From a virus: a stretch of DNA of 53,580 bases. The notes under the pieces were generated by a model, which was given only the letters and a program-made list of their open reading frames with translations, was not told where the DNA came from and did not search any database. The translations under genes and the position numbers were made by a program. Of the stretch, positions 1-53,580 are shown piece after piece (position 1 is the first letter of the stretch; every line of letters starts with the position of its first letter). The stretch covers positions 1 through 53,580 of the IMG/VR virus record IMGVR_UViG_3300015360_000055. One strand, written 5' to 3'.

Positions 1-107
1 CTGTTTATATTCAGGGCAGCACCAAGAACTTCACGGCATACAAGGGTTCTAATGGAACCGGAGAGGCTCGATGGCTTTGTCTTTTCGCAGCAGACGCTGA
101 ACTTTAA
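1..107 (+). CDS. 3' end of an unidentified protein (partial)
   Basis: The third reading frame is open from the left edge to a TAA at 105-107 and gives about 34 residues ending in WLCLFAADAEL, a composition that looks like real protein with few charged residues. A second open frame, running to TAA 139-141, gives a more arginine-rich and less convincing peptide. The fragment could be the tip of a tail or fibre protein, since the right end of the window is also fibre genes, but this is inference only. The start lies outside the window. Confidence 0.4.
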   Translation, partial: VYIQGSTKNFTAYKGSNGTGEARWLCLFAADAEL

Positions 108-242
108 TCTTCAGAGCGCGGGAAGTCTTCAGAGAAGATAATCATCAGTACCAGGGCTATGGCCAGCACAGTGAAGTGGTCACTCAGTTCCATATTTAAA
201 GTGTAGGATTTACGGGCGGCAATTTCCAGATATGATTATGGG

Positions 243-629
243 ATGAGTGTTTGTGAACTTTTCAACGCTGAGAAATCTCTCGGTGGATTGATGACCCAAT
301 CCATAACTCTTATCAGATTGTCCCGAGAAGTCCGGACCATGAAGAATTACCTTCACTGCTATGATATTTTCGATCTGACCTATCAGCTCAACAAGCCGTG
401 GGGAAAGCATCCTGGGTATGTGGTGGGTGATCTGGCGGCGTTCGTAGATCTGGAGATTACCTGCAAGGAGATCGTTCAGAAGCTGGATCCAGACCCACTC
501 CTGGTGAAGAACTACATTTTAGATGTGACTAAGTTTCTCATCTTCTGGAAGAAGAGCGTGGACAATAAGTCCCGTAACGGCAAGGTTGTGAGTCTTTATG
601 TTCGTGGCAAGTGGCCCGAGATCGACTAG
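243..629 (+). CDS. hypothetical protein, 128 aa
   Basis: I do not recognise this protein. It is an open frame with balanced composition in its second half, including the stretch YDIFDLTYQLNKPWGKHPGY, and it ends at TAG 627-629. No clear Shine-Dalgarno precedes the ATG at 243, so an internal ATG at 339 (MKNYLHCYDIF) is an equally good start and would give 96 residues. It has no signal peptide, membrane segment or zinc motif. It stands alone, with about 290 bases before the next gene. Confidence 0.5.
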   Translation: MSVCELFNAEKSLGGLMTQSITLIRLSREVRTMKNYLHCYDIFDLTYQLNKPWGKHPGYVVGDLAAFVDLEITCKEIVQKLDPDPLLVKNYILDVTKFLIFWKKSVDNKSRNGKVVSLYVRGKWPEID

Positions 630-642
630 GACATCCCTAGTC
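624..642 (+). terminator. 7-bp inverted repeat at the end of the first hypothetical gene
   Basis: GACTAGG (624-630) and CCTAGTC (636-642) pair perfectly around a 5-base loop and overlap the stop codon. No run of T follows, so it would be a poor intrinsic terminator. It may be only an RNA structure or a binding site. Confidence 0.25.
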
Positions 643-921
643 CAATCCTCCCGTGCTTCACAGGTTAGTTTGCCCGATGTGCCGTGCCTGACGTATTCGG
701 CTCGTCAATCGAGTAGCCGCCGATGTCTTTAGTTTGGCAAGAGGCTACTGATCTGGATTCAGACCGTTGACCTACGACCGGAGAGGAGTCTCTCACACAA
801 AGGATGTTGTCGCTGTTTTGGCAGTTCGTCGTCTTGTGAGGTCATCCAGGCTGATATTTTTCTTTCGTAAATTAATGACAGAATGTAATGTTTAACGAAC
901 GACAAAGTAAGGGGGGAATGT
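643..921. other. gene-free stretch
   Basis: I find no convincing reading frame, tRNA or repeat here. The last 60 bases before 922 are AT-rich and probably hold the promoter for the next genes, but I cannot fix -35 and -10 boxes with confidence. A GGGGGG ribosome-binding site sits just before the ATG at 922. Confidence 0.4.
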
Positions 922-1209
922 ATGAGCATGAAACTGGGCGGCTGCTCTGCGTGTGGAAGGAATCATGGGGTTTCAGATCCCTGTGTGACGATCGAGATGC
1001 TGGAGGATGAAATTCAGAACCTTCATGATGAGGTCTTGATTCTTCAGCAGGATCTAAAGAAGGCGATTGAAGTCATTTCGGCTGCGAAAGAGCTTCAGCA
1101 TCACTACTACACGAATGGAAACGGTTCGATGGATTCACTGCGAGAATCGATCACAGGATGGGATCAATATGTGGCAAGTAAAACTCAAGCATGTCCTTGC
1201 GGAAATTAA
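922..1209 (+). CDS. small protein with cysteine pairs, 95 aa
   Basis: The function is unknown. The N-terminus carries CSAC (C8, C11) and C21, and the C-terminus ends in CPCGN, so a zinc-binding fold is plausible. The middle (about residues 24-55) is a predicted coiled coil rich in Glu, Leu and Gln. The start is supported by the purine-rich GGGGGGAATGT directly upstream. It overlaps the next gene by about 40 bases, which suggests translational coupling in a run of small genes of the kind often found in accessory parts of large phages. Confidence 0.65.
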   Translation: MSMKLGGCSACGRNHGVSDPCVTIEMLEDEIQNLHDEVLILQQDLKKAIEVISAAKELQHHYYTNGNGSMDSLRESITGWDQYVASKTQACPCGN

Positions 1210-1387
1210 TAAGCACTATGTGCTTGGCTGCATCGATTACTACTCCAAGCAAGATTCGGATCCATGGCAAGAGGAGCAGGACAGGCTTGAAGCGATCATG
1301 AAGATCGGTAGTGAAATTGAAATTAAGAATGCCCTTGATAAATTTGAAACAAATTGTAAATTGTTGATCTTGAGGTTCCAAAAGTGA
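1169..1387 (+). CDS. hypothetical protein, 72 aa
   Basis: I chose the ATG at 1169 (MWQVKLKHVLAEINKHYVLG) because the longer upstream extension, to 1067, is out-of-frame-like sequence inside the previous gene. The protein is helical, with Glu/Lys-rich segments (EEQDRLEAIMKIGSEIEIKNA), and has no recognisable domain. It overlaps the previous gene by 41 bases, and its TGA overlaps the GTG of the next gene (GTGA), so the three are probably translated as a coupled set. Confidence 0.55.
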   Translation: MWQVKLKHVLAEINKHYVLGCIDYYSKQDSDPWQEEQDRLEAIMKIGSEIEIKNALDKFETNCKLLILRFQK

Positions 1388-1761
1388 ACAAGGAAGATTT
1401 TAAGAAGCCACTCCCTCACCTAGAGGAATGGACCGCCGTTACTTCGCAAGACATTCAATTTGCGTTGATGAGATCGAGCGGGTTCCTCGAAGCATCCGAA
1501 GGCATCAAGACGAATCCAGAGATCGCAAGTCGCATGAACCTGAATGAGCTGAAGTTGCTCCAGGTCATGGTTCGACTCGTCTTCACGATTCAATGCCGTG
1601 GCTTGGACCAAGAGAAAAAGATTGAAGACCTGAAGGCCCTACAAAATCAGGTCAACGAGTTGCGATTGATGCTATCGATTGCGACCGAGGAAAACAGCAC
1701 GCTTCGAGAAACGATCTCCAATAAAAAGAAGCGGAACAAAAAGCCAGTGTCCGAAGAGTGA
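1384..1761 (+). CDS. hypothetical coiled-coil protein, 125 aa
   Basis: It starts with GTG at 1384, overlapping the stop of the previous gene by four bases. The N-terminal half is a compact helical segment (LKLLQVMVRLVFTIQCRG region). Residues of roughly 78-110 form a likely coiled coil, and the C-terminus is a basic-then-acidic tail (KKKRNKKPVSEE). No domain or catalytic motif is visible, so I assign no function. Confidence 0.6.
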   Translation: MNKEDFKKPLPHLEEWTAVTSQDIQFALMRSSGFLEASEGIKTNPEIASRMNLNELKLLQVMVRLVFTIQCRGLDQEKKIEDLKALQNQVNELRLMLSIATEENSTLRETISNKKKRNKKPVSEE

Positions 1762-1782
1762 TCCCGGACACGGAAAGATTTT

Positions 1783-2130
1783 ATGAAAAAGAAAAGCAAC
1801 ATCTGTGATGTTTGTGGAACATCCGTGGGTTCCGTCAGTGATTTGCATCGCCTGAAGAAGACCACTCCACAGAGCTGGAATGGTTCTGTTTATGCAGAAA
1901 CCTGTCTGAAGTGTAGTGAGTTATTGGATGAGTGTCGCGCCTCTTTCATCCAGGATTTAAGGACTGCGTTTACCAAGCGCAAACGGGCAGCAAAACGTAA
2001 ACTGACGGTGAAGAAAAATGCAAAGCTTATTGATGTGCAAAAACGAAGAGTGCAAGTTCCGCAAGCGTTGCGAGCGGTTCATGGCCGTTCCGGAACCGCA
2101 GCAAAGTTACGCTCAGTACGAGCCAACTGA
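1783..2130 (+). CDS. small zinc-finger-like protein, 115 aa or shorter
   Basis: Residues 8-11 (CDVC) and 41-44 (CLKC) with C51 look like a four-cysteine zinc knuckle, followed by a very basic helix (TKRKRAAKRKLTVKK). Beyond about residue 79 the sequence (QALRAVHGRSGTAAKLRSV) has the arginine/alanine-rich look of an off-frame reading and coincides with the start of the next, better-looking frame. The true C-terminus may therefore be shorter, or the two frames may be joined by a shift. It may bind nucleic acid, judged only from charge and cysteines. Confidence 0.5.
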   Translation: MKKKSNICDVCGTSVGSVSDLHRLKKTTPQSWNGSVYAETCLKCSELLDECRASFIQDLRTAFTKRKRAAKRKLTVKKNAKLIDVQKRRVQVPQALRAVHGRSGTAAKLRSVRAN

Positions 2131-2254
2131 AGATTCTTGTGAAGGGTTCACTGCTCGCGAGATCCCAGTAGGCGCAAAGGTTCTGCTTGGCAGACGACCT
2201 GCCTCTTCCATCTCGGTGGGAGCTACCGTTTCCATGCTTCAGAGCGTGGATTGA
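2018..2254 (+). CDS. small cysteine-rich phage protein, about 73-78 aa
   Basis: From the ATG at 2033 the protein begins MCKNEECKFRKRCERF, a C-x4-C-x5-C spacing that I know from many small phage proteins of unknown role. Another Cys follows in EDSCEGF. The annotated start at 2018 adds five residues, and neither start has a strong ribosome-binding site. It overlaps the previous frame by about 100 bases in the +1 frame, which is long for this genome and may reflect a frameshift in the preceding gene. The last 25 residues are low in character. Confidence 0.5.
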   Translation: MQSLLMCKNEECKFRKRCERFMAVPEPQQSYAQYEPTEDSCEGFTAREIPVGAKVLLGRRPASSISVGATVSMLQSVD

Positions 2255-2565
2255 CTTCCCTCGTCGGGGGCTCGATAGCATCAAAGAATCTCTTGTTGGC
2301 TACAATGAAAAGCACAACGAGGCAGCAGTACGCGCTCAACATCCAGGGCCATTGTGTCATATGGGTTAGCTCTTAGTGGGCAGCATAAACCCTGTCAACG
2401 TACAAATCCCATTGTGTTCAATAAAGACGCATGTTTCAATCAATCCACCTACCCTCTTGGCCTGCCCCAAATCCCACCTCATATTTTCAAAAAACGGTGT
2501 TTTCACCAGCCTCTCGCAACGGGAGGGCTTTTGCCTAAAGCTTAAGTTTCAGATACTCTTGTGAG
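2255..2565. other. 311-bp gene-free stretch
   Basis: Three short open frames cross this region, but their products (many Pro, His and Cys in no pattern) look random and none has a ribosome-binding site. The second half is pyrimidine-rich. A weak hairpin at 2509-2528 is listed separately, and I see nothing else here. Confidence 0.5.
2509..2532 (+). terminator. weak intrinsic terminator candidate
   Basis: GCCTCTC pairs with GGGAGGGC (one bulged base, one G-T pair) around GCAAC, and TTTT follows. The stem is short and the T run is only four bases, so the call is tentative. It sits between two gene groups, where a terminator would be reasonable. Confidence 0.3.
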
Positions 2566-3378
2566 ATGGACATTATTGAAGCTTACCGAGAGTGGACCGA
2601 CTCCAACGGCCTAGTTCATCCCATTAAGAATCCTACCCGAGGCGTGACTCAAAACGGGATCCGCTGGACCTCGGAGGCTTACATTATATTTCATAAACAT
2701 AACCTGATGACCGTGGATCTGAGAGCCAGGTTCTGGGCTGCGATCAAGACGTGCGAGTATCCAGGCAAGATTGGTCTTTACAACCGATGTGACAATCGCC
2801 CTGGAGATCAAGAAGGCCCAGACGATTACCACTCCCTTATCGGTGCGTGTGGGATTCTGGGGCTCAGTGCGATGGCCAAGGAGATCTTGGAGTACGGTCA
2901 AAGCCAGGTGTTTCACTTGAGAGATTTGGATATCAGTGAAGTCAGTCCCGATGACCGGATCTATAAGTATTTGGTCCTTCTGAAAAAGCATTTAGGCTTC
3001 ATCAAGCTTCGGTACAACTACAACAACGCGAACCCAGAGATTGCCAACACATCGAGCTTTATGGGGAGATTCCCTGCTCTGATCGCGTGTATGAAGTACG
3101 CGTGTAACGATCCAAAGATTCAGCCGACTGCACTTGAAAAGACGTGGCTGATCGGTGCAATCCTATTCTCATGCAGGCGACCAGTGAAAGAGCAAGACCA
3201 GTGGGCTCTCACCCATCTCATGATCCAGGCGGCAAAAGGAAAGAGCCGTCTCGTGGATCGAGCCATCAAGCATTGGTTCAAAGAACTTTACAAGGTGGCT
3301 CCTGGGGGGATGAAGGAAATACTTCTCAGCTACTTTGGGCAGCCTGAGTATCCAACGGTTCAGTTCACGGTAGATTGA
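2566..3378 (+). CDS. conserved-looking phage protein of unknown function, 270 aa
   Basis: The protein is well composed and acidic to neutral. It opens with MDIIEAYREWTDSNGLVHP and carries a motif-like stretch GLYNRCDNRPGDQEGPDDY at about residues 65-85, which resembles uncharacterised proteins I associate with large phages. It has no membrane segment or signal peptide. Its TGA overlaps the ATG of the next gene by one base (TGATG). I cannot assign a role. Confidence 0.65.
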   Translation: MDIIEAYREWTDSNGLVHPIKNPTRGVTQNGIRWTSEAYIIFHKHNLMTVDLRARFWAAIKTCEYPGKIGLYNRCDNRPGDQEGPDDYHSLIGACGILGLSAMAKEILEYGQSQVFHLRDLDISEVSPDDRIYKYLVLLKKHLGFIKLRYNYNNANPEIANTSSFMGRFPALIACMKYACNDPKIQPTALEKTWLIGAILFSCRRPVKEQDQWALTHLMIQAAKGKSRLVDRAIKHWFKELYKVAPGGMKEILLSYFGQPEYPTVQFTVD

Positions 3379-3590
3379 TGTTTCGGGTTCGAAGGTTCTA
3401 CAAGCACAAGAACTGCTTGGATCTGATTATCGAAGTGATCAAGGTTCAGTACGCGGACGCGAGAAGGATCAAGCTTAAGATTTACTATACGGACGGCAAG
3501 ACACGATATCATCCCAACCCTCAAGTCATCGAGATCGCCAGAAGTCAGGTGAAGAACTGGCTAGAGGTTGATGTGCTTGACAAAGTGTAA
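3378..3590 (+). CDS. hypothetical basic protein, 70 aa
   Basis: The ATG at 3378 shares its A with the TGA of the previous gene, and a TTG one codon earlier is less likely as the start. The product (MFRVRRFYKHKN) is basic at the N-terminus and looks like a short beta/alpha fold. No motif is recognised. Its TAA again shares a base with the ATG of the next gene, so translation is probably coupled. Confidence 0.55.
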   Translation: MFRVRRFYKHKNCLDLIIEVIKVQYADARRIKLKIYYTDGKTRYHPNPQVIEIARSQVKNWLEVDVLDKV

Positions 3591-3862
3591 TGCTGAAGAT
3601 AAGTTCTCAGGTAATGTTCAAACAATATCAACGAGAGATGAGACTTCGGGCAATCAACCATTTCAAGATGTCCATGTGCGGACAAGTCTGGACTCAGGGC
3701 CAATTTGATCAGTACGTCGAGAGCCTCCGAGGGCTTAAGCTCGAAGATCACGAAGACTGCGATCACTGTGCAGGCAAAGGCAAGGTTGAAGACTCCACGG
3801 GATTATATCCGATGAGGTGTGGCTTTTGTTCGGGCACGGGCAGAGTCAAAACTGTTTCCTGA
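3590..3862 (+). CDS. small protein with a DnaJ-type zinc-finger motif, 90 aa
   Basis: Two CxxCxGxG units, C57-x2-C60 (CDHCAGKG) and C77-x2-C80 (CGFCSGTG), reproduce the zinc-binding repeats of the DnaJ central domain, but there is no J domain. The N-terminal 50 residues are helical and basic. Such mini-zinc proteins are common in phages and their partners are unknown. The start ATG overlaps the previous stop. The TGA stop lies inside a copy of the dispersed 15-bp repeat. Confidence 0.65.
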   Translation: MLKISSQVMFKQYQREMRLRAINHFKMSMCGQVWTQGQFDQYVESLRGLKLEDHEDCDHCAGKGKVEDSTGLYPMRCGFCSGTGRVKTVS

Positions 3863-3874
3863 AACCCGTAATAT
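3858..3874 (+). repeat. copy 1 of the dispersed CCTGAAACCCGTAAT repeat
   Basis: CCTGAAACCCGTAAT occurs here on the + strand, overlapping the stop codon of the zinc-finger gene and 108 bases before the tubulin-like gene. Identical 15-mers are found at 35,299 (+), 25,002 (- orientation) and 47,124 (- orientation), with near copies at 21,313 and 12,945. Role unknown. Confidence 0.7.
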
Positions 3875-3910
3875 CCAAAAACTACTTTCTGTATTAGGCT
3901 TGGAGAACGT

Positions 3911-3944
3911 CAAACGTCTCTGAGCTTTTTTTGAATGACGTTTG
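3911..3944 (+). promoter_or_regulatory. inverted repeat upstream of the tubulin-like gene (possible operator)
   Basis: CAAACGTC (3911-3918) is an exact inverted copy of GACGTTTG (3937-3944), separated by 18 bases that contain a TTTTTTT run. The right arm lies within the spacer of the predicted promoter. It could be a repressor site or part of a terminator for the upstream genes. Confidence 0.45.
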
Positions 3945-3960
3945 GTGTTATCTGTAGAAT
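3931..3960 (+). promoter_or_regulatory. sigma70-like promoter for the tubulin-like gene
   Basis: TTGAAT (3931-3936), an 18-base spacer and TAGAAT (3955-3960) fit a bacterial -35/-10 pair, with transcription expected to start near 3967. The call rests on spacing and consensus only. Confidence 0.4.
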
Positions 3961-3980
3961 GGAAGTAGGATACAATTTGT

Positions 3981-5183
3981 ATGTCTCTTCCGTTGCGGTA
4001 TCAAATTTTGACTGCTGAGCAGTTCTATACGTTGGCTAAAGGAGAAGCTATGGCGATTGATTTAGGGATTGATGAAGAAGTCGTTCTTCCACCAGAGTCC
4101 GTTACTGACGAAAAGAAAGTCGCAGTGAAGTTCGGGATCATCGGCGCAGGCCAAGGTGGGGGCCAGCTTGCTGACGCCTTCTGGCAGCTTGGATATCGCC
4201 GGGTCGCGGTGGTGAATACAACGACTCGGGACATGCAGCGTCTCCAGATCCCTGAAGCTAATCGTCACATTTTGAAGTCCGAAGGCGGCGCTGGGAAAGA
4301 TCCCGCTGTTGGAAAGAAGGCCGTCGAAGCCGAGACTGAAGAACTGATGCGACTCATCCAAGGTGCTTTCAAGAAAGACCTGGAGCACATTTTGATCTGC
4401 GTGGGTGCAGGTGGCGGCACCGGCTCCGGATCAGCTCTCCCTCTGATTAAGATCTGCAAAGAGTATTTGGTCTCCATCGGCGTTCAGAATCCTGAGAAGA
4501 AGGTCGGCGTGATCTGCACTCTACCCACTCGGGATGAGTCCTCGGCTGTCCAGCGCAACGCTCTTGAAACGATTCTCCCTCTTTGTGACCTGGCAGAAAA
4601 AGGTCAGCTCTCTCCTCTTGTGCTCGTGGACAACTCCCGCGTGCTCGCGATGTACGGCAAGGCATCGGTTGTGGATGTCTGGGGTAAGGCGAACAGAAAT
4701 ATTGCTTCACTCTTCAATGCCTTTAACGAATTGTGTGCTGCTGACGATGCGACCTGCCACGTTGTTTGCGATCCAAAGGACTATAAAACCGTACTTGAAG
4801 GCGGTATACTCGCATTTGGAAGGACCAAGCTTGAGAAGGTTGAAAAACCTACCGATGTTGCTGACGCCGTTCGCGATAACGTGAAGAAGGGTTTGCTCGT
4901 CGAGGGAATGGATCTTTCAAAAGCGAATGTCGGAGCAGGACTTCTGGTTTCAAACGGCGAAGGATTGGGAAGTGTCTCTCAGGAGTCTCTTGAGAATGCT
5001 TTCGGATCCTTGAACCGGTTGATGGCGCAAGGCCCTGAGACTAAACTTCACCGTGGAGTTTACGAAGCAGGAGCGGACGCTAAAGTTTATTTGTATACCA
5101 TTTTGGCCGGTATGGGACGCCCGTTGACACGGCTCCAGGAAATGCAATCAAAGGCTGGGGCTTCACACCCCATTGGAGGATAG
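3981..5183 (+). CDS. FtsZ/tubulin-family GTPase
   Basis: This is a phage-encoded member of the tubulin/FtsZ superfamily, GTPases that polymerise into dynamic filaments. The nucleotide-binding glycine motif is GAGQGGGQ (residues 55-62), and the family signature loop is GGGTGSG (144-150). The likely T7 (catalytic) loop is around D311 in GMDLSKAN, which departs from the usual NxDxxD. At 400 residues it has the expected length. An alternative ATG at 4050, preceded by a strong AAGGAG, would remove 23 residues and is a serious candidate start. Phage relatives (TubZ, PhuZ) segregate DNA or centre it in the cell. The position just before terminase and portal suggests a link to genome or capsid positioning, which is inference. 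Confidence 0.88.
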   Translation: MSLPLRYQILTAEQFYTLAKGEAMAIDLGIDEEVVLPPESVTDEKKVAVKFGIIGAGQGGGQLADAFWQLGYRRVAVVNTTTRDMQRLQIPEANRHILKSEGGAGKDPAVGKKAVEAETEELMRLIQGAFKKDLEHILICVGAGGGTGSGSALPLIKICKEYLVSIGVQNPEKKVGVICTLPTRDESSAVQRNALETILPLCDLAEKGQLSPLVLVDNSRVLAMYGKASVVDVWGKANRNIASLFNAFNELCAADDATCHVVCDPKDYKTVLEGGILAFGRTKLEKVEKPTDVADAVRDNVKKGLLVEGMDLSKANVGAGLLVSNGEGLGSVSQESLENAFGSLNRLMAQGPETKLHRGVYEAGADAKVYLYTILAGMGRPLTRLQEMQSKAGASHPIGG

Positions 5184-5184
5184 T

Positions 5185-5529
5185 ATGAAAAGAATCATGG
5201 AAGATAAGCACGGGTCCCCGATCGAATGCAAATTGAACGAAAGCGTGGATGGTTTCGGAATCCCAGGCAGCGAAAAGCTTGCTGAAGATTCTCAGATCGC
5301 TGAAGGCGAACGCCACGACTACAAGGGCTTGCTCGCTGGCTTGATGGACGCCGTTGAAGTTCACATGGCAATCCAAGCAGGCACCGCTGAAGAAGGCGCT
5401 GAAGATCCATTGGTCATGGTCATGGATGCAACCAAAGAAGCTCTTGCTCCAAAGGATGACGAAGGCTCCAAAGGTTCTGAAGACGATGCTCCAGCTCCTA
5501 TGGAATTGGAAGTACCTGCTGTCGAGTAA
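5185..5529 (+). CDS. small acidic protein downstream of the tubulin homologue, 114 aa
   Basis: The ATG at 5185 follows GGAGG by five bases; an upstream in-frame TTG at 5173 lies before that site and is rejected. The protein is strongly acidic with an Ala/Pro/Glu-rich C-terminal tail (EDDAPAPMELEVPAVE). No domain is recognised. It lies 1 base after the GTPase stop region and 3 bases before terminase, so it is co-expressed with both. It might be a partner or adaptor of the GTPase or of the packaging motor, though nothing in the sequence proves this. Confidence 0.65.
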   Translation: MKRIMEDKHGSPIECKLNESVDGFGIPGSEKLAEDSQIAEGERHDYKGLLAGLMDAVEVHMAIQAGTAEEGAEDPLVMVMDATKEALAPKDDEGSKGSEDDAPAPMELEVPAVE

Positions 5530-5532
5530 GTT

Positions 5533-7629
5533 ATGCCGCTCATAGACGAGGGCGGACGATACAGGTCAGTAAGAACCGAAGATGAATACGCTGAGCTTTT
5601 CCTCCGGGAGATTGACCTCATCCCTCCCGAGGAAAGGCAATTTGCATTTGAAGTTCTCAACGATTTTCTTGTCCAGTCCAACAGTCCTGCCCTAGAAGTT
5701 TCATCTCAGAAACTGTACCGGACCCCACCAGTGAAGATGGAGGAGTTTCTAAAGAATCCCTTTTATCTAGGTGCGTTCCACAAGACGATCTTTGAAACGA
5801 TCAAAGAAGATCTGACCGAAGTATTCGAAGGCAGTTATGTGCAAGCCATCTGGGGTGGGTCACTGGGTGGGGGTAAATCAACGGCAGGCGTGATCTCGCT
5901 TGTCAGAATGGTTTACGAGGCGAGCTGCCTTCGAAATCCTCACGAGACCTACAGCATCTCATCTTCCGATTACATCATGTTCCCTGGAGTTTCATCGACC
6001 GAGGACATTGCCGAACGAAACATCTTGGATAAGGTTCGCTTCATCATCAACGACAGCGAATACTTTCAAACTTACTTCCGTCCCGAGAAAGACTCGATGG
6101 CGAAAGGTATTTTGTTTCCGAACAAGATTCTGATCCCCCCGGGAGCTTCGAACTCAGGACAGATCTTGGGCGGTAACGTCGCAGGACTCTTTATCGATGA
6201 AACCAACTTCTTTCAGAAAAGAAGTAACGGGCAAGTCAATCCACACGAGCAAAAAGAAAACGTGGAAGTCATTTACGAGACCATCGTTCGCCGAATGGAG
6301 TCTCGTTTCAAAAAGCTTGGGAGAATTCCAGGCATCATCGCTCTGGCTTCATCCAAGACCACTCCGAATGCTTTTACCGAACGAGTGATCTTAAAGTCGA
6401 TCAACAAGTCTAACGTCTTTGTCCGGGAGAGAAGTGTTTGGGAATCTCAAACCACCAACACGTTTTCCGGTAAAAGGTTTCGTGTTGCCATCGGGACTGA
6501 GACTCGGATGTCGAAATTCCTGGGTGACGAAGAGCCTGATCCAGAGGGAATGAAAGTCATCGATGTTCCGGAAGAGTTCCGAGAAGCATTCGAAGACGAC
6601 ATCGATGGATCCATTCGAGATCACGGCGGCTACGCGACCGTCTCCATCACTCCGTTCATCACGAGACGCGAGAAGATTTACGAATGCGTGGACAAGACTC
6701 GCACGCATCCATTCACTCAAGAAGTCTGGGAACAAAGCGTCCCAGGCAACATCCAGTGGGAAAAACTTTGTCGGTTGAAGTCGGATGGAACTTACGAGCC
6801 TCTTCATCATCCGTCAGCGCCGCGTCACGTTCATCTCGACTTGAGTAAGAATCAGGATAGAACCGGGCTCACAGTCTCGTGTATTGGTGGCTACGCTCCC
6901 GTGCAGCGGTGGGGGAAGACTGACATTGAGATGGCCCCTCACATTCATGTGGACTTCACCTTGGCGATCCAAGCCCCCCTCGGCGGTGAGATTATGTATG
7001 CTGAGATCCGAAAACTCATTTACGAATTCAGTCAGCATGGATTCTTCATCAAGGTGGTCACAGCCGATCAATACCAATCCTTGGCACTTCTCCAGGCCAT
7101 GCGTCAGCAGGGTTATAAGACGAAGATTGTTTCTGTCGAGCCCCCAGGTGGTCCTTACGAATCACTCAAGCAGGCGCTCTATGAGAATCGGCTTTCCATG
7201 TACAACTATCCTCCTCTGACGAAAGAATTGAGAGAGCTTCAGAAGAACTGGAAGACTGGGAAAGTCGATCACCCGGATTCGAGCCGAGGTGGTAGTAAAG
7301 ATATTGCGGATAGTTTAGCCGGGGTGATCGCCACTCTGACAGAATCCGCTTACGGAATTATGGATGCCCCCGTAACGAAGGGGATCTCAGAGATTGTCAT
7401 GCAAGATGACGATGCCTGGATCCTGGACGGAATGCTTTCGGTGGGCAACACGAGTGATCCTTCCATTCCTGAATGGCGTCAGAATGCGGAAGAGATCCTT
7501 CGCGAAGATGGACAAAACGTCAACTCTCACCCAGAGTGGAGACAGAATGCTGAGAAAGCTCTGGATCAAGAACAGGGTAACAATTATGATTGGAAAAAGA
7601 ATTTCCAAATGCCATTTGTGGTGGGTTGA
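5533..7629 (+). CDS. terL: terminase large subunit
   Basis: This is the ATP-driven DNA-packaging motor and headful nuclease. The Walker A motif is GSLGGGKST (about 109-117). Walker B is LFIDE with D222-E223. The C-terminal RNase H-like nuclease has acidic residues at D436 (HLDLSKNQD), D512 (VTADQYQS) and D590/D593 (SKDIADS). The length, 698 residues, is at the large end for the family. The TTATG start follows the acidic gene closely and lacks a strong Shine-Dalgarno, so coupling is likely. No separate small terminase subunit is recognised in the window. Confidence 0.95.
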   Translation: MPLIDEGGRYRSVRTEDEYAELFLREIDLIPPEERQFAFEVLNDFLVQSNSPALEVSSQKLYRTPPVKMEEFLKNPFYLGAFHKTIFETIKEDLTEVFEGSYVQAIWGGSLGGGKSTAGVISLVRMVYEASCLRNPHETYSISSSDYIMFPGVSSTEDIAERNILDKVRFIINDSEYFQTYFRPEKDSMAKGILFPNKILIPPGASNSGQILGGNVAGLFIDETNFFQKRSNGQVNPHEQKENVEVIYETIVRRMESRFKKLGRIPGIIALASSKTTPNAFTERVILKSINKSNVFVRERSVWESQTTNTFSGKRFRVAIGTETRMSKFLGDEEPDPEGMKVIDVPEEFREAFEDDIDGSIRDHGGYATVSITPFITRREKIYECVDKTRTHPFTQEVWEQSVPGNIQWEKLCRLKSDGTYEPLHHPSAPRHVHLDLSKNQDRTGLTVSCIGGYAPVQRWGKTDIEMAPHIHVDFTLAIQAPLGGEIMYAEIRKLIYEFSQHGFFIKVVTADQYQSLALLQAMRQQGYKTKIVSVEPPGGPYESLKQALYENRLSMYNYPPLTKELRELQKNWKTGKVDHPDSSRGGSKDIADSLAGVIATLTESAYGIMDAPVTKGISEIVMQDDDAWILDGMLSVGNTSDPSIPEWRQNAEEILREDGQNVNSHPEWRQNAEKALDQEQGNNYDWKKNFQMPFVVG

Positions 7630-7634
7630 ATAAT

Positions 7635-9458
7635 ATGGGTATCGGTTCACAATCAGTTGAATTCATCCGGCAGTTCTTTCGTCAGACCGAATACGATCGC
7701 GCTCCTTACGTTCCGGCAACGGCCTCGGGCGGAATGTCTAACAGCTCCTCCTCATTCTCCTATGGCATGACAGGCGGAAGCCTTCACGGTGTCGCGGATT
7801 ACCTGCGACTGGATGCTGACATTGTTGCTCGCTACATGGATTATGAGGACATGGACGACTCACCCATAGTTTCAAGCTGTTACGATATTTACGCGGATGA
7901 TGCGACCCAGATCGATCCACAAACCGGGAAGTCTGTCTGGATTAACTGCGAGGACGAAGACATCCGAGCTGAGCTTGACACCATGCTTCATAAGCAGCTC
8001 CACATCGAGGAGCACATCTGGGGAATGACCCGGATGATTTGTAAGTACGGAAACCTTTTTCAAGAGATCGTGGCCAAGCAAGAGCAAGGCGTGATCGCAC
8101 TCAATACTTTATCTCCCCCCACGGTTCGAAGAATTCAGGTTCCAAAAGAAGTTGGCTACGATCCTGCCAAGCCTGAACAGAAGGAAATGAACTGGGACAC
8201 GCTCGGATACATTTACGATCCACGCGGAGTATTTAAAGTCACTACAAAGCAATTCATCGACGAGTTGAAATACAAAATTTCAGGTGATGTTCCCAAGGAT
8301 CGCCCAGCAGGTTGCGCCATATTCGAAGGCTGGGAAGTGGCTCACTACCGCCTCCTCGGAAAGACACCTGACTCTGCTTATGGATTCGGAATCTCCGAGC
8401 CTGCACGATGGATCTTCAAGCGTCTCTTGCTCCTGGAAGACTCAATCATTCTTCACCGTTTGACTCGTGCTCCGTCTCGTTACGCATTCTATGTGGACGT
8501 GTCAGGTGTGCCACCGAATGAGACCCCGGCCTATTTGAACCGCGTGAAGCAGGGCTTAAAGAAGTCCAAGTTTGTAAATCCAAACTCAGGGAAGATGGAT
8601 CAGAAGTACAACCCCATCTCTCAGGACGAGGATTTCTTCTTGGGTGTTCGCGACGGAAAAGAATCCACCCGCGTGGAAAGTCTTCAGGGTCCGATCTACG
8701 ATCACATCGAAGACATTAAGTTCTTTGAGAATAAATTGTTTGCTGCTCTCAAGGTTCCAAAGCCCTTCCTGACTTATGAAGAGTCTACCGCGAAGACCAA
8801 TCTTTCCGCAGAAGACGCTCGTTTTGCTCGCACCGTTCTCCGCATTCAGCGCGAGACCCGCAACGGACTCAAGCGTGTTTGTAAAGTTCATCTCGCCGCC
8901 AAAGGGATCAACCCAGACAATGTTGATTTCGAAGTCTGCATGTCTACTCCGAGCGCGATCTTCGAACTTGCGCAGCTTGAAATTAAAGCAGCAGAGCTTG
9001 ACCTTGCCGAGAAGTACACGGGCTGGGCTGACAAGTACTGGATCAAGACTCACATCTTGGGCTGGTCTGATGACCAGGTTCGCGAAGCAGGCCAGCCTGG
9101 TGAAGACGGCGGTTCGAGTGGCGGGAGTGGAGATCTCCAGGCTGCCCTCGATAAGCGCGGAACTCCAGGCTCAGGCGGGGGTGAGAAGTCCAGTTCATCG
9201 AGCCCTGAAAAAGAAACTGTCATCGCAACCGACGCCGATACGGTCGGAGCCGAAGTCGCATCGAAGGCAACACGCTCAGACATCATCATGAGCGCCGTAA
9301 AGAGAAACACGGAGAAGCTCCTGGAGCGTCTCGAAAAGTCTCAGCACAAAACGTCTGACAAATCTTCAGATAAGAAATTGAAAGAGATCGCTGAAGCATT
9401 GAAAGACTTGAGGCATACGGTTGATCGCACTCAGACTAGCGGAAGAGATCGTAAGTAG
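7635..9458 (+). CDS. portal protein (T4 gp20-like)
   Basis: The 607-residue protein forms the dodecameric ring through which DNA enters the head and to which the tail joins. It has the portal-type core, with SSCYDIYADDATQ near residue 80 and a long helical stem and clip region. It then has a low-complexity Gly/Ser-rich linker (GEDGGSSGGSG) and a charged C-terminal helix. The in-frame start at 7590 lies inside terminase, so I use ATG 7635, five bases after the terminase stop. Its place directly after terminase is standard for myoviruses. Confidence 0.9.
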   Translation: MGIGSQSVEFIRQFFRQTEYDRAPYVPATASGGMSNSSSSFSYGMTGGSLHGVADYLRLDADIVARYMDYEDMDDSPIVSSCYDIYADDATQIDPQTGKSVWINCEDEDIRAELDTMLHKQLHIEEHIWGMTRMICKYGNLFQEIVAKQEQGVIALNTLSPPTVRRIQVPKEVGYDPAKPEQKEMNWDTLGYIYDPRGVFKVTTKQFIDELKYKISGDVPKDRPAGCAIFEGWEVAHYRLLGKTPDSAYGFGISEPARWIFKRLLLLEDSIILHRLTRAPSRYAFYVDVSGVPPNETPAYLNRVKQGLKKSKFVNPNSGKMDQKYNPISQDEDFFLGVRDGKESTRVESLQGPIYDHIEDIKFFENKLFAALKVPKPFLTYEESTAKTNLSAEDARFARTVLRIQRETRNGLKRVCKVHLAAKGINPDNVDFEVCMSTPSAIFELAQLEIKAAELDLAEKYTGWADKYWIKTHILGWSDDQVREAGQPGEDGGSSGGSGDLQAALDKRGTPGSGGGEKSSSSSPEKETVIATDADTVGAEVASKATRSDIIMSAVKRNTEKLLERLEKSQHKTSDKSSDKKLKEIAEALKDLRHTVDRTQTSGRDRK

Positions 9459-9509
9459 TAGCGAGTTGGTATAGTTTCAGTTATCTTGAATACAAAGGGT
9501 TTATTGTAG

Positions 9510-12500
9510 ATGACACAAATGGCAGGCGCATCTATTCTTAATTTATTACTTGAGGACTGGATAACAGAAGTCCGAGTCGTTCGCGTTAAGAGAGTGCCTG
9601 CACGAATTCGTATGAAGCGTAAGCGTTACTACCGAAAGCGTAAGGCTCGCATCAAACGAATGTCTAGGATGAGACGTAGGAAGCCTCGGGCCAAAAGGCA
9701 AGCGAAGCGTAGAGCTAAGATTCGCAAACGAATGAATATTAAGCCAGGGAGCAGGAGGCGTATCCGGATGTCCTCTGCTGATAGATTTGGGAATCTTATG
9801 GAGGGTAAGCAAGTGAACGAAACCAAGGATTTGATTCGCGGATTTGAAAATGTTTCTCGTTTGGTAGACCAACTTGTTGGTGTGCTGGGGAAAGAGAAAG
9901 TCAACGAATCGCTTGGTAAGACCAACCACTCCCTGGTTGAAGATTTTTACCCCGCCGAATTGCCAGCCTTCGCCGACCATGGCGACATCATTTTACACGA
10001 AGACTTCGAAGCCATTCTTGGAATCAAGAAGCCCCTCCAGGAGAACAAGAAGCCTGCCGACTACTCCCAGATGAAGGCCGACGCGGTTGCCATGATCGCG
10101 AACATCAAGAGCGGAAAAGTCGATGAGAGCGAAGCTCTACAAATTTTGACTCTGATGACAGAAGGTCTCGACAAAGCTGTTGAGCGCGTCATCACCGAAA
10201 GCCCTGAGCTGGAAGAATCCGGAGAGACAAACGGCGATGATGACAGCGCCCAGTCTTCTTACGAAAAGCTCGGCCTTGAGCCGATGATGAAGAAGCTTGC
10301 AGCCAATCCTGCGCAACTGATCAAGAAGGTCGCTGACGATGACGGCGATGTAGAAGTCAAAGTCATGAAAGTGACCCACGACTCTCATAAGAACATGATT
10401 GGCATTCATCTCTATGATCCTAGCGAGCAAGAGATTGATCAAGCCGTCAACGATGCTTTCCGTGATGGATTCGAGTACGTCTGGGTCGAGTATCCGGCGA
10501 AGATGAACAACTCTGTCTCTGAAGCTAAAGGTTCACATAAGGTTGGATCTAAAGTTAAAGTGAACATGGGTGTTGATTCTGGCAAGACTGGCGTTGTTGT
10601 AGACAAGTCAGCCATCAAAACTAATGGTCGTGGAACTCCAGAAATTGAAGGCCACTACAAGCCGATGTCTACTGATGATGTCGCGATTAAGTTTGATCAC
10701 AATGGCAAGCACGCTGTTTACAGTAAGTCTCACTTGACTCCTGTTTCCGACAGCAAAGAAGAGGCCATCTCCGAGGCTGGTAAAAAAGGTCAGAAATGGC
10801 ACATCATTGACTGGGCTGGCAACAGCGTGTTCGGCGGTGATACTTTTGATTCGTTCGATGACGCAGAGGAATTCCTCAGCGTTAAGCTTGGCGACGATTA
10901 CGAAACTGATCGCGGAGAATACGATGTCGTGCAAGGTAAGACGACTGACAAGAAGTACCTCGATCCCAAGGATCCACGCGCCGGTAAAAAGATTAAGTCT
11001 GAAGCCGAAGATGAAAAGGTGAATGTTCGCGAGCTGAGCCCGATGGTTGTTCAGTATCTCTCTACTGCTCTTTGGTCATCCAACGATGGATCAAATGAGC
11101 AGGGCGGCGATCCACTTGATGACAACTATGACATCTCTGACATCGCTGAAGAGTCCGTCAAGAAGGCCACAGAAGATTGTGACTCCTTCTACGAGAAGGC
11201 CGAGAAGATCCTCGGAAAGAACGGTGACGAGATCACGGCCATTGAATCCGAATCACTGGGCCACGATTTCTGGTTGAGCCGTAACGGTCATGGTGCTGGA
11301 TTCTTCGATGCTGATTACCTCGATGAAGATATGAGAGATGCTCTTCAGGATTTAGCTAAAGAGTTTGGTGAGGTGAACGCTTACGTTGCAGACATCGGCG
11401 ATGAGCCAGGAAAGATCTTCATTGAATCTTTCGAGGCTGACACTGAAGAAGATCCACTCGTTGAGATGGCTCGTATCAATAAAGAAGCACTCTTGAATGA
11501 ATCCAAGAGTGAGATGGTGATGAAGATCAAGCAAATGGAAGCTGATCTCCACAAAGCCATGCACGAGAAGAAGATCTCCGCTCCAAACGGACAAGAGATC
11601 CCATTCAAAATCATGGGTCACGACGAAGCCGAAACCGTGAAGGAAAAGAGCGGCAAGGTATTTGACTACCCAGAGATGACTCACTTCAACATCGAGTCAT
11701 GGGAAACGATGAAGCTCTCCATGACTGCCGATGGCCGCATTATTCCAGAAGGCGTTGCCCTCAACGGCAAAGGCGTTCCTGCTGAAAAGATCATCGCTGA
11801 CGTTCTCAAGAACGTGAAGAACTGGTCCGCTCACGTTGCCAAACTCAAGAGCGAGAAGGCCACGAAGAAGGAAGCCAAGCAGAACGAAGCCAAGGCCGAT
11901 GATGGCGCTGTTGAAGTTGCCTATGACGGAACTGTTGATCGTGGTGAAGGTAAAGAACATGTGGCAGTGATTCGCAAGGGCGATAAAATCATTGATCGCA
12001 TCCATGGAAAGACAAAAGAAGCTGCTATATCCGCAGCTCAAGAAGCGGCCAAGACTCCAAAGGCAGAGTCCGCTCCTGTCACCGAGATGGCTCGCCAGAC
12101 CACTGATGTGGTTGCTGCTGCCTTCGTTGCAGGAGAGCCCAAGAAGGACAAGAACAACCACACTGATGGAAAGTCTTTCTTCCTTCATGGCAACGAGATT
12201 GCCAAGATTGAAAAGGGTCAGCTCTCGATCACGAACGCAGGCTGGGAAACCACAACGACTCGTGAGCGGTTGAACGGAATCATGGTTGCTGCTGGTGTCG
12301 GTAAGAAGGTCTCCCAGGAAAAGGGCAAGCAGATGCTTGACGGCAAAGAGTGGGACGGTGAGTGGACCAAGGTGGGCAAAGTAAAGCCTCCTACGCCTCC
12401 AACCCCAGACAAGCCAGTCAAAGAAGCTGTGGCAGATCCAAAGTCCGTCAAGGGCAAGGATATGACCCCCGCTAATAAAGCCGAGATGGGCAAGAGTCTT

Positions 12501-14885
12501 CCAGGCAAGTTCGTTCGCTCAGGCGATACCGACACTGCCAAGAAGATCATGAAGCATCATGAAAGCATCAGTGAGAATAAGGGTGATGGCAAGCCACGCA
12601 TCATGACCACTTACGACATCGTCACCCCGGAGTCTGCTTCCCGTGGTGATGTTGCTGAGAACGGTTGGGAAGATGAGATCGGACACGACTGCACACCTGA
12701 CGAACATGATATCGAAGACGGAAAGACTGTTGTCGATTTAGCGGTCGAGTTTCTGAAAGATAAGGGCGTACTTGAGCCGTCATCAACTCAGTTTCATACC
12801 GGGATTTGGTATAACACCATAGATCCAGAAACTGATTACCAGGACGGTTCTGAAAAGAACTACGCCTATCATCTGTACGACTTTACTCCAGAGCAGGAGA
12901 AGCAAGTCTATGGTGGCGTCATGGGTAAAAAGGAAGCTAAAAATCCTGAAACCCGTAGCGGCGACCTCACCGAGAAGACGGGCGACGGCTACACCTTCAC
13001 GGATAAAGAATCTCAGATGGAATCTCTGGCGGAATACATTGACGAGCACGTCACGTTGGAGACTGAGTACAGAACTGAACACGAAGACTCCGGCAATGAT
13101 TATCTCGATGCCATGATGGATTCGGTAAATACCGAAGAATGTCTTGGTATGAACATGACCAATAACGTTCTTTGGGCACCGCTTGAAGCGGCTAAGGATG
13201 CTGGTATTCCAGTGAAGGAATTGGATCAGATTTTAAAAGATCTTGTCACTGCTAAAGCTTCTGGTGTTTTTTATCCAGACAACGCAGTCTCTTCCACTGG
13301 CCAGCTTGGAGAAGTTGAGACTCAGCTTGACAGCATGGGCGGGACCGTAAACGGTAAAAAGGTAGATGATGTTTTCGAGATTTTATCCGCTGGCCTTGAT
13401 GAGAAAGATAAGAAGGCTGTCGCACGGAAGCTTCAAGAGGCTTACTGGGATGGCAAATCAAATTACGCTTATGGCGACGCTGCCTACGACACTTGGATGT
13501 TCGTCGTTGATGAAGACGCTTTGATCGACGCCATTAATGAAAAACTGAAAGAAACTGGAAAGCCTGAACTTAATCTAGATGGTGAGACTGAAGAGTCCAC
13601 TCAGGTTGAGTCTGTCCAGAAGAAGTTGAAAGAGTCTCACTCTGACTCAGATCTCCAGGGCATGAGCGCATCTGCTTTGCTGAAGCTGATCCGCAGTAAG
13701 GAAGTCACTTACGCTGAAGTGGACAAGGCTCTTGAGAAGGAAAAAGACTTCCGGAAGCTTGACTGGATCGGTGACCAACTTGCGAAAGACGATCTGAAGA
13801 AGCCCGGCACTCCAGTTGATGAAGCCAGTGCAGAAAAAAACTTTGAAGTCTGGATTAAGACTCCAATGCCATCCACTACCGAAGTAGATGCAAAGTTTGC
13901 CACCAAGGCTGAAGCTGAAGCCCACATGGCCGAGCGGAAAGCTAAAAATCCTGATTGGAAAATCTGGATCGAAACAACTTCTGGACGAGCTAAGATGTCA
14001 AAGGCATTCCCAGAAGCTGGAGAGACGGACGACACCGGTCAGACAGAAGCTGCGCCAGTCGATCAAGAGCTTAAGAGCAGTGTTGAGACTTCGGTTGACC
14101 ATAAGAAATGGAAGGCTAAGCACAAGGCTCCAGTTCAAAAGGAATCGCTCGCAGTGGAGATCGACGGACAGAAGTTCGGCCTTACCACTGAAGAACTCAA
14201 CGAAGAAGGCATCGTTGCCGATCTCGCAGCGGCCATCGGTGGTTCGTCTGAGCCAGAGAAGCTCGAAGAACTCAAGACTGAGATCGCCGATTCCATGGAC
14301 ATGGACAGTGGTCGATACTCTTCATGGGGAAAGTCGGGAAGCTTTGAAGCTGATGGGACTGAGTACCAGTTCATCATCAGCGAAGACGAAGCCGAGAAGA
14401 TTGCCAAAGACATCGTCACTCAGGATCTTGAGGACGACCCATATGAGATGTTCAGTCATGACTTTTTGAATGAGCATCTTTATGTGGGTGACACTGACAA
14501 GCGTTTGATCGCAAACGACGATGCCGACGCACGCATGGACGGCATGAGCGATGAAGACATCATCGATGAAGTTGAAATGCAAGATGAGTACGAAGCTGCT
14601 GAGGGCAAAGCAAAGGAAAAAATCCTTGATAAAGCCAAAGAGCAGATCATGAGCACGCACTACGACTCAGTTTATGAGCAGCTCGACAAGGATCCAGTGG
14701 GATACTTTGAAGACATGGGCGGGGCCGAAATGGTCAAAGACATGATCGAGAAAAATCTTCTGAGTGTGGACGTGAAGGCAGCCGCAGAGGAAGCCGTCAG
14801 GATCGACGGTTGGGCGCACTTCTTGTCACACTATGACGGAAACTACGAAACCACTCCGGGTGGCGTTGTCTACTTCAAGGAGTAA
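9510..14885 (+). CDS. giant multidomain protein, 1,791 aa, between portal and prohead protease
   Basis: The first 86 residues are extremely Arg/Lys-rich (RKRKARIKRMSRMRRRKPRA), like small basic core proteins of some phage heads. The rest is acidic and modular. Residues near 424-475 hold a WAGNSVFGG...FDSFDDAEEFL domain. Residues 512-640 hold a DFWLSRNGHGAGF domain, and 1033-1140 a YDIVTPESASRGDVAENGW domain. Residues 1545-1791 end with GWAHFLSHYDG. I know each of these types as separate small phage proteins of unknown function. A second start, GTG 9813 behind GGAGG, would give a form without the basic head. The position suggests a head-internal protein. No enzymatic motif is seen. Confidence 0.85.
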   Translation: MTQMAGASILNLLLEDWITEVRVVRVKRVPARIRMKRKRYYRKRKARIKRMSRMRRRKPRAKRQAKRRAKIRKRMNIKPGSRRRIRMSSADRFGNLMEGKQVNETKDLIRGFENVSRLVDQLVGVLGKEKVNESLGKTNHSLVEDFYPAELPAFADHGDIILHEDFEAILGIKKPLQENKKPADYSQMKADAVAMIANIKSGKVDESEALQILTLMTEGLDKAVERVITESPELEESGETNGDDDSAQSSYEKLGLEPMMKKLAANPAQLIKKVADDDGDVEVKVMKVTHDSHKNMIGIHLYDPSEQEIDQAVNDAFRDGFEYVWVEYPAKMNNSVSEAKGSHKVGSKVKVNMGVDSGKTGVVVDKSAIKTNGRGTPEIEGHYKPMSTDDVAIKFDHNGKHAVYSKSHLTPVSDSKEEAISEAGKKGQKWHIIDWAGNSVFGGDTFDSFDDAEEFLSVKLGDDYETDRGEYDVVQGKTTDKKYLDPKDPRAGKKIKSEAEDEKVNVRELSPMVVQYLSTALWSSNDGSNEQGGDPLDDNYDISDIAEESVKKATEDCDSFYEKAEKILGKNGDEITAIESESLGHDFWLSRNGHGAGFFDADYLDEDMRDALQDLAKEFGEVNAYVADIGDEPGKIFIESFEADTEEDPLVEMARINKEALLNESKSEMVMKIKQMEADLHKAMHEKKISAPNGQEIPFKIMGHDEAETVKEKSGKVFDYPEMTHFNIESWETMKLSMTADGRIIPEGVALNGKGVPAEKIIADVLKNVKNWSAHVAKLKSEKATKKEAKQNEAKADDGAVEVAYDGTVDRGEGKEHVAVIRKGDKIIDRIHGKTKEAAISAAQEAAKTPKAESAPVTEMARQTTDVVAAAFVAGEPKKDKNNHTDGKSFFLHGNEIAKIEKGQLSITNAGWETTTTRERLNGIMVAAGVGKKVSQEKGKQMLDGKEWDGEWTKVGKVKPPTPPTPDKPVKEAVADPKSVKGKDMTPANKAEMGKSLPGKFVRSGDTDTAKKIMKHHESISENKGDGKPRIMTTYDIVTPESASRGDVAENGWEDEIGHDCTPDEHDIEDGKTVVDLAVEFLKDKGVLEPSSTQFHTGIWYNTIDPETDYQDGSEKNYAYHLYDFTPEQEKQVYGGVMGKKEAKNPETRSGDLTEKTGDGYTFTDKESQMESLAEYIDEHVTLETEYRTEHEDSGNDYLDAMMDSVNTEECLGMNMTNNVLWAPLEAAKDAGIPVKELDQILKDLVTAKASGVFYPDNAVSSTGQLGEVETQLDSMGGTVNGKKVDDVFEILSAGLDEKDKKAVARKLQEAYWDGKSNYAYGDAAYDTWMFVVDEDALIDAINEKLKETGKPELNLDGETEESTQVESVQKKLKESHSDSDLQGMSASALLKLIRSKEVTYAEVDKALEKEKDFRKLDWIGDQLAKDDLKKPGTPVDEASAEKNFEVWIKTPMPSTTEVDAKFATKAEAEAHMAERKAKNPDWKIWIETTSGRAKMSKAFPEAGETDDTGQTEAAPVDQELKSSVETSVDHKKWKAKHKAPVQKESLAVEIDGQKFGLTTEELNEEGIVADLAAAIGGSSEPEKLEELKTEIADSMDMDSGRYSSWGKSGSFEADGTEYQFIISEDEAEKIAKDIVTQDLEDDPYEMFSHDFLNEHLYVGDTDKRLIANDDADARMDGMSDEDIIDEVEMQDEYEAAEGKAKEKILDKAKEQIMSTHYDSVYEQLDKDPVGYFEDMGGAEMVKDMIEKNLLSVDVKAAAEEAVRIDGWAHFLSHYDGNYETTPGGVVYFKE
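9800..9815 (+). promoter_or_regulatory. internal ribosome-binding site and GTG start in the giant gene
   Basis: GGAGGG at about 9800 followed seven bases later by GTG 9813 (MNETKDLIRGFENV) is a better initiation signal than the one at 9510, which has only weak purines upstream. Translation may start at both places, giving products with and without the Arg-rich head. Confidence 0.45.
12945..12957 (+). repeat. partial copy of the dispersed repeat (13 bp)
   Basis: CCTGAAACCCGTA matches the first 13 bases of the 15-bp repeat, within the giant gene, where it encodes NPETRS. It may be chance on its own; it is listed for completeness with the stronger copies. Confidence 0.3.
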
Positions 14886-15183
14886 TATGGTACTCGTTGC
14901 CGGTCAAAACAATGCGATAGCCTTTACTGGAAATCCATCTGGCCAGACCGATGTCAGCGAGATCGCTAAACTCGTTTCCTTCCATTTCGTAGGCTTCAAA
15001 GATGTCCTCAAAGAACATGTGAACAGCCGCTTCAAAAGAGATGGGCTCTCCCTGCATGGCCTGAATTTGCTCAAGCATGACCGGGTAGAGATTCTCGTTC
15101 CATCCAAGAGGGTGGCCCCAGTAGGGGTTTCCATCAACGTTGTAAAGCAGCATGTTTTTCCACGATATTTTAGTCATACTCAC
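14875..15183 (-). CDS. hypothetical protein on the opposite strand, 100-102 aa
   Basis: This is the only credible minus-strand gene. It fills the gap between two + genes, with its stop 11 bases inside the end of the giant gene. The product (NVDGNPYWGHPLGWNENLYP) is acidic and well composed, and its codon choice matches the neighbours. It starts at GTG 15183 or at the next ATG two codons on, behind GAGAGAATGTGAG. A competing + frame (ATG 14887 to 15246) has a good AAGGAG site but an unconvincing His/Val/Phe-rich product. The role is unknown; its transcript would be antisense to the virion operon. Confidence 0.65.
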   Translation of the reverse strand: MSMTKISWKNMLLYNVDGNPYWGHPLGWNENLYPVMLEQIQAMQGEPISFEAAVHMFFEDIFEAYEMEGNEFSDLADIGLARWISSKGYRIVLTGNEYHITP

Positions 15184-15232
15184 ATTCTCTCATTAACCAT
15201 TACGTTTTGTAATTGGGTCAGGAAAGACACAT

Positions 15233-15643
15233 ATGGATGCCAATAAGATTGCCAAGTTAGCCAAAGACCTGTCTCGCCCAGGACACAAGTCTGTAGCCAT
15301 TGCTTCTGCGCTCGGGATCCACTCGGACCAGATCCCCAATCTGATTGCGCGAGAGATTCGGAACGGAAATTTACTGGGTCTTTCTCAGGAAGAGCTGACC
15401 AATCTCTCGAAGAATTTAGGAGATGAAAGTCTTTCGAAAGTGATCGCTGCGAAAACCGGAAATAAAACGTCTGCTCGCAAAGAAGACAAAACGTCACGCA
15501 CTTCTAAACAACTTGCAGATAGTCTTGAAGCTTTGCACAAGAGGCTATACGATAGAGTTGTAAAGGGTAAACCTAAGGCTAAGCTGGTCAATGGTAAGAA
15601 AACCAAGATCCCAGGATTCGCGTATCACTTTAGGAAAGAGTAA
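15233..15643 (+). CDS. hypothetical head-region protein, 136 aa
   Basis: An AGGAAAG ribosome-binding site precedes the ATG. The protein is basic, with helical segments and a Lys-rich C-terminal part (KGKPKAKLVNGKKTKIPGFA). Its position, immediately before the prohead protease, is where T4-like phages keep small core proteins (gp67/gp68), so a prohead-core role is possible, but I see no sequence signature for it. Its stop is followed directly by the ATG of the protease gene. Confidence 0.6.
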   Translation: MDANKIAKLAKDLSRPGHKSVAIASALGIHSDQIPNLIAREIRNGNLLGLSQEELTNLSKNLGDESLSKVIAAKTGNKTSARKEDKTSRTSKQLADSLEALHKRLYDRVVKGKPKAKLVNGKKTKIPGFAYHFRKE

Positions 15644-17437
15644 ATGAAAAAAGTTCTGGTCGATCTCGCAGGGAGTATCAAGCTTCAGCTTACTGAAAGC
15701 ACCGAAGGCGGAAAGCATTTAGTTGCTCGCGGTGAATTCGGTCGCGCTGATGTACCCACGCAAAATCGCCGGGTCTACCCGCGTAAAGTTTGGGAACGCG
15801 AAATTCAACGCATCAATGAGGCCATCGCATCCGGCAAAGTTCTTGGTGAACTCGATCACCCAGCCGATGGAAAGACTTCTCTGAAGCGCGTCTCGCACAT
15901 CATGACCGGTCTCCACATGCAGGATGACGGTGTGATCATTGGCGAAGCAAAAATTCTTGATAACGAATATGGCCGTCAGTTGAAGTCCATTCTTGAAGCA
16001 GGCGGCGCTATCGGTGTTTCGTCTCGCGGTATGGGTTCAACAGCCATGGGTGAAGACGGCTCGGAAGTTGTTCAAGAAGACTATCAATATATGACCCACG
16101 ACTTCGTGGCGGATCCAGCAGTTCTGACTTCGTATCCGAAGTTTCAGACTGAAGTTCGATGGATCAAGCCAGACTCGGTGGTGACAGAGAATTCCTCAAA
16201 GGAGACTGTGATGAATAAGGTTGAGCAAAAGATTGAGGCAGTGGCTCCAGTCGTTGAGACAAAAGAAAAAGAACAGGACAACAACGCTGTTCCGGCTGAA
16301 GTGAAGCCAGAAGAAGTGAAGCCTCCTGAAGCAAAGATTGAAGAGCCAGCAGCAGAAGTTCTTGCTCCAGTTGCCGAGAGCCCAGCTCTTGAAGCAACTG
16401 CTGAAGCGAACATCAAAGCTGAAGCAAAAGATCCACATGGAGCTGAAGATCTTGAGCCTTCCAAGCATGACGAGCCTTCGGACGCCAAGTACAAAGAATT
16501 GAAGAAAAAGAAACTTGCCGGGGACGAAAGTCTCAAGGGCAAGACTGATCTCGAATTGGCAACTATGGCGGGGATGAAATCTATGCACGGCGAAGCTATC
16601 GTCACCGATGAGGCTCAGAAACTTCGTGAATCTATCAAAGCTGAACTCCAGGCTGACCCTGCTTTTGCTGCTGCTCAAATTGCGCTTGAGAGCATCAAGA
16701 CTGCCGTTCGTCCCTTCCTTCTCCCTGAAGCGACTGCTTCTGAGAAAGATGAAGAAATTAATTCTCTCAAAGTTGAAAACACTGCGCTCAAAAATAAGAT
16801 CGTAGAGCTTGGCGCTGTGGCCAACCGTTTGGGCGCTCATCTTCACTTCGAGCGCAAGATCGCCGAGATGAAAGAAGATCGCGAAGAGATGGCCGCAATT
16901 GTCGGCAAACAAAAACTTGAAAGCGTGAAACACGTTGACTCCATCCTTGTTGAAGCAAAGAAGACTCTTGAGTCTCGCAAGGAAGATAAACGCGCAAACG
17001 CCCTGGAAACAAAGCGTCTGGAATCGAAGTTCGAAGCCAAGATGAAAGCTTTGGAAGACCAGAACAAAAAATTAGAAGAGTCTCTGAAGAGCACTGTGTC
17101 TCTCAGCAAAGAACTAGGTATTAAGCTTTACATCTCGGAAAAAACGCGTGGCAATCCGAATGCAAAGAAGATTAAGGAACTTTGCGAAGGCAAAACAGAA
17201 CGTAAAGATGTTGATAGCATTCTTGCACGATTTGCTGTTGCCCCGTCCGCTGGTGAAGAATACAATGCTATTAAGAGAAGGTTTGAAAAATTAGCAGGAA
17301 CATCTCTCGTTGAAGATCAACTGAAGGAGACGGGGGCAAATCGCGCTGCTTCAGGTTCTGATGAAGAGGGTGTTCTAGGTGAGATGACAGACTTGTTTCC
17401 GGGTGCGACCTTGGACCAGGTCAAAGCACTGATGTAA
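15644..17437 (+). CDS. prohead protease fused to a scaffold-like coiled coil
   Basis: Residues 1-175 are a T4 gp21-type serine protease of prohead maturation. The likely catalytic His is H72 in GELDHP, and the likely Ser is S126/S127 in GVSSRGMGS, with the expected VSH at 83-85 between them. Residues about 190-300 are a Pro/Ala/Glu-rich linker. From about 300 to 560 the protein is a long coiled coil rich in Glu, Lys and Leu, as in scaffold cores (gp22). In T4 these are separate genes, so the fusion means one protein builds and then digests the core. The capsid gene follows. Confidence 0.88.
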   Translation: MKKVLVDLAGSIKLQLTESTEGGKHLVARGEFGRADVPTQNRRVYPRKVWEREIQRINEAIASGKVLGELDHPADGKTSLKRVSHIMTGLHMQDDGVIIGEAKILDNEYGRQLKSILEAGGAIGVSSRGMGSTAMGEDGSEVVQEDYQYMTHDFVADPAVLTSYPKFQTEVRWIKPDSVVTENSSKETVMNKVEQKIEAVAPVVETKEKEQDNNAVPAEVKPEEVKPPEAKIEEPAAEVLAPVAESPALEATAEANIKAEAKDPHGAEDLEPSKHDEPSDAKYKELKKKKLAGDESLKGKTDLELATMAGMKSMHGEAIVTDEAQKLRESIKAELQADPAFAAAQIALESIKTAVRPFLLPEATASEKDEEINSLKVENTALKNKIVELGAVANRLGAHLHFERKIAEMKEDREEMAAIVGKQKLESVKHVDSILVEAKKTLESRKEDKRANALETKRLESKFEAKMKALEDQNKKLEESLKSTVSLSKELGIKLYISEKTRGNPNAKKIKELCEGKTERKDVDSILARFAVAPSAGEEYNAIKRRFEKLAGTSLVEDQLKETGANRAASGSDEEGVLGEMTDLFPGATLDQVKALM

Positions 17438-17477
17438 AAGGTCGTTACAGAAAACACAAGGAGTGAGAAATAAACGT

Positions 17478-18974
17478 ATGGAACAGCGTAAACTTCAAGA
17501 AATGAAGTCGGACCTCTCTAACGAGGGATTTGTCCGCAACCCACAACGTGCGGCTTTGGTCGAACGTTGGAACAAATGGATGCCACAGAAAGATGCACAC
17601 GGTCGTGCTCTTGATATGAATCCTTATCGCAAGTATTGCTTGGCTCAGTTGTTCGAGAATCAACTCGGCGAACTCAAGCAATTCCGCGAGAAGCACCTTT
17701 TGGGCGAAGACACCACCACGGTGAATTCGGCACCATTCATCAAGTACACCTTCCCGCTTCTTCGCCGGGTGTGGCCTTCGTTGATTGCCCCAGAAATCGT
17801 TGGCATTCAGCCAATGTCTGCTCCTGTCGGCGCTGTATTCTACTTCGAGTTGAAGTATGGCGACAACAAGGGCGCAGTGGCTTCTGGCGACAAGCTCGTC
17901 AAGAACTTCAACCGCGCTTACTCTTCTGAGTACATCGACGGTGAATCCCTCGGAACCGGCGACGGCGTTGCAACCGTCTTCGCGTCCACCCTCGACTGGA
18001 CTCCAGTTCGCGCAAGCACTGTCACTGTGACTGCTGGTTCGATCTCTGGAACTGATAACGGATCTGGCGTCATCGCTGGCACCGGCATCTCCGGAACCGT
18101 CAACTACGTCTCGGGCGCAATCAGCGTGACCCTCTCCGCAGCTCCTGCTAACGGCGTGGCTGTCAGCGCGACCTACCAGTACAACACTGAAGGTTCGAGC
18201 AAGATCCCAACGGTCAACGTGGACATCGCACTGGTTGCTGTGACCGCGAAGAGCCGCAAGATCAAAGCACTTTGGTCCAGCGAAGCTGCTGATGACTTGA
18301 AGGCACTCCACGGTGTGGATGCTGAACAAGAACTCGTAGCTGGTGTTGGTTCTGAACTCGCTCTCGAAATCGATCGTGAGATCATCGACGATATCAAGAA
18401 CGGTGCAACCGGCGCGTCCACGACCTACAACATGACCGTCCCATCGGGCGTTCGTGAGTTGGATCACATCCGTGGGATGTTGACCCCCCTCACCCTGATC
18501 TCTAACCAGATCGGCAAGAACACTCTTCGTGGACCAGCCAATTTCATGGTGATGAGCTATGACATTGCAGCTCAGATCGAGCAGCTCTCGACTGATGGTT
18601 TCTTCCGTCCTATCTTCGCAGGGGACGCAGAAGCTATGGCCAAGGTTGAAGGTCCACAGACCTTCGGCATCATGAAGATGGGCACCGTGATGAGCCGCTA
18701 CATGGCTTACAAGGATCCTTATCTTGAGTCCAACAAGATCGTCATGGGTTACCATGGTTCGAGCTTCGTTGACCAAGGTTACATCTGGGCTCCATACGTC
18801 CCGCTGCAAATCAGCAGCACGTTCCTGGATCCAAACGATTTCAAATTCCGTAAGGGGATTCGTACTCGTTATGCTAAGTTGCTTGCCCGTTCGGAATTCT
18901 ACGGAGTTCTCTCGCTCAGCAACTTGACCACGCTCTCTCCTGGTTCCTTCGGAGCCGCTTCTACCCTCTACTAA
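17478..18974 (+). CDS. major capsid protein (T4 gp23-like, HK97 fold)
   Basis: The 498-residue protein shows the gp23-type motif EIVGIQPMSAPVGAVFYFE near residues 105-123 and a C-terminal P-domain ending in a Ser/Leu-rich tail. LGE (75-77) is a plausible protease cut site of the T4 type (L/I-x-E), leaving about 421 residues. Residues about 157-236 form a beta-rich insertion starting GTGDG and ending in TYQYN, like the one in the tail sheath. ATG 17478 is preferred over GTG 17463 because AAGGAG abuts the latter. A strong terminator follows. Confidence 0.92.
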   Translation: MEQRKLQEMKSDLSNEGFVRNPQRAALVERWNKWMPQKDAHGRALDMNPYRKYCLAQLFENQLGELKQFREKHLLGEDTTTVNSAPFIKYTFPLLRRVWPSLIAPEIVGIQPMSAPVGAVFYFELKYGDNKGAVASGDKLVKNFNRAYSSEYIDGESLGTGDGVATVFASTLDWTPVRASTVTVTAGSISGTDNGSGVIAGTGISGTVNYVSGAISVTLSAAPANGVAVSATYQYNTEGSSKIPTVNVDIALVAVTAKSRKIKALWSSEAADDLKALHGVDAEQELVAGVGSELALEIDREIIDDIKNGATGASTTYNMTVPSGVRELDHIRGMLTPLTLISNQIGKNTLRGPANFMVMSYDIAAQIEQLSTDGFFRPIFAGDAEAMAKVEGPQTFGIMKMGTVMSRYMAYKDPYLESNKIVMGYHGSSFVDQGYIWAPYVPLQISSTFLDPNDFKFRKGIRTRYAKLLARSEFYGVLSLSNLTTLSPGSFGAASTLY

Positions 18975-19031
18975 AAAGTAGGGTAGAAAAAAGATTAGGG
19001 GCTGGGCAGAAATGCCTGGCCCCTTTTTTTT
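18961..19031 (+). terminator. strong intrinsic terminator after the capsid gene
   Basis: An 11-bp stem (18998-19008 with 19013-19023, two G-T pairs) closes a GAAA tetraloop and is followed by eight T (19024-19031). A first, smaller hairpin formed by CTACCC and GGGTAG (18961-18986) overlaps the capsid stop codon. This matches the need to make much capsid protein and limit read-through. Confidence 0.9.
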
Positions 19032-19112
19032 GTAAACAAGTTGCAATCATGAATGTCTTTTGTACTGCTTTAAATTAGAGTAAAGTTAAAAGCACGGGGA
19101 GAACGACGCTTC

Positions 19113-19586
19113 ATGAATTCCATTGAACAAATTGTACAGAGCGTAAAAGAGTTGGAAGAACGCTTCCTTGAAAAAGGTGAAGAAACAGGCGATCCCGCTG
19201 TTGATGGTGGCGACACAGGTGAAGTCGGGACCTCGCAAGATCGATACGACGAGGTCGAAGCTCTGATGTCGGTTGCCCAGAACTCAGCACTGAGTTGCAT
19301 GGTTGCAATCGAACAGATGTTCCGTCGTGGTCACAAAGACAAAATTGCTTCTATGTTCGGGGCTGACGCTGAGGGACTTCTCAAGCAAACCCAGGAATGT
19401 CTGCACGGCATCGCTGAAATGTTCTCCGGAGAAGAAAAAGAATCCGAAGAAAAACCAGATGAAGATGCTGAAGATCTCTCTGTGGGTTCCGATGAAGAAG
19501 AGTCTGATGATGAAGACGATTCCAAGGACTCTGAGGACGAAAAGAAAAAGAAGAAAGCTAAAAAAGAAGAACCCAAGGAGAAATAA
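19113..19586 (+). CDS. acidic hypothetical protein, 157 aa
   Basis: The N-terminal 110 residues are helical (VKELEERFLEKG, LMSVAQNSALSCMVAIEQMF). The C-terminal 50 are almost only Glu, Asp, Ser and Lys, ending in a Lys/Glu stretch. The gene is first after the capsid terminator, and its upstream region contains TTGCAA (19041-19046) and AT-rich sequence, so it probably has its own promoter, which I cannot define. No family is recognised. Small acidic proteins beside the capsid gene are sometimes head accessory proteins, but that is a guess. Confidence 0.6.
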   Translation: MNSIEQIVQSVKELEERFLEKGEETGDPAVDGGDTGEVGTSQDRYDEVEALMSVAQNSALSCMVAIEQMFRRGHKDKIASMFGADAEGLLKQTQECLHGIAEMFSGEEKESEEKPDEDAEDLSVGSDEEESDDEDDSKDSEDEKKKKKAKKEEPKEK

Positions 19587-20321
19587 ATGGGAACGTCCGT
19601 AGCCAACATCAAGGCTGAATTTCTCAGTGACATGGGTGGAGGCGAAGGCGGACTCGTTACCGTTGAACTTTCTGATGTGGCTTTTACCAATTCCGTAAAG
19701 GCAGCGAAGCGTTGGTTCACGGCTAAAAAAGGCTTTATTATTTATCGTCCAGTTACAGTCGTTGCAGGGCAGCTTGAATACAAAATGAAGGATGATGTTC
19801 AGCAAGTGCTGGATGTGATCTTCCAGGTTCCAACCGATGTGGCCGCATTCTTCACGATGGGGTTCTTCGATATCATTCCTTATGGTCCGAACTCGATGAT
19901 GACATCGGGTCCAGGAATGTCGAACTACTCTGGGTTTGCTCAGCTCCTTCAGGCGACTGAAATGAGAAAACGAATCTTCTCTGTTGAGCCTGATTGGCAG
20001 TATGATCAGCAAACAAAATTACTTCATGTCACAGCAAGAGGCGGGTCATTTTCTGCCGCCATGCTGGTTCAATTAAAGGTCAATGACTTTGACCCTGGTC
20101 ACTTAAACGACAAGGACGACTATCTTTTCGTTCGGTACGTCAAGGCGAAGTGCAAAGAGGTTGTCGGAAGGACTCGTTCCAAATACGACTCACTTCCTGG
20201 AGCCGGTGGCCCCACCACGATGGACGGAAACCGTTTGCTGGATGAGGCCAAGGAAGAGCTGCTCGCACTCGATATTGAAATTTTCGCAAGCCAGGGGCCA
20301 GACATCCCCATGATTGGATGA
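19587..20321 (+). CDS. neck protein (head-tail connector, T4 gp13/14-like)
   Basis: The C-terminal half carries the pattern FVRYVKAKCKEVVGRTRSKY followed by SLPGAGG and LLDEAKEELLALD, which I recognise from myovirus neck proteins placed after the capsid gene. The N-terminal half is beta-rich with GFFDIIPYG. It has no membrane segment. It would sit between the portal and the tail terminator in the finished virion. AAGGAG lies directly before the ATG, and its TGA overlaps the next ATG (ATGA). Confidence 0.75.
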   Translation: MGTSVANIKAEFLSDMGGGEGGLVTVELSDVAFTNSVKAAKRWFTAKKGFIIYRPVTVVAGQLEYKMKDDVQQVLDVIFQVPTDVAAFFTMGFFDIIPYGPNSMMTSGPGMSNYSGFAQLLQATEMRKRIFSVEPDWQYDQQTKLLHVTARGGSFSAAMLVQLKVNDFDPGHLNDKDDYLFVRYVKAKCKEVVGRTRSKYDSLPGAGGPTTMDGNRLLDEAKEELLALDIEIFASQGPDIPMIG

Positions 20322-21247
20322 GTATGGAAAAAGATCCAATCTTAAAACTGATTGACGAGTCCTATGCAGTCTTCGAAGAGAAGGCTCCTCTCGTTACCAA
20401 GATCGATGGACTCCCCTACCCGGAGTACGTCTCTCTTCTGATCTTTGCTGACGCATTCAGTGATGTGGCTCAGAATGACTACCCAACCGTTGCCGAAAAG
20501 ATTCAAGTGCCTGGGAAGTCTCTGCTTAGGAATGTGAAGGACTACTTCCAGAGTATCGATTTAGACGTGAACGAATTCGTGGACGACACCATCGGTCTCG
20601 ACCTATTGGACCGCATCAATGATCTTTGGGGTGAGAACTTCTCTGTAGACGCGCTTCTCCAATACGACAAAGAAGCCCTGGTGACGATTGTTCTGATCTC
20701 TTTGGGTCATGACATCAAGCTGGATCCATCGGTAAAGCAACTCCTGAAAGATAGCGATGCTAAGGAGCCGACCACGGCCAGCCTAGATATGGATCAGGAT
20801 GAGCGCCGGTATAAGTCTGCTTATGCGGCCCTCAGTGAGATTTCCGGACTCAAGGCTGAATCGCGTGACGAATTGTCTGAAGGCTTCATGGACTTCTTTT
20901 CCAGCAAGTCAGACGAGCCTAAGGAGCACAAGGGCGATCAGAAGGCATTGAAGCTCGTTGAATCTATTTTAAAACAATGCAAGCTCAGGTATCATTTAAG
21001 CAAAGAGAAGGGCGAAGAGGGGACTGTTTTTCGTCATCAGATCACGATTGATAAAGAACATTACGTCCTCAAGTCGTACATTATCTCTGGAAGCGGTCAC
21101 CTGAGTTCAGTGCTGTGGGACAAGAGTGAGAATGATTTTCTGGTGGTAGTGACCATCGGTTACATAAAAGATTATTACGCCCTGATCGCATTCGGTCGTC
21201 AGAGGCTCAAAGCATGGATGGAGAAAGAACATGAACGATCAGAATAA
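20318..21247 (+). CDS. hypothetical protein next to the neck gene, 309 aa
   Basis: I do not recognise a family. The first 170 residues are acidic and helical (DESYAVFEEKAPLVTKI; DPSVKQLLKDSDAKEP). After a charged linker comes a compact beta-rich domain of about 100 residues (YHLSKEKGEEGTVFRHQITI to YYALIAFGRQRLKAW). It overlaps the next gene by 17 bases. Its place among neck and joining genes suggests a virion or assembly role. Confidence 0.6.
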   Translation: MSMEKDPILKLIDESYAVFEEKAPLVTKIDGLPYPEYVSLLIFADAFSDVAQNDYPTVAEKIQVPGKSLLRNVKDYFQSIDLDVNEFVDDTIGLDLLDRINDLWGENFSVDALLQYDKEALVTIVLISLGHDIKLDPSVKQLLKDSDAKEPTTASLDMDQDERRYKSAYAALSEISGLKAESRDELSEGFMDFFSSKSDEPKEHKGDQKALKLVESILKQCKLRYHLSKEKGEEGTVFRHQITIDKEHYVLKSYIISGSGHLSSVLWDKSENDFLVVVTIGYIKDYYALIAFGRQRLKAWMEKEHERSE

Positions 21248-23615
21248 AATCATCGGTAAAGAGATCTGCGTAGCGGCTGCATTCTACGGAGAAGTCTCCG
21301 AAAAGAAGATGGGTTACGGGTTTCAGGAAAGCCTACTCGTGGATCCCATCGTCTTGGATTTGAATTCTGTCACCATGGACATGCTCAAAGATTGCGTGAA
21401 GCAGCTCGAAGCGATGGGCACCTACGAAGAGCTTGCCAAGGCTCAGGGCTACAAGAACGAAGGCTACAAGGCGACCGGGTTGGTCATTCAATCCAAGCTC
21501 GACCCGCGCGTGGTAATGTCAGTTGAGTGTGGACGCCGATGGAACAAAGACTCCGACGCTCAGTGGGTTTCTACAGGAGAAAGCGACCTCACCCTCAAGT
21601 GGTATCTCAACGACGAAGCCAAGGATCAGCAGGGCGTCAAGGGCGTTCAACCTGAGCACGCTGCTGACGCCGCAGAACTCGATCTCATCACGAAGATCCG
21701 CGAAGCCACCAAACAAGTTCCGATGAAGACTGAAAGCTACCAGCCTGTGATGAACGCCATCAAGATGGGCTACGGAACTCTCGCTGAAGCTGAACTCTCT
21801 CCTGAGTCTCTTCTTGAGGAATCTAAAAAAGAATCCAAGAAAGAGAAAAAGGAAGACGACAAGGTCGTCCGCTCTGGCACTTACAAAGGTAAGAAGTGGC
21901 AGATCGTTCAAACCAATTCTGGTTCAATGGGCAGCCCGGTCGATTACAAGTTAGTTGTTCCAGGCGTGTTCAGCTCGGATCATTTTAAGTCGCTCGCAAA
22001 GTGGAGCACTGACCGTGAAATCAAGCAGGCCAAGTCCTTCATTGATGATGCTGCCAAGGATTCAAAGGGCTCTAAGGGCTCCAAGAAAGAAAAGAAAAAG
22101 GTTACTGAAGCTGAAGAAGGTCAGACCCCGATTCAGCGTGAAGTCACTATTGAACTGACCCTGAAAGAAGCGGCTGAAGCTTTGGGCTACGGTGACTGGG
22201 CGAAGGAAAACGACTATCTTGACGCCGATCCTCATGAAGATGTTCATCACAGTGGTTACTCAGCTAAAGATGCTGCCAACTGGAATGACCCCAAGGGTAT
22301 GGATGGGGCAACCAGTATCTTCCCAGAAGCTGTAGTTAGGGCAGTCGAAGATGCTGAGCGCGATGGATGGGCTGCTGCAATCGGAGAAGCTCGCCGTGAC
22401 GCGATCAAAGATGCTCTCGAACTGATCCAGGTCGCAGGAGAATATCAAAGCGGCGATGGTGACATGATCGGCGTGAAGTCGGCTGGTGTGAAATCGGCTG
22501 AGATCGACACCCCTGCCAACAAGGTCACCGTCATGATTGAGAATCCAGAGCACCTGATTAACGATCTCATGGCCGGTCTGGGCCAGTTTTCTCCAGAGAT
22601 GGATCCGTACACCGCTGAAGATGACGACAAGATTAAGCGTATGTTCATTCAGTACGCTGGTGGCTACTTCGATATTTACGGAGACCGTAAACCCAGTGGC
22701 GAACTCGGCAGTCAGTTCTCTCCAGACACTAACGATGACTTCATGGCTGAGCAATGCAAAGTTTATATCGATGAAATGAGCGTTGATGAAATCGCGGAAG
22801 CCATTGCTGATGCCGTTGATTCGGGTCGGGTGGATTCAGAGGCTGAGGCCATCACGATGGCCGTCAAGCTCAGCGGTGAAAACAAGAAGGCAATCGCTCA
22901 GGCGCTGAAGAAGATGCACGGCGACACCTCTAAAAAATACGCAGACCGTGCAGCAGGAATTCCGGAAGAGGAATCTGTGAATCGAGTCGGCAAGAAGCCA
23001 GCGGCAGATGCCGCAAACAAACCAGCTAAAGCGGAGGTCAATATGAAAGAAGGAATTGATTTTGTATCGGTAGATTTTTGGGGAATGCCAAATCTCTCTG
23101 AGGAAGTCCAAGTGGGCGATCAACAGAAGAAAGCCACCAGCCCAGACGTTGTCTCGGTCGCTCAGAAGGACAAAGAAGTCGATAAGATGGCCGCCAATCT
23201 CAAGACCCCAAGCGGCAAGCAAGTCGTGATGAAGGCTGGTGCTGCTCTCGCTAAACCATCCACCACGGTTGATGTCGGCGTGAAGTCAGGCGAAGCCGCT
23301 CTCCCAGACGCAGCTCTCAAGACCGGCGATGCTGAAGACGGCAAGGGCGATGAGATGATTGGCAAGGGTAACTCCGATGACCAACAGAAGGAGCTTCCTT
23401 CGATCGCTATCAAGACCGGCAAAGCTGCTGATGGTCGCGGTAAAGTCATGGCTGACTCCAAGACTCCCTCCAAGGCTACGATGTCTGAAGCTCGCAAGGC
23501 TCAGGTTCAAGAGTTGATGGCCAAGCAGAAAAAAGACGGATCCATGGCCAAGAAGATGGGCGAAGCTCGCAAGAAAAAGATGCAGGAGAAGATGAAGTCT
23601 CGTTATGGGAAATAA
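21231..23615 (+). CDS. large modular protein of unknown function, 794 aa
   Basis: The first 190 residues form a distinct domain (KKMGYGFQESLLVDP). They are followed by Lys/Glu-rich linkers, a small beta domain around 215-270 (SGTYKGKKWQIVQTNSG), and an acidic helical region around 300-590. A segment VDFWGMPNLSEEVQVG follows near 615, then repeated Lys/Gly/Asp motifs (KTGDAEDGKGDE, KTGKAADGRGKV) and a basic tail. The organisation, domains joined by charged linkers, resembles that of the giant protein at 9510. No catalytic motif is seen. It is probably a virion-associated protein, judged from place alone. Confidence 0.6.
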   Translation: MNDQNKIIGKEICVAAAFYGEVSEKKMGYGFQESLLVDPIVLDLNSVTMDMLKDCVKQLEAMGTYEELAKAQGYKNEGYKATGLVIQSKLDPRVVMSVECGRRWNKDSDAQWVSTGESDLTLKWYLNDEAKDQQGVKGVQPEHAADAAELDLITKIREATKQVPMKTESYQPVMNAIKMGYGTLAEAELSPESLLEESKKESKKEKKEDDKVVRSGTYKGKKWQIVQTNSGSMGSPVDYKLVVPGVFSSDHFKSLAKWSTDREIKQAKSFIDDAAKDSKGSKGSKKEKKKVTEAEEGQTPIQREVTIELTLKEAAEALGYGDWAKENDYLDADPHEDVHHSGYSAKDAANWNDPKGMDGATSIFPEAVVRAVEDAERDGWAAAIGEARRDAIKDALELIQVAGEYQSGDGDMIGVKSAGVKSAEIDTPANKVTVMIENPEHLINDLMAGLGQFSPEMDPYTAEDDDKIKRMFIQYAGGYFDIYGDRKPSGELGSQFSPDTNDDFMAEQCKVYIDEMSVDEIAEAIADAVDSGRVDSEAEAITMAVKLSGENKKAIAQALKKMHGDTSKKYADRAAGIPEEESVNRVGKKPAADAANKPAKAEVNMKEGIDFVSVDFWGMPNLSEEVQVGDQQKKATSPDVVSVAQKDKEVDKMAANLKTPSGKQVVMKAGAALAKPSTTVDVGVKSGEAALPDAALKTGDAEDGKGDEMIGKGNSDDQQKELPSIAIKTGKAADGRGKVMADSKTPSKATMSEARKAQVQELMAKQKKDGSMAKKMGEARKKKMQEKMKSRYGK
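21313..21327 (-). repeat. near copy (14/15) of the dispersed repeat
   Basis: GTTACGGGTTTCAGG on the + strand is the inverse orientation of the repeat with one mismatch, within the 794-residue gene, where it encodes GYGFQE. The copy at 47,124 encodes DYGFQE in the same phase, so here protein constraint could contribute to the likeness. Confidence 0.4.
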
Positions 23616-23727
23616 GTCTTCCACCCGAGTTGATTTTTACGGATTGCCACTTTGCGAGTCTGAAGTCAGTGTTGAACTCCAGCACGACGGCAGACTCGCA
23701 GTGGCTATCTTTCTTCGACGAGCATGA
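23605..23727 (+). CDS. small protein, 40 aa
   Basis: ATG 23605 overlaps the end of the 794-residue gene by 11 bases, and the frame runs to TGA 23727, ten bases before the next ATG. The product (VDFYGLPLCESEVSVEL) resembles the segment VDFWGMPNLSEEVQV of the preceding protein, which supports it being real and perhaps a partial duplication. No ribosome-binding site is evident, so coupled translation is likely. Function unknown. Confidence 0.45.
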   Translation: MGNKSSTRVDFYGLPLCESEVSVELQHDGRLAVAIFLRRA

Positions 23728-23736
23728 GGCGTAACG

Positions 23737-24291
23737 ATGGGAACACTTCTCAATTCTGGCGAACAGAGATTATTTGACAGCATCGCCATTGAGGTGCTGA
23801 CTCTCGCTGGTACTCATTCGCCTGTGCTTTGGAAGTTCTCTAAGACGGGGAATCCAGCAACGGCAGACAGTTCAAGCGGTGTGTCTGGATTGGTTGATTG
23901 CTTGTATGAAGAGCCCAGAATTCCGAACACTTTAGATCCCAAGTCAAAACTCAAGCTCTACACACCCTATAAAGTCTTATGCTTCTTTGAGCGGCCAGCA
24001 ACGGTTGTGGACGCTCGCGATGAAGGATTGCAGGAACGTTCTGAAGGCAAATTCTGGTTCAGTCGCAGAAACCTTGAGGACTTGAAGATCCCCACCAACC
24101 ACTTGGGCGAACACGTTGCTGTTGGCGATGTGATTCAGCTCTGGTCTCAGGTGAAGAATCGATCCTGGTATTTTGAATTCATCAACGTGGAGCGCGATGG
24201 TTTTGAGCACGACGCTGAGGTCTGGACCCATTATGAGTGCGAAGGAGTCAGAAACGACTCGTTCGCCCCAGAGAGGAAGATCGCTCCATGA
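23737..24291 (+). CDS. hypothetical structural-type protein, 184 aa
   Basis: It is a beta-rich, well-composed protein (YTPYKVLCFFERPATVVDA; GDVIQLWSQVKNRSWYFEF) with no recognised motif. Length, composition and place after neck genes fit a head-completion or tail-joining protein, but I have no direct family match. Its TGA overlaps the ATG of the next gene (ATGA). Confidence 0.6.
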   Translation: MGTLLNSGEQRLFDSIAIEVLTLAGTHSPVLWKFSKTGNPATADSSSGVSGLVDCLYEEPRIPNTLDPKSKLKLYTPYKVLCFFERPATVVDARDEGLQERSEGKFWFSRRNLEDLKIPTNHLGEHVAVGDVIQLWSQVKNRSWYFEFINVERDGFEHDAEVWTHYECEGVRNDSFAPERKIAP

Positions 24292-24602
24292 TGTTGAGTG
24301 AAGACGTGAATAATTGGGGCATCCCCGTGAAGCCAGTCCCGGCCAAGAAGAAACCCGCTGTTGAGGCGGTTGAAGAGGATCCCTGCACCATCTTGGAAGA
24401 CCTGGATCTGACACTGCGGTTCCTCTCTGAGGTCGTGGAGAAGGATCTGACTCCTGACGAGCAGAAGGAAAAGCTTCTCCGGGAAGCGCGACTTGCGCGT
24501 GATGAATTTAAAAGCAAAAGAGAATCCTTTTGCAAAGGCATGGAAGCCCTCGGCGTGTCTCGTAATGAGTCCAACGTCATCTGGGCTGACGCAGACACTT
24601 AA
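24288..24602 (+). CDS. hypothetical protein, 104 aa
   Basis: ATG 24288 overlaps the previous stop by four bases. The longer frame from 24237 lies inside the upstream gene and is not used. The product is helical and charged (DLDLTLRFLSEVVEKDLTPD; KLLREARLARDEFK). No family is recognised. It is probably translated with its neighbours. Confidence 0.55.
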   Translation: MMLSEDVNNWGIPVKPVPAKKKPAVEAVEEDPCTILEDLDLTLRFLSEVVEKDLTPDEQKEKLLREARLARDEFKSKRESFCKGMEALGVSRNESNVIWADADT

Positions 24603-24608
24603 AGGAAG

Positions 24609-24995
24609 ATGAATATGGAAATTCTAAAACGGCTCGCTGCTCTTGAAGCTCAGGTTCAAAGCCTCACCAAGGCTCCCGTTCAGGAGGCCGAAAAGGAAGT
24701 GGCTCCCGAAGCCCCGGAAGAGGCTCCGGTTGATCTCGATGCCAAGCTGTCTCCAGAGGTCTTGGAGAAGTTCTATGATGGAATTTTAAGCGTTTTGGGA
24801 GAGTTGGAGCTAGAAGGTCAACTACCCCCACTCGATTCGCCACAAAAAGTACGTGACGCTTTGTTGGCTATCGTGAGACAATTGTACATAAAGAAATCAA
24901 TGATATCCAAGATGGGCAGAAAATTCGCCAGATTTGGTGCCAAGAGATTTTTGAGAAAACAAAGAAACGTCCTGGGAAAGGCCGTCTCTCAGTGA
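24609..24995 (+). CDS. hypothetical protein, 128 aa
   Basis: AAGGAAG precedes the ATG. An N-terminal coiled coil (LKRLAALEAQVQSLTKA) is followed by an Ala/Pro/Glu linker, a short acidic helical segment and a basic C-terminus (KMGRKFARFGAKRFLRKQ). The charge split suggests binding of another protein or nucleic acid, which is inference. A copy of the dispersed repeat follows seven bases after its stop. Confidence 0.55.
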   Translation: MNMEILKRLAALEAQVQSLTKAPVQEAEKEVAPEAPEEAPVDLDAKLSPEVLEKFYDGILSVLGELELEGQLPPLDSPQKVRDALLAIVRQLYIKKSMISKMGRKFARFGAKRFLRKQRNVLGKAVSQ

Positions 24996-25001
24996 ACTCG
25001 C

Positions 25002-25016
25002 ATTACGGGTTTCAGG
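25002..25016 (-). repeat. copy 2 of the dispersed repeat (inverse orientation)
   Basis: ATTACGGGTTTCAGG is the exact reverse complement of CCTGAAACCCGTAAT and lies in the intergenic gap between 24,995 and 25,067. Being non-coding, it is strong support for the motif having a role at DNA or RNA level. Confidence 0.7.
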
Positions 25017-25066
25017 TTTAAACTGAGCCCGACTGTCCTTTTGTTTATTATGTTGGGGGATAAATT

Positions 25067-25327
25067 ATGTTGAATAATACTGAGGCCGAAGTGATCGGTC
25101 TACCAGGTTACGATTTACTCAGTGAGAATAGAGAGCTTCAAGCCATCCGCGATCGAATCAAGGATCTGAAAGAGAAGTTTGATTCTGCGGCGCTCTCAAA
25201 AGATATCCGCGCTTTGCAAGAAGCCTCGCGGATCCAAAACCTCAAGCCAGATATGAGAGACGCTTTCTTGAAAGAGCTGCAACGACGTAAGCTCATCAAA
25301 CAGATTGTTGATGGGGAGTTTATTTGA
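25067..25327 (+). CDS. hypothetical helical protein, 86 aa
   Basis: The product is nearly all helical and charged (NRELQAIRDRIKDLKEKFD; LQRRKLIKQIVDGEF). GGGGGA lies upstream of the ATG. Its stop overlaps the TTG start of the sugar reductase gene, so it may lead the sugar cassette. Function unknown. Confidence 0.6.
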   Translation: MLNNTEAEVIGLPGYDLLSENRELQAIRDRIKDLKEKFDSAALSKDIRALQEASRIQNLKPDMRDAFLKELQRRKLIKQIVDGEFI

Positions 25328-26181
25328 TTGCCTTAGTGCTGGGCGGTTCAGGGATGTTGGGGCAGGCTTTTGTTTCCACTTTTGTGAGAGCAGGGGCACA
25401 GGTATTAGCCCCAACTCATTCCGAACTGGACATCACTGATGAGCTGGCCGTTAGAAAGCTCATCACAAAAACAAAGCCGCATTATATCGTCAACTGCATC
25501 GCACACACGAACGTGGACGGATGCGAGAGTGATCCGGCAAAAGCCTACCTCATCAATGCAGAGGCCGTGGACTTTGTCTCTACCGCTGCGAAAAAGGTAA
25601 AGGCTAAGTTCATCCATATCGGAACCGATTACGTTTTCGACGGATCTCCTGGTGAACCCAGAGCTGAGACCGACGCTCCCAACCCCATCCAAGTTTATGG
25701 CAAGTCAAAGCTCGAAGGTGATCTCGCAGCCATTGCAAACGGCGGGACTGTTTTCAGAGTTCAATGGTTGTTCGGTAACGGAAAGGCTAATTTCATCGAC
25801 TGGGTTGCCAAGAGCATCGTCGATGGAAAGAGAATCCCTATTGCCGCTCAACAGGCTGGATCTCCAAGCTCTACTTTGTTTGTTGCGAACATCATCACGG
25901 TCGCTTTGCATATTTGTAAAAAAGAGATCTATCACGTCTCTCACGATAACTACGCGAACCGATTGGAGTGCGCCCAATACATTGCGGATTTTTTCAAGAA
26001 GGACTCAAGAAATTATTTCGACATCTTAGAGCATTCCAACTTCGGAACCGCAGCAAGGCCGACTGACACCAGGCTTTCCTCTGAGAAGCTGAAAAAACTC
26101 TTGTGCGTTCACGCTCTCGGGAGCTGGCAGTCTGACGTTTTGACTCACCTGACGACGAGGTACAACACATGGAATCCATAA
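25324..26181 (+). CDS. rmlD: dTDP-4-dehydrorhamnose reductase-like (RmlD)
   Basis: This is an NAD(P)-dependent short-chain reductase of the last step of dTDP-L-rhamnose synthesis. The Rossmann motif is GGSGMLG (residues 7-13). TDYVFDG (101-107) and the YxxxK pair Y125/K129 (YGKSK) match the family, as does the length of 285 residues. It starts with TTG at 25324 behind GGGGAG, overlapping the previous stop. The gene overlaps the epimerase gene by 13 bases. A different deoxysugar product cannot be excluded. Confidence 0.85.
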   Translation: MIALVLGGSGMLGQAFVSTFVRAGAQVLAPTHSELDITDELAVRKLITKTKPHYIVNCIAHTNVDGCESDPAKAYLINAEAVDFVSTAAKKVKAKFIHIGTDYVFDGSPGEPRAETDAPNPIQVYGKSKLEGDLAAIANGGTVFRVQWLFGNGKANFIDWVAKSIVDGKRIPIAAQQAGSPSSTLFVANIITVALHICKKEIYHVSHDNYANRLECAQYIADFFKKDSRNYFDILEHSNFGTAARPTDTRLSSEKLKKLLCVHALGSWQSDVLTHLTTRYNTWNP

Positions 26182-26696
26182 CCGGATGTTCAATCTTCAA
26201 TAATAAATGTTTCAAGGATGATCGCGGCTACTTCATTGAAGCTTACAAGCGGTCTGAGTTTTCAATTCCAAACATTCGTCAGACTAACGTTTCCATGTCT
26301 ACAAAGAACGTGGTTCGTGGTCTCCACTTTCAAACACAGAACCCGCAAGGCAAACTCGTCCGATCTGTGTACGGCGTGATACTAGATGTAGTCGTGGATC
26401 TTCGCGTGGGGTCAGAGACCTACGGTAAGAAAGAAGAGTTTCTTCTCCAGCCTGAAGGAATCTCTGTTTACATTCCACCAGGGTTCGCACATGGTTTTTG
26501 GTGCCTCACTGATGAGTGCGTCTTCCATTATGGATGCACAGAGGAGTATCACAAGGAGAGTGACGCTGGGATCAATCCGGAAGATCCAGATCTGTTTTTG
26601 CCGTGGAGAAATTCAGAAGTTTTGATCTCCGATAAAGACAAGAAGCTACCGTCACTGAAAGAATATCAATCCCCATTTAGAATGGAAAAAGTATGA
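26169..26696 (+). CDS. rmlC: dTDP-4-dehydrorhamnose 3,5-epimerase-like (RmlC)
   Basis: It is a cupin-fold epimerase acting on the 4-keto sugar nucleotide. The signature RGLHFQ carries R50 and the likely catalytic H53. K62 follows, then the cupin motif IPPGFAHGFWCL (102-113), and Y121 and Y127 lie before DAGINPEDP. The family usually has a Trp before the acidic residue in that last motif, whereas here it is Pro. At 175 residues it is of normal length. It overlaps both neighbours (ATGA with the next gene), so the three sugar genes form one unit. Confidence 0.87.
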   Translation: MESITGCSIFNNKCFKDDRGYFIEAYKRSEFSIPNIRQTNVSMSTKNVVRGLHFQTQNPQGKLVRSVYGVILDVVVDLRVGSETYGKKEEFLLQPEGISVYIPPGFAHGFWCLTDECVFHYGCTEEYHKESDAGINPEDPDLFLPWRNSEVLISDKDKKLPSLKEYQSPFRMEKV

Positions 26697-27406
26697 AGGC
26701 CATTATTGCTGCGGGGGGCTCTGGATCTCGGATGGCCCCAGCCACTCGCTTCGTGAACAAGCATCTCCTTCCCGTGGGTGGAGGGAAGCTGATGATCGAT
26801 AAGCCGATTGAGTTTCTACGCCTCCACAACTTTGCGGAGATCACTGTAGTCACTGGAGCCAATCACGCAGCACAAATTGTTGAGTACGTTGGAGATGGCC
26901 ATCAGTATGGGTTCAAGCGGGTGGAGTATGCATTCCAGCCTAAGCCTGCTGGGATCAGCGATATTTTAAACCGAGTCTCTCATGGTGGAACTGAGAACGG
27001 AGTGCTCTTGATTTTAGGAGATAATGCGTTCTCCGCTGTTCAGGAGAGCGTTCATCTTCTAAGGTCCAATCCTGATTGCGCAGTAGCCTGGGAGTTCGAC
27101 GTGGGCAGCCCCGAGCTTGCTCAACGTTTTGGGCAGTACATGACGGACGGTGAAAAGGGGTGGATTACTGAGAAACCACTTGTCGCTGTTCACTCCAGAA
27201 TCCTCACCGGGCTCTATTATTTCCCGGCAGATGTTTTCGATAAGGTCAATAAATTGTCCCCCTCAGCAAGAGGAGAGTTGGAAATCACCGACCTTTTGAG
27301 CTTATACTTGGGCGAGGGCCGTCTCTCAGTTCATGAGGTCGTCGGATCCTGGTGTGATCTAGGTGAATGGAACTCATGGGAAGAGTTTATTGTGAGAAAT
27401 AAATGA
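26693..27406 (+). CDS. rmlA: glucose-1-phosphate thymidylyltransferase-like nucleotidyltransferase (RmlA)
   Basis: It activates a sugar phosphate to a nucleotide sugar, the first step of the pathway. The NTP-binding loop GGSGSRM (8-14) is followed by K23 in NKHLLPV, QPKPAGI (82-88), LGDN (108-111) and a C-terminal WCDLGEW. At 237 residues it is about 50 shorter than typical bacterial RmlA, lacking the C-terminal allosteric part. The 4,6-dehydratase RmlB is not in the window. The nucleotide specificity is not proven by sequence. Confidence 0.82.
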   Translation: MKAIIAAGGSGSRMAPATRFVNKHLLPVGGGKLMIDKPIEFLRLHNFAEITVVTGANHAAQIVEYVGDGHQYGFKRVEYAFQPKPAGISDILNRVSHGGTENGVLLILGDNAFSAVQESVHLLRSNPDCAVAWEFDVGSPELAQRFGQYMTDGEKGWITEKPLVAVHSRILTGLYYFPADVFDKVNKLSPSARGELEITDLLSLYLGEGRLSVHEVVGSWCDLGEWNSWEEFIVRNK

Positions 27407-27660
27407 TCTGCTTCATGTGCAAAAAAGAAAAACCTCGGCTCATTAAGATCTACATAAAAGATCGCGTGACCAGGAAGTCAGAGCAATCTGACGTTTGTAC
27501 CGATTGCGAAGGGGAGATGGAACGTCCCTTCGTCGTGTACATCAAGTCGCATCTGGCAAGATCGTTTATCCAATCGGTTAAATCCAAGGGTGGGTTCGTA
27601 AAAGACACCATGGTTCAAATGATGAAAGATTTCGTTAAGGAAGAAAAAAATGGAAAGTGA
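27403..27660 (+). CDS. small zinc-ribbon-like protein, 85 aa
   Basis: CFMC (C3, C6) and CTDC in the DVCTDCEG segment make a likely four-cysteine zinc site, followed by a basic helix. The ATG overlaps the stop of the nucleotidyltransferase gene (ATGA), so it is cotranslated with the sugar genes, though a functional link is not shown. It overlaps the next gene by 11 bases. Confidence 0.6.
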   Translation: MICFMCKKEKPRLIKIYIKDRVTRKSEQSDVCTDCEGEMERPFVVYIKSHLARSFIQSVKSKGGFVKDTMVQMMKDFVKEEKNGK

Positions 27661-28057
27661 ATACGACATTCAGTTGAAAGAATATATTGGTTCTCTCGAA
27701 GAACATGCCGCAAAGACTGGCATCAAGGCATTCATTAAAACAAATGCTGGCCCCTTCTTCATGAACTCCATCTTTGAAGCCGAGACAGTCAAAGGGAACA
27801 AGAACTACATCGTGTTCTTTTTCGTGAAAAATAATTACGTTTATTACTGCCATGGAGACAGGGGTAAGAAGGTCAGGGAAGACCAATTTCAAAAGCTCAT
27901 CGACTATGGCGATCTCGTTCCTGTGCCACGCGAAAAGGCCGACCCAGAAAAGCTTGCTCTCTCTGTCCTTGGGTTGAAGGCTATGAGCGAAGGCTTACCA
28001 TTTAACGACTATATGAAAACTCTCTGGGGACACGGTCACGGTAGCGAGGTTCGCTAA
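27650..28057 (+). CDS. hypothetical protein, 135 aa
   Basis: A purine-rich GGAAGAAAAAA lies before the ATG. The fold appears mixed alpha/beta with hydrophobic strands (NKNYIVFFFVKNNYVYYCHG). There are no signal or membrane features. No family recognised. The TAA is followed at once by a TTG start. Confidence 0.55.
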   Translation: MESEYDIQLKEYIGSLEEHAAKTGIKAFIKTNAGPFFMNSIFEAETVKGNKNYIVFFFVKNNYVYYCHGDRGKKVREDQFQKLIDYGDLVPVPREKADPEKLALSVLGLKAMSEGLPFNDYMKTLWGHGHGSEVR

Positions 28058-28861
28058 TTGTTCAAAATAGAAACCACGAAACAATGGGACAACTTTGCGA
28101 GCATCTACGGTGCCAAAGATATACGTCTCAGGTATCAGTGGTTTTTATTTGAATTCGGTAAAAGAGCTTCCAGGCTTTTCTACAAGCACCTTCTGCAACA
28201 GATCTCAGAGATCCCCGGCTCCACCAACTACAAGAAGTCCCTCATGCTTGCTGAGGTCAGGGATAAGGGTAAGATGGCGTGGTGGGCAATTGTGGCCTCA
28301 GCTAAGCCACTGGGAAACGCCAAGTACGATCCAAAGACCTCTTTGTTTGTCGTCGCCAGCAGGTTCACTAACGTTGATTCCGATCCCGTAAAGGAGATCT
28401 TGGAAGACATGGGACCATGGACGGTGGACACGATCCCATTTCTTCCATCAGCTAGGGCTGGACAAGTTGTCCTGAAAGAAGTCTCCGAAGACCAGGTCGA
28501 GCGAACCAAGGAAGCGAATCTAGCTCAAGGCCAGGACACTCGATCAAAAATGGTGAAGCACGGCATCCCCTATGAGCAACGAAACGTCGTCTACAGTAAG
28601 CTTCGCGTGATCGAAGACATCGAGATGAACGCTCTTCGGATTGAGTTCGGTCTAGCAGAAAAGTCCAAAGCTCACTGGAGGCCATCCATTCGATGGATCA
28701 AGAGACAGGGCATGGCGAGACTTGAAAAGGATCGGGATCTGATTCGTGTTTGGATCGATCCGAGATTTATCAAATATCGCCAGTTTAGACATTTTCGGGT
28801 AAAGTTAAAACAAGCGGAACTTAAGCGAATTCAGAATTTCCAGAATAAGGTGAGGGTTTAA
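28058..28861 (+). CDS. hypothetical protein, 267 aa, probable tail or neck component
   Basis: It starts with TTG directly after the previous stop. The N-terminal half (RYQWFLFEFGKRASRLFYKH) and the basic C-terminal half (RWIKRQGMARLEKDRDLIRV; FRVKLKQAELKRIQNF) are both helical. I do not recognise a family. It lies between joining proteins and the sheath, where tail-completion proteins are usual. Confidence 0.55.
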   Translation: MFKIETTKQWDNFASIYGAKDIRLRYQWFLFEFGKRASRLFYKHLLQQISEIPGSTNYKKSLMLAEVRDKGKMAWWAIVASAKPLGNAKYDPKTSLFVVASRFTNVDSDPVKEILEDMGPWTVDTIPFLPSARAGQVVLKEVSEDQVERTKEANLAQGQDTRSKMVKHGIPYEQRNVVYSKLRVIEDIEMNALRIEFGLAEKSKAHWRPSIRWIKRQGMARLEKDRDLIRVWIDPRFIKYRQFRHFRVKLKQAELKRIQNFQNKVRV

Positions 28862-28863
28862 TT

Positions 28864-29160
28864 ATGTTGGACGATAAAGAGATCCCGCAAGAAGACGTAG
28901 TGGACAAGGCTTTGCTGGATATCGTTCACGAGGTCTTTGGCGATGACTATGACGACGAAGAGCTAGATGGCGCTTTGGACGTGATTCTCGCAATCCTAGA
29001 TGAACTCATCGACACTGGAGATGCTGAAGAAATGCCTGAAAATGAGGCTCCTGAAGAGGAGAAGAATGATTGGGTAGCTCGCTTCCGGGATAAGCTCAAG
29101 CAGGCAGTTATCGACGGAGTGACGCTGGGGGAGCCGGAAAATGATCAAAATTTGGGATAA
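28864..29160 (+). CDS. acidic hypothetical protein, 98 aa
   Basis: The product is very acidic (EVFGDDYDDEELDGALDVIL) with a C-terminal helix (ARFRDKLKQAVIDGV). GTGAGGG precedes the ATG. It overlaps the next gene by 20 bases. No family is recognised; small acidic proteins in this place could be assembly chaperones, which is speculation. Confidence 0.55.
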   Translation: MLDDKEIPQEDVVDKALLDIVHEVFGDDYDDEELDGALDVILAILDELIDTGDAEEMPENEAPEEEKNDWVARFRDKLKQAVIDGVTLGEPENDQNLG

Positions 29161-29809
29161 GAAGACAGGGTCTGTCTTCCTCAGAAACTTTGATGAAGGA
29201 ATCATGAGCACCCTTGGGGCCACCCCTGACCCTATGAGTTCAAACGATCCTTGTTACGGAGTGACTGTCCCGTTTGCCTCGGGCGCGGCGAATGTCCCAG
29301 TTTATTTTTCTCAGCCTGAATCTCTTTTTAAGAAGATGGTCTTCCCATTTATTACCATCAACCGCGACGATGTTACGCTCGCCATGCACAGATGGATGGG
29401 TGTTGGGCAGCTTGAGTACAGGGCTGGCGTCAGCGGTACGCAGATGGTGATCGGCGGAGTGAGTGGGTTCTCTGAATATGAGATGAAACCCCAGGCTTTT
29501 CCGCATGACATAACGTACACCATCTCAATGTGGGATCGCTACGAGTCGAGCGTGCAAGCAATACTTCAAAAGGTGTTGAAGGCAGTGTATCCTGTTGGTA
29601 GATTAATAGTGTACGATAGTCTAAAGTTGATTCGCTCTTATGAGTACTACTGGGAAGGATCGATTGCAAATTTGCAAGAGATCATTGATCCTGTCACTAG
29701 AGCGAGAGGTTATGCACTTACGATACGAGTGGAAGCTGAGTTGGATCTGGTGGATCCGTACACTTCAGGATCGGTAAGTGGAACTGATTTAAGTATGAAT
29801 CGTTCTTGA
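29141..29809 (+). CDS. tail-completion-type protein preceding the sheath, 222 aa
   Basis: The protein is beta-rich with segments typical of virion parts (HRWMGVGQLEYRAGVSGTQM; PHDITYTISMWDRYESS; RGYALTIRVEAELDLVDPY). Its place immediately before the sheath gene and its length fit a tail terminator or sheath-joining protein, a call made from context rather than a recognised signature. GGGGGAGCCGG lies upstream of the ATG. Confidence 0.6.
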   Translation: MIKIWDKKTGSVFLRNFDEGIMSTLGATPDPMSSNDPCYGVTVPFASGAANVPVYFSQPESLFKKMVFPFITINRDDVTLAMHRWMGVGQLEYRAGVSGTQMVIGGVSGFSEYEMKPQAFPHDITYTISMWDRYESSVQAILQKVLKAVYPVGRLIVYDSLKLIRSYEYYWEGSIANLQEIIDPVTRARGYALTIRVEAELDLVDPYTSGSVSGTDLSMNRS

Positions 29810-29870
29810 GAAAATTTAATGCGCTCGAAACGGATTGAGCGTTTGTAGAAAAGCTACGGAGGGATGTCAC

Positions 29871-31679
29871 TTGGCACCAGAATTTCTTTCACCTGATGTG
29901 TTTGTAGAAGAGGTCCAGGGCAAAAGTGGACAGATCACTGTAGCATCAACGTCTACCTTCGCCATGGTCGGATACTCTCCGCGTGGACCTGAAGGCAAAG
30001 CGTTTGCTCACGGATCAGTCAAAGAATTCTTTGACCGCTTCGGATCTTATAACTCCAAGTCCATGGTTGCTTACCAAGCTTCTGCGTTCTACGCCAACGG
30101 CGGATCGCAGCTCGTCTTCGTTCGCGAGCTTCACTCGGACGCGACTTATGCAAGCGGTGCCTTTTCCGGAAAATGGGACGCTAAGGCATCGGGTCGCGGT
30201 GTGTGGGCAAATGGAGCTGAGATTACCATCAGCGGAAACGAAAGCTTTTACAACCAAGCCACTGCTGCTTACTCACGGTTTAACGTCACGGTTGAGCTTG
30301 TCGATCCCTCGACCGGACTACTCGGAGTCACTGAGACTTTCGAAGCTGTCGATCTGATTGACGACGAGAGCCCTGATTACATCTTGAAAGTCTTGGAAGC
30401 CAATTCCGAAGACATCTCCTTGCTCGCAACAAGCGGCGGAGTTCCTACCGAACTCATCCCAGTTGAAACTCTAGGAACGGCAGGAGGAACTGGAGACGGC
30501 TCGACCACGGCATTCGCAGTCAGCCTGGGCGCAAGCACTCCTCTTGCTCCAACGACTGTCAAAGTCCGAGTGAACGGTGTCCTGGTTGCTCAAGATGACG
30601 GCGAAGGCGTTTTGGTTGACGTAGCTGGCGGACCTGTCGTGACAGGCACTGTGAACTATGCTTCTGGCGCTTTGTCAGTCGTTCTGTCGATCGCTCCAAG
30701 TATCGGTGATTTGGTCACGGCTGATTCCATCAAGAAGCCGGATGCAAGCGTGACCATCACTCTTGCTGGCGGATCCGATGGTACGGCTGTCATCTCCTCT
30801 GATTTGGTCGGAGCAGGACTCGCTGCCAACTCACGCGGCATCTACGCCTTGGACGCAATGGACATTCAGATGTCTTTGGCGATCCCAGATTTCATTGGCG
30901 ACCAGTCCACTGATACGGCGATCCTGGCTTACGCTTCGAGTCGTGCTGACATCGTTGCTCTTCTTCAACCTGCTAAGGGCACGAGTGCTGCGAACGCTGT
31001 GAAGTACAAACGCAACGTTCTGGCTTCGACCTCCTCTTACGGTGCGATGTACTGGCCGTGGGTAAAGATGCCTGACCCTCTGAATAAGAACCGCGCAAAG
31101 GTGGTTCCTGCTGTCGGTCACATTGCAGGTCGCTACGCTTTCACTGACTCTCGCGAGAACGTGGGCAAGGCACCAGCCGGTGTGACACGCGGTCAGTTGT
31201 CCTTGATCTTGGGTCTCGAAAGAGAAGTGACCAAGCAAGATCGCAACACCGTATTCCCAGCACAGATTAACGCGATCCGCTCAGACGCTGAAGTCGGAAC
31301 TGCAATCTGGGGTAACCGTACCCTTCAGGTTGTGGGTGACTTCACTGACGTGAACGTTCGTCGCTTGTTCATCTTTCTTGAGAAGGCTCAGAAGGCTGGA
31401 CTCGTTGACATCGTGTTTGAGAACATCGGCCCAGTGACCTTCGGCTTAATCAAGGCTCGACTGGATTCCTTCTTGGAGAATCTGTTCTTGCAGGGCGTGA
31501 TTGGATCTGGAGTGCCAGACAAGAATCAGGCGTACAAGGTGATTTGCGATTTGAGCAACAATCCTCCTTCGGTTCAGCAATCCAAGAGAATTGTTATCGA
31601 CGAATTCGTGAAACCAAACCTCGCCGCTGAGTTTATCCACCTCAAAGTGCAGAAGGTTTTTGACGCAAGTCAGATTTAA
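29871..31679 (+). CDS. tail sheath protein
   Basis: The start is TTG 29871 behind GGAGGGA (MAPEFLSPDVFVEEV). This N-terminus is the classic sheath opening, and the frame upstream, to 29835, is not needed. The protein has 602 residues, with a C-terminal domain (RRLFIFLEKAQKAGLVDIVF; IHLKVQKVFDASQI) of gp18 type. Residues about 203-288 are a beta-rich insertion, GGTGDG to VTADS, closely resembling one in the capsid protein. The sheath forms the contractile outer tube. A short repeat (CGCTC/GAGCG) lies in the 60-base leader. Confidence 0.93.
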   Translation: MAPEFLSPDVFVEEVQGKSGQITVASTSTFAMVGYSPRGPEGKAFAHGSVKEFFDRFGSYNSKSMVAYQASAFYANGGSQLVFVRELHSDATYASGAFSGKWDAKASGRGVWANGAEITISGNESFYNQATAAYSRFNVTVELVDPSTGLLGVTETFEAVDLIDDESPDYILKVLEANSEDISLLATSGGVPTELIPVETLGTAGGTGDGSTTAFAVSLGASTPLAPTTVKVRVNGVLVAQDDGEGVLVDVAGGPVVTGTVNYASGALSVVLSIAPSIGDLVTADSIKKPDASVTITLAGGSDGTAVISSDLVGAGLAANSRGIYALDAMDIQMSLAIPDFIGDQSTDTAILAYASSRADIVALLQPAKGTSAANAVKYKRNVLASTSSYGAMYWPWVKMPDPLNKNRAKVVPAVGHIAGRYAFTDSRENVGKAPAGVTRGQLSLILGLEREVTKQDRNTVFPAQINAIRSDAEVGTAIWGNRTLQVVGDFTDVNVRRLFIFLEKAQKAGLVDIVFENIGPVTFGLIKARLDSFLENLFLQGVIGSGVPDKNQAYKVICDLSNNPPSVQQSKRIVIDEFVKPNLAAEFIHLKVQKVFDASQI

Positions 31680-31694
31680 TAAGGAGTAGGGAAC

Positions 31695-32234
31695 ATGGCT
31701 GAAACAGCGAGATCTCAATCAACCGATCCATTTTCGATGCATCGGTTTCATGTAACAGATACGGGCGGGTTTCTGAACCTTGGAACTCCTGCGGCTGGAT
31801 TCAACACTCTCGTTTCTCCTGAAATGAGCGTTGGATCTGTCGAGTACCAGGAAGGGACGATGCTCTATCGTCGCAAGTTCCCAGGCGAAGTCACCTTCGC
31901 TCCGCTCACCTTGACGAAAGGGATCGTCAAAAACGATTCAAGCTTCTACAAGTGGATGCGTGCCTGCGCAGAAAACCGCGTCTATCGCACCAACCTGATC
32001 ATCAAGCACTTTCACCGTGATGATGTCTCGGGCATGGTCGATTACCTTTCGGCTAAGCCTTGGCGCGAAATTCATTGCTTCAACGCTTTCGTGACCCGCG
32101 TGAAGATGGGTTCTGATTTTGATTCCATGTCTGCCGAAGTCACTATCGAAGACTTGGATATTGAAATCGAATACTTCCGTTTGTTCGAAAACGGCAAAGA
32201 AGTGGATGCGGCTGGCGCTACGGCTGGAGCGTAA
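31695..32234 (+). CDS. tail tube protein, paralogue 1 (gp19 family)
   Basis: It builds the inner tube through which DNA passes. The motif GSDFDSMSAEVTIEDLDIEI near residues 136-155 and the N-terminal FSMHRFHVTDTGGFLNLG match the T4-like tube family, and the length of 179 residues is normal. AAGGAG precedes the ATG, directly after the sheath. This first copy most likely is the main tube subunit. It shares its core layout with the next two genes. Confidence 0.88.
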   Translation: MAETARSQSTDPFSMHRFHVTDTGGFLNLGTPAAGFNTLVSPEMSVGSVEYQEGTMLYRRKFPGEVTFAPLTLTKGIVKNDSSFYKWMRACAENRVYRTNLIIKHFHRDDVSGMVDYLSAKPWREIHCFNAFVTRVKMGSDFDSMSAEVTIEDLDIEIEYFRLFENGKEVDAAGATAGA

Positions 32235-32237
32235 TCT

Positions 32238-32783
32238 ATGGCGGTAACCCCTGACAGTCGGGCGGATCAGGCAACTGATTTCTACCACTCGTTCAGATTC
32301 CTTGTGTACGATGAGCAGGGCTATATCCAGAGCGGCGCAAGCTTGGTTGCTGGATTCTCCAACTGCACTCTTCCCGAGCAAAACATCGACCACCTTGAGT
32401 ACAGCGAAGGCACCTGGACGTATTCAAAGATGTACCCAGGCCGGTCTACCTTTACCACGGTCACGCTCTCTCGCGGGATCGCAAAGGGGTATACTAACTT
32501 TGCTGACTGGATCACGAGAGCTGCCGAGGGCGGGAACTACCGGACCAACATCACGATCGTTCACTACCACCGGAAAGACCTGGAAGGTAAGTCTTCCGGT
32601 CAGGAGTTTTTAGCGACGAATCCGTCGCAATCTCGTAAGATCGTCTGTTATAACTGCGTGCCGATCCGATTTAGGCCGGGTCATGACTTCGACTCCATGT
32701 CGAGTGACATCTCGATTCAAGAGATCGAGTTCCAACCAGAGTATTTCAAGGTATTCCAGGTTACCCCTGGCACGACCGTCTAA
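32238..32783 (+). CDS. tail tube protein, paralogue 2
   Basis: It resembles the first tube gene in its N-terminus (FYHSFRFLVYDEQGYIQSG), in the EYSEGTWTYSKMYPGRSTF strand pair and in the C-terminal GHDFDSMSSDISIQEIEFQP. It starts three bases after the previous stop. The second copy may form a tip, initiator or alternative ring rather than the bulk of the tube; this is inference. Confidence 0.82.
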   Translation: MAVTPDSRADQATDFYHSFRFLVYDEQGYIQSGASLVAGFSNCTLPEQNIDHLEYSEGTWTYSKMYPGRSTFTTVTLSRGIAKGYTNFADWITRAAEGGNYRTNITIVHYHRKDLEGKSSGQEFLATNPSQSRKIVCYNCVPIRFRPGHDFDSMSSDISIQEIEFQPEYFKVFQVTPGTTV

Positions 32784-32804
32784 TTCCGTGGTTTAATCTT
32801 TGAT

Positions 32805-33398
32805 ATGGCGAGCCCTGGTTCAATCATTCCAAGAACGCAGAGAATTTCTGATTATCTCACCACCCTGCACTTTCACCTGCTGGATGTGAGCTTTCAGATT
32901 CCAACCGTGTTCAATTTGGCATTCGGCTTTAGGCACTGCTCCCCTCCTGAGATCACAATCGATACTAAGGAAGTCAAAGAAGGCACCTACGAATATAAGA
33001 AGGCTGTCGTCCACGGTGCAGCCGCTGGCCCGATCATCCTTCAGCAGGGCGTGCAAATTTTCAACTCAGACTTCTATGATTGGACACGAAGCGCCGTAAT
33101 TGGATCGCAGTCTTATCGAAGAAACTTGATGCTCATTCAGTTTACCGATGTTTCGCCGTTTGGCGTTGGTCAGAGTGGAACTGGGCCATTGGGTGGTATC
33201 GTTGGCGGTCTGGTGAACGCTGTGCTCCCATTGAATGATCTGATCTCTCGTGTCCCAGGAAGAGCCTGGATGCTCACCGGATGCATCCCTACTCATTACC
33301 GGGCAGCGACTGACTTTGACCCATTGTCGCCCGATATTTCAATCATGGAGATGACTCTTCAGCCCGAGAGCATTGATGAGTTCAGCCTGGGAGTTTAA
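32805..33398 (+). CDS. tail tube-like protein, paralogue 3
   Basis: The third member keeps the signature as ATDFDPLSPDISIMEMTLQP and the strand EVKEGTYEYKKAVVHGAAAG. It has an extra loop near residues 115-145 rich in Gly (GVGQSGTGPLGGIVGGLVN). It is the most divergent copy and could be the tube initiator on the baseplate. It ends directly before the SWIM-like gene. Confidence 0.75.
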   Translation: MASPGSIIPRTQRISDYLTTLHFHLLDVSFQIPTVFNLAFGFRHCSPPEITIDTKEVKEGTYEYKKAVVHGAAAGPIILQQGVQIFNSDFYDWTRSAVIGSQSYRRNLMLIQFTDVSPFGVGQSGTGPLGGIVGGLVNAVLPLNDLISRVPGRAWMLTGCIPTHYRAATDFDPLSPDISIMEMTLQPESIDEFSLGV

Positions 33399-33893
33399 AT
33401 GATTTCTTTGCAAAAGTTGGTCAACAGTACACCTGTCGATGTGAAGGCCAGATCCAGAGATGTGACTGCCGTTGTGAGTGCCGTCCGCCTGGGCTCCAAG
33501 ACTTCTGGCAAGGTGAAAATTGCCACCATCGTTTTCACCGGAAAAGGGAAGGCCGCTACTGAGTCTGACTGGTGGGAGTTCTCCATCGAGCTGTACCCAA
33601 ACGAAGTCCATGAGAACATCTTCCAAAAAGTCGGCCCACTGAATGCTGCCTGGGTAAAGTGCTCCTGTCCCTACTTCCATTTCTACCTGAAGCATGTTCT
33701 CTGGAAGAAGGACTCGACTTCTATTCAAACAAAATTTGATCAAGGAGCCATGGCTCCAGCCACGATCAAGAATCCTGGAAATGTTGCCTACCTCTGTAAG
33801 CATCTCTTTGCTGCTCAAGCCGCCGTCGTGAAGCGTGCTCAAGAACTGGCCAAGAAAGAGACCCGTAAGGGCGAGATTAAGTTTACGCAGTGA
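33399..33893 (+). CDS. SWIM-like zinc protein of phage tails, 164 aa
   Basis: CSC (C88, C90) followed about 43 residues later by CKH (C133, H135) is a CxC...CxH arrangement like the SWIM zinc finger. The surrounding WVKCSCPYFHF and NPGNVAYLCKHL are patterns I know from phage structural operons. Its exact role is unknown; it may stabilise a virion part or assist assembly. It starts at the stop of the third tube gene. Confidence 0.7.
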   Translation: MISLQKLVNSTPVDVKARSRDVTAVVSAVRLGSKTSGKVKIATIVFTGKGKAATESDWWEFSIELYPNEVHENIFQKVGPLNAAWVKCSCPYFHFYLKHVLWKKDSTSIQTKFDQGAMAPATIKNPGNVAYLCKHLFAAQAAVVKRAQELAKKETRKGEIKFTQ

Positions 33894-33923
33894 GACCAGG
33901 TACAAAGTAAATTACATTTCGTA

Positions 33924-33957
33924 TTGACATAGAATGTTCCACCCGGAACATTCTATG
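33924..33957 (+). promoter_or_regulatory. promoter with perfect 13-bp inverted repeat (operator) before the HNH-like gene
   Basis: TTGACA (33924-33929) is a consensus -35 box. CATAGAATGTTCC (33928-33940) pairs exactly with GGAACATTCTATG (33945-33957) around ACCC, covering the spacer and the expected -10 area (AACATT, weak). No T run follows, so an operator or an RNA hairpin near the start codon is more likely than a terminator. GGAACAT occurs again seven bases on. Confidence 0.65.
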
Positions 33958-33962
33958 GGAAC

Positions 33963-34313
33963 ATGCCAACCACAAGAATGCCCTGCCTGTTTGATGGATC
34001 TGAGTCTTTTCTGCACGAAAGACGAAGCTGCCCAAAATGTAAGATGATGTACGCACGGAAGTGGCGGGCAACCCAAAACGGGATCAAGAACTCAAAAGCA
34101 CGTCACGAAAAAATGAAACGCACTCCATTTGAACAGGCCAAAAAAAAGGTCTATGTAGAGGTGAGAGCTGGTCGTTTACCGCGCATTTCCACAAGAATGT
34201 GCGTAGACTGTGGAGTACGGGCAGAGGTCTATGATCATAGAGATTATTCAAAACCGCTCGATGTCGAACCAGTGTGCAAAAGATGCAATCGCTTAAGAGG
34301 TGGCGCTCTGTAA
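33963..34313 (+). CDS. HNH-like zinc protein, possible homing endonuclease
   Basis: Residues 80-108 carry CVDCG, then YDHRDYSKPLDVEP and CKRC (C80, C83, H92, C105, C108). This is the Cys-rich core of small phage HNH-type proteins. A second cysteine set (C8, C23, C26) with a basic middle suggests DNA binding. The catalytic state is uncertain because the second His of HNH is not evident. The gene interrupts the tail operon and has its own promoter and operator, as free-standing homing endonucleases often do. Confidence 0.6.
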   Translation: MPTTRMPCLFDGSESFLHERRSCPKCKMMYARKWRATQNGIKNSKARHEKMKRTPFEQAKKKVYVEVRAGRLPRISTRMCVDCGVRAEVYDHRDYSKPLDVEPVCKRCNRLRGGAL

Positions 34314-34348
34314 AATGCTATGCAGTCACTGACAGGGAACACTTAGTC

Positions 34349-34753
34349 ATGGAAAAAAAGAAGGTTCAGATCATTGCGAAGTATTTAGGCAGTCCGGCTC
34401 AGACCAAAGAGAAAGTCTTGAACAACTGGAACAAGTTGCTGAACACATTGAATGCAACCCATGGCGAGGTTATTACTGCTCTTGAGGACCTTTTGGAGCA
34501 ACCTGGAGAGATGCTGGGTCTAACCGGCGAAGAGCTTTGTCAGATGGCTCGCGTCCTCGGGATCAAACGGATCAACAGATTGGTCTTCCGAAAGGTCTCT
34601 CCCAACGATCAGGAGAAGTATCCTGAACTCGGGGAAGACGCTGCCCCAGCTCCAGGGACATCCTTTACTTCAACGGCGAATGTAGCAAAATACCCCTCAC
34701 CACTCGGTACATTTCGTTCAGACTTCTACAGGATGAAGAAAAAGAAAAAGTAG
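34349..34753 (+). CDS. hypothetical protein, 134 aa
   Basis: I use ATG 34349 (MEKKKVQIIAKYLGSPAQTK) because the longer frame from 34274 overlaps the HNH-like gene. The protein is helical, with a long segment around LNTLNATHGEVITALEDLLE, and ends in a run of lysines. No domain is recognised. It may belong to the inserted block or to the tail operon. Confidence 0.5.
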   Translation: MEKKKVQIIAKYLGSPAQTKEKVLNNWNKLLNTLNATHGEVITALEDLLEQPGEMLGLTGEELCQMARVLGIKRINRLVFRKVSPNDQEKYPELGEDAAPAPGTSFTSTANVAKYPSPLGTFRSDFYRMKKKKK

Positions 34754-34765
34754 AAATACGCCTGC

Positions 34766-34794
34766 TTTACGCAAACTTTTTTTCCAAGTATGAT
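34766..34794 (+). promoter_or_regulatory. sigma70-like promoter at leaderless distance from the RHH gene
   Basis: TTTACG (34766-34771), a 17-base spacer and TATGAT (34789-34794) form a good promoter. The expected start of transcription is at about 34,801, the A of the ATG itself, and no ribosome-binding site exists, so the message may be leaderless. Confidence 0.55.
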
Positions 34795-34800
34795 TAAAAA

Positions 34801-34989
34801 ATGGAAGATGAGAAGAGCGTTGATGTCATTCCTGAGAAAATTAGGATTAATGTTTGGATCACGCGCACTCATTACGAGTCGTTGATGACTCTCTCTTCGA
34901 TGGATAATCGAACGCTTTCTGACTTAGTCAGAGAAGCTTTCCGAGATTACGTCCACAAATATGAAGGCCGACTTAAGGGTGACAAGTAA
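34801..34989 (+). CDS. ribbon-helix-helix DNA-binding protein (Arc/CopG type), 62 aa
   Basis: Residues 14-50 (IRINVWITRTHYESLMTLSS and TLSDLVREAFRDYV) show the strand followed by two helices of the RHH fold, the size and form of Arc-like repressors, which bind operators as dimers. It overlaps the next gene by one base. A target could be the palindrome at 33,928 or the repeat family; neither is shown. It probably regulates transcription inside this operon. Confidence 0.75.
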   Translation: MEDEKSVDVIPEKIRINVWITRTHYESLMTLSSMDNRTLSDLVREAFRDYVHKYEGRLKGDK

Positions 34990-35303
34990 TGGCTCGCGTA
35001 AACATCACCCGCTCGTCATGGCTTAATCTTTCCAAACTCCTTGATTTCAATGGAACCGTTTTTTGGGACAGCACAGAATTCCCAGAAATTCCGTTTTCCA
35101 CGCTCGATACCTATATTCAACTCACAGATGTTCAAGCTCAGCGAATCGATCAGGTCGCTTTCGAGCAGTACGGCGATTCAAACTATATGTGGGTTCTCAT
35201 GTTGGCTAATGACAAAGAATTGCCGAACGGTTTTGTCGGTGGAGAAACGATTCGTGTTCCAACGAAGGCCACGATTGATTTGATTCTGAAACCGAAAACC
35301 TGA
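34989..35303 (+). CDS. baseplate wedge protein (T4 gp53-like), 104 aa
   Basis: The pattern QRIDQVAFEQYGDSNYMWVL followed by LANDKELPNGF and a final ETIRVPT strand is the gp53 or LysM-like arrangement in baseplate wedge proteins. The ATG shares its A with the previous TAA. Its TGA lies inside a copy of the dispersed repeat. It joins the wedge around the hub. Confidence 0.75.
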   Translation: MARVNITRSSWLNLSKLLDFNGTVFWDSTEFPEIPFSTLDTYIQLTDVQAQRIDQVAFEQYGDSNYMWVLMLANDKELPNGFVGGETIRVPTKATIDLILKPKT

Positions 35304-35314
35304 AACCCGTAATA
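35299..35314 (+). repeat. copy 3 of the dispersed repeat
   Basis: CCTGAAACCCGTAATA is identical over 16 bases with the copy at 3,858, and in both the TGA of the motif is the stop codon of the upstream gene. It lies 17 bases before the GTG of the next gene, whose GAGGAGG site is just downstream. Confidence 0.7.
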
Positions 35315-35329
35315 CGTTGAGGAGGTTAA

Positions 35330-36049
35330 GTGGAAAACGCTAGAGCTGCTGTAGGAAGTATAGAATTACCAACCGGTGTCTTCATGAACGATCAGGTCAT
35401 GAAGATCATCAAGTTCAGAGAGCTGGCTGGTCCAGAAGAAGATGTCTTGGCGTCCAACATGGGATCGAGCCAAAAGATGAGCCAAGTCATGGCCAATTGC
35501 ACGCTTGAACTCGGAACTTTGACCGCTCCACAAGACATCCGAAAAGCGATTGAAAAACTTGTGGTCACTGACCGCTGGTTCTATCTCGTTCACTTGAGAG
35601 TTCTATCGCTCGGTTCGGCTTATCACTTCGAAACGAATTGTCCCCACTGCAACGCCAAGGACAAAATCACCTACGATTTGACCACGGTAAAGGTGGATAA
35701 AGCTCCAGTCGCCAATGCCCTTTATAGCGAAGTGACGCTCCCACGGAGCGGCAAGAAAGTCCGCTGGAAGGTTGCTGACGGAGAGACTGATGCAAAGATC
35801 GAGAAGATGGCAACCACGGGCCGTGAGGCAAGTGTGGCGCTATTTGCTCGCGTAACTGAAGTGGATAGTCGCCCTGCTGTTTTAAGTGACGTGATTGATT
35901 TACCGATGGCAGATCGCTCTTTTCTTCGTAAAGCAATGGACGAGAAAGAGGGGGAGTTTGACGACAAGTTTAAGAAAAACTGTCCATCGTGTGGCCAAGA
36001 ATACGAGGGTCAGCTTCAGCTTGACGGTAAAACTTTTTTCTCCCTATAG
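35330..36049 (+). CDS. baseplate hub / tail assembly chaperone (T4 gp26/gp51 family), frameshift-extended
   Basis: This 239-residue protein matches the T4 baseplate-protein family. It has an N-terminal FMNDQVMKIIKFRELAGPEE and a zinc ribbon from C104/C107 (CPHC) and C218/C221 (CPSC). It starts with GTG behind GAGGAGG. Near its end the slippery TTTTTTC at 36,034 with a stem-loop 8 bases on lets ribosomes enter the -1 frame, giving a product of 304 residues. Like the lambda G/GT pair, it lies just before the tape measure, so it probably chaperones the tape measure in the tail. Confidence 0.82.
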   Translation: MENARAAVGSIELPTGVFMNDQVMKIIKFRELAGPEEDVLASNMGSSQKMSQVMANCTLELGTLTAPQDIRKAIEKLVVTDRWFYLVHLRVLSLGSAYHFETNCPHCNAKDKITYDLTTVKVDKAPVANALYSEVTLPRSGKKVRWKVADGETDAKIEKMATTGREASVALFARVTEVDSRPAVLSDVIDLPMADRSFLRKAMDEKEGEFDDKFKKNCPSCGQEYEGQLQLDGKTFFSL

Positions 36050-36243
36050 GCTATCTCTCCAATTTCGAGGAGGAGGTAGCCTTCCTGGTGGAGGCCCTTG
36101 GACTGAGTTACCAGGATATTTGCAGTATGCCTTACAGTCGAAGGCAAAGATTGGTAGAGTGGAAGACAGAGCGTTTACAGAAACAGCAGAAGTCTCAAGA
36201 AGAGGCTCAGGCTAAGTCGAGGTCTCAAAGCAGGAGAAGATAA
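36031..36243 (+). CDS. -1 frameshift extension of the tail chaperone
   Basis: This frame has no start codon (it opens just after TAA 36028-36030) yet encodes a protein-like sequence, FEEEVAFLVEALGLSYQDIC then MPYSRRQRLVEWK. I know the SYQDI-x2-MPYSRR-x-RLVE type from small phage tail chaperone parts. After slippage at 36,040 it adds 67 residues to the upstream product. It ends at TAA 36241, two bases before the tape measure ATG. The C-terminus is Gln/Ser/Arg-rich. Confidence 0.7.
   Translation, partial: NFFLPIGYLSNFEEEVAFLVEALGLSYQDICSMPYSRRQRLVEWKTERLQKQQKSQEEAQAKSRSQSRRR
36034..36081 (+). promoter_or_regulatory. programmed -1 frameshift signal (T TTT TTC plus stem-loop)
   Basis: TTTTTTC is in the right phase (T TTT TTC, codons 236-237). 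After an 8-base spacer, 36049-36058 pairs with 36072-36081 in a 10-bp stem (two G-T pairs), which may extend by two pairs past a one-base bulge. The zero frame stops at 36,047. All parts match known bacterial and phage -1 signals. Confidence 0.75.
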
Positions 36244-36245
36244 GG

Positions 36246-38486
36246 ATGCCAAATAAACGGTTTCTAGGCTTAGGCTTTACATTTAGTGCTACCGACCGTG
36301 GACTTGAGAAGAAACTCTTAGGTATCCAGGGAGCCTTGTCTGGGATCGCCGAATCTTTGGGCGTCATCAATTCTGAAGCTGCATCTGCCGGTGCCAATCT
36401 TGGATCCATGAAAGCCTCGAAGGCTGGGTCGAAGTCCTCTTCAAAAACTAAAGACTCCTCAGCTAGTCTCATCACGGCGCTCACATCTATCAACAAGTCA
36501 ATCGACTCTGGCTTCGGCGATGTCATGAAGGGCATGGACCAGTCGTTCAAGATGGTTTCATCCAACATGAAAGCCAATATGGGCTTCCTGGGTGACGTGA
36601 TTGCAGCCATCGAGCAGAACAAAGTCGATATCATTCTTCCGGATAAGGCTCCGGTTAAAAAAGGATCGAACAAAAATGCCACAGAGCTTCTGAAGGTCAC
36701 CAAGAACTTCAAGATGATGAACACTCGTCGTCTGGACAAAATTCTTGTCTCGATGACCGCGCTGAAAAACAATCAGAAGCTTTTCACTAAACGTTTGTCA
36801 AAGGGTGGCGGAGGTGAACGTGAGACAAAAAAAGAGGTCGCTCAAGATCCTCTGAAAAAGTTCAAGTTCGCAATGGATGGGCTCTCCAAGGAGTCCGCTC
36901 AATTCTTTGACGAACTCAAAGGTAAATTCCGTGGAGATGATTTAAAGACCTTCTCCGAGCAAATGAAAAAGATGGAACCCGAACTGGACGAGCTGGGCAA
37001 TGTCAGCACCAAGTCCAAGATTCGAATGATCAACCTCGCCACGAGCATTGCCGACGCCAGCACTGCGTCGAGCAAGTTCACTCAAAACTTCGGAGCAACC
37101 AAAAAGATCCTTGAGCACTTCAGGGCTTGGTTTACTGATATCGGTCACTCATCTGATCGATTCTTTAAGTCGGTCGGAGTTGACTTTGGGACCATGGTGC
37201 CTGAGCAGATCAAAGCCATCTTTGGAGTGTTCAAGTCCATCGTGAGTCCCTTATTCACGGGGCTTGGTAAAGCAGCTAAAGGAGTATTTGGATTCTTTAA
37301 AAGCAAGGCAGAGGGTTCTTCTCAGAAGGGCACACTTCAGTCGTTAGACGCTCTCCGAAAAGTAGTTCTCGACGGGAATGGAGAACTGAAGGCAGGGGTC
37401 AATGACGTTGCAGGCGGTATCGGTGGCGGAAGATCCAAGAACGACAAAGTTGTTCCTCTTTTACAGCAGGTAGTCGGAAACACAAAGCCCGAGGGAAAAA
37501 GTTCCATTTGGAGTGTTCTTGCAATGCTTGCCGCTCCTCTTGCTCTTGCTGCTGGATTGCTCATTGGTTTTGGATCTCAGATCATGAAAACCATCACCAT
37601 GTTCAAGGAGCTTTCTTTCGTTCGAAGGGCCGCTACAGCCGTGTTCGAATTTGCAAAATCATTTAAACCAGTGGCCTCTGTGATGAAGTTCTTTGCTGAA
37701 ATAGGCGGTAAGGTAGGAAGAATTTTTGGTCGCGTGGCTGAGTTCGTAGGTGAATTTGGAGCAAAGATTTTTCAAATTGGTTCCAAGCTTGCGCCTCTCT
37801 TTGAGAATCCAATTTTTCAAGCAGTGTTCAAGCTGGGTAAATTTCTTGGTAAGTGGCTGAGTATTGTAGGCTGGGGATTTGTGATTTACGACGTGATCTC
37901 TGGCATCGTGAAAGCCTTCCAGGAGTCTGAAGGCGCTTTCGATTTTATCGGTAAGGCACTCTGGAATATTGCAGATAGTTTGCTCATGGGTCTTCCTGGG
38001 TTCATTAAAGACAAGACCATGGGCTTTTATGAAAAACTATTCCCTAAAGAAGGGCCACCCGTTTTAGGGCAGACCCCTAAGGGAAATGTATTTGACATCA
38101 ATGATGCCAGAAATAAAAAGAATCAATCCACTGCACTCAATTCCATGTTTGGTCCACAGGCACCTACTCAGACATCGCGCAATCTCGTAGATCCATCCAT
38201 GGCTGCAACAGGGCAAACCGGGACCATTACGAGCGGAGCGCAGAGCAATGTTTTATCGATGAGTCAGGCTCTTGAACAAATGACAAAAAATCAATCAATG
38301 GACGATCTTAAAGAGATTATGAAATCTCAGCTCGCTGTGACTCAGAGGCAGGCCGATACTAATCAAAGTATGCTTGAAGAATTGCGTAAGGAAAAAGGGT
38401 TCAAGGGAGACATCAAAGTCAGGACTGACTTTGTTTCCGCGAACGCAAAAGGACAGCTTGATATGGTTCATGGCGGCGGTGGATAA
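36246..38486 (+). CDS. tail tape measure protein
   Basis: This 746-residue protein sets tail length and occupies the tube lumen. It is mostly helical, rich in Lys, Ser and Gly, with hydrophobic segments at about 421-442 (VLAMLAAPLALAAGLLIGFG) and 537-555 (LSIVGWGFVIYDVISGIV) like those that enter membranes on injection. It has a disordered C-terminal part. Its place straight after the frameshifting chaperone and before the hub is characteristic. No lytic domain is seen, and it is modest in length for a phage this large. Confidence 0.82.
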   Translation: MPNKRFLGLGFTFSATDRGLEKKLLGIQGALSGIAESLGVINSEAASAGANLGSMKASKAGSKSSSKTKDSSASLITALTSINKSIDSGFGDVMKGMDQSFKMVSSNMKANMGFLGDVIAAIEQNKVDIILPDKAPVKKGSNKNATELLKVTKNFKMMNTRRLDKILVSMTALKNNQKLFTKRLSKGGGGERETKKEVAQDPLKKFKFAMDGLSKESAQFFDELKGKFRGDDLKTFSEQMKKMEPELDELGNVSTKSKIRMINLATSIADASTASSKFTQNFGATKKILEHFRAWFTDIGHSSDRFFKSVGVDFGTMVPEQIKAIFGVFKSIVSPLFTGLGKAAKGVFGFFKSKAEGSSQKGTLQSLDALRKVVLDGNGELKAGVNDVAGGIGGGRSKNDKVVPLLQQVVGNTKPEGKSSIWSVLAMLAAPLALAAGLLIGFGSQIMKTITMFKELSFVRRAATAVFEFAKSFKPVASVMKFFAEIGGKVGRIFGRVAEFVGEFGAKIFQIGSKLAPLFENPIFQAVFKLGKFLGKWLSIVGWGFVIYDVISGIVKAFQESEGAFDFIGKALWNIADSLLMGLPGFIKDKTMGFYEKLFPKEGPPVLGQTPKGNVFDINDARNKKNQSTALNSMFGPQAPTQTSRNLVDPSMAATGQTGTITSGAQSNVLSMSQALEQMTKNQSMDDLKEIMKSQLAVTQRQADTNQSMLEELRKEKGFKGDIKVRTDFVSANAKGQLDMVHGGGG

Positions 38487-38488
38487 TC

Positions 38489-39907
38489 ATGGACAAGATT
38501 GATCTGTACGGAGGATCCGTCGAAGTCTCTTTTTTGCCTGCGAACGGTCCTACCAAAAGCTTATCCAATATTTTCTATGATGAATCGCTCAAGGGCACTG
38601 AATTTAGCTCAACAGCCTTCAACCCAAAGAGCGTTCACTTCATTCAACATGTATCAGTCAAGGTAAGTCTCCTCAGATTCACAGAGATTGAAATCACTTT
38701 TGCGCCTCCATTTGAGCAGGCGGTCAAACTCTTAAATAGCGGAGTTCTCGGTCTTGGATTTTCCACAAAGCAGACGGCAGGAACCAAAGAGAAGACTGAT
38801 CCCGAACTTGCGACTGAAGGGTTATCCACAATCGGATTCAATCAAGTCTCTGTACGGATGCACTACGGCGGGATGAGTTCTAATTACTTCAAAGGGTTCC
38901 TCCTGGCTCCAGAGATTGAAATTGGGACTGACGGGATCTCAATTAAAATCAGAGCTACCGGACTGCTCTTTCCTCAAGCCAAGAAGCATTCCAATAAAGT
39001 TCTTAAAGATAAGACAAGAATTGAGATCATCAAATCTCTTCTCGGTGATGGTGAAGACTTCGAAGTGAAGTTTGACCCAAATGACGCAGCAGCCGCTAAG
39101 TTTATGGATACTGTCCACAGCGTGACTGCCGCAGACAGCAACTGGTCTCTTGTAAAATCGCTACTGGATAGTTCGAATTGCGCTATTTACGATACCGGTT
39201 CTGAATCTATTGAAGGAATTCCAACTTACGAAATCATCAGTAAAGACTTCCTCAGAACTCGTGATGACAACATTTATAACTTTGTACTCTGGGAGAACAT
39301 CAATCCGAATGAGCGAAGATTTCCGATCTTGGATCTCAAGACTTCCATCGCAAACTACATGATGGGTCAGAGCCTCGGGATCAATACCGCCACTTTGGAT
39401 CTCAAAGACAAGAAGGTTGCTCCTCACGAAAAAGTTGATTTTGCTTCCGTCTATTCCACAAGCGACGGCAGTCAGTCTGGCGCTCCAAACGCCAAGGACA
39501 CTCCAAAAGATAACGACGTGGCAGGCAACACCAAGAAGATCCCTCTCGCATCTGAGAAGGATAAGAAGCAGCCGTCCATGAAAGAGAAAGCTTTGGGGTT
39601 GATCCAAAATGCAACTGACAAGGCTCTTCAGTATCAGATCACAACGGTTGGACTCATGGAGCTTAGACCCGGAAGAGGGGTGGGGATCAGCGTGGCTGGA
39701 GTTGCATTTTTATCGGGTCATTACGACTTATACGAAGTGACCCATGAATTTTCTACCGATGGCGTTACCACGAGCTTAACCCTCGCCAGGACTGCTGGCC
39801 TCGCTTCTATTATTGATCGCGGAGTTGGTATCGCTCAAAAGAAAGTCAGTGCCGCTCTTGGAGGAGTTCGTAACGTGGTCTCATCAAAAAATGGAGTGGT
39901 GAATTAA
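38489..39907 (+). CDS. baseplate hub protein (gp27/gpD-like)
   Basis: The protein has 472 residues. The beta-rich N-terminal half and the C-terminal domain (GRGVGISVAGVAFLSGHYDL then YEVTHEFSTDGVTTSLTLAR) match hub proteins that hold the spike and connect it to the tube. A Lys/Asp-rich linker (about 330-375) separates the parts. It lies between tape measure and spike, the standard place, and starts two bases after the tape measure stop. Confidence 0.8.
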   Translation: MDKIDLYGGSVEVSFLPANGPTKSLSNIFYDESLKGTEFSSTAFNPKSVHFIQHVSVKVSLLRFTEIEITFAPPFEQAVKLLNSGVLGLGFSTKQTAGTKEKTDPELATEGLSTIGFNQVSVRMHYGGMSSNYFKGFLLAPEIEIGTDGISIKIRATGLLFPQAKKHSNKVLKDKTRIEIIKSLLGDGEDFEVKFDPNDAAAAKFMDTVHSVTAADSNWSLVKSLLDSSNCAIYDTGSESIEGIPTYEIISKDFLRTRDDNIYNFVLWENINPNERRFPILDLKTSIANYMMGQSLGINTATLDLKDKKVAPHEKVDFASVYSTSDGSQSGAPNAKDTPKDNDVAGNTKKIPLASEKDKKQPSMKEKALGLIQNATDKALQYQITTVGLMELRPGRGVGISVAGVAFLSGHYDLYEVTHEFSTDGVTTSLTLARTAGLASIIDRGVGIAQKKVSAALGGVRNVVSSKNGVVN

Positions 39908-40879
39908 ATGGATAGTCCATTTTTAGAATTCATCGACAATATGAAGCAGGTTGGTCTTGAGTGGTATCATAAGTACTACGCTGTCTACCCTGCCATTGTT
40001 GAAGACACGAATGACCCAGATCAGCGCGGAAGAATTCTCATCTCGATTCCATCTATCCTTGCCGAAGGTGAGGTGCTCGACACCTGGTGCGAGCCATGCG
40101 GTCAGCAAATCGCAGGCAACCAGAGCGGTGCTTTCATGCCCCCTTATGTAGGAGACATTGTTGATGTCATCTTCGAAAATGGGGATATTCATCATCCAAG
40201 ATACCTGGGCGGATCCTGGGGTGACGAGGAGCTTCCTGAAGATTTTACGGCAGGCTACGGAGACGAAGGTCCAACGGTTCGCGGATGGGTATTTAAGAGC
40301 GGACAAAAGATCATTGTCGATGAGACCGAAGGTAAACTAAAAATTCAAATAGTCAACGGCGAGACCGGTGGATTTATCGTGATCGATGACACCGATGGAG
40401 AAGAGGGGATCTTCCTCACTCACAAAAGCGGATCCCTTATGCAGATGTCTCCGGAAGGAAACATCATCTTCGCCTCCTCCTCTGGAAACCTGCTATTCAT
40501 CAACGAAGAAACAGGTGAGCTGACTATCAAGTCAGCCGATGGCTCAGTGATCTCCCTGAAGGACAAAATTACCGTTGCCGATGCGAGCGGCAAGAACATG
40601 ATCAGCATCACCGATAGCTCGGTGGAGATTGTATCAAGCTCCGATGTAATCGTGAGCGCCAAGAACGTCAACATCAACGCCGGGAACATCGCCTTGGGCG
40701 GGGACTCTGACAACGCTGTGCTGTACTCAAAACTCGCCACCATTTTCGACGGCCACATGCACGCAAGCGCCGTGGGACCAACAGGCCCACCACTTCCTCC
40801 TCAGACATTCGCCATCACAGGCGAGGCCCCACCTCTGAGTGCTAAGTCAAAGAACATTACTCTCAAAGGAAATTTGTAA
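39908..40879 (+). CDS. baseplate spike protein (gpV / gp5 type)
   Basis: The OB-fold domain at about 25-110 (YYAVYPAIVEDTNDPDQRGR) is followed by a beta-helical stretch of regular strands. The C-terminus has HMH (283-285), the metal-binding tip motif of phage spikes, then GPTGPPLPP. The protein (323 residues) pierces the outer envelope as a trimer, which points to a Gram-negative host. No lysozyme domain is inserted, unlike T4 gp5. The TAA shares its final base with the ATG of the next gene. Confidence 0.87.
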   Translation: MDSPFLEFIDNMKQVGLEWYHKYYAVYPAIVEDTNDPDQRGRILISIPSILAEGEVLDTWCEPCGQQIAGNQSGAFMPPYVGDIVDVIFENGDIHHPRYLGGSWGDEELPEDFTAGYGDEGPTVRGWVFKSGQKIIVDETEGKLKIQIVNGETGGFIVIDDTDGEEGIFLTHKSGSLMQMSPEGNIIFASSSGNLLFINEETGELTIKSADGSVISLKDKITVADASGKNMISITDSSVEIVSSSDVIVSAKNVNINAGNIALGGDSDNAVLYSKLATIFDGHMHASAVGPTGPPLPPQTFAITGEAPPLSAKSKNITLKGNL

Positions 40880-41421
40880 TGGCTCTTCTGGGTCCAACAG
40901 TACTTGCAGCGCAGATCCTTGCCCTGCCTCCTGCGATGGATCCATTGACTGGCGGAATGAACTTTGCCGGTGTAATCGCAGATTATATGAGTTTAATTCA
41001 GGGCGGACCCACTGGTTCTCCAGGAATTATCACGTTTAACAAAGCGGTTTTTGGCCCACTGGTGGCTGCAATGCCTCCGGATCCGACCGGAGCCGCATGG
41101 GGAGTATTGATGGCGGCGAATTGGCAGACTGCTCTGCTCGCAAGCATCGTCACCCCTGGAACGGTTGCTGATCCAACCTGGACAGTCTCAGCCGTAGACA
41201 TCCTTACCCTGCCCACCGCAGCGGCTACCGTGATCACCGCGCCAGTTGCCATGGCCACTCTTGCCGGTAAGCTCGCAAGTGTGAAGGCTGGTGCAGACGC
41301 ACCAAAGCCAATGGCAGAAGCCTTTCATGAGGCCATTCTAAAGATGCAATTTCTTTGCATTGGAATGACGCTGGTGGGGATCGTACCCACGCCAACTCCA
41401 CTTCCGAAGACGGCACAATAA
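40879..41421 (+). CDS. hydrophobic baseplate-region protein, 180 aa
   Basis: It is rich in Ala, Pro, Thr and Gly with very few charges (PTVLAAQILALPPAMDPL; TLPTAAATVITAPVAMATLA). It overlaps both neighbours by one base. I do not recognise a family. In similar operons such proteins lie beside the spike and may be baseplate accessory proteins. A weak hydrophobic stretch near the C-terminus (FLCIGMTLVGIV) could touch a membrane, though this is unproven. Confidence 0.6.
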   Translation: MALLGPTVLAAQILALPPAMDPLTGGMNFAGVIADYMSLIQGGPTGSPGIITFNKAVFGPLVAAMPPDPTGAAWGVLMAANWQTALLASIVTPGTVADPTWTVSAVDILTLPTAAATVITAPVAMATLAGKLASVKAGADAPKPMAEAFHEAILKMQFLCIGMTLVGIVPTPTPLPKTAQ

Positions 41422-41873
41422 TGGCGAAACTCGTAATCACCACGACTGGAAAAATCGGGAAGAGGGTCGTATTCACTTCGGTTCAGAAAATTCCAATCCC
41501 TGAGCTTCCGATCATTCCACCGATCGCTATCCCTGCTCTTCCAAAGATTCCCAAGCTTCCGTCTCTCCCGGCGCTTCCTAGTCTTCCAGGAATCAGTTTG
41601 AAGGTTCCATCACTTGCACTTCCGGTCATACCGCCTATCTCGCTTCCAGCACTTCCAAAGGTTCCGAAGCTACCGACGCTTCCAAAGCTTCCCACTCTTC
41701 CTGGGATTAGTCTCAAGGTTCCGTCACTCGCCCTTCCGGTGATTCCGCCTATTGCTCTTCCAGCTCTCCCGAAAATTCCAAGTCTTCCCACTCTTCCAAA
41801 GTTACCCAGTCTCAGCATTCCGTCTCTCGGTGGAGTCTCTCCTACAATTACGGTTAGCACATCTGTTGAGTGA
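41421..41873 (+). CDS. proline-rich LPxIP repeat protein, 150 aa
   Basis: I use ATG 41421, which overlaps the previous TAA; the frame from 41355 lies inside the upstream gene. After about 25 residues the protein is built of PxLPxxP units. A 38-residue unit starting LPGISLKVPSLALP occurs at codons 55 and 93 (114-bp period, 41583 and 41697), with a partial unit before it. Almost no charged residues except Lys occur. This suggests a stiff rod. Between spike and gp25 a PAAR tip would be expected, but this is not one. Confidence 0.75.
   Translation: MAKLVITTTGKIGKRVVFTSVQKIPIPELPIIPPIAIPALPKIPKLPSLPALPSLPGISLKVPSLALPVIPPISLPALPKVPKLPTLPKLPTLPGISLKVPSLALPVIPPIALPALPKIPSLPTLPKLPSLSIPSLGGVSPTITVSTSVE
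41583..41810 (+). repeat. 114-bp tandem repeat (two copies)
   Basis: The 38-codon units beginning at 41583 and 41697 encode nearly identical peptides but differ in many third codon positions, so the protein, not the DNA, appears to be conserved. Confidence 0.7.
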
Positions 41874-41928
41874 CTTGACGTTTAGTCAAGAGTGGAATCG
41901 TTCATTGAGAAGACTGTGAGAGTATATT
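41874..41928 (+). promoter_or_regulatory. regulatory region before gp25 (inverted repeat, possible promoter)
   Basis: CTTGAC (41874-41879) and GTCAAG (41885-41890) form a 6-bp palindrome. TTCATT (41901-41906), 16 bases and TATATT (41923-41928) could be a weak promoter. This is the only sizeable gap in the baseplate operon, so a promoter here is plausible. Confidence 0.3.
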
Positions 41929-41968
41929 AAACTCAAATCTGACGTAACCCAGGCGAAGGATCTTCAAT

Positions 41969-42340
41969 ATGTCGAGTATACTTGCAGGCATCTCTTTTCC
42001 ATTTCGTATTGAAGGCGTAGGACTGCCAGCTCCAGCATTTGGAACAAATGTCATCAAGTCAGCTCTTATCGTTTTGTTGAGGACATCAAAGGGATCGCGA
42101 GTCATGCGTCCAAATGTTGGAAACAACCTTCAGAAACTTATTTTTGAAAACCAAGGCCCGGTCATGAGATCCTTGATTCAAAGAGAGATTTTAGTTTCAA
42201 TTAATAGTTTTCTTCCTCAAGTTACAGTGAGGGGTCTGGACTTCATCGAGAATGAACACGCAATTCAAGTGAATGTTAAATACACCGTTCAGGGAGTCAC
42301 AGACGAGACTGGCCCAGTGACAATAGGTCAGAGAGGTTAA
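41969..42340 (+). CDS. baseplate wedge protein gp25-like
   Basis: The 123-residue protein matches the gp25/GpW lysozyme-like fold family of contractile machines. ALIVLLRTSKGSRVMRPNVG is the typical region, with the conserved Arg and Pro of the motif, followed by the acidic NNLQKLIFEN. It joins wedge to sheath and starts sheath assembly. AAGGATCTTC lies upstream of the ATG. It is directly followed by the gp6/J-like gene, as in T4 and many other contractile systems. Confidence 0.88.
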   Translation: MSSILAGISFPFRIEGVGLPAPAFGTNVIKSALIVLLRTSKGSRVMRPNVGNNLQKLIFENQGPVMRSLIQREILVSINSFLPQVTVRGLDFIENEHAIQVNVKYTVQGVTDETGPVTIGQRG

Positions 42341-42342
42341 AC

Positions 42343-44310
42343 ATGGCAGTTTCTGACGAAATCAACCGAGTTAAATTTGTTGCCGAGGATTTCCAGACCT
42401 ACCGTGACGAGGCTGACCAATTCTTTCAAACCTATTACCCGGAAGACTTTAACAATCTTTTAGCCACCGACCTGGGTAACGCCCTCATGGATCAGATTGC
42501 ATTCGCCATGCAGTCTTTGTCATTCATGCTCAACCGTCGTTCGAGCGAACTATTTCTCGCTTCAGCCAGGCTGAATAGCTCCATCACAAAGCTTGCCAGG
42601 ATGTTGGGCTACCCCATTAATCCAGCAGCTCCAGCCACCACGTCAGCAATCATCACGCTGAAGAATGGTCCCTACGCTTTCGCCGTAACAATCCCCATTG
42701 GATTCAAACTCAAGGGTCCAGGCGATACGATTTACGAATACCACGGCGCTGTGGACGCAGTCATTCCACCCGGAAACACCACTGCTACGATCCAAGTTAA
42801 AGAAGGCCAAAGTAAGCGTCTGAGCTTTATCTCAGATGGATCCGCCAACCAGCAGTTCAACATTCTAGGAATCACAGGAAATAATTTCATTTATTCCGAC
42901 GAGATGATTCTCACCGTTGACGGATCAGAGTGGACGAGACAAGACCTAATTAAGTATGAGGCTTCAAATATTTTTGAAGTTCTATTCACTGAATCACCAC
43001 CTAAGCTGAGATTTGGTGATGGGATCGCAGGAAACATTCCCCCGATAAGCTCTCAGATTGTTTTAAATTTCAGACTTGGAAAAGGTGCTGCTGGAGCCAT
43101 TGGAAAGAACCAGATCTCTGGTGTAGTAACTCCATTGGTGATCAACGGGATCTCTATCCCGATGTCTTTCACTAACCCAGTTTCTGTAGTCGGCGAAAAC
43201 CCAGAAGACATTCGTCACGTCAGGTCGTTCGCCTCCTCCTTCTTTCGAACTCAAAATGCAGCCGTCGTAAAGCAAGATTATGACACCATCGCGGCCCTAC
43301 AGACCGGAGTCGCTCTCGCGGACGCCCAGATTATCCGGGGAATCGATACCGATATCACCATTCAGGCGAACCTACTGGCGATGAGTAACGGTCAATCTGC
43401 ACTCCTCCAATCAGTCAGCGGTATGGCTGCTGCTGGTGTTTCTGGGCAAGACTTTCTGGGTGTGTCTGGTATTTCGGATTTGCTTGTTGGCGGGATCAGC
43501 GGACTCGGAGTGAGTGGCTTGTCATTCCTTGGGGTCAGTGGACTCAGCTACGTCGGTCAAGACGTTTCCGGAAACATCACCGGACTCTCTTATCTCGGTG
43601 TGAGCGGGGATGGATCTCTTGGTGTTCAGGGCAATACCGGACTCTTCGTTGGTGGTCAAAGCTCTCTCGGAGTAAGTGGAATCGATTTCTTAGGAGTCTT
43701 TGGACAGTCCGGGCTGATCGCAAGCGGAACCTCTGGCGTTGCGATGATTCAATCAGGAATCTCAGGGCTCACTGCTTATCTCTCTCAAGCCTTCAGCGAC
43801 ACCTCCCAGGCAAACCAAGTACAAATGGTTATCCTATCAGTGGACGCCAACAACAGATACATTTCACCTTCAACCATCGTTCTTCAGACCGTCCAATCTA
43901 TCCTGCAAAACATGGCAGACGCCGTTGTGACCGTAAACGCAGTGGACGGATATTCCAAGATCGTCAACACAGACATTACCATTGAGCTTGGCATCAGTCA
44001 GACCGCAGTCATCTCTGACGTAGAGCAAAAGACTCTCAATGCTTTAACCAGCTCAGTGACACCATTTGGTCTTCTCGTTAAGAGAGTCGCCGGTAAGAAC
44101 CTTTATGTTTCCGATATTGATGAAGCTATCAGAAGCGCAAACACCACGGGTGATGTCAGATACATTAATATTAAAATCACTGGGCCTTCACAGTATCTGG
44201 ATGACGCTGGAAACCTGATTGTCGGAAAACAGCAGATCATTCAAAACGGCACTATCTCTGTAAAAGTAAAGCAGAGATTTCTGATTAACGGAGAAATTGT
44301 AAATGCGTAA
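42343..44310 (+). CDS. baseplate wedge protein gp6 / J-like with glycine-rich insertion
   Basis: The N-terminal 300 residues (FNNLLATDLGNALMDQIAFA; LRFGDGIAGNIPP) and the C-terminal part (LLVKRVAGKNLYVSDIDEAI) match the J/gp6 wedge family. Between about 345 and 485 lies an insertion of imperfect short repeats with six GVSG motifs (LSFLGVSGLSYVG). Normal family members lack it. The insertion may form an exposed fibre-like or beta structure on the baseplate surface. The protein has 655 residues. Confidence 0.83.
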   Translation: MAVSDEINRVKFVAEDFQTYRDEADQFFQTYYPEDFNNLLATDLGNALMDQIAFAMQSLSFMLNRRSSELFLASARLNSSITKLARMLGYPINPAAPATTSAIITLKNGPYAFAVTIPIGFKLKGPGDTIYEYHGAVDAVIPPGNTTATIQVKEGQSKRLSFISDGSANQQFNILGITGNNFIYSDEMILTVDGSEWTRQDLIKYEASNIFEVLFTESPPKLRFGDGIAGNIPPISSQIVLNFRLGKGAAGAIGKNQISGVVTPLVINGISIPMSFTNPVSVVGENPEDIRHVRSFASSFFRTQNAAVVKQDYDTIAALQTGVALADAQIIRGIDTDITIQANLLAMSNGQSALLQSVSGMAAAGVSGQDFLGVSGISDLLVGGISGLGVSGLSFLGVSGLSYVGQDVSGNITGLSYLGVSGDGSLGVQGNTGLFVGGQSSLGVSGIDFLGVFGQSGLIASGTSGVAMIQSGISGLTAYLSQAFSDTSQANQVQMVILSVDANNRYISPSTIVLQTVQSILQNMADAVVTVNAVDGYSKIVNTDITIELGISQTAVISDVEQKTLNALTSSVTPFGLLVKRVAGKNLYVSDIDEAIRSANTTGDVRYINIKITGPSQYLDDAGNLIVGKQQIIQNGTISVKVKQRFLINGEIVNA

Positions 44311-44324
44311 TCGGAGTCATAAAG

Positions 44325-44768
44325 ATGCTTGAGACTAAATACTTTAGCTGGACATACCCTGAAGAAAATGACGACCCTCATTTTGAAACCCTTGAGGGCT
44401 TTTTCCAACAGCAAGACGACACGACGTTCGGGTTGATGAATACGGCCTGTAACATCATCATTCCTCCGACCTCTGTTGTTTGGAATGGCGGAACCAAGAC
44501 TTTGACATGGAATGACGATTTTGAGATTCCATTAATGCAAGCTGGGTTCAGCTTGAAGATTAAATACGGTCCAGATGGACTTACTCGGTCAGCAACCTTT
44601 AGTGATGGTGACCGAATGATTGTATCTGTCCCAAGGACATCAAGCGGAGAGGTGACGGCAAATTTTGCGCTAGTGAACGGTTCCACTTCAATTAACAGCG
44701 GTCTTTTTACCGTTGGGTTTTGTCGAGGATCTCTCTTTTACGCAAACCTTCCTCAAGTGTTCACTTAA
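44325..44768 (+). CDS. hypothetical baseplate-region protein, 147 aa
   Basis: It is beta-rich and acidic (FSWTYPEENDDPHFETLEGF; NGGTKTLTWNDDFEIPLMQA), with a short leader after the gp6-like stop. It has no recognised motif. The order wedge, this gene, large tail protein suggests a baseplate or fibre-attachment part, by context. Confidence 0.55.
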   Translation: MLETKYFSWTYPEENDDPHFETLEGFFQQQDDTTFGLMNTACNIIIPPTSVVWNGGTKTLTWNDDFEIPLMQAGFSLKIKYGPDGLTRSATFSDGDRMIVSVPRTSSGEVTANFALVNGSTSINSGLFTVGFCRGSLFYANLPQVFT

Positions 44769-44779
44769 AGGGGACTTAA

Positions 44780-47700
44780 ATGGCAGGTTTCGGTAGATCA
44801 CCTTTTGGAAGGGGACCGTTCGGGAGATCAGACACTGGTCATGATCTCGTCGTTCGCTCGTTTCCAGTTGAGTACTTCGATGACTCAATCGTACTGGACA
44901 TAGGTGAAACCCCCGCCAACAATGACAAGGACCCCCTTCTTAAGCTGATCAAGACTTACGCTCATCAGGTCTTCAAGCGCAGACTTGACATCGACAGGAT
45001 CCCGAACCTTCTTGATTTTGAAACCATGCCCCTGGAGATCGTCAGGCTCTGGGGTGACATGCTTGGCCTGGGGATCGATAAGAACGATCCTGAATTTCTT
45101 CAGCGTTCATTTCTTGGAAACGCAAGCCAGTGGCTTCAGATCAAAGCTTCTACTCGCGGTTACGAAGTCCGAGGATTGGCATCCGGATTCGACGTTTCAG
45201 TTGAAAACTTTTGGCGTATCGATGAAATCTACGCTCCGCTTATCCCTGCTCGATTCAAGTATTTACTGAAGCCAAGAGACGCGGATGAATCAGCGTTAAA
45301 AAAACTTCATACCGACTCTCCCCCTGGAACTCACCCAGGAACACCAACTTCTGAAGACTCGACTTATGCAAAGTCATCATACGTTCGTATTGTTTTCTCT
45401 GTTCATGAGCCAAGAAACAACAGCGTTAATTACAACACTCTCTTAGATCTGGTCATCGATAAAATCCGGGACGTTGTCGGCATCCATCACGAGATGCAGG
45501 CTCCTCAGTTCCTGGTCAAGATCCCAGTTGATGAAACTACCATTACCGTAACCATGCTCATCGAAGAGTTTGGTGTCTTCAATGGTAGTGAAACCTATAT
45601 TTACGACATCACTCCTGCGGACGAAATCCCAACCGACACTGGCATCTATTTGACGATGACTACTGGCGACGGTAACGTACTCACCATCGATACAGACATC
45701 GGAGTCACCGGAGAGATCACTGAGTTTGAATACGACCTCATTCTGAATGTTGCTCCGTACATGTCTGTGGAATACCAACTTGAGTCCGAGTGGGCACTCT
45801 CCGTAGACGAAGCAATCAGCATCGACTGGACCACTTCTTACGATGGGTTTGATGTTCAGGTTCCAATCAGTGTTGATTTCCTCATTGAAGCTTTTGAAAA
45901 TTACACTCCTTACGAAATCGAAGTAAATGCATCGATTGGATACCAATCGAACGAAATCGACAATGACATCCCAGTTGAGGCAGCCGATCACTACGATCTG
46001 ACTCCTGGCGATCTGGTCATCATCGACAGTCAGAGCGTTACGATTCAGATTTACGACATCACGCCAGTTGAAATCAACATGTCGATCCCTGTTGACCCAG
46101 AAGCAGACATGGGTTCGAGCGGATCTCATGAAAGCATTACCTTCATTATCGATCCTGCGATTGCTGCGATCAGAGAGATTGATGAAGAGTCTTACAGCGA
46201 AGTGGACGCCCTACCCACTGCAACCTTTCAGCTTGGCGTAACTCACAGCGATATTGAACTTTTTGTTGATGGATCAAACACAACAGTTGAGTTTATCGAG
46301 CAAGAAGAGCCATTCACCGTTGTGACTGAAATCACCAGCGTCATCTCTGCAAGCTCCGAAGAGATCGCCCTGGACTTCCCGGTCTCTGGATCCGCTGACA
46401 TTGTCTCCGAGCAAAGTCCTGCGCTCATTGAAATCACAGTCGGAGAGTTCGCATCGATTGAAAATCAAGAGTCAATCAACACAGGCGACTCACTCAGCAT
46501 TACCACGGCAGTTGAATCAATCTACGAGTCGGCTGAGCCAGTGGTCATGGTTGGCGAAACGATCGACTTAATCACTGATTCAGACGTGATTGAACTCTTC
46601 GTCTCGGCCAGCGCATCTCCTTTGATCGACACTCAGGAATCTCTCAATGACTCCGTAGAGACATCAATCGACACTGTTTATGAGATTGAGCAAGAAGTCG
46701 ATTACATCGTCCTTGACGCTCCACTTCAGATTCAAGTTATCCTGGTCTCTGACTCCAATCAGATGAGCATCAACGTGAACGAATCCTTCACCCTTGAGGT
46801 GAATGAATCTTCTACGACCGAGGCCGATGAGACCGTTACGGCAACCCTCACCCAGGCCCAGGAGTCTGAGGGAATCAACTTTGAAGTATCCGTTCCGCTC
46901 TCGGTTGAACTCGTCACCGAAGTCGATCAGTTCATTGTGTCGGTCGGTGAAACAGCTTCACTTGAGATCGCAGAGATGGCCTCGGGGGATATCTCCGAAC
47001 CCATCACGGTGTCGCAATTTATCGAGAATGAGGTCGAAACCCTTCTCTTTGACATCAATGTCAATGTAACCGCAGATCTCAGCTTCCTGACCGCTTTTGA
47101 GGTCACGGTCGGCGAGACGGTTGATTACGGGTTTCAGGAAGTTTTATCCTCTCACATATCTGAAACGGTCAGTGCTGAACAATTTGTTGAGCAGGAATCC
47201 GGAAGCATCTTCTTCAGCATCTCCGCAAATATTACCGCTGAGATCGACATCTCTACCGCACTTTCGGTCCCAGTGGGTGAGACGGTATCGATTGAATCAA
47301 GCGAGCATTCGAACGCCAGTATCGAAGAACTTGTTACGGTCACTCAGGTTGTCGGACAAGAGATCGAGACCCTCCTGTTTGAGGTTACCGTCAACGTTAC
47401 GGCGTCAATTGAGTTCGCGGTTGTTATGCCGGTGGATGCTGCCGGATCCACTTCGATTGACTCTAGTGAGTCGCTCGAATCATCCATTGAAGAGTCGATC
47501 ACTGTTTCCCAGTTCATCGAAGATGAGACAGAAACGCTCCTCTTCAATATTAACGTCAGCATCTCGGCATCCATTGATTTTGCCACGGCGATGTCTGTAT
47601 CGGCTGGCCCTGAAGCATTGTTCCAGTCTTCTGAACAAAGTGAAGTCGAGTCCTCAGTCTCCGCTTCAACCAGCATGTCTCGTGTGGATGAGATCTGGAA

Positions 47701-49660
47701 CGTAGGCTCCGCTGTTTCGATCTCCATTTCAGTCACCGATCAGGACCAAGAAACATTTGAAGTTGATGCACTTCCTGTTGCTGAACTCATCTCTTCTGAG
47801 TTCGTTCAAGAATCTGTCAGCGAGACCGCGTCCGCCACAATCGAGAAGGTCGATAGCATCCTCGACGCTCCTGTAAGTATCTCCGCTACGGTCAATAGCA
47901 GCACTGAGACCGGTGAGTCCGTAGAGATCAACGTGACTGAGGTAGTCTCTGAAACTGCCCATGAGTACTGGAGCAGCGACATTTCTGAGACAGTTCTTGT
48001 CAGCATTCAGAGAGTCGATGCCATCTTGTCGGCTGGTGTAGAGATCACTATTGATGTTCTAGTTTCTGACTTTGTCATTGAGACAATCGACATCCCAGTG
48101 TCTGGGTCCGCAAGCTATATTGCGACCGAATCTGAAGAGATTTCTCTTCAAGAGACGATTAGCATTGGTTCTTCAGCCGATGAATCTGATCTGCTCGCAG
48201 TATCGGTCAGCCCCACTCTTTCCATTGATCTTGAAGATCTCTCCAGAACCGCAGTCTCTGCAAGCGTTCAAGCTCAGTTCGACATTTTTGAAAACCTTCT
48301 CTCAGAGCTTTCTGAGATTGTTTCCTCTGAAATTTCTTCAACAGAGCAGCAAAACATCAGCGCGTCCATTAATGTTACCGCTGAAATCTCTCAAGAACAG
48401 GACTCAGAGACCATTGAGATCAACGCAACGATTCAAGTCATTCCAAGCGCGTTTGAGTCGGTCTTGTTTGACTCGGAAGAAACTACTTCCACCACACCGA
48501 TACTTCATGAGTCCACCGGGCTATCCGCTGAACTCACATTCACAGTGGGCATGGAGATCGAAATATTCACTCAGGTCACGTCCACCTCGATTGAAATTCC
48601 AGTCGATGTGAACGAGTCGATTGATTTCATCTCCTCTGAATCTTCTAAGATTGATCAGCCTGGAGTCATCAGTGTTGATTCTGACTCCAGCTCTGAAAAC
48701 CTAGATATCTCTGTTGCGGCATCGGCAACGATCAGCAACCTAATGAATGAGCTTGTTTCTGAGATGACCGCAGAAACCTCTCTCACGATTGACTACCGAG
48801 AAGCCGAAGAAGGCGAAGTCATTCTTTCCATTGGCGCAGAGATCACCGTTCTTCTTGAGCAGGTCAATGCAATCATCACGATTCCAGTGGGTGAGACTCT
48901 CACGACTGCATTCTCTGAGAGTGTCTCTGAAATCACACTTTCAACACTGATGAGCGTGACATTTAGTCCTGACGAGTTCGACGCCATCTTCATCGAAGTT
49001 CCAGCCACTCCTTCTGTTGTTCTTGAGGCTATCCAAGCAACCTTATTTATCTCTGCCGCTGGAACCGTTGGCTCTCAGGTCTCTGAACTGGTCGATGAAA
49101 GCGTCTCCGTATCTGGAACCGTTCAGATCAGTCCTGCTGAGTTCGAGTCGATCACGATGAACGTAAACGCGTCTCCAAGCGCGTCTCTGATCGCTGAATT
49201 CACTCAGATGTCAGCCAGCGTGGGCGAAAGTATTTCCGAGCAAATCAACGTCAGTGCCGATATTTTCATCGGTCTGTTGACGAGCTTGACGGAAAGTATT
49301 GCCGAGCTTGAGAAGATCACGATCAATACTCCTCCAACGATCACTGTAGAATTCCAAGAGAGGCTCACTGCCTCGGCAAGTGAGACACTAAACATTTCGT
49401 CAAGTCTTTCCGAACTCGCAACGATTGGTGTTACTCTTTCATCTAGCGTTATATTCACCAGAGAAGCAGAGAACACGCAGACTTGGTCGATCAACACGGG
49501 AGTCAACACGACTTACAAGTTGAACGAATTGTCTGGTGGTAACAGTGCTCTTCAAGGATGGTGGGTTGACCCGTTAAGAAACTTTGATCTAACAGCGGCA
49601 GATGTCGCTCCAACAGAGTCGTCTGGGTATGTGACGATGACAATCACTGTTGGACCTTGA
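44780..49660 (+). CDS. giant tail protein with gpI-like N-terminus and 55-residue repeats, 1,626 aa
   Basis: Residues 1-230 resemble phage tail protein I / wedge attachment proteins (KTYAHQVFKRRLDIDRIPNL; LEIVRLWGDMLGLGIDKND). From about 260 onward there are some 1,300 residues of Ser/Glu/Val/Ile/Thr-rich beta sequence with visibly few Lys or Arg and no Cys that I noticed. Units such as TLLFDINVNVTA ... VGETV recur every 55 residues. This looks like a long acidic fibre or adhesin rod. The C-terminus (LQGWWVDPLRNFDL) is a separate tip. It may bind divalent metal or host polymer; unproven. Confidence 0.78.
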   Translation: MAGFGRSPFGRGPFGRSDTGHDLVVRSFPVEYFDDSIVLDIGETPANNDKDPLLKLIKTYAHQVFKRRLDIDRIPNLLDFETMPLEIVRLWGDMLGLGIDKNDPEFLQRSFLGNASQWLQIKASTRGYEVRGLASGFDVSVENFWRIDEIYAPLIPARFKYLLKPRDADESALKKLHTDSPPGTHPGTPTSEDSTYAKSSYVRIVFSVHEPRNNSVNYNTLLDLVIDKIRDVVGIHHEMQAPQFLVKIPVDETTITVTMLIEEFGVFNGSETYIYDITPADEIPTDTGIYLTMTTGDGNVLTIDTDIGVTGEITEFEYDLILNVAPYMSVEYQLESEWALSVDEAISIDWTTSYDGFDVQVPISVDFLIEAFENYTPYEIEVNASIGYQSNEIDNDIPVEAADHYDLTPGDLVIIDSQSVTIQIYDITPVEINMSIPVDPEADMGSSGSHESITFIIDPAIAAIREIDEESYSEVDALPTATFQLGVTHSDIELFVDGSNTTVEFIEQEEPFTVVTEITSVISASSEEIALDFPVSGSADIVSEQSPALIEITVGEFASIENQESINTGDSLSITTAVESIYESAEPVVMVGETIDLITDSDVIELFVSASASPLIDTQESLNDSVETSIDTVYEIEQEVDYIVLDAPLQIQVILVSDSNQMSINVNESFTLEVNESSTTEADETVTATLTQAQESEGINFEVSVPLSVELVTEVDQFIVSVGETASLEIAEMASGDISEPITVSQFIENEVETLLFDINVNVTADLSFLTAFEVTVGETVDYGFQEVLSSHISETVSAEQFVEQESGSIFFSISANITAEIDISTALSVPVGETVSIESSEHSNASIEELVTVTQVVGQEIETLLFEVTVNVTASIEFAVVMPVDAAGSTSIDSSESLESSIEESITVSQFIEDETETLLFNINVSISASIDFATAMSVSAGPEALFQSSEQSEVESSVSASTSMSRVDEIWNVGSAVSISISVTDQDQETFEVDALPVAELISSEFVQESVSETASATIEKVDSILDAPVSISATVNSSTETGESVEINVTEVVSETAHEYWSSDISETVLVSIQRVDAILSAGVEITIDVLVSDFVIETIDIPVSGSASYIATESEEISLQETISIGSSADESDLLAVSVSPTLSIDLEDLSRTAVSASVQAQFDIFENLLSELSEIVSSEISSTEQQNISASINVTAEISQEQDSETIEINATIQVIPSAFESVLFDSEETTSTTPILHESTGLSAELTFTVGMEIEIFTQVTSTSIEIPVDVNESIDFISSESSKIDQPGVISVDSDSSSENLDISVAASATISNLMNELVSEMTAETSLTIDYREAEEGEVILSIGAEITVLLEQVNAIITIPVGETLTTAFSESVSEITLSTLMSVTFSPDEFDAIFIEVPATPSVVLEAIQATLFISAAGTVGSQVSELVDESVSVSGTVQISPAEFESITMNVNASPSASLIAEFTQMSASVGESISEQINVSADIFIGLLTSLTESIAELEKITINTPPTITVEFQERLTASASETLNISSSLSELATIGVTLSSSVIFTREAENTQTWSINTGVNTTYKLNELSGGNSALQGWWVDPLRNFDLTAADVAPTESSGYVTMTITVGP
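46874..47701 (+). repeat. 55-residue (165-bp) repeats in the giant tail protein
   Basis: The aligned LLF-type codon triplets start at 47042, 47207, 47372 and 47537, exactly 165 bp apart, with one further unit 168 bp upstream (46874). Flanking sequence continues as more degenerate repeats. The conservation is at protein level. Confidence 0.75.
47124..47138 (-). repeat. copy 4 of the dispersed repeat (inverse orientation, inside a gene)
   Basis: ATTACGGGTTTCAGG is an exact 15-bp inverse copy, in the giant tail gene, encoding DYGFQE at a place where the neighbouring repeat units have a different sequence. Confidence 0.6.
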
Positions 49661-49669
49661 GAAATACAC

Positions 49670-49698
49670 TTGAGGTACGTTCAATAGGCGTTTAAGAT
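49670..49698 (+). promoter_or_regulatory. sigma70-like promoter before the fibre genes
   Basis: TTGAGG (49670-49675), 17 bases, TAAGAT (49693-49698) is a good promoter-type pair in a 110-base gap. The start would be near 49,705, with a strong GGAGG before the GTG at 49771. Confidence 0.5.
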
Positions 49699-49770
49699 AC
49701 ATACATAAAGCGTGGTTGCTTTTTTGGATTTGCTCGCAAGAGCATGTAACAAACTCATGGAGGATTTCTC

Positions 49771-50277
49771 GTGGCTAACGTAATTTCAGCACTTCTCACG
49801 AACACAGGCCGGGCTGCTCTTGCTAGATCTTTTGGCGGACCAACTGGCTCTTTTTCTTGGTCTTATGGTCAGTATTTCAAAATTGGCGTTGCTATGCACA
49901 CGCAAGATGTCAGCGGACAGGATCAACCGATTGCTCCTAGTGCTGCATTCACCGATGTTCAGTCGATCGCTTCGGGCGTGTTTTACTATCGCAAGACATT
50001 CCAAAGCGCCGACATTCTTTTCATCAGCACTGCAACGATTCAGTTCCGTTGTTTCCTGGATCTCCTCGAAGCAAACGGCGTTGTTGGGTCTGAGCCAGAT
50101 ACCGGCGCTGGTGTTAATGGCCCTAAGAACTCATCTTCTTTGGGCGGAAACGCTCCCGTGTTCTATGAACTCGGAATTTTCGATCCACAAGATGTCATGG
50201 TTGCTTATGGAACGTTTCCTGGCGAAACAAAGCTGAACACAAAGACTCTTAACCACCTGGTGAATATCAACTTCTAA
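49771..50277 (+). CDS. tail fibre / baseplate collar-type protein, 168 aa
   Basis: GTG start behind GGAGG. The C-terminal pattern YELGIFDPQDVMVAYGTFPG then ETKLNTKTLNHLVNINF is typical of phage tail-fibre attachment or collar proteins. The N-terminus (ANVISALLTNTGRAALARSF) fits proteins at the base of fibres. It probably links the following fibre to the baseplate. Confidence 0.65.
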   Translation: MANVISALLTNTGRAALARSFGGPTGSFSWSYGQYFKIGVAMHTQDVSGQDQPIAPSAAFTDVQSIASGVFYYRKTFQSADILFISTATIQFRCFLDLLEANGVVGSEPDTGAGVNGPKNSSSLGGNAPVFYELGIFDPQDVMVAYGTFPGETKLNTKTLNHLVNINF

Positions 50278-50280
50278 TCG

Positions 50281-50308
50281 TTGATTGAAGCGGGTGTTTC
50301 TGTAGAAT
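50281..50308 (+). promoter_or_regulatory. possible promoter before the large fibre gene
   Basis: TTGATT (50281-50286), 16 bases and TAGAAT (50303-50308) resemble the pair before the tubulin-like gene; both share CTGTAGAAT around the -10. The call is tentative because the same bases form the loop of a hairpin. Confidence 0.3.
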
Positions 50309-50318
50309 TAGAAACACC
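50293..50318 (+). promoter_or_regulatory. perfect 9-bp inverted repeat
   Basis: GGTGTTTCT (50293-50301) and AGAAACACC (50310-50318) pair exactly around an 8-base loop. No T run follows, so a weak terminator or an operator are both possible. Confidence 0.5.
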
Positions 50319-50337
50319 TATGTTTAACTTGTGGAAG

Positions 50338-50355
50338 CCCTAATCCTATTTAGGG
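50338..50355 (+). promoter_or_regulatory. hairpin touching the ribosome-binding site of the fibre gene
   Basis: CCCTAA (50338-50343) pairs with TTAGGG (50350-50355) and the GGG begins the GGGAGG site. It could lower initiation until opened, but this may also be chance. Confidence 0.3.
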
Positions 50356-50368
50356 AGGTGGAGTAACT

Positions 50369-53300
50369 GTGGCCATTTACAGCACGACCAGTATCGATTA
50401 CGAATACATTAAAGTTCGCTGGCAAGAGCCCTATGTGTCGAATGCACTGAACAGGAAAATGTTCGGTCTTCTTCCCAAGGGTATCTACAGCGGATTTGTA
50501 ATCGGCGCTGGCGGTCTGAGCACTCGCGACATCCAAATTACTACTGGCTCAGTCAGTGGTGGTCTTGGAACCGGTCTCACGGGTGGATATGTCTCCGGTA
50601 ATTTCGATGAAACAACGTCGTACTCGATCGCGATTCATCAAAATAGTTCTGGCTGGTCAACGACTGTGTCGATGCCCCCCGGATCTCTTCCAGCTCACCT
50701 CGATGCGACAGGGCAAAACGGAAACCGCGTCTATGCGGTTATCGATGTAAACTACAATCTCAACCAAGCGACGACTGCGAATTTTCTCTTGGTCAACAGT
50801 ACTCAGATTGATCAAAATCCGAGCTACATTGTTATTGGTTACTGCGACGTTCCTTCAAATCCAGGCACACCACTTGATGCGTCGATGTTTGGGTATAACG
50901 ACTCGAACTATCCTCGCCTCACACCTCTTGCGACCCCACAGAAGGCAGGCTTCATGCCTACTTCTGTGTGGTCACAATTGAACCAATTCTTTCTCTGGGA
51001 AAGCCTGTGCTTGTCTGAGCGTGACCCGAATGACAACAATGTCATTCAGATCTACCCTTCACAGAAGGTGAACTCGGTTAACAACAAGAGAGTTTACACC
51101 TACATCTTGGCGAATATTGCGTCCAAGTTTCCCCGCAGCTCTGCCGGGCTTTATGCCGGTGGCGTAGCGAATGATCAGCTCACCAAGCTGAATATCACGA
51201 CAGGTGTCATCTCCGGCGCTCACGCGATCACCGGAAATACAACCTTCGCAATCCCCTCGGTCAACGGAGTCGCAAGCTCCTTCCAAGTGGGTATCGTTGC
51301 TCTCGATAGCGGCGACAACATCAACGTCACCTACGGATCTGTTTACGCAAGCTCCGCTTTAGCCCTCCTTGATGACAACCTTCCGGTTGTTGGGAAGAGC
51401 TTGATGCAGATCTGCCTGTTCTTGGTTCAAACCAACGCAGGCGGCGTGATTCAGCCTCTGGGCGCTTCTTCGATTTATGATCGTCGCCCGTTCTTGAACG
51501 TCGGTGGCGGTGCAAGTGGTGGTGCCGGATCCCTCCTGGTTCAGTACCTCTCTGACTTCGAAAACTCGATTTACTCTTTCGATCTTCCTTACGACTTCTC
51601 CACGGATGCATCGACACTCCTGGACACGGTCAACTCCACTGGCGCTTACGATCTCGTCAACAGCGTATTCAGCCTGAGTGCCGCTGCTCGGACGATGATC
51701 ACCCTTAATCTTCTTTCGACCGACTTCCTGAACAATGAGCAGGATCTTACGGACGCCGCTCTTCAAGTCTCCTGGCTCTCCGGAAGCGTCGATACTGCTG
51801 CAACTTATCAGCTCTCTCGCGATGGCGGCATCAGCTATCAGACCGTGACAATGACTCAGTTGTCAGAAAGCACTGACTTCACCGGTCGCCTGATCTTCAC
51901 CGATACCGATACTCTCTCTACTCTTTCGACTTACGTCTCTGGGAACATCGATTCCACTCAGCCGTTTGACAACGCTTCCAATCAGCAGCTTGCTCAGGTC
52001 TTCACGATCTCGGGTGAGTCCGTGTTCAAGCAAGCAGAAATTCAAGTCAACAAGGTTGGATCTCCTGGTGGTTCTTTGACCCTCCAGTTGGTTCGTGACT
52101 CGGCTGGATCCCCATCGTCTGTTGCAACTGACATCGTCTCTGTCAGCTCTCCAATCGCGATCTCTGGCCTCTCGGCTGGTGTGAACGTGATTCAAGCAAC
52201 CCTCCCGACCACAGTCCTGAAGGCCGGGACCTATCACCTGGTTATGGTTGTGGATGCTACCTACAAGGCTTCATGGGTCAGTACAACGACCGAGCTTCAA
52301 CTTCGGACGGATGCTTCTGCTCCTTCGATCTCTGTTGCAAAGCAGTACAACGGAACCACTTGGACCGCACTCACCACTGAGTCAGCCTCTTACGTTCTCC
52401 GTGGTCGCTCGATGGATCTTCGCCTGAAGATCACGTCTTCTACCGCATCGAAGCTCTCAGGCTTCAATGTCATGTACTCTCCGGACGCTTCTGTGATCGT
52501 TCCTCAGCAGCAACAGCAGACGATCGTCTTCGCCGGAAGCACGAACCCAAGTTCCTTCACGCTAACGAACTTTGCTCCAAACGCAAACACGCTCAAAGTT
52601 TACGAAGCAGATACCGGAAAAGTATTCGTCTACCCAGCCTTCAGCTTAAACGGTCAGGTCATCACCTTTCCGACCAACACTTTCAATCTTCCTGGTCAAA
52701 CAGTCACTCTCGTTTTTGACCAAACTCAGGGTGGAGTGGTGGATCAGAGCGGTGCAAACGCAACGAACATCGCCACTCAGACCGCACAACTCACAGCCTT
52801 GGGGTCTCAGCTCGATGACTTGAAACGTGTGTCGCTTTCAATGATCAACGTCCCCAATACAACGATCGTTGGACGGGCGCAGATTCCTGATCTGTCCAAT
52901 GATCTAGCAGTTCGGATGGGAATTGATAGATTTCAAGGATTTTCCCTTGTTCCTATTCAAAATGAGTTTGGTCCCGCCGGTCAGCCAGTATTCGGCGCTC
53001 TGAATGATGATCGTGGACTGGTTCGTTTCGTTGGAAATTGGGCACAGTTTAACTCTACAGGTGGTGGCAATCGACCAGAGAGCCAGACCAATGGGGATTA
53101 CTGCGAGATCACGTTCTACGGAACCGGATTGAATCTTCTGATTGCTGCTACTAACTTTGACACTTCTGCAACTTATGCCGTAGATGGGGGGTCTGCTGTT
53201 TCTTTCGGAGTCCCCGGAACAGCTTCAGGAGTTATAGCTGGCAGATTGTACAACCAAAATCAGGTTTTCACCGCTGCCGGATTACAAGGTCTGGCTCTTG

Positions 53301-53580
53301 GCATCCACACCGTCAAGATAACTTCGGTTGCGAACGTAATGGATATTTTTGGGTATGAAGTCGTAAGTTCGTCTTCAACCATTAAGATTCAGCCAGGTAC
53401 TTACTACGCTAACTCGAAAGCAATGGTGCTCGCATCTCAGCAGTCCATTGTTCACAATACCACTTTCGAGTCTGGCACTCTCGGGTCTCGCGGTGGTCGT
53501 GTTAGCGTTTATCTTAAGTCTGACGGGACCATTGGCAAGGCTGTTCAACCCACAAACGCATCACAGTTAAATTTAACTTC
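50369..53580 (+). CDS. large tail fibre protein (partial, runs off the window)
   Basis: The frame opens at GTG 50369 behind GGGAGG and stays open for at least 1,070 codons to the window end. The N-terminus (STTSIDYEYIKVRWQEPYVS) looks like an attachment domain. A helical stretch lies in NATNIATQTAQLTALGSQLD. The later part (CEITFYGTGLNLLIAATNFD; YAVDGGSAVSFGVPG) resembles beta domains of phage receptor-binding fibres. Ser/Thr/Asn-rich, charge-poor composition fits an extracellular fibre. The C-terminal receptor-binding tip is not seen. Confidence 0.85.
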   Translation, partial: MAIYSTTSIDYEYIKVRWQEPYVSNALNRKMFGLLPKGIYSGFVIGAGGLSTRDIQITTGSVSGGLGTGLTGGYVSGNFDETTSYSIAIHQNSSGWSTTVSMPPGSLPAHLDATGQNGNRVYAVIDVNYNLNQATTANFLLVNSTQIDQNPSYIVIGYCDVPSNPGTPLDASMFGYNDSNYPRLTPLATPQKAGFMPTSVWSQLNQFFLWESLCLSERDPNDNNVIQIYPSQKVNSVNNKRVYTYILANIASKFPRSSAGLYAGGVANDQLTKLNITTGVISGAHAITGNTTFAIPSVNGVASSFQVGIVALDSGDNINVTYGSVYASSALALLDDNLPVVGKSLMQICLFLVQTNAGGVIQPLGASSIYDRRPFLNVGGGASGGAGSLLVQYLSDFENSIYSFDLPYDFSTDASTLLDTVNSTGAYDLVNSVFSLSAAARTMITLNLLSTDFLNNEQDLTDAALQVSWLSGSVDTAATYQLSRDGGISYQTVTMTQLSESTDFTGRLIFTDTDTLSTLSTYVSGNIDSTQPFDNASNQQLAQVFTISGESVFKQAEIQVNKVGSPGGSLTLQLVRDSAGSPSSVATDIVSVSSPIAISGLSAGVNVIQATLPTTVLKAGTYHLVMVVDATYKASWVSTTTELQLRTDASAPSISVAKQYNGTTWTALTTESASYVLRGRSMDLRLKITSSTASKLSGFNVMYSPDASVIVPQQQQQTIVFAGSTNPSSFTLTNFAPNANTLKVYEADTGKVFVYPAFSLNGQVITFPTNTFNLPGQTVTLVFDQTQGGVVDQSGANATNIATQTAQLTALGSQLDDLKRVSLSMINVPNTTIVGRAQIPDLSNDLAVRMGIDRFQGFSLVPIQNEFGPAGQPVFGALNDDRGLVRFVGNWAQFNSTGGGNRPESQTNGDYCEITFYGTGLNLLIAATNFDTSATYAVDGGSAVSFGVPGTASGVIAGRLYNQNQVFTAAGLQGLALGIHTVKITSVANVMDIFGYEVVSSSSTIKIQPGTYYANSKAMVLASQQSIVHNTTFESGTLGSRGGRVSVYLKSDGTIGKAVQPTNASQLNLT

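Follow-up and report, generated by a model that had tools for sequence, protein, structure and literature searches.

Polyvalent proteins of phages and conjugative elements were described by Iyer et al. 2017 (PMC5512222), who proposed that they are processed by a zincin peptidase within the chain, a domain that is common but not universal among them (PMC5512222). The T4 internal proteins IPI-III and Alt enter the head by means of a capsid targeting sequence and are substrates of gp21 (PMC9026906, PMC12373910), which cleaves after L/I-x-E (PMC9026906). Injected T4 internal proteins inhibit type IV restriction enzymes (PMC12373910), so that the head type considered below already offers an example of packaged antirestriction proteins. 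In the giant phage SPN3US, prohead protease gp245 recognises a short motif in several head proteins, preferring Ser at P1'; in the account consulted it removes propeptides, with no mention of several mature proteins being made from one chain (PMC10052503). Finally, phage P1 puts a cleaved protein, DarA, into its head (PMC5512222).

We analysed a 53,580-nucleotide stretch of viral DNA, hereafter the window (IMG/VR virus record IMGVR_UViG_3300015360_000055, positions 1 to 53,580), in which a long mosaic protein encoded among head genes combines features of polyvalent proteins and T4 internal proteins without some features of each. Like polyvalent proteins, it joins many unrelated domains in one chain, domains that are also found alone or in other combinations; its gene lies near late virion genes, its relatives include an ArdA domain and its injection with the DNA is proposed. 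Unlike them, it is built from small phage proteins, most of which have no known function, and it has a head-core N-terminus beside a gp21-type protease; the predicted cutter is the prohead protease. It shares predicted L/I-x-E type sites and T4-type head genes with the T4 internal proteins, and a head-packaged, injected anti-restriction role is proposed here for it as well, but T4 uses one gene and one leader per cargo, whereas the mosaic puts many cargoes on one chain. Short-motif prohead-protease sites like those of SPN3US head proteins are in the mosaic predicted only, and head-borne defence against restriction, as in P1 DarA and Hdf, is in the mosaic a proposal; DarA and Hdf are different proteins. 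In the literature searched, outside which most subscription papers lie, no description of a prohead protease freeing several cargoes from one chain was found; 'phage polyprotein' and close forms were also absent, which says little on papers outside that literature.

The mosaic gene and its head-gene locus

The ORF proved to be real and open throughout its length (Table 1), and the four motifs that the sequence-only reading had picked out occur along the 1,791-aa chain in the order it gave: WAGNSVFGG and SFDDAEEFL at residues ~436-456, DFWLSRNGHGAGF at ~586-598, YDIVTPESA...AENGW at ~1035-1053 and GWAHFLSHYDG at ~1767-1777. The same reading had placed the gene between portal and prohead protease, and the neighbours bear this out, with a T4-type portal and a terminase-like ORF 5' and a gp21-type (Peptidase_S77) protease 3'. 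The protease ORF (597 aa) has the Peptidase_S77 domain in its N-terminal part and a scaffold-like C-terminal part, and we propose that this protease cuts the mosaic polyprotein. The window major head protein has a conserved candidate cut site, LLGE↓DTTT (↓ marks the predicted cut), and head proteins of the clade keep [LVI]GE↓D or ↓A roughly where the cut would be expected from T4 gp23. Portal and head protein place the phage in the wide T4 relationship, far from isolates, as matches in isolated phages were all below 60 % identity, with ~35 % the best among the matches listed.

Table 1. Features of the mosaic ORF and its surroundings (positions in the window)
Feature	Residues	Position	Strand	Remarks
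118-aa ORF 5' of terminase		5173..5529	+	pairs by position with the 338-aa WAGN gene of L003's phage
Portal protein, T4-type		7590..9458	+	phrog_213 E 7e-58; true start probably a later Met
Whole mosaic ORF		9510..14885	+	open for 1,791 aa; relatives at same locus
Core region 1	1-98	9510..9803	+	short N-terminal segment ending LLLE↓D, then basic stretch
Core region 2	99-236	9804..10217	+	LPxF...LGIKKP
Module A	237-338	10218..10523	+	part 283-326 recurs in L004 and in L009 polyprotein 1
Predicted protease sites at module borders		10521..13823	+	Phi-x-E↓A/S/M/N; putative cutting
Segment B	339-422	10524..10775	+	flanks VSE↓A and ISE↓A
Module C, WAGN	423-498	10776..11003	+	stand-alone 63-71-aa proteins
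Module D, DFW	499-639	11004..11426	+	phrog_1915 E 2e-20
Module E	665-793	11502..11888	+	recurs at 571-689 of L040 polyprotein
Module G	860-957	12087..12380	+	phrog_554 / Pfam Kyano_Gp96
Segment H	972-1022	12423..12575	+	GKxMTxxxKAxMGKSLxGKFVRSGDTDxAKKI; between modules in L003 and L004 too
Module I, YDIVTPESA	1023-1140	12576..12929	+	separate relatives, E 6e-6
Module J	1156-1351	12975..13562	+	L003 second ORF; twice within L009 second head-region mosaic
Segments K and L	1376-1502	13635..14015	+	flanks LKE↓S, VDE↓A, FPE↓A
Module N, GWAHFLS	1545-1791	14142..14882	+	very acidic; separate 317-aa ORF in L040
136-aa ORF between mosaic and protease		15233-15643		no PHROGs match
Prohead protease, T4 gp21 type		15644..17437	+	phrog_207 E 3e-42; Pfam Peptidase_S77 E 1e-16
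Major head protein, T4-type		17463..18974	+	phrog_138 E 4e-65; start probably the MEQRKL Met
Second head-region mosaic, 794 aa		21231..23615	+	residues 294-541 related to L009 polyprotein 1 and L007 polyprotein

Several further features of these loci were observed. A Tubulin/FtsZ-family GTPase gene (window 3981-5183; PF00091 E 1.4e-14) lies 5' of the terminase, and a similar gene was seen by eye at the matching place in L003's phage (L042:14985-16223, minus strand). The 118-aa ORF and the 338-aa WAGN gene with which it pairs gave no BLAST match, the likeness of their N-termini being by eye only. A basic C-terminal end resembling KxKIPGFxYxFRK is common, by eye, to the 136-aa ORF, L004:6938-7354 and L040:11233-11652. 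The ORF after the head protein in L003 (L003:11714-13345) matched profiles of a Mom-like DNA modification protein (phrog_1384 E 5e-27) and an HNH endonuclease. Intein-like insertions were noted by eye in relatives' portals (L002, 3293-7048; L004, 919-3144; L043, 13519-16173; L013), proteases (L007, 7315-9975; L013) and terminase (L042, 9399-12518), and are apparently absent from the window copies of the three genes. The protease-scaffold ORF L004:7357-9969 has an extra block of ~270 residues between its protease and scaffold parts that the window copy lacks. A D-x-[FW]-G-x-P motif followed by Glu recurs in several genes (window 5173-5529 and 21231-23615; L042:12849-13958 and L042:13958-14974; L003:18843-19484; L009:16718-18931), near the N-terminus in some and, in the second mosaic, towards the C-terminus; it is a possible candidate for a second head-targeting signal.

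Relatives, modules and shuffling

A whole-protein search of viral contigs found no relative of the mosaic; relatives were recovered via portal and head protein queries. At the matching locus these uncultured relatives encode single proteins of 1,075-2,222 aa or have the chain divided between ORFs. The chain of L003 is split in two ORFs (1,075 and 948 aa), L004 and L009 each have a single chain (1,127 and 1,216 aa, respectively) and L040 has a 2,222-aa chain plus a 317-aa ORF. Module order differed from core 1 - core 2 - C - D - E - G - N in the window to core 1 - D - E - core 2 - G - C in L040, where N occupies its own ORF. Modules also pass between polyprotein 1 and polyprotein 2, as illustrated by module J (L003 second ORF, L009 second mosaic) and by residues 294-541 of the window second mosaic. 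Because relatives hold their own shuffled versions at the same locus, the mosaic is not an assembly accident. That the ORF at the head locus is a mosaic of exchangeable modules we regard as established. The contig is metagenomic, as might invite the explanation that assembly or annotation fused separate genes; with independent contigs carrying uninterrupted ORFs of 1,075 to 2,222 aa with homologous parts at the same locus, such an artefact is barely credible. The isolates SP-15, LIS04, Mel-JY01 and immuto, whose portals and head proteins are related, have only short or metabolic genes between portal and protease, and the expansion therefore looks specific to the clade among the phages examined.

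Approximately ten modules are present in the single ORF. The sequence-only reading named four of them as stand-alone proteins elsewhere, and searches by segment left none of these without a separate homologue: small phage proteins were found for DFW, YDIVTPESA, GWAHFLS and WAGN alike, and a fifth module (860-957), which that reading had passed over, is also a separate phage protein elsewhere. Stand-alone WAGN genes (module C) occur in uncultured phages; the module is also found at 1918-1988 of the L040 polyprotein and, in L003's phage, in the separate 338-aa gene near the terminase. Module D stands alone in Caulobacter, Klebsiella, Cronobacter and other phages, in uncultured phages and in plasmids, and its gene in Caulobacter phage C1 sits in the terminal repeat region. 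Pseudomonas phages, both T7-like and others, have module G in a gene of its own, for example gene 3 of Pseudomonas phage FMS (Ghunavirus), 5' of the phage RNA polymerase gene. The relatives of module I comprise one Pseudomonas phage and one Erythrobacter phage. For module N, the sole stand-alone form known here is a 266-aa gene of one uncultured phage (L041), tblastn against named phages and plasmids having returned nothing; tblastn of module J against named phages was similarly negative. Part of module A is present in L009 polyprotein 2 (from comparison of the L009 copies with each other), no relative of segment B was found, and segments K and L have at most a weak relative (1476-1566 with L005).

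As a separate observation, the unrelated uncultured phage L041 encodes a 2,444-aa ORF containing module D (L041:10337-17671, minus strand), located between terminase-like and portal/protease-like genes. By eye, it has other recurring linkers (SRKAA / ASKRTA-like), and possibly represents the same strategy with a different protease.

Where context was read, stand-alone module genes lie among runs of small hypothetical genes, and some are in early-type gene clusters. Genes placed in this way are generally expressed early in such phages. The stand-alone modules are presumably made in the cell. The mosaic might likewise be a non-virion protein, synthesised in the course of infection and working in the cell that produces it, with its head-operon place incidental. 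That the portal-protease position is kept in several relatives across wide sequence distance, and that modules are common to the second head-region mosaic, makes this very improbable.

Core region 1 displays a net charge of +33 and terminates at NLME↓G. Residues 1-231 are 57-64 % identical in L003 and L004, and the core region is homologous in L003, L004, L009, L025, L040 and L043. An LLE, LIE or LVE close to the N-terminus is kept in L003, L004, L009 and L025, whilst L040 and L043 have modules inserted between core regions 1 and 2, which lie hundreds of residues apart. The N-terminal region had no PHROGs matches up to E 1, known T4 core proteins included. A comparison of the core N-terminus with core-like proteins from relatives further away did not reach significance either (probability 6.9 %).

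In T4, core genes 67 and 68 lie between portal and protease. The mosaic gene shares this position with gp67/gp68, but it is far longer, has modules of unrelated origin and gave no sequence match to them. This position, the very basic N-terminal region and the inserted block of the L004 protease-scaffold protein could all reflect a greatly enlarged structural core or internal scaffold, whose modules do no more than occupy or shape the prohead before being cut up and lost, without acting in the host. Against this, the modules are homologous to small proteins of unrelated phages and plasmids, ArdA is present in relatives and the four isolates named above have only short or metabolic genes at the locus; we consider a purely structural role quite unlikely.

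Predicted protease sites at module borders

Predicted sites follow E338, E422, E639, E664, E859, E972, E1022, E1375 and E1438, with a weaker candidate after E1155 (LTE↓K). We compared 137 clustered BLAST borders in 17 proteins with circularly shifted borders, considering 20 residues outward of each. The motif [LIVM]xE[ASGM], a cut site of the T4 gp21 type, was present at 49/137 borders versus 28.6 ± 4.7 expected (z 4.3, p 0.0007), an enrichment whose weight is limited by the shortness of the motif and the Glu-richness of the protein. Neither this p value nor that of an earlier, coarser test (p 0.03 only, with a K-x-E control enriched as well) comes from one pre-set test, because motif classes were refined between tests. 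Four of six controls were flat (reversed motif and the [LIVM]xD, [LIVM]xK and [LIVM]E versions); the remaining two were weakly enriched ([KRDNQST]xE[ASGM], z 2.3; [LIVM]xxE[ASGM], z 3.4), and part of the border signal is therefore general E-[ASGM] richness of linkers. Independently of borders, [LIVM]xE[ASGMN] occurred 103 times in the polyproteins against 71 ± 8 in local shuffles, and 37 times in control ORFs of the same window against 37 in shuffles.

The ends of stand-alone homologues fall 0-5 residues from a site at 4/5 borders checked, where ~8 % of positions have a predicted site this near; the choices in this comparison were made after the data were seen. Starts projected from stand-alone proteins were 426-428 for module C (site E422), 860 for G (E859) and 1027 for I (E1022), and the projected end of D was 635-639 (E639), whilst near the start of D (501-506) there is only KSE↓A at 498, which is not a strict site. 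In module G, M860 aligns with the initiator Met of the stand-alone proteins, with VTE directly before it. This coincidence is the sharpest evidence for the predicted protease sites in the linkers.

These data bear on whether the protein might be packaged and injected whole, as an uncut polyvalent protein whose parts separate after entry or never. Phage polyvalent proteins near virion genes are a known precedent for such a route, and relatives split the chain into at least two ORFs, therefore cutting is not needed to separate every module. The border motif enrichment and its coincidence with stand-alone protein ends speak for cutting instead, and the zincin peptidase that might process a polyvalent protein was found by Pfam neither in the window protein nor in the relatives searched; no other enzymatic domain was identified by Pfam either. 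Uncut injection is, in our judgement, unlikely. A phage polyprotein in the strict sense, i.e. a packaged chain that the prohead protease cuts into many co-injected proteins and whose cut sites serve as recombination joints, has in our view an even chance of being correct. With cut sites as joints, anti-defence cargo could be acquired, dropped and rearranged between the two head polyproteins of the phage.

Putative cargo functions and delivery

Pfam and PHROGs searches revealed no domain of known enzymatic, antirestriction or other anti-host function in the window protein. In four relatives (L003, L004, L005 and L007), however, the polyproteins include ArdA (PF07275; Pfam E 3e-18 to 9e-21), and the L004 domain matches the solved ArdA structure 2w82 (E 6e-7). 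ArdA is implicated in countering restriction (PMC5512222), and these predicted domains are the one direct pointer to function. In the same four relatives, the ArdA-containing modules have a C-terminal part that is similar to the C-terminal half of module N. We do not claim module N as a true ArdA, given a weak 2w82 profile match (E 0.25) from a profile that included rows from ArdA-containing proteins.

Structure prediction by segment, a check suggested in the sequence-only reading, yielded a compact, confident AlphaFold2 model for module D (pLDDT 88.5, pTM 0.86), the last strand of which ends near the predicted cut; module D is thus confidently predicted to fold independently. The module N model was mostly helical and of moderate confidence (pLDDT 83, pTM 0.67). 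A fold search of both against the PDB returned no matches at E ≤ 0.001, and the fold therefore gives no function. Modules D, J and N are strongly acidic, with net charges of -25, -24 and -36, respectively. DNA mimicry by acidic charge is known for ArdA, and it is speculation on our part that the charge of these modules would fit such mimicry.

Sequence comparison supports the location, the protease, the identity of the modules, their independent copies and shuffling, and the enrichment of border motifs. The earlier proposal of a head-borne polyprotein that delivers several early-acting proteins with the DNA is upheld in part, as regards separate modules, head-operon place, ArdA in four relatives and border motifs; packaging into the head, cutting, injection and anti-host action are inferred. 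The reading we favour, and regard as rather probable, is a prohead-core polyprotein with exchangeable cargo that is packaged, cut in the prohead and injected. The basic core region would bring the chain into the prohead core, in place of T4-like small core proteins, and the gp21-type S77 protease would cut the Phi-x-E linker sites during prohead maturation, freeing the modules. Freed modules would stay in the head, packed with the DNA, and on injection would immediately target the defences or the metabolism of the host. The mosaic probably serves to bring several anti-host proteins into the host together with the DNA.

If this is true, tailed phages would deliver host-takeover proteins by a polyprotein strategy, and the head gene cluster of this clade would be a catalogue of pre-packaged cargo. 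Small proteins of the cluster without known function would become candidates for action in the first moments of infection, and the phrog_1915, phrog_554, WAGN, YDIVTPESA and GWAHFLS families, so far without an assigned function, would gain a testable role. One route by which T4-type heads exchange cargo would also become visible, namely joining modules at protease sites and not by separate leaders.
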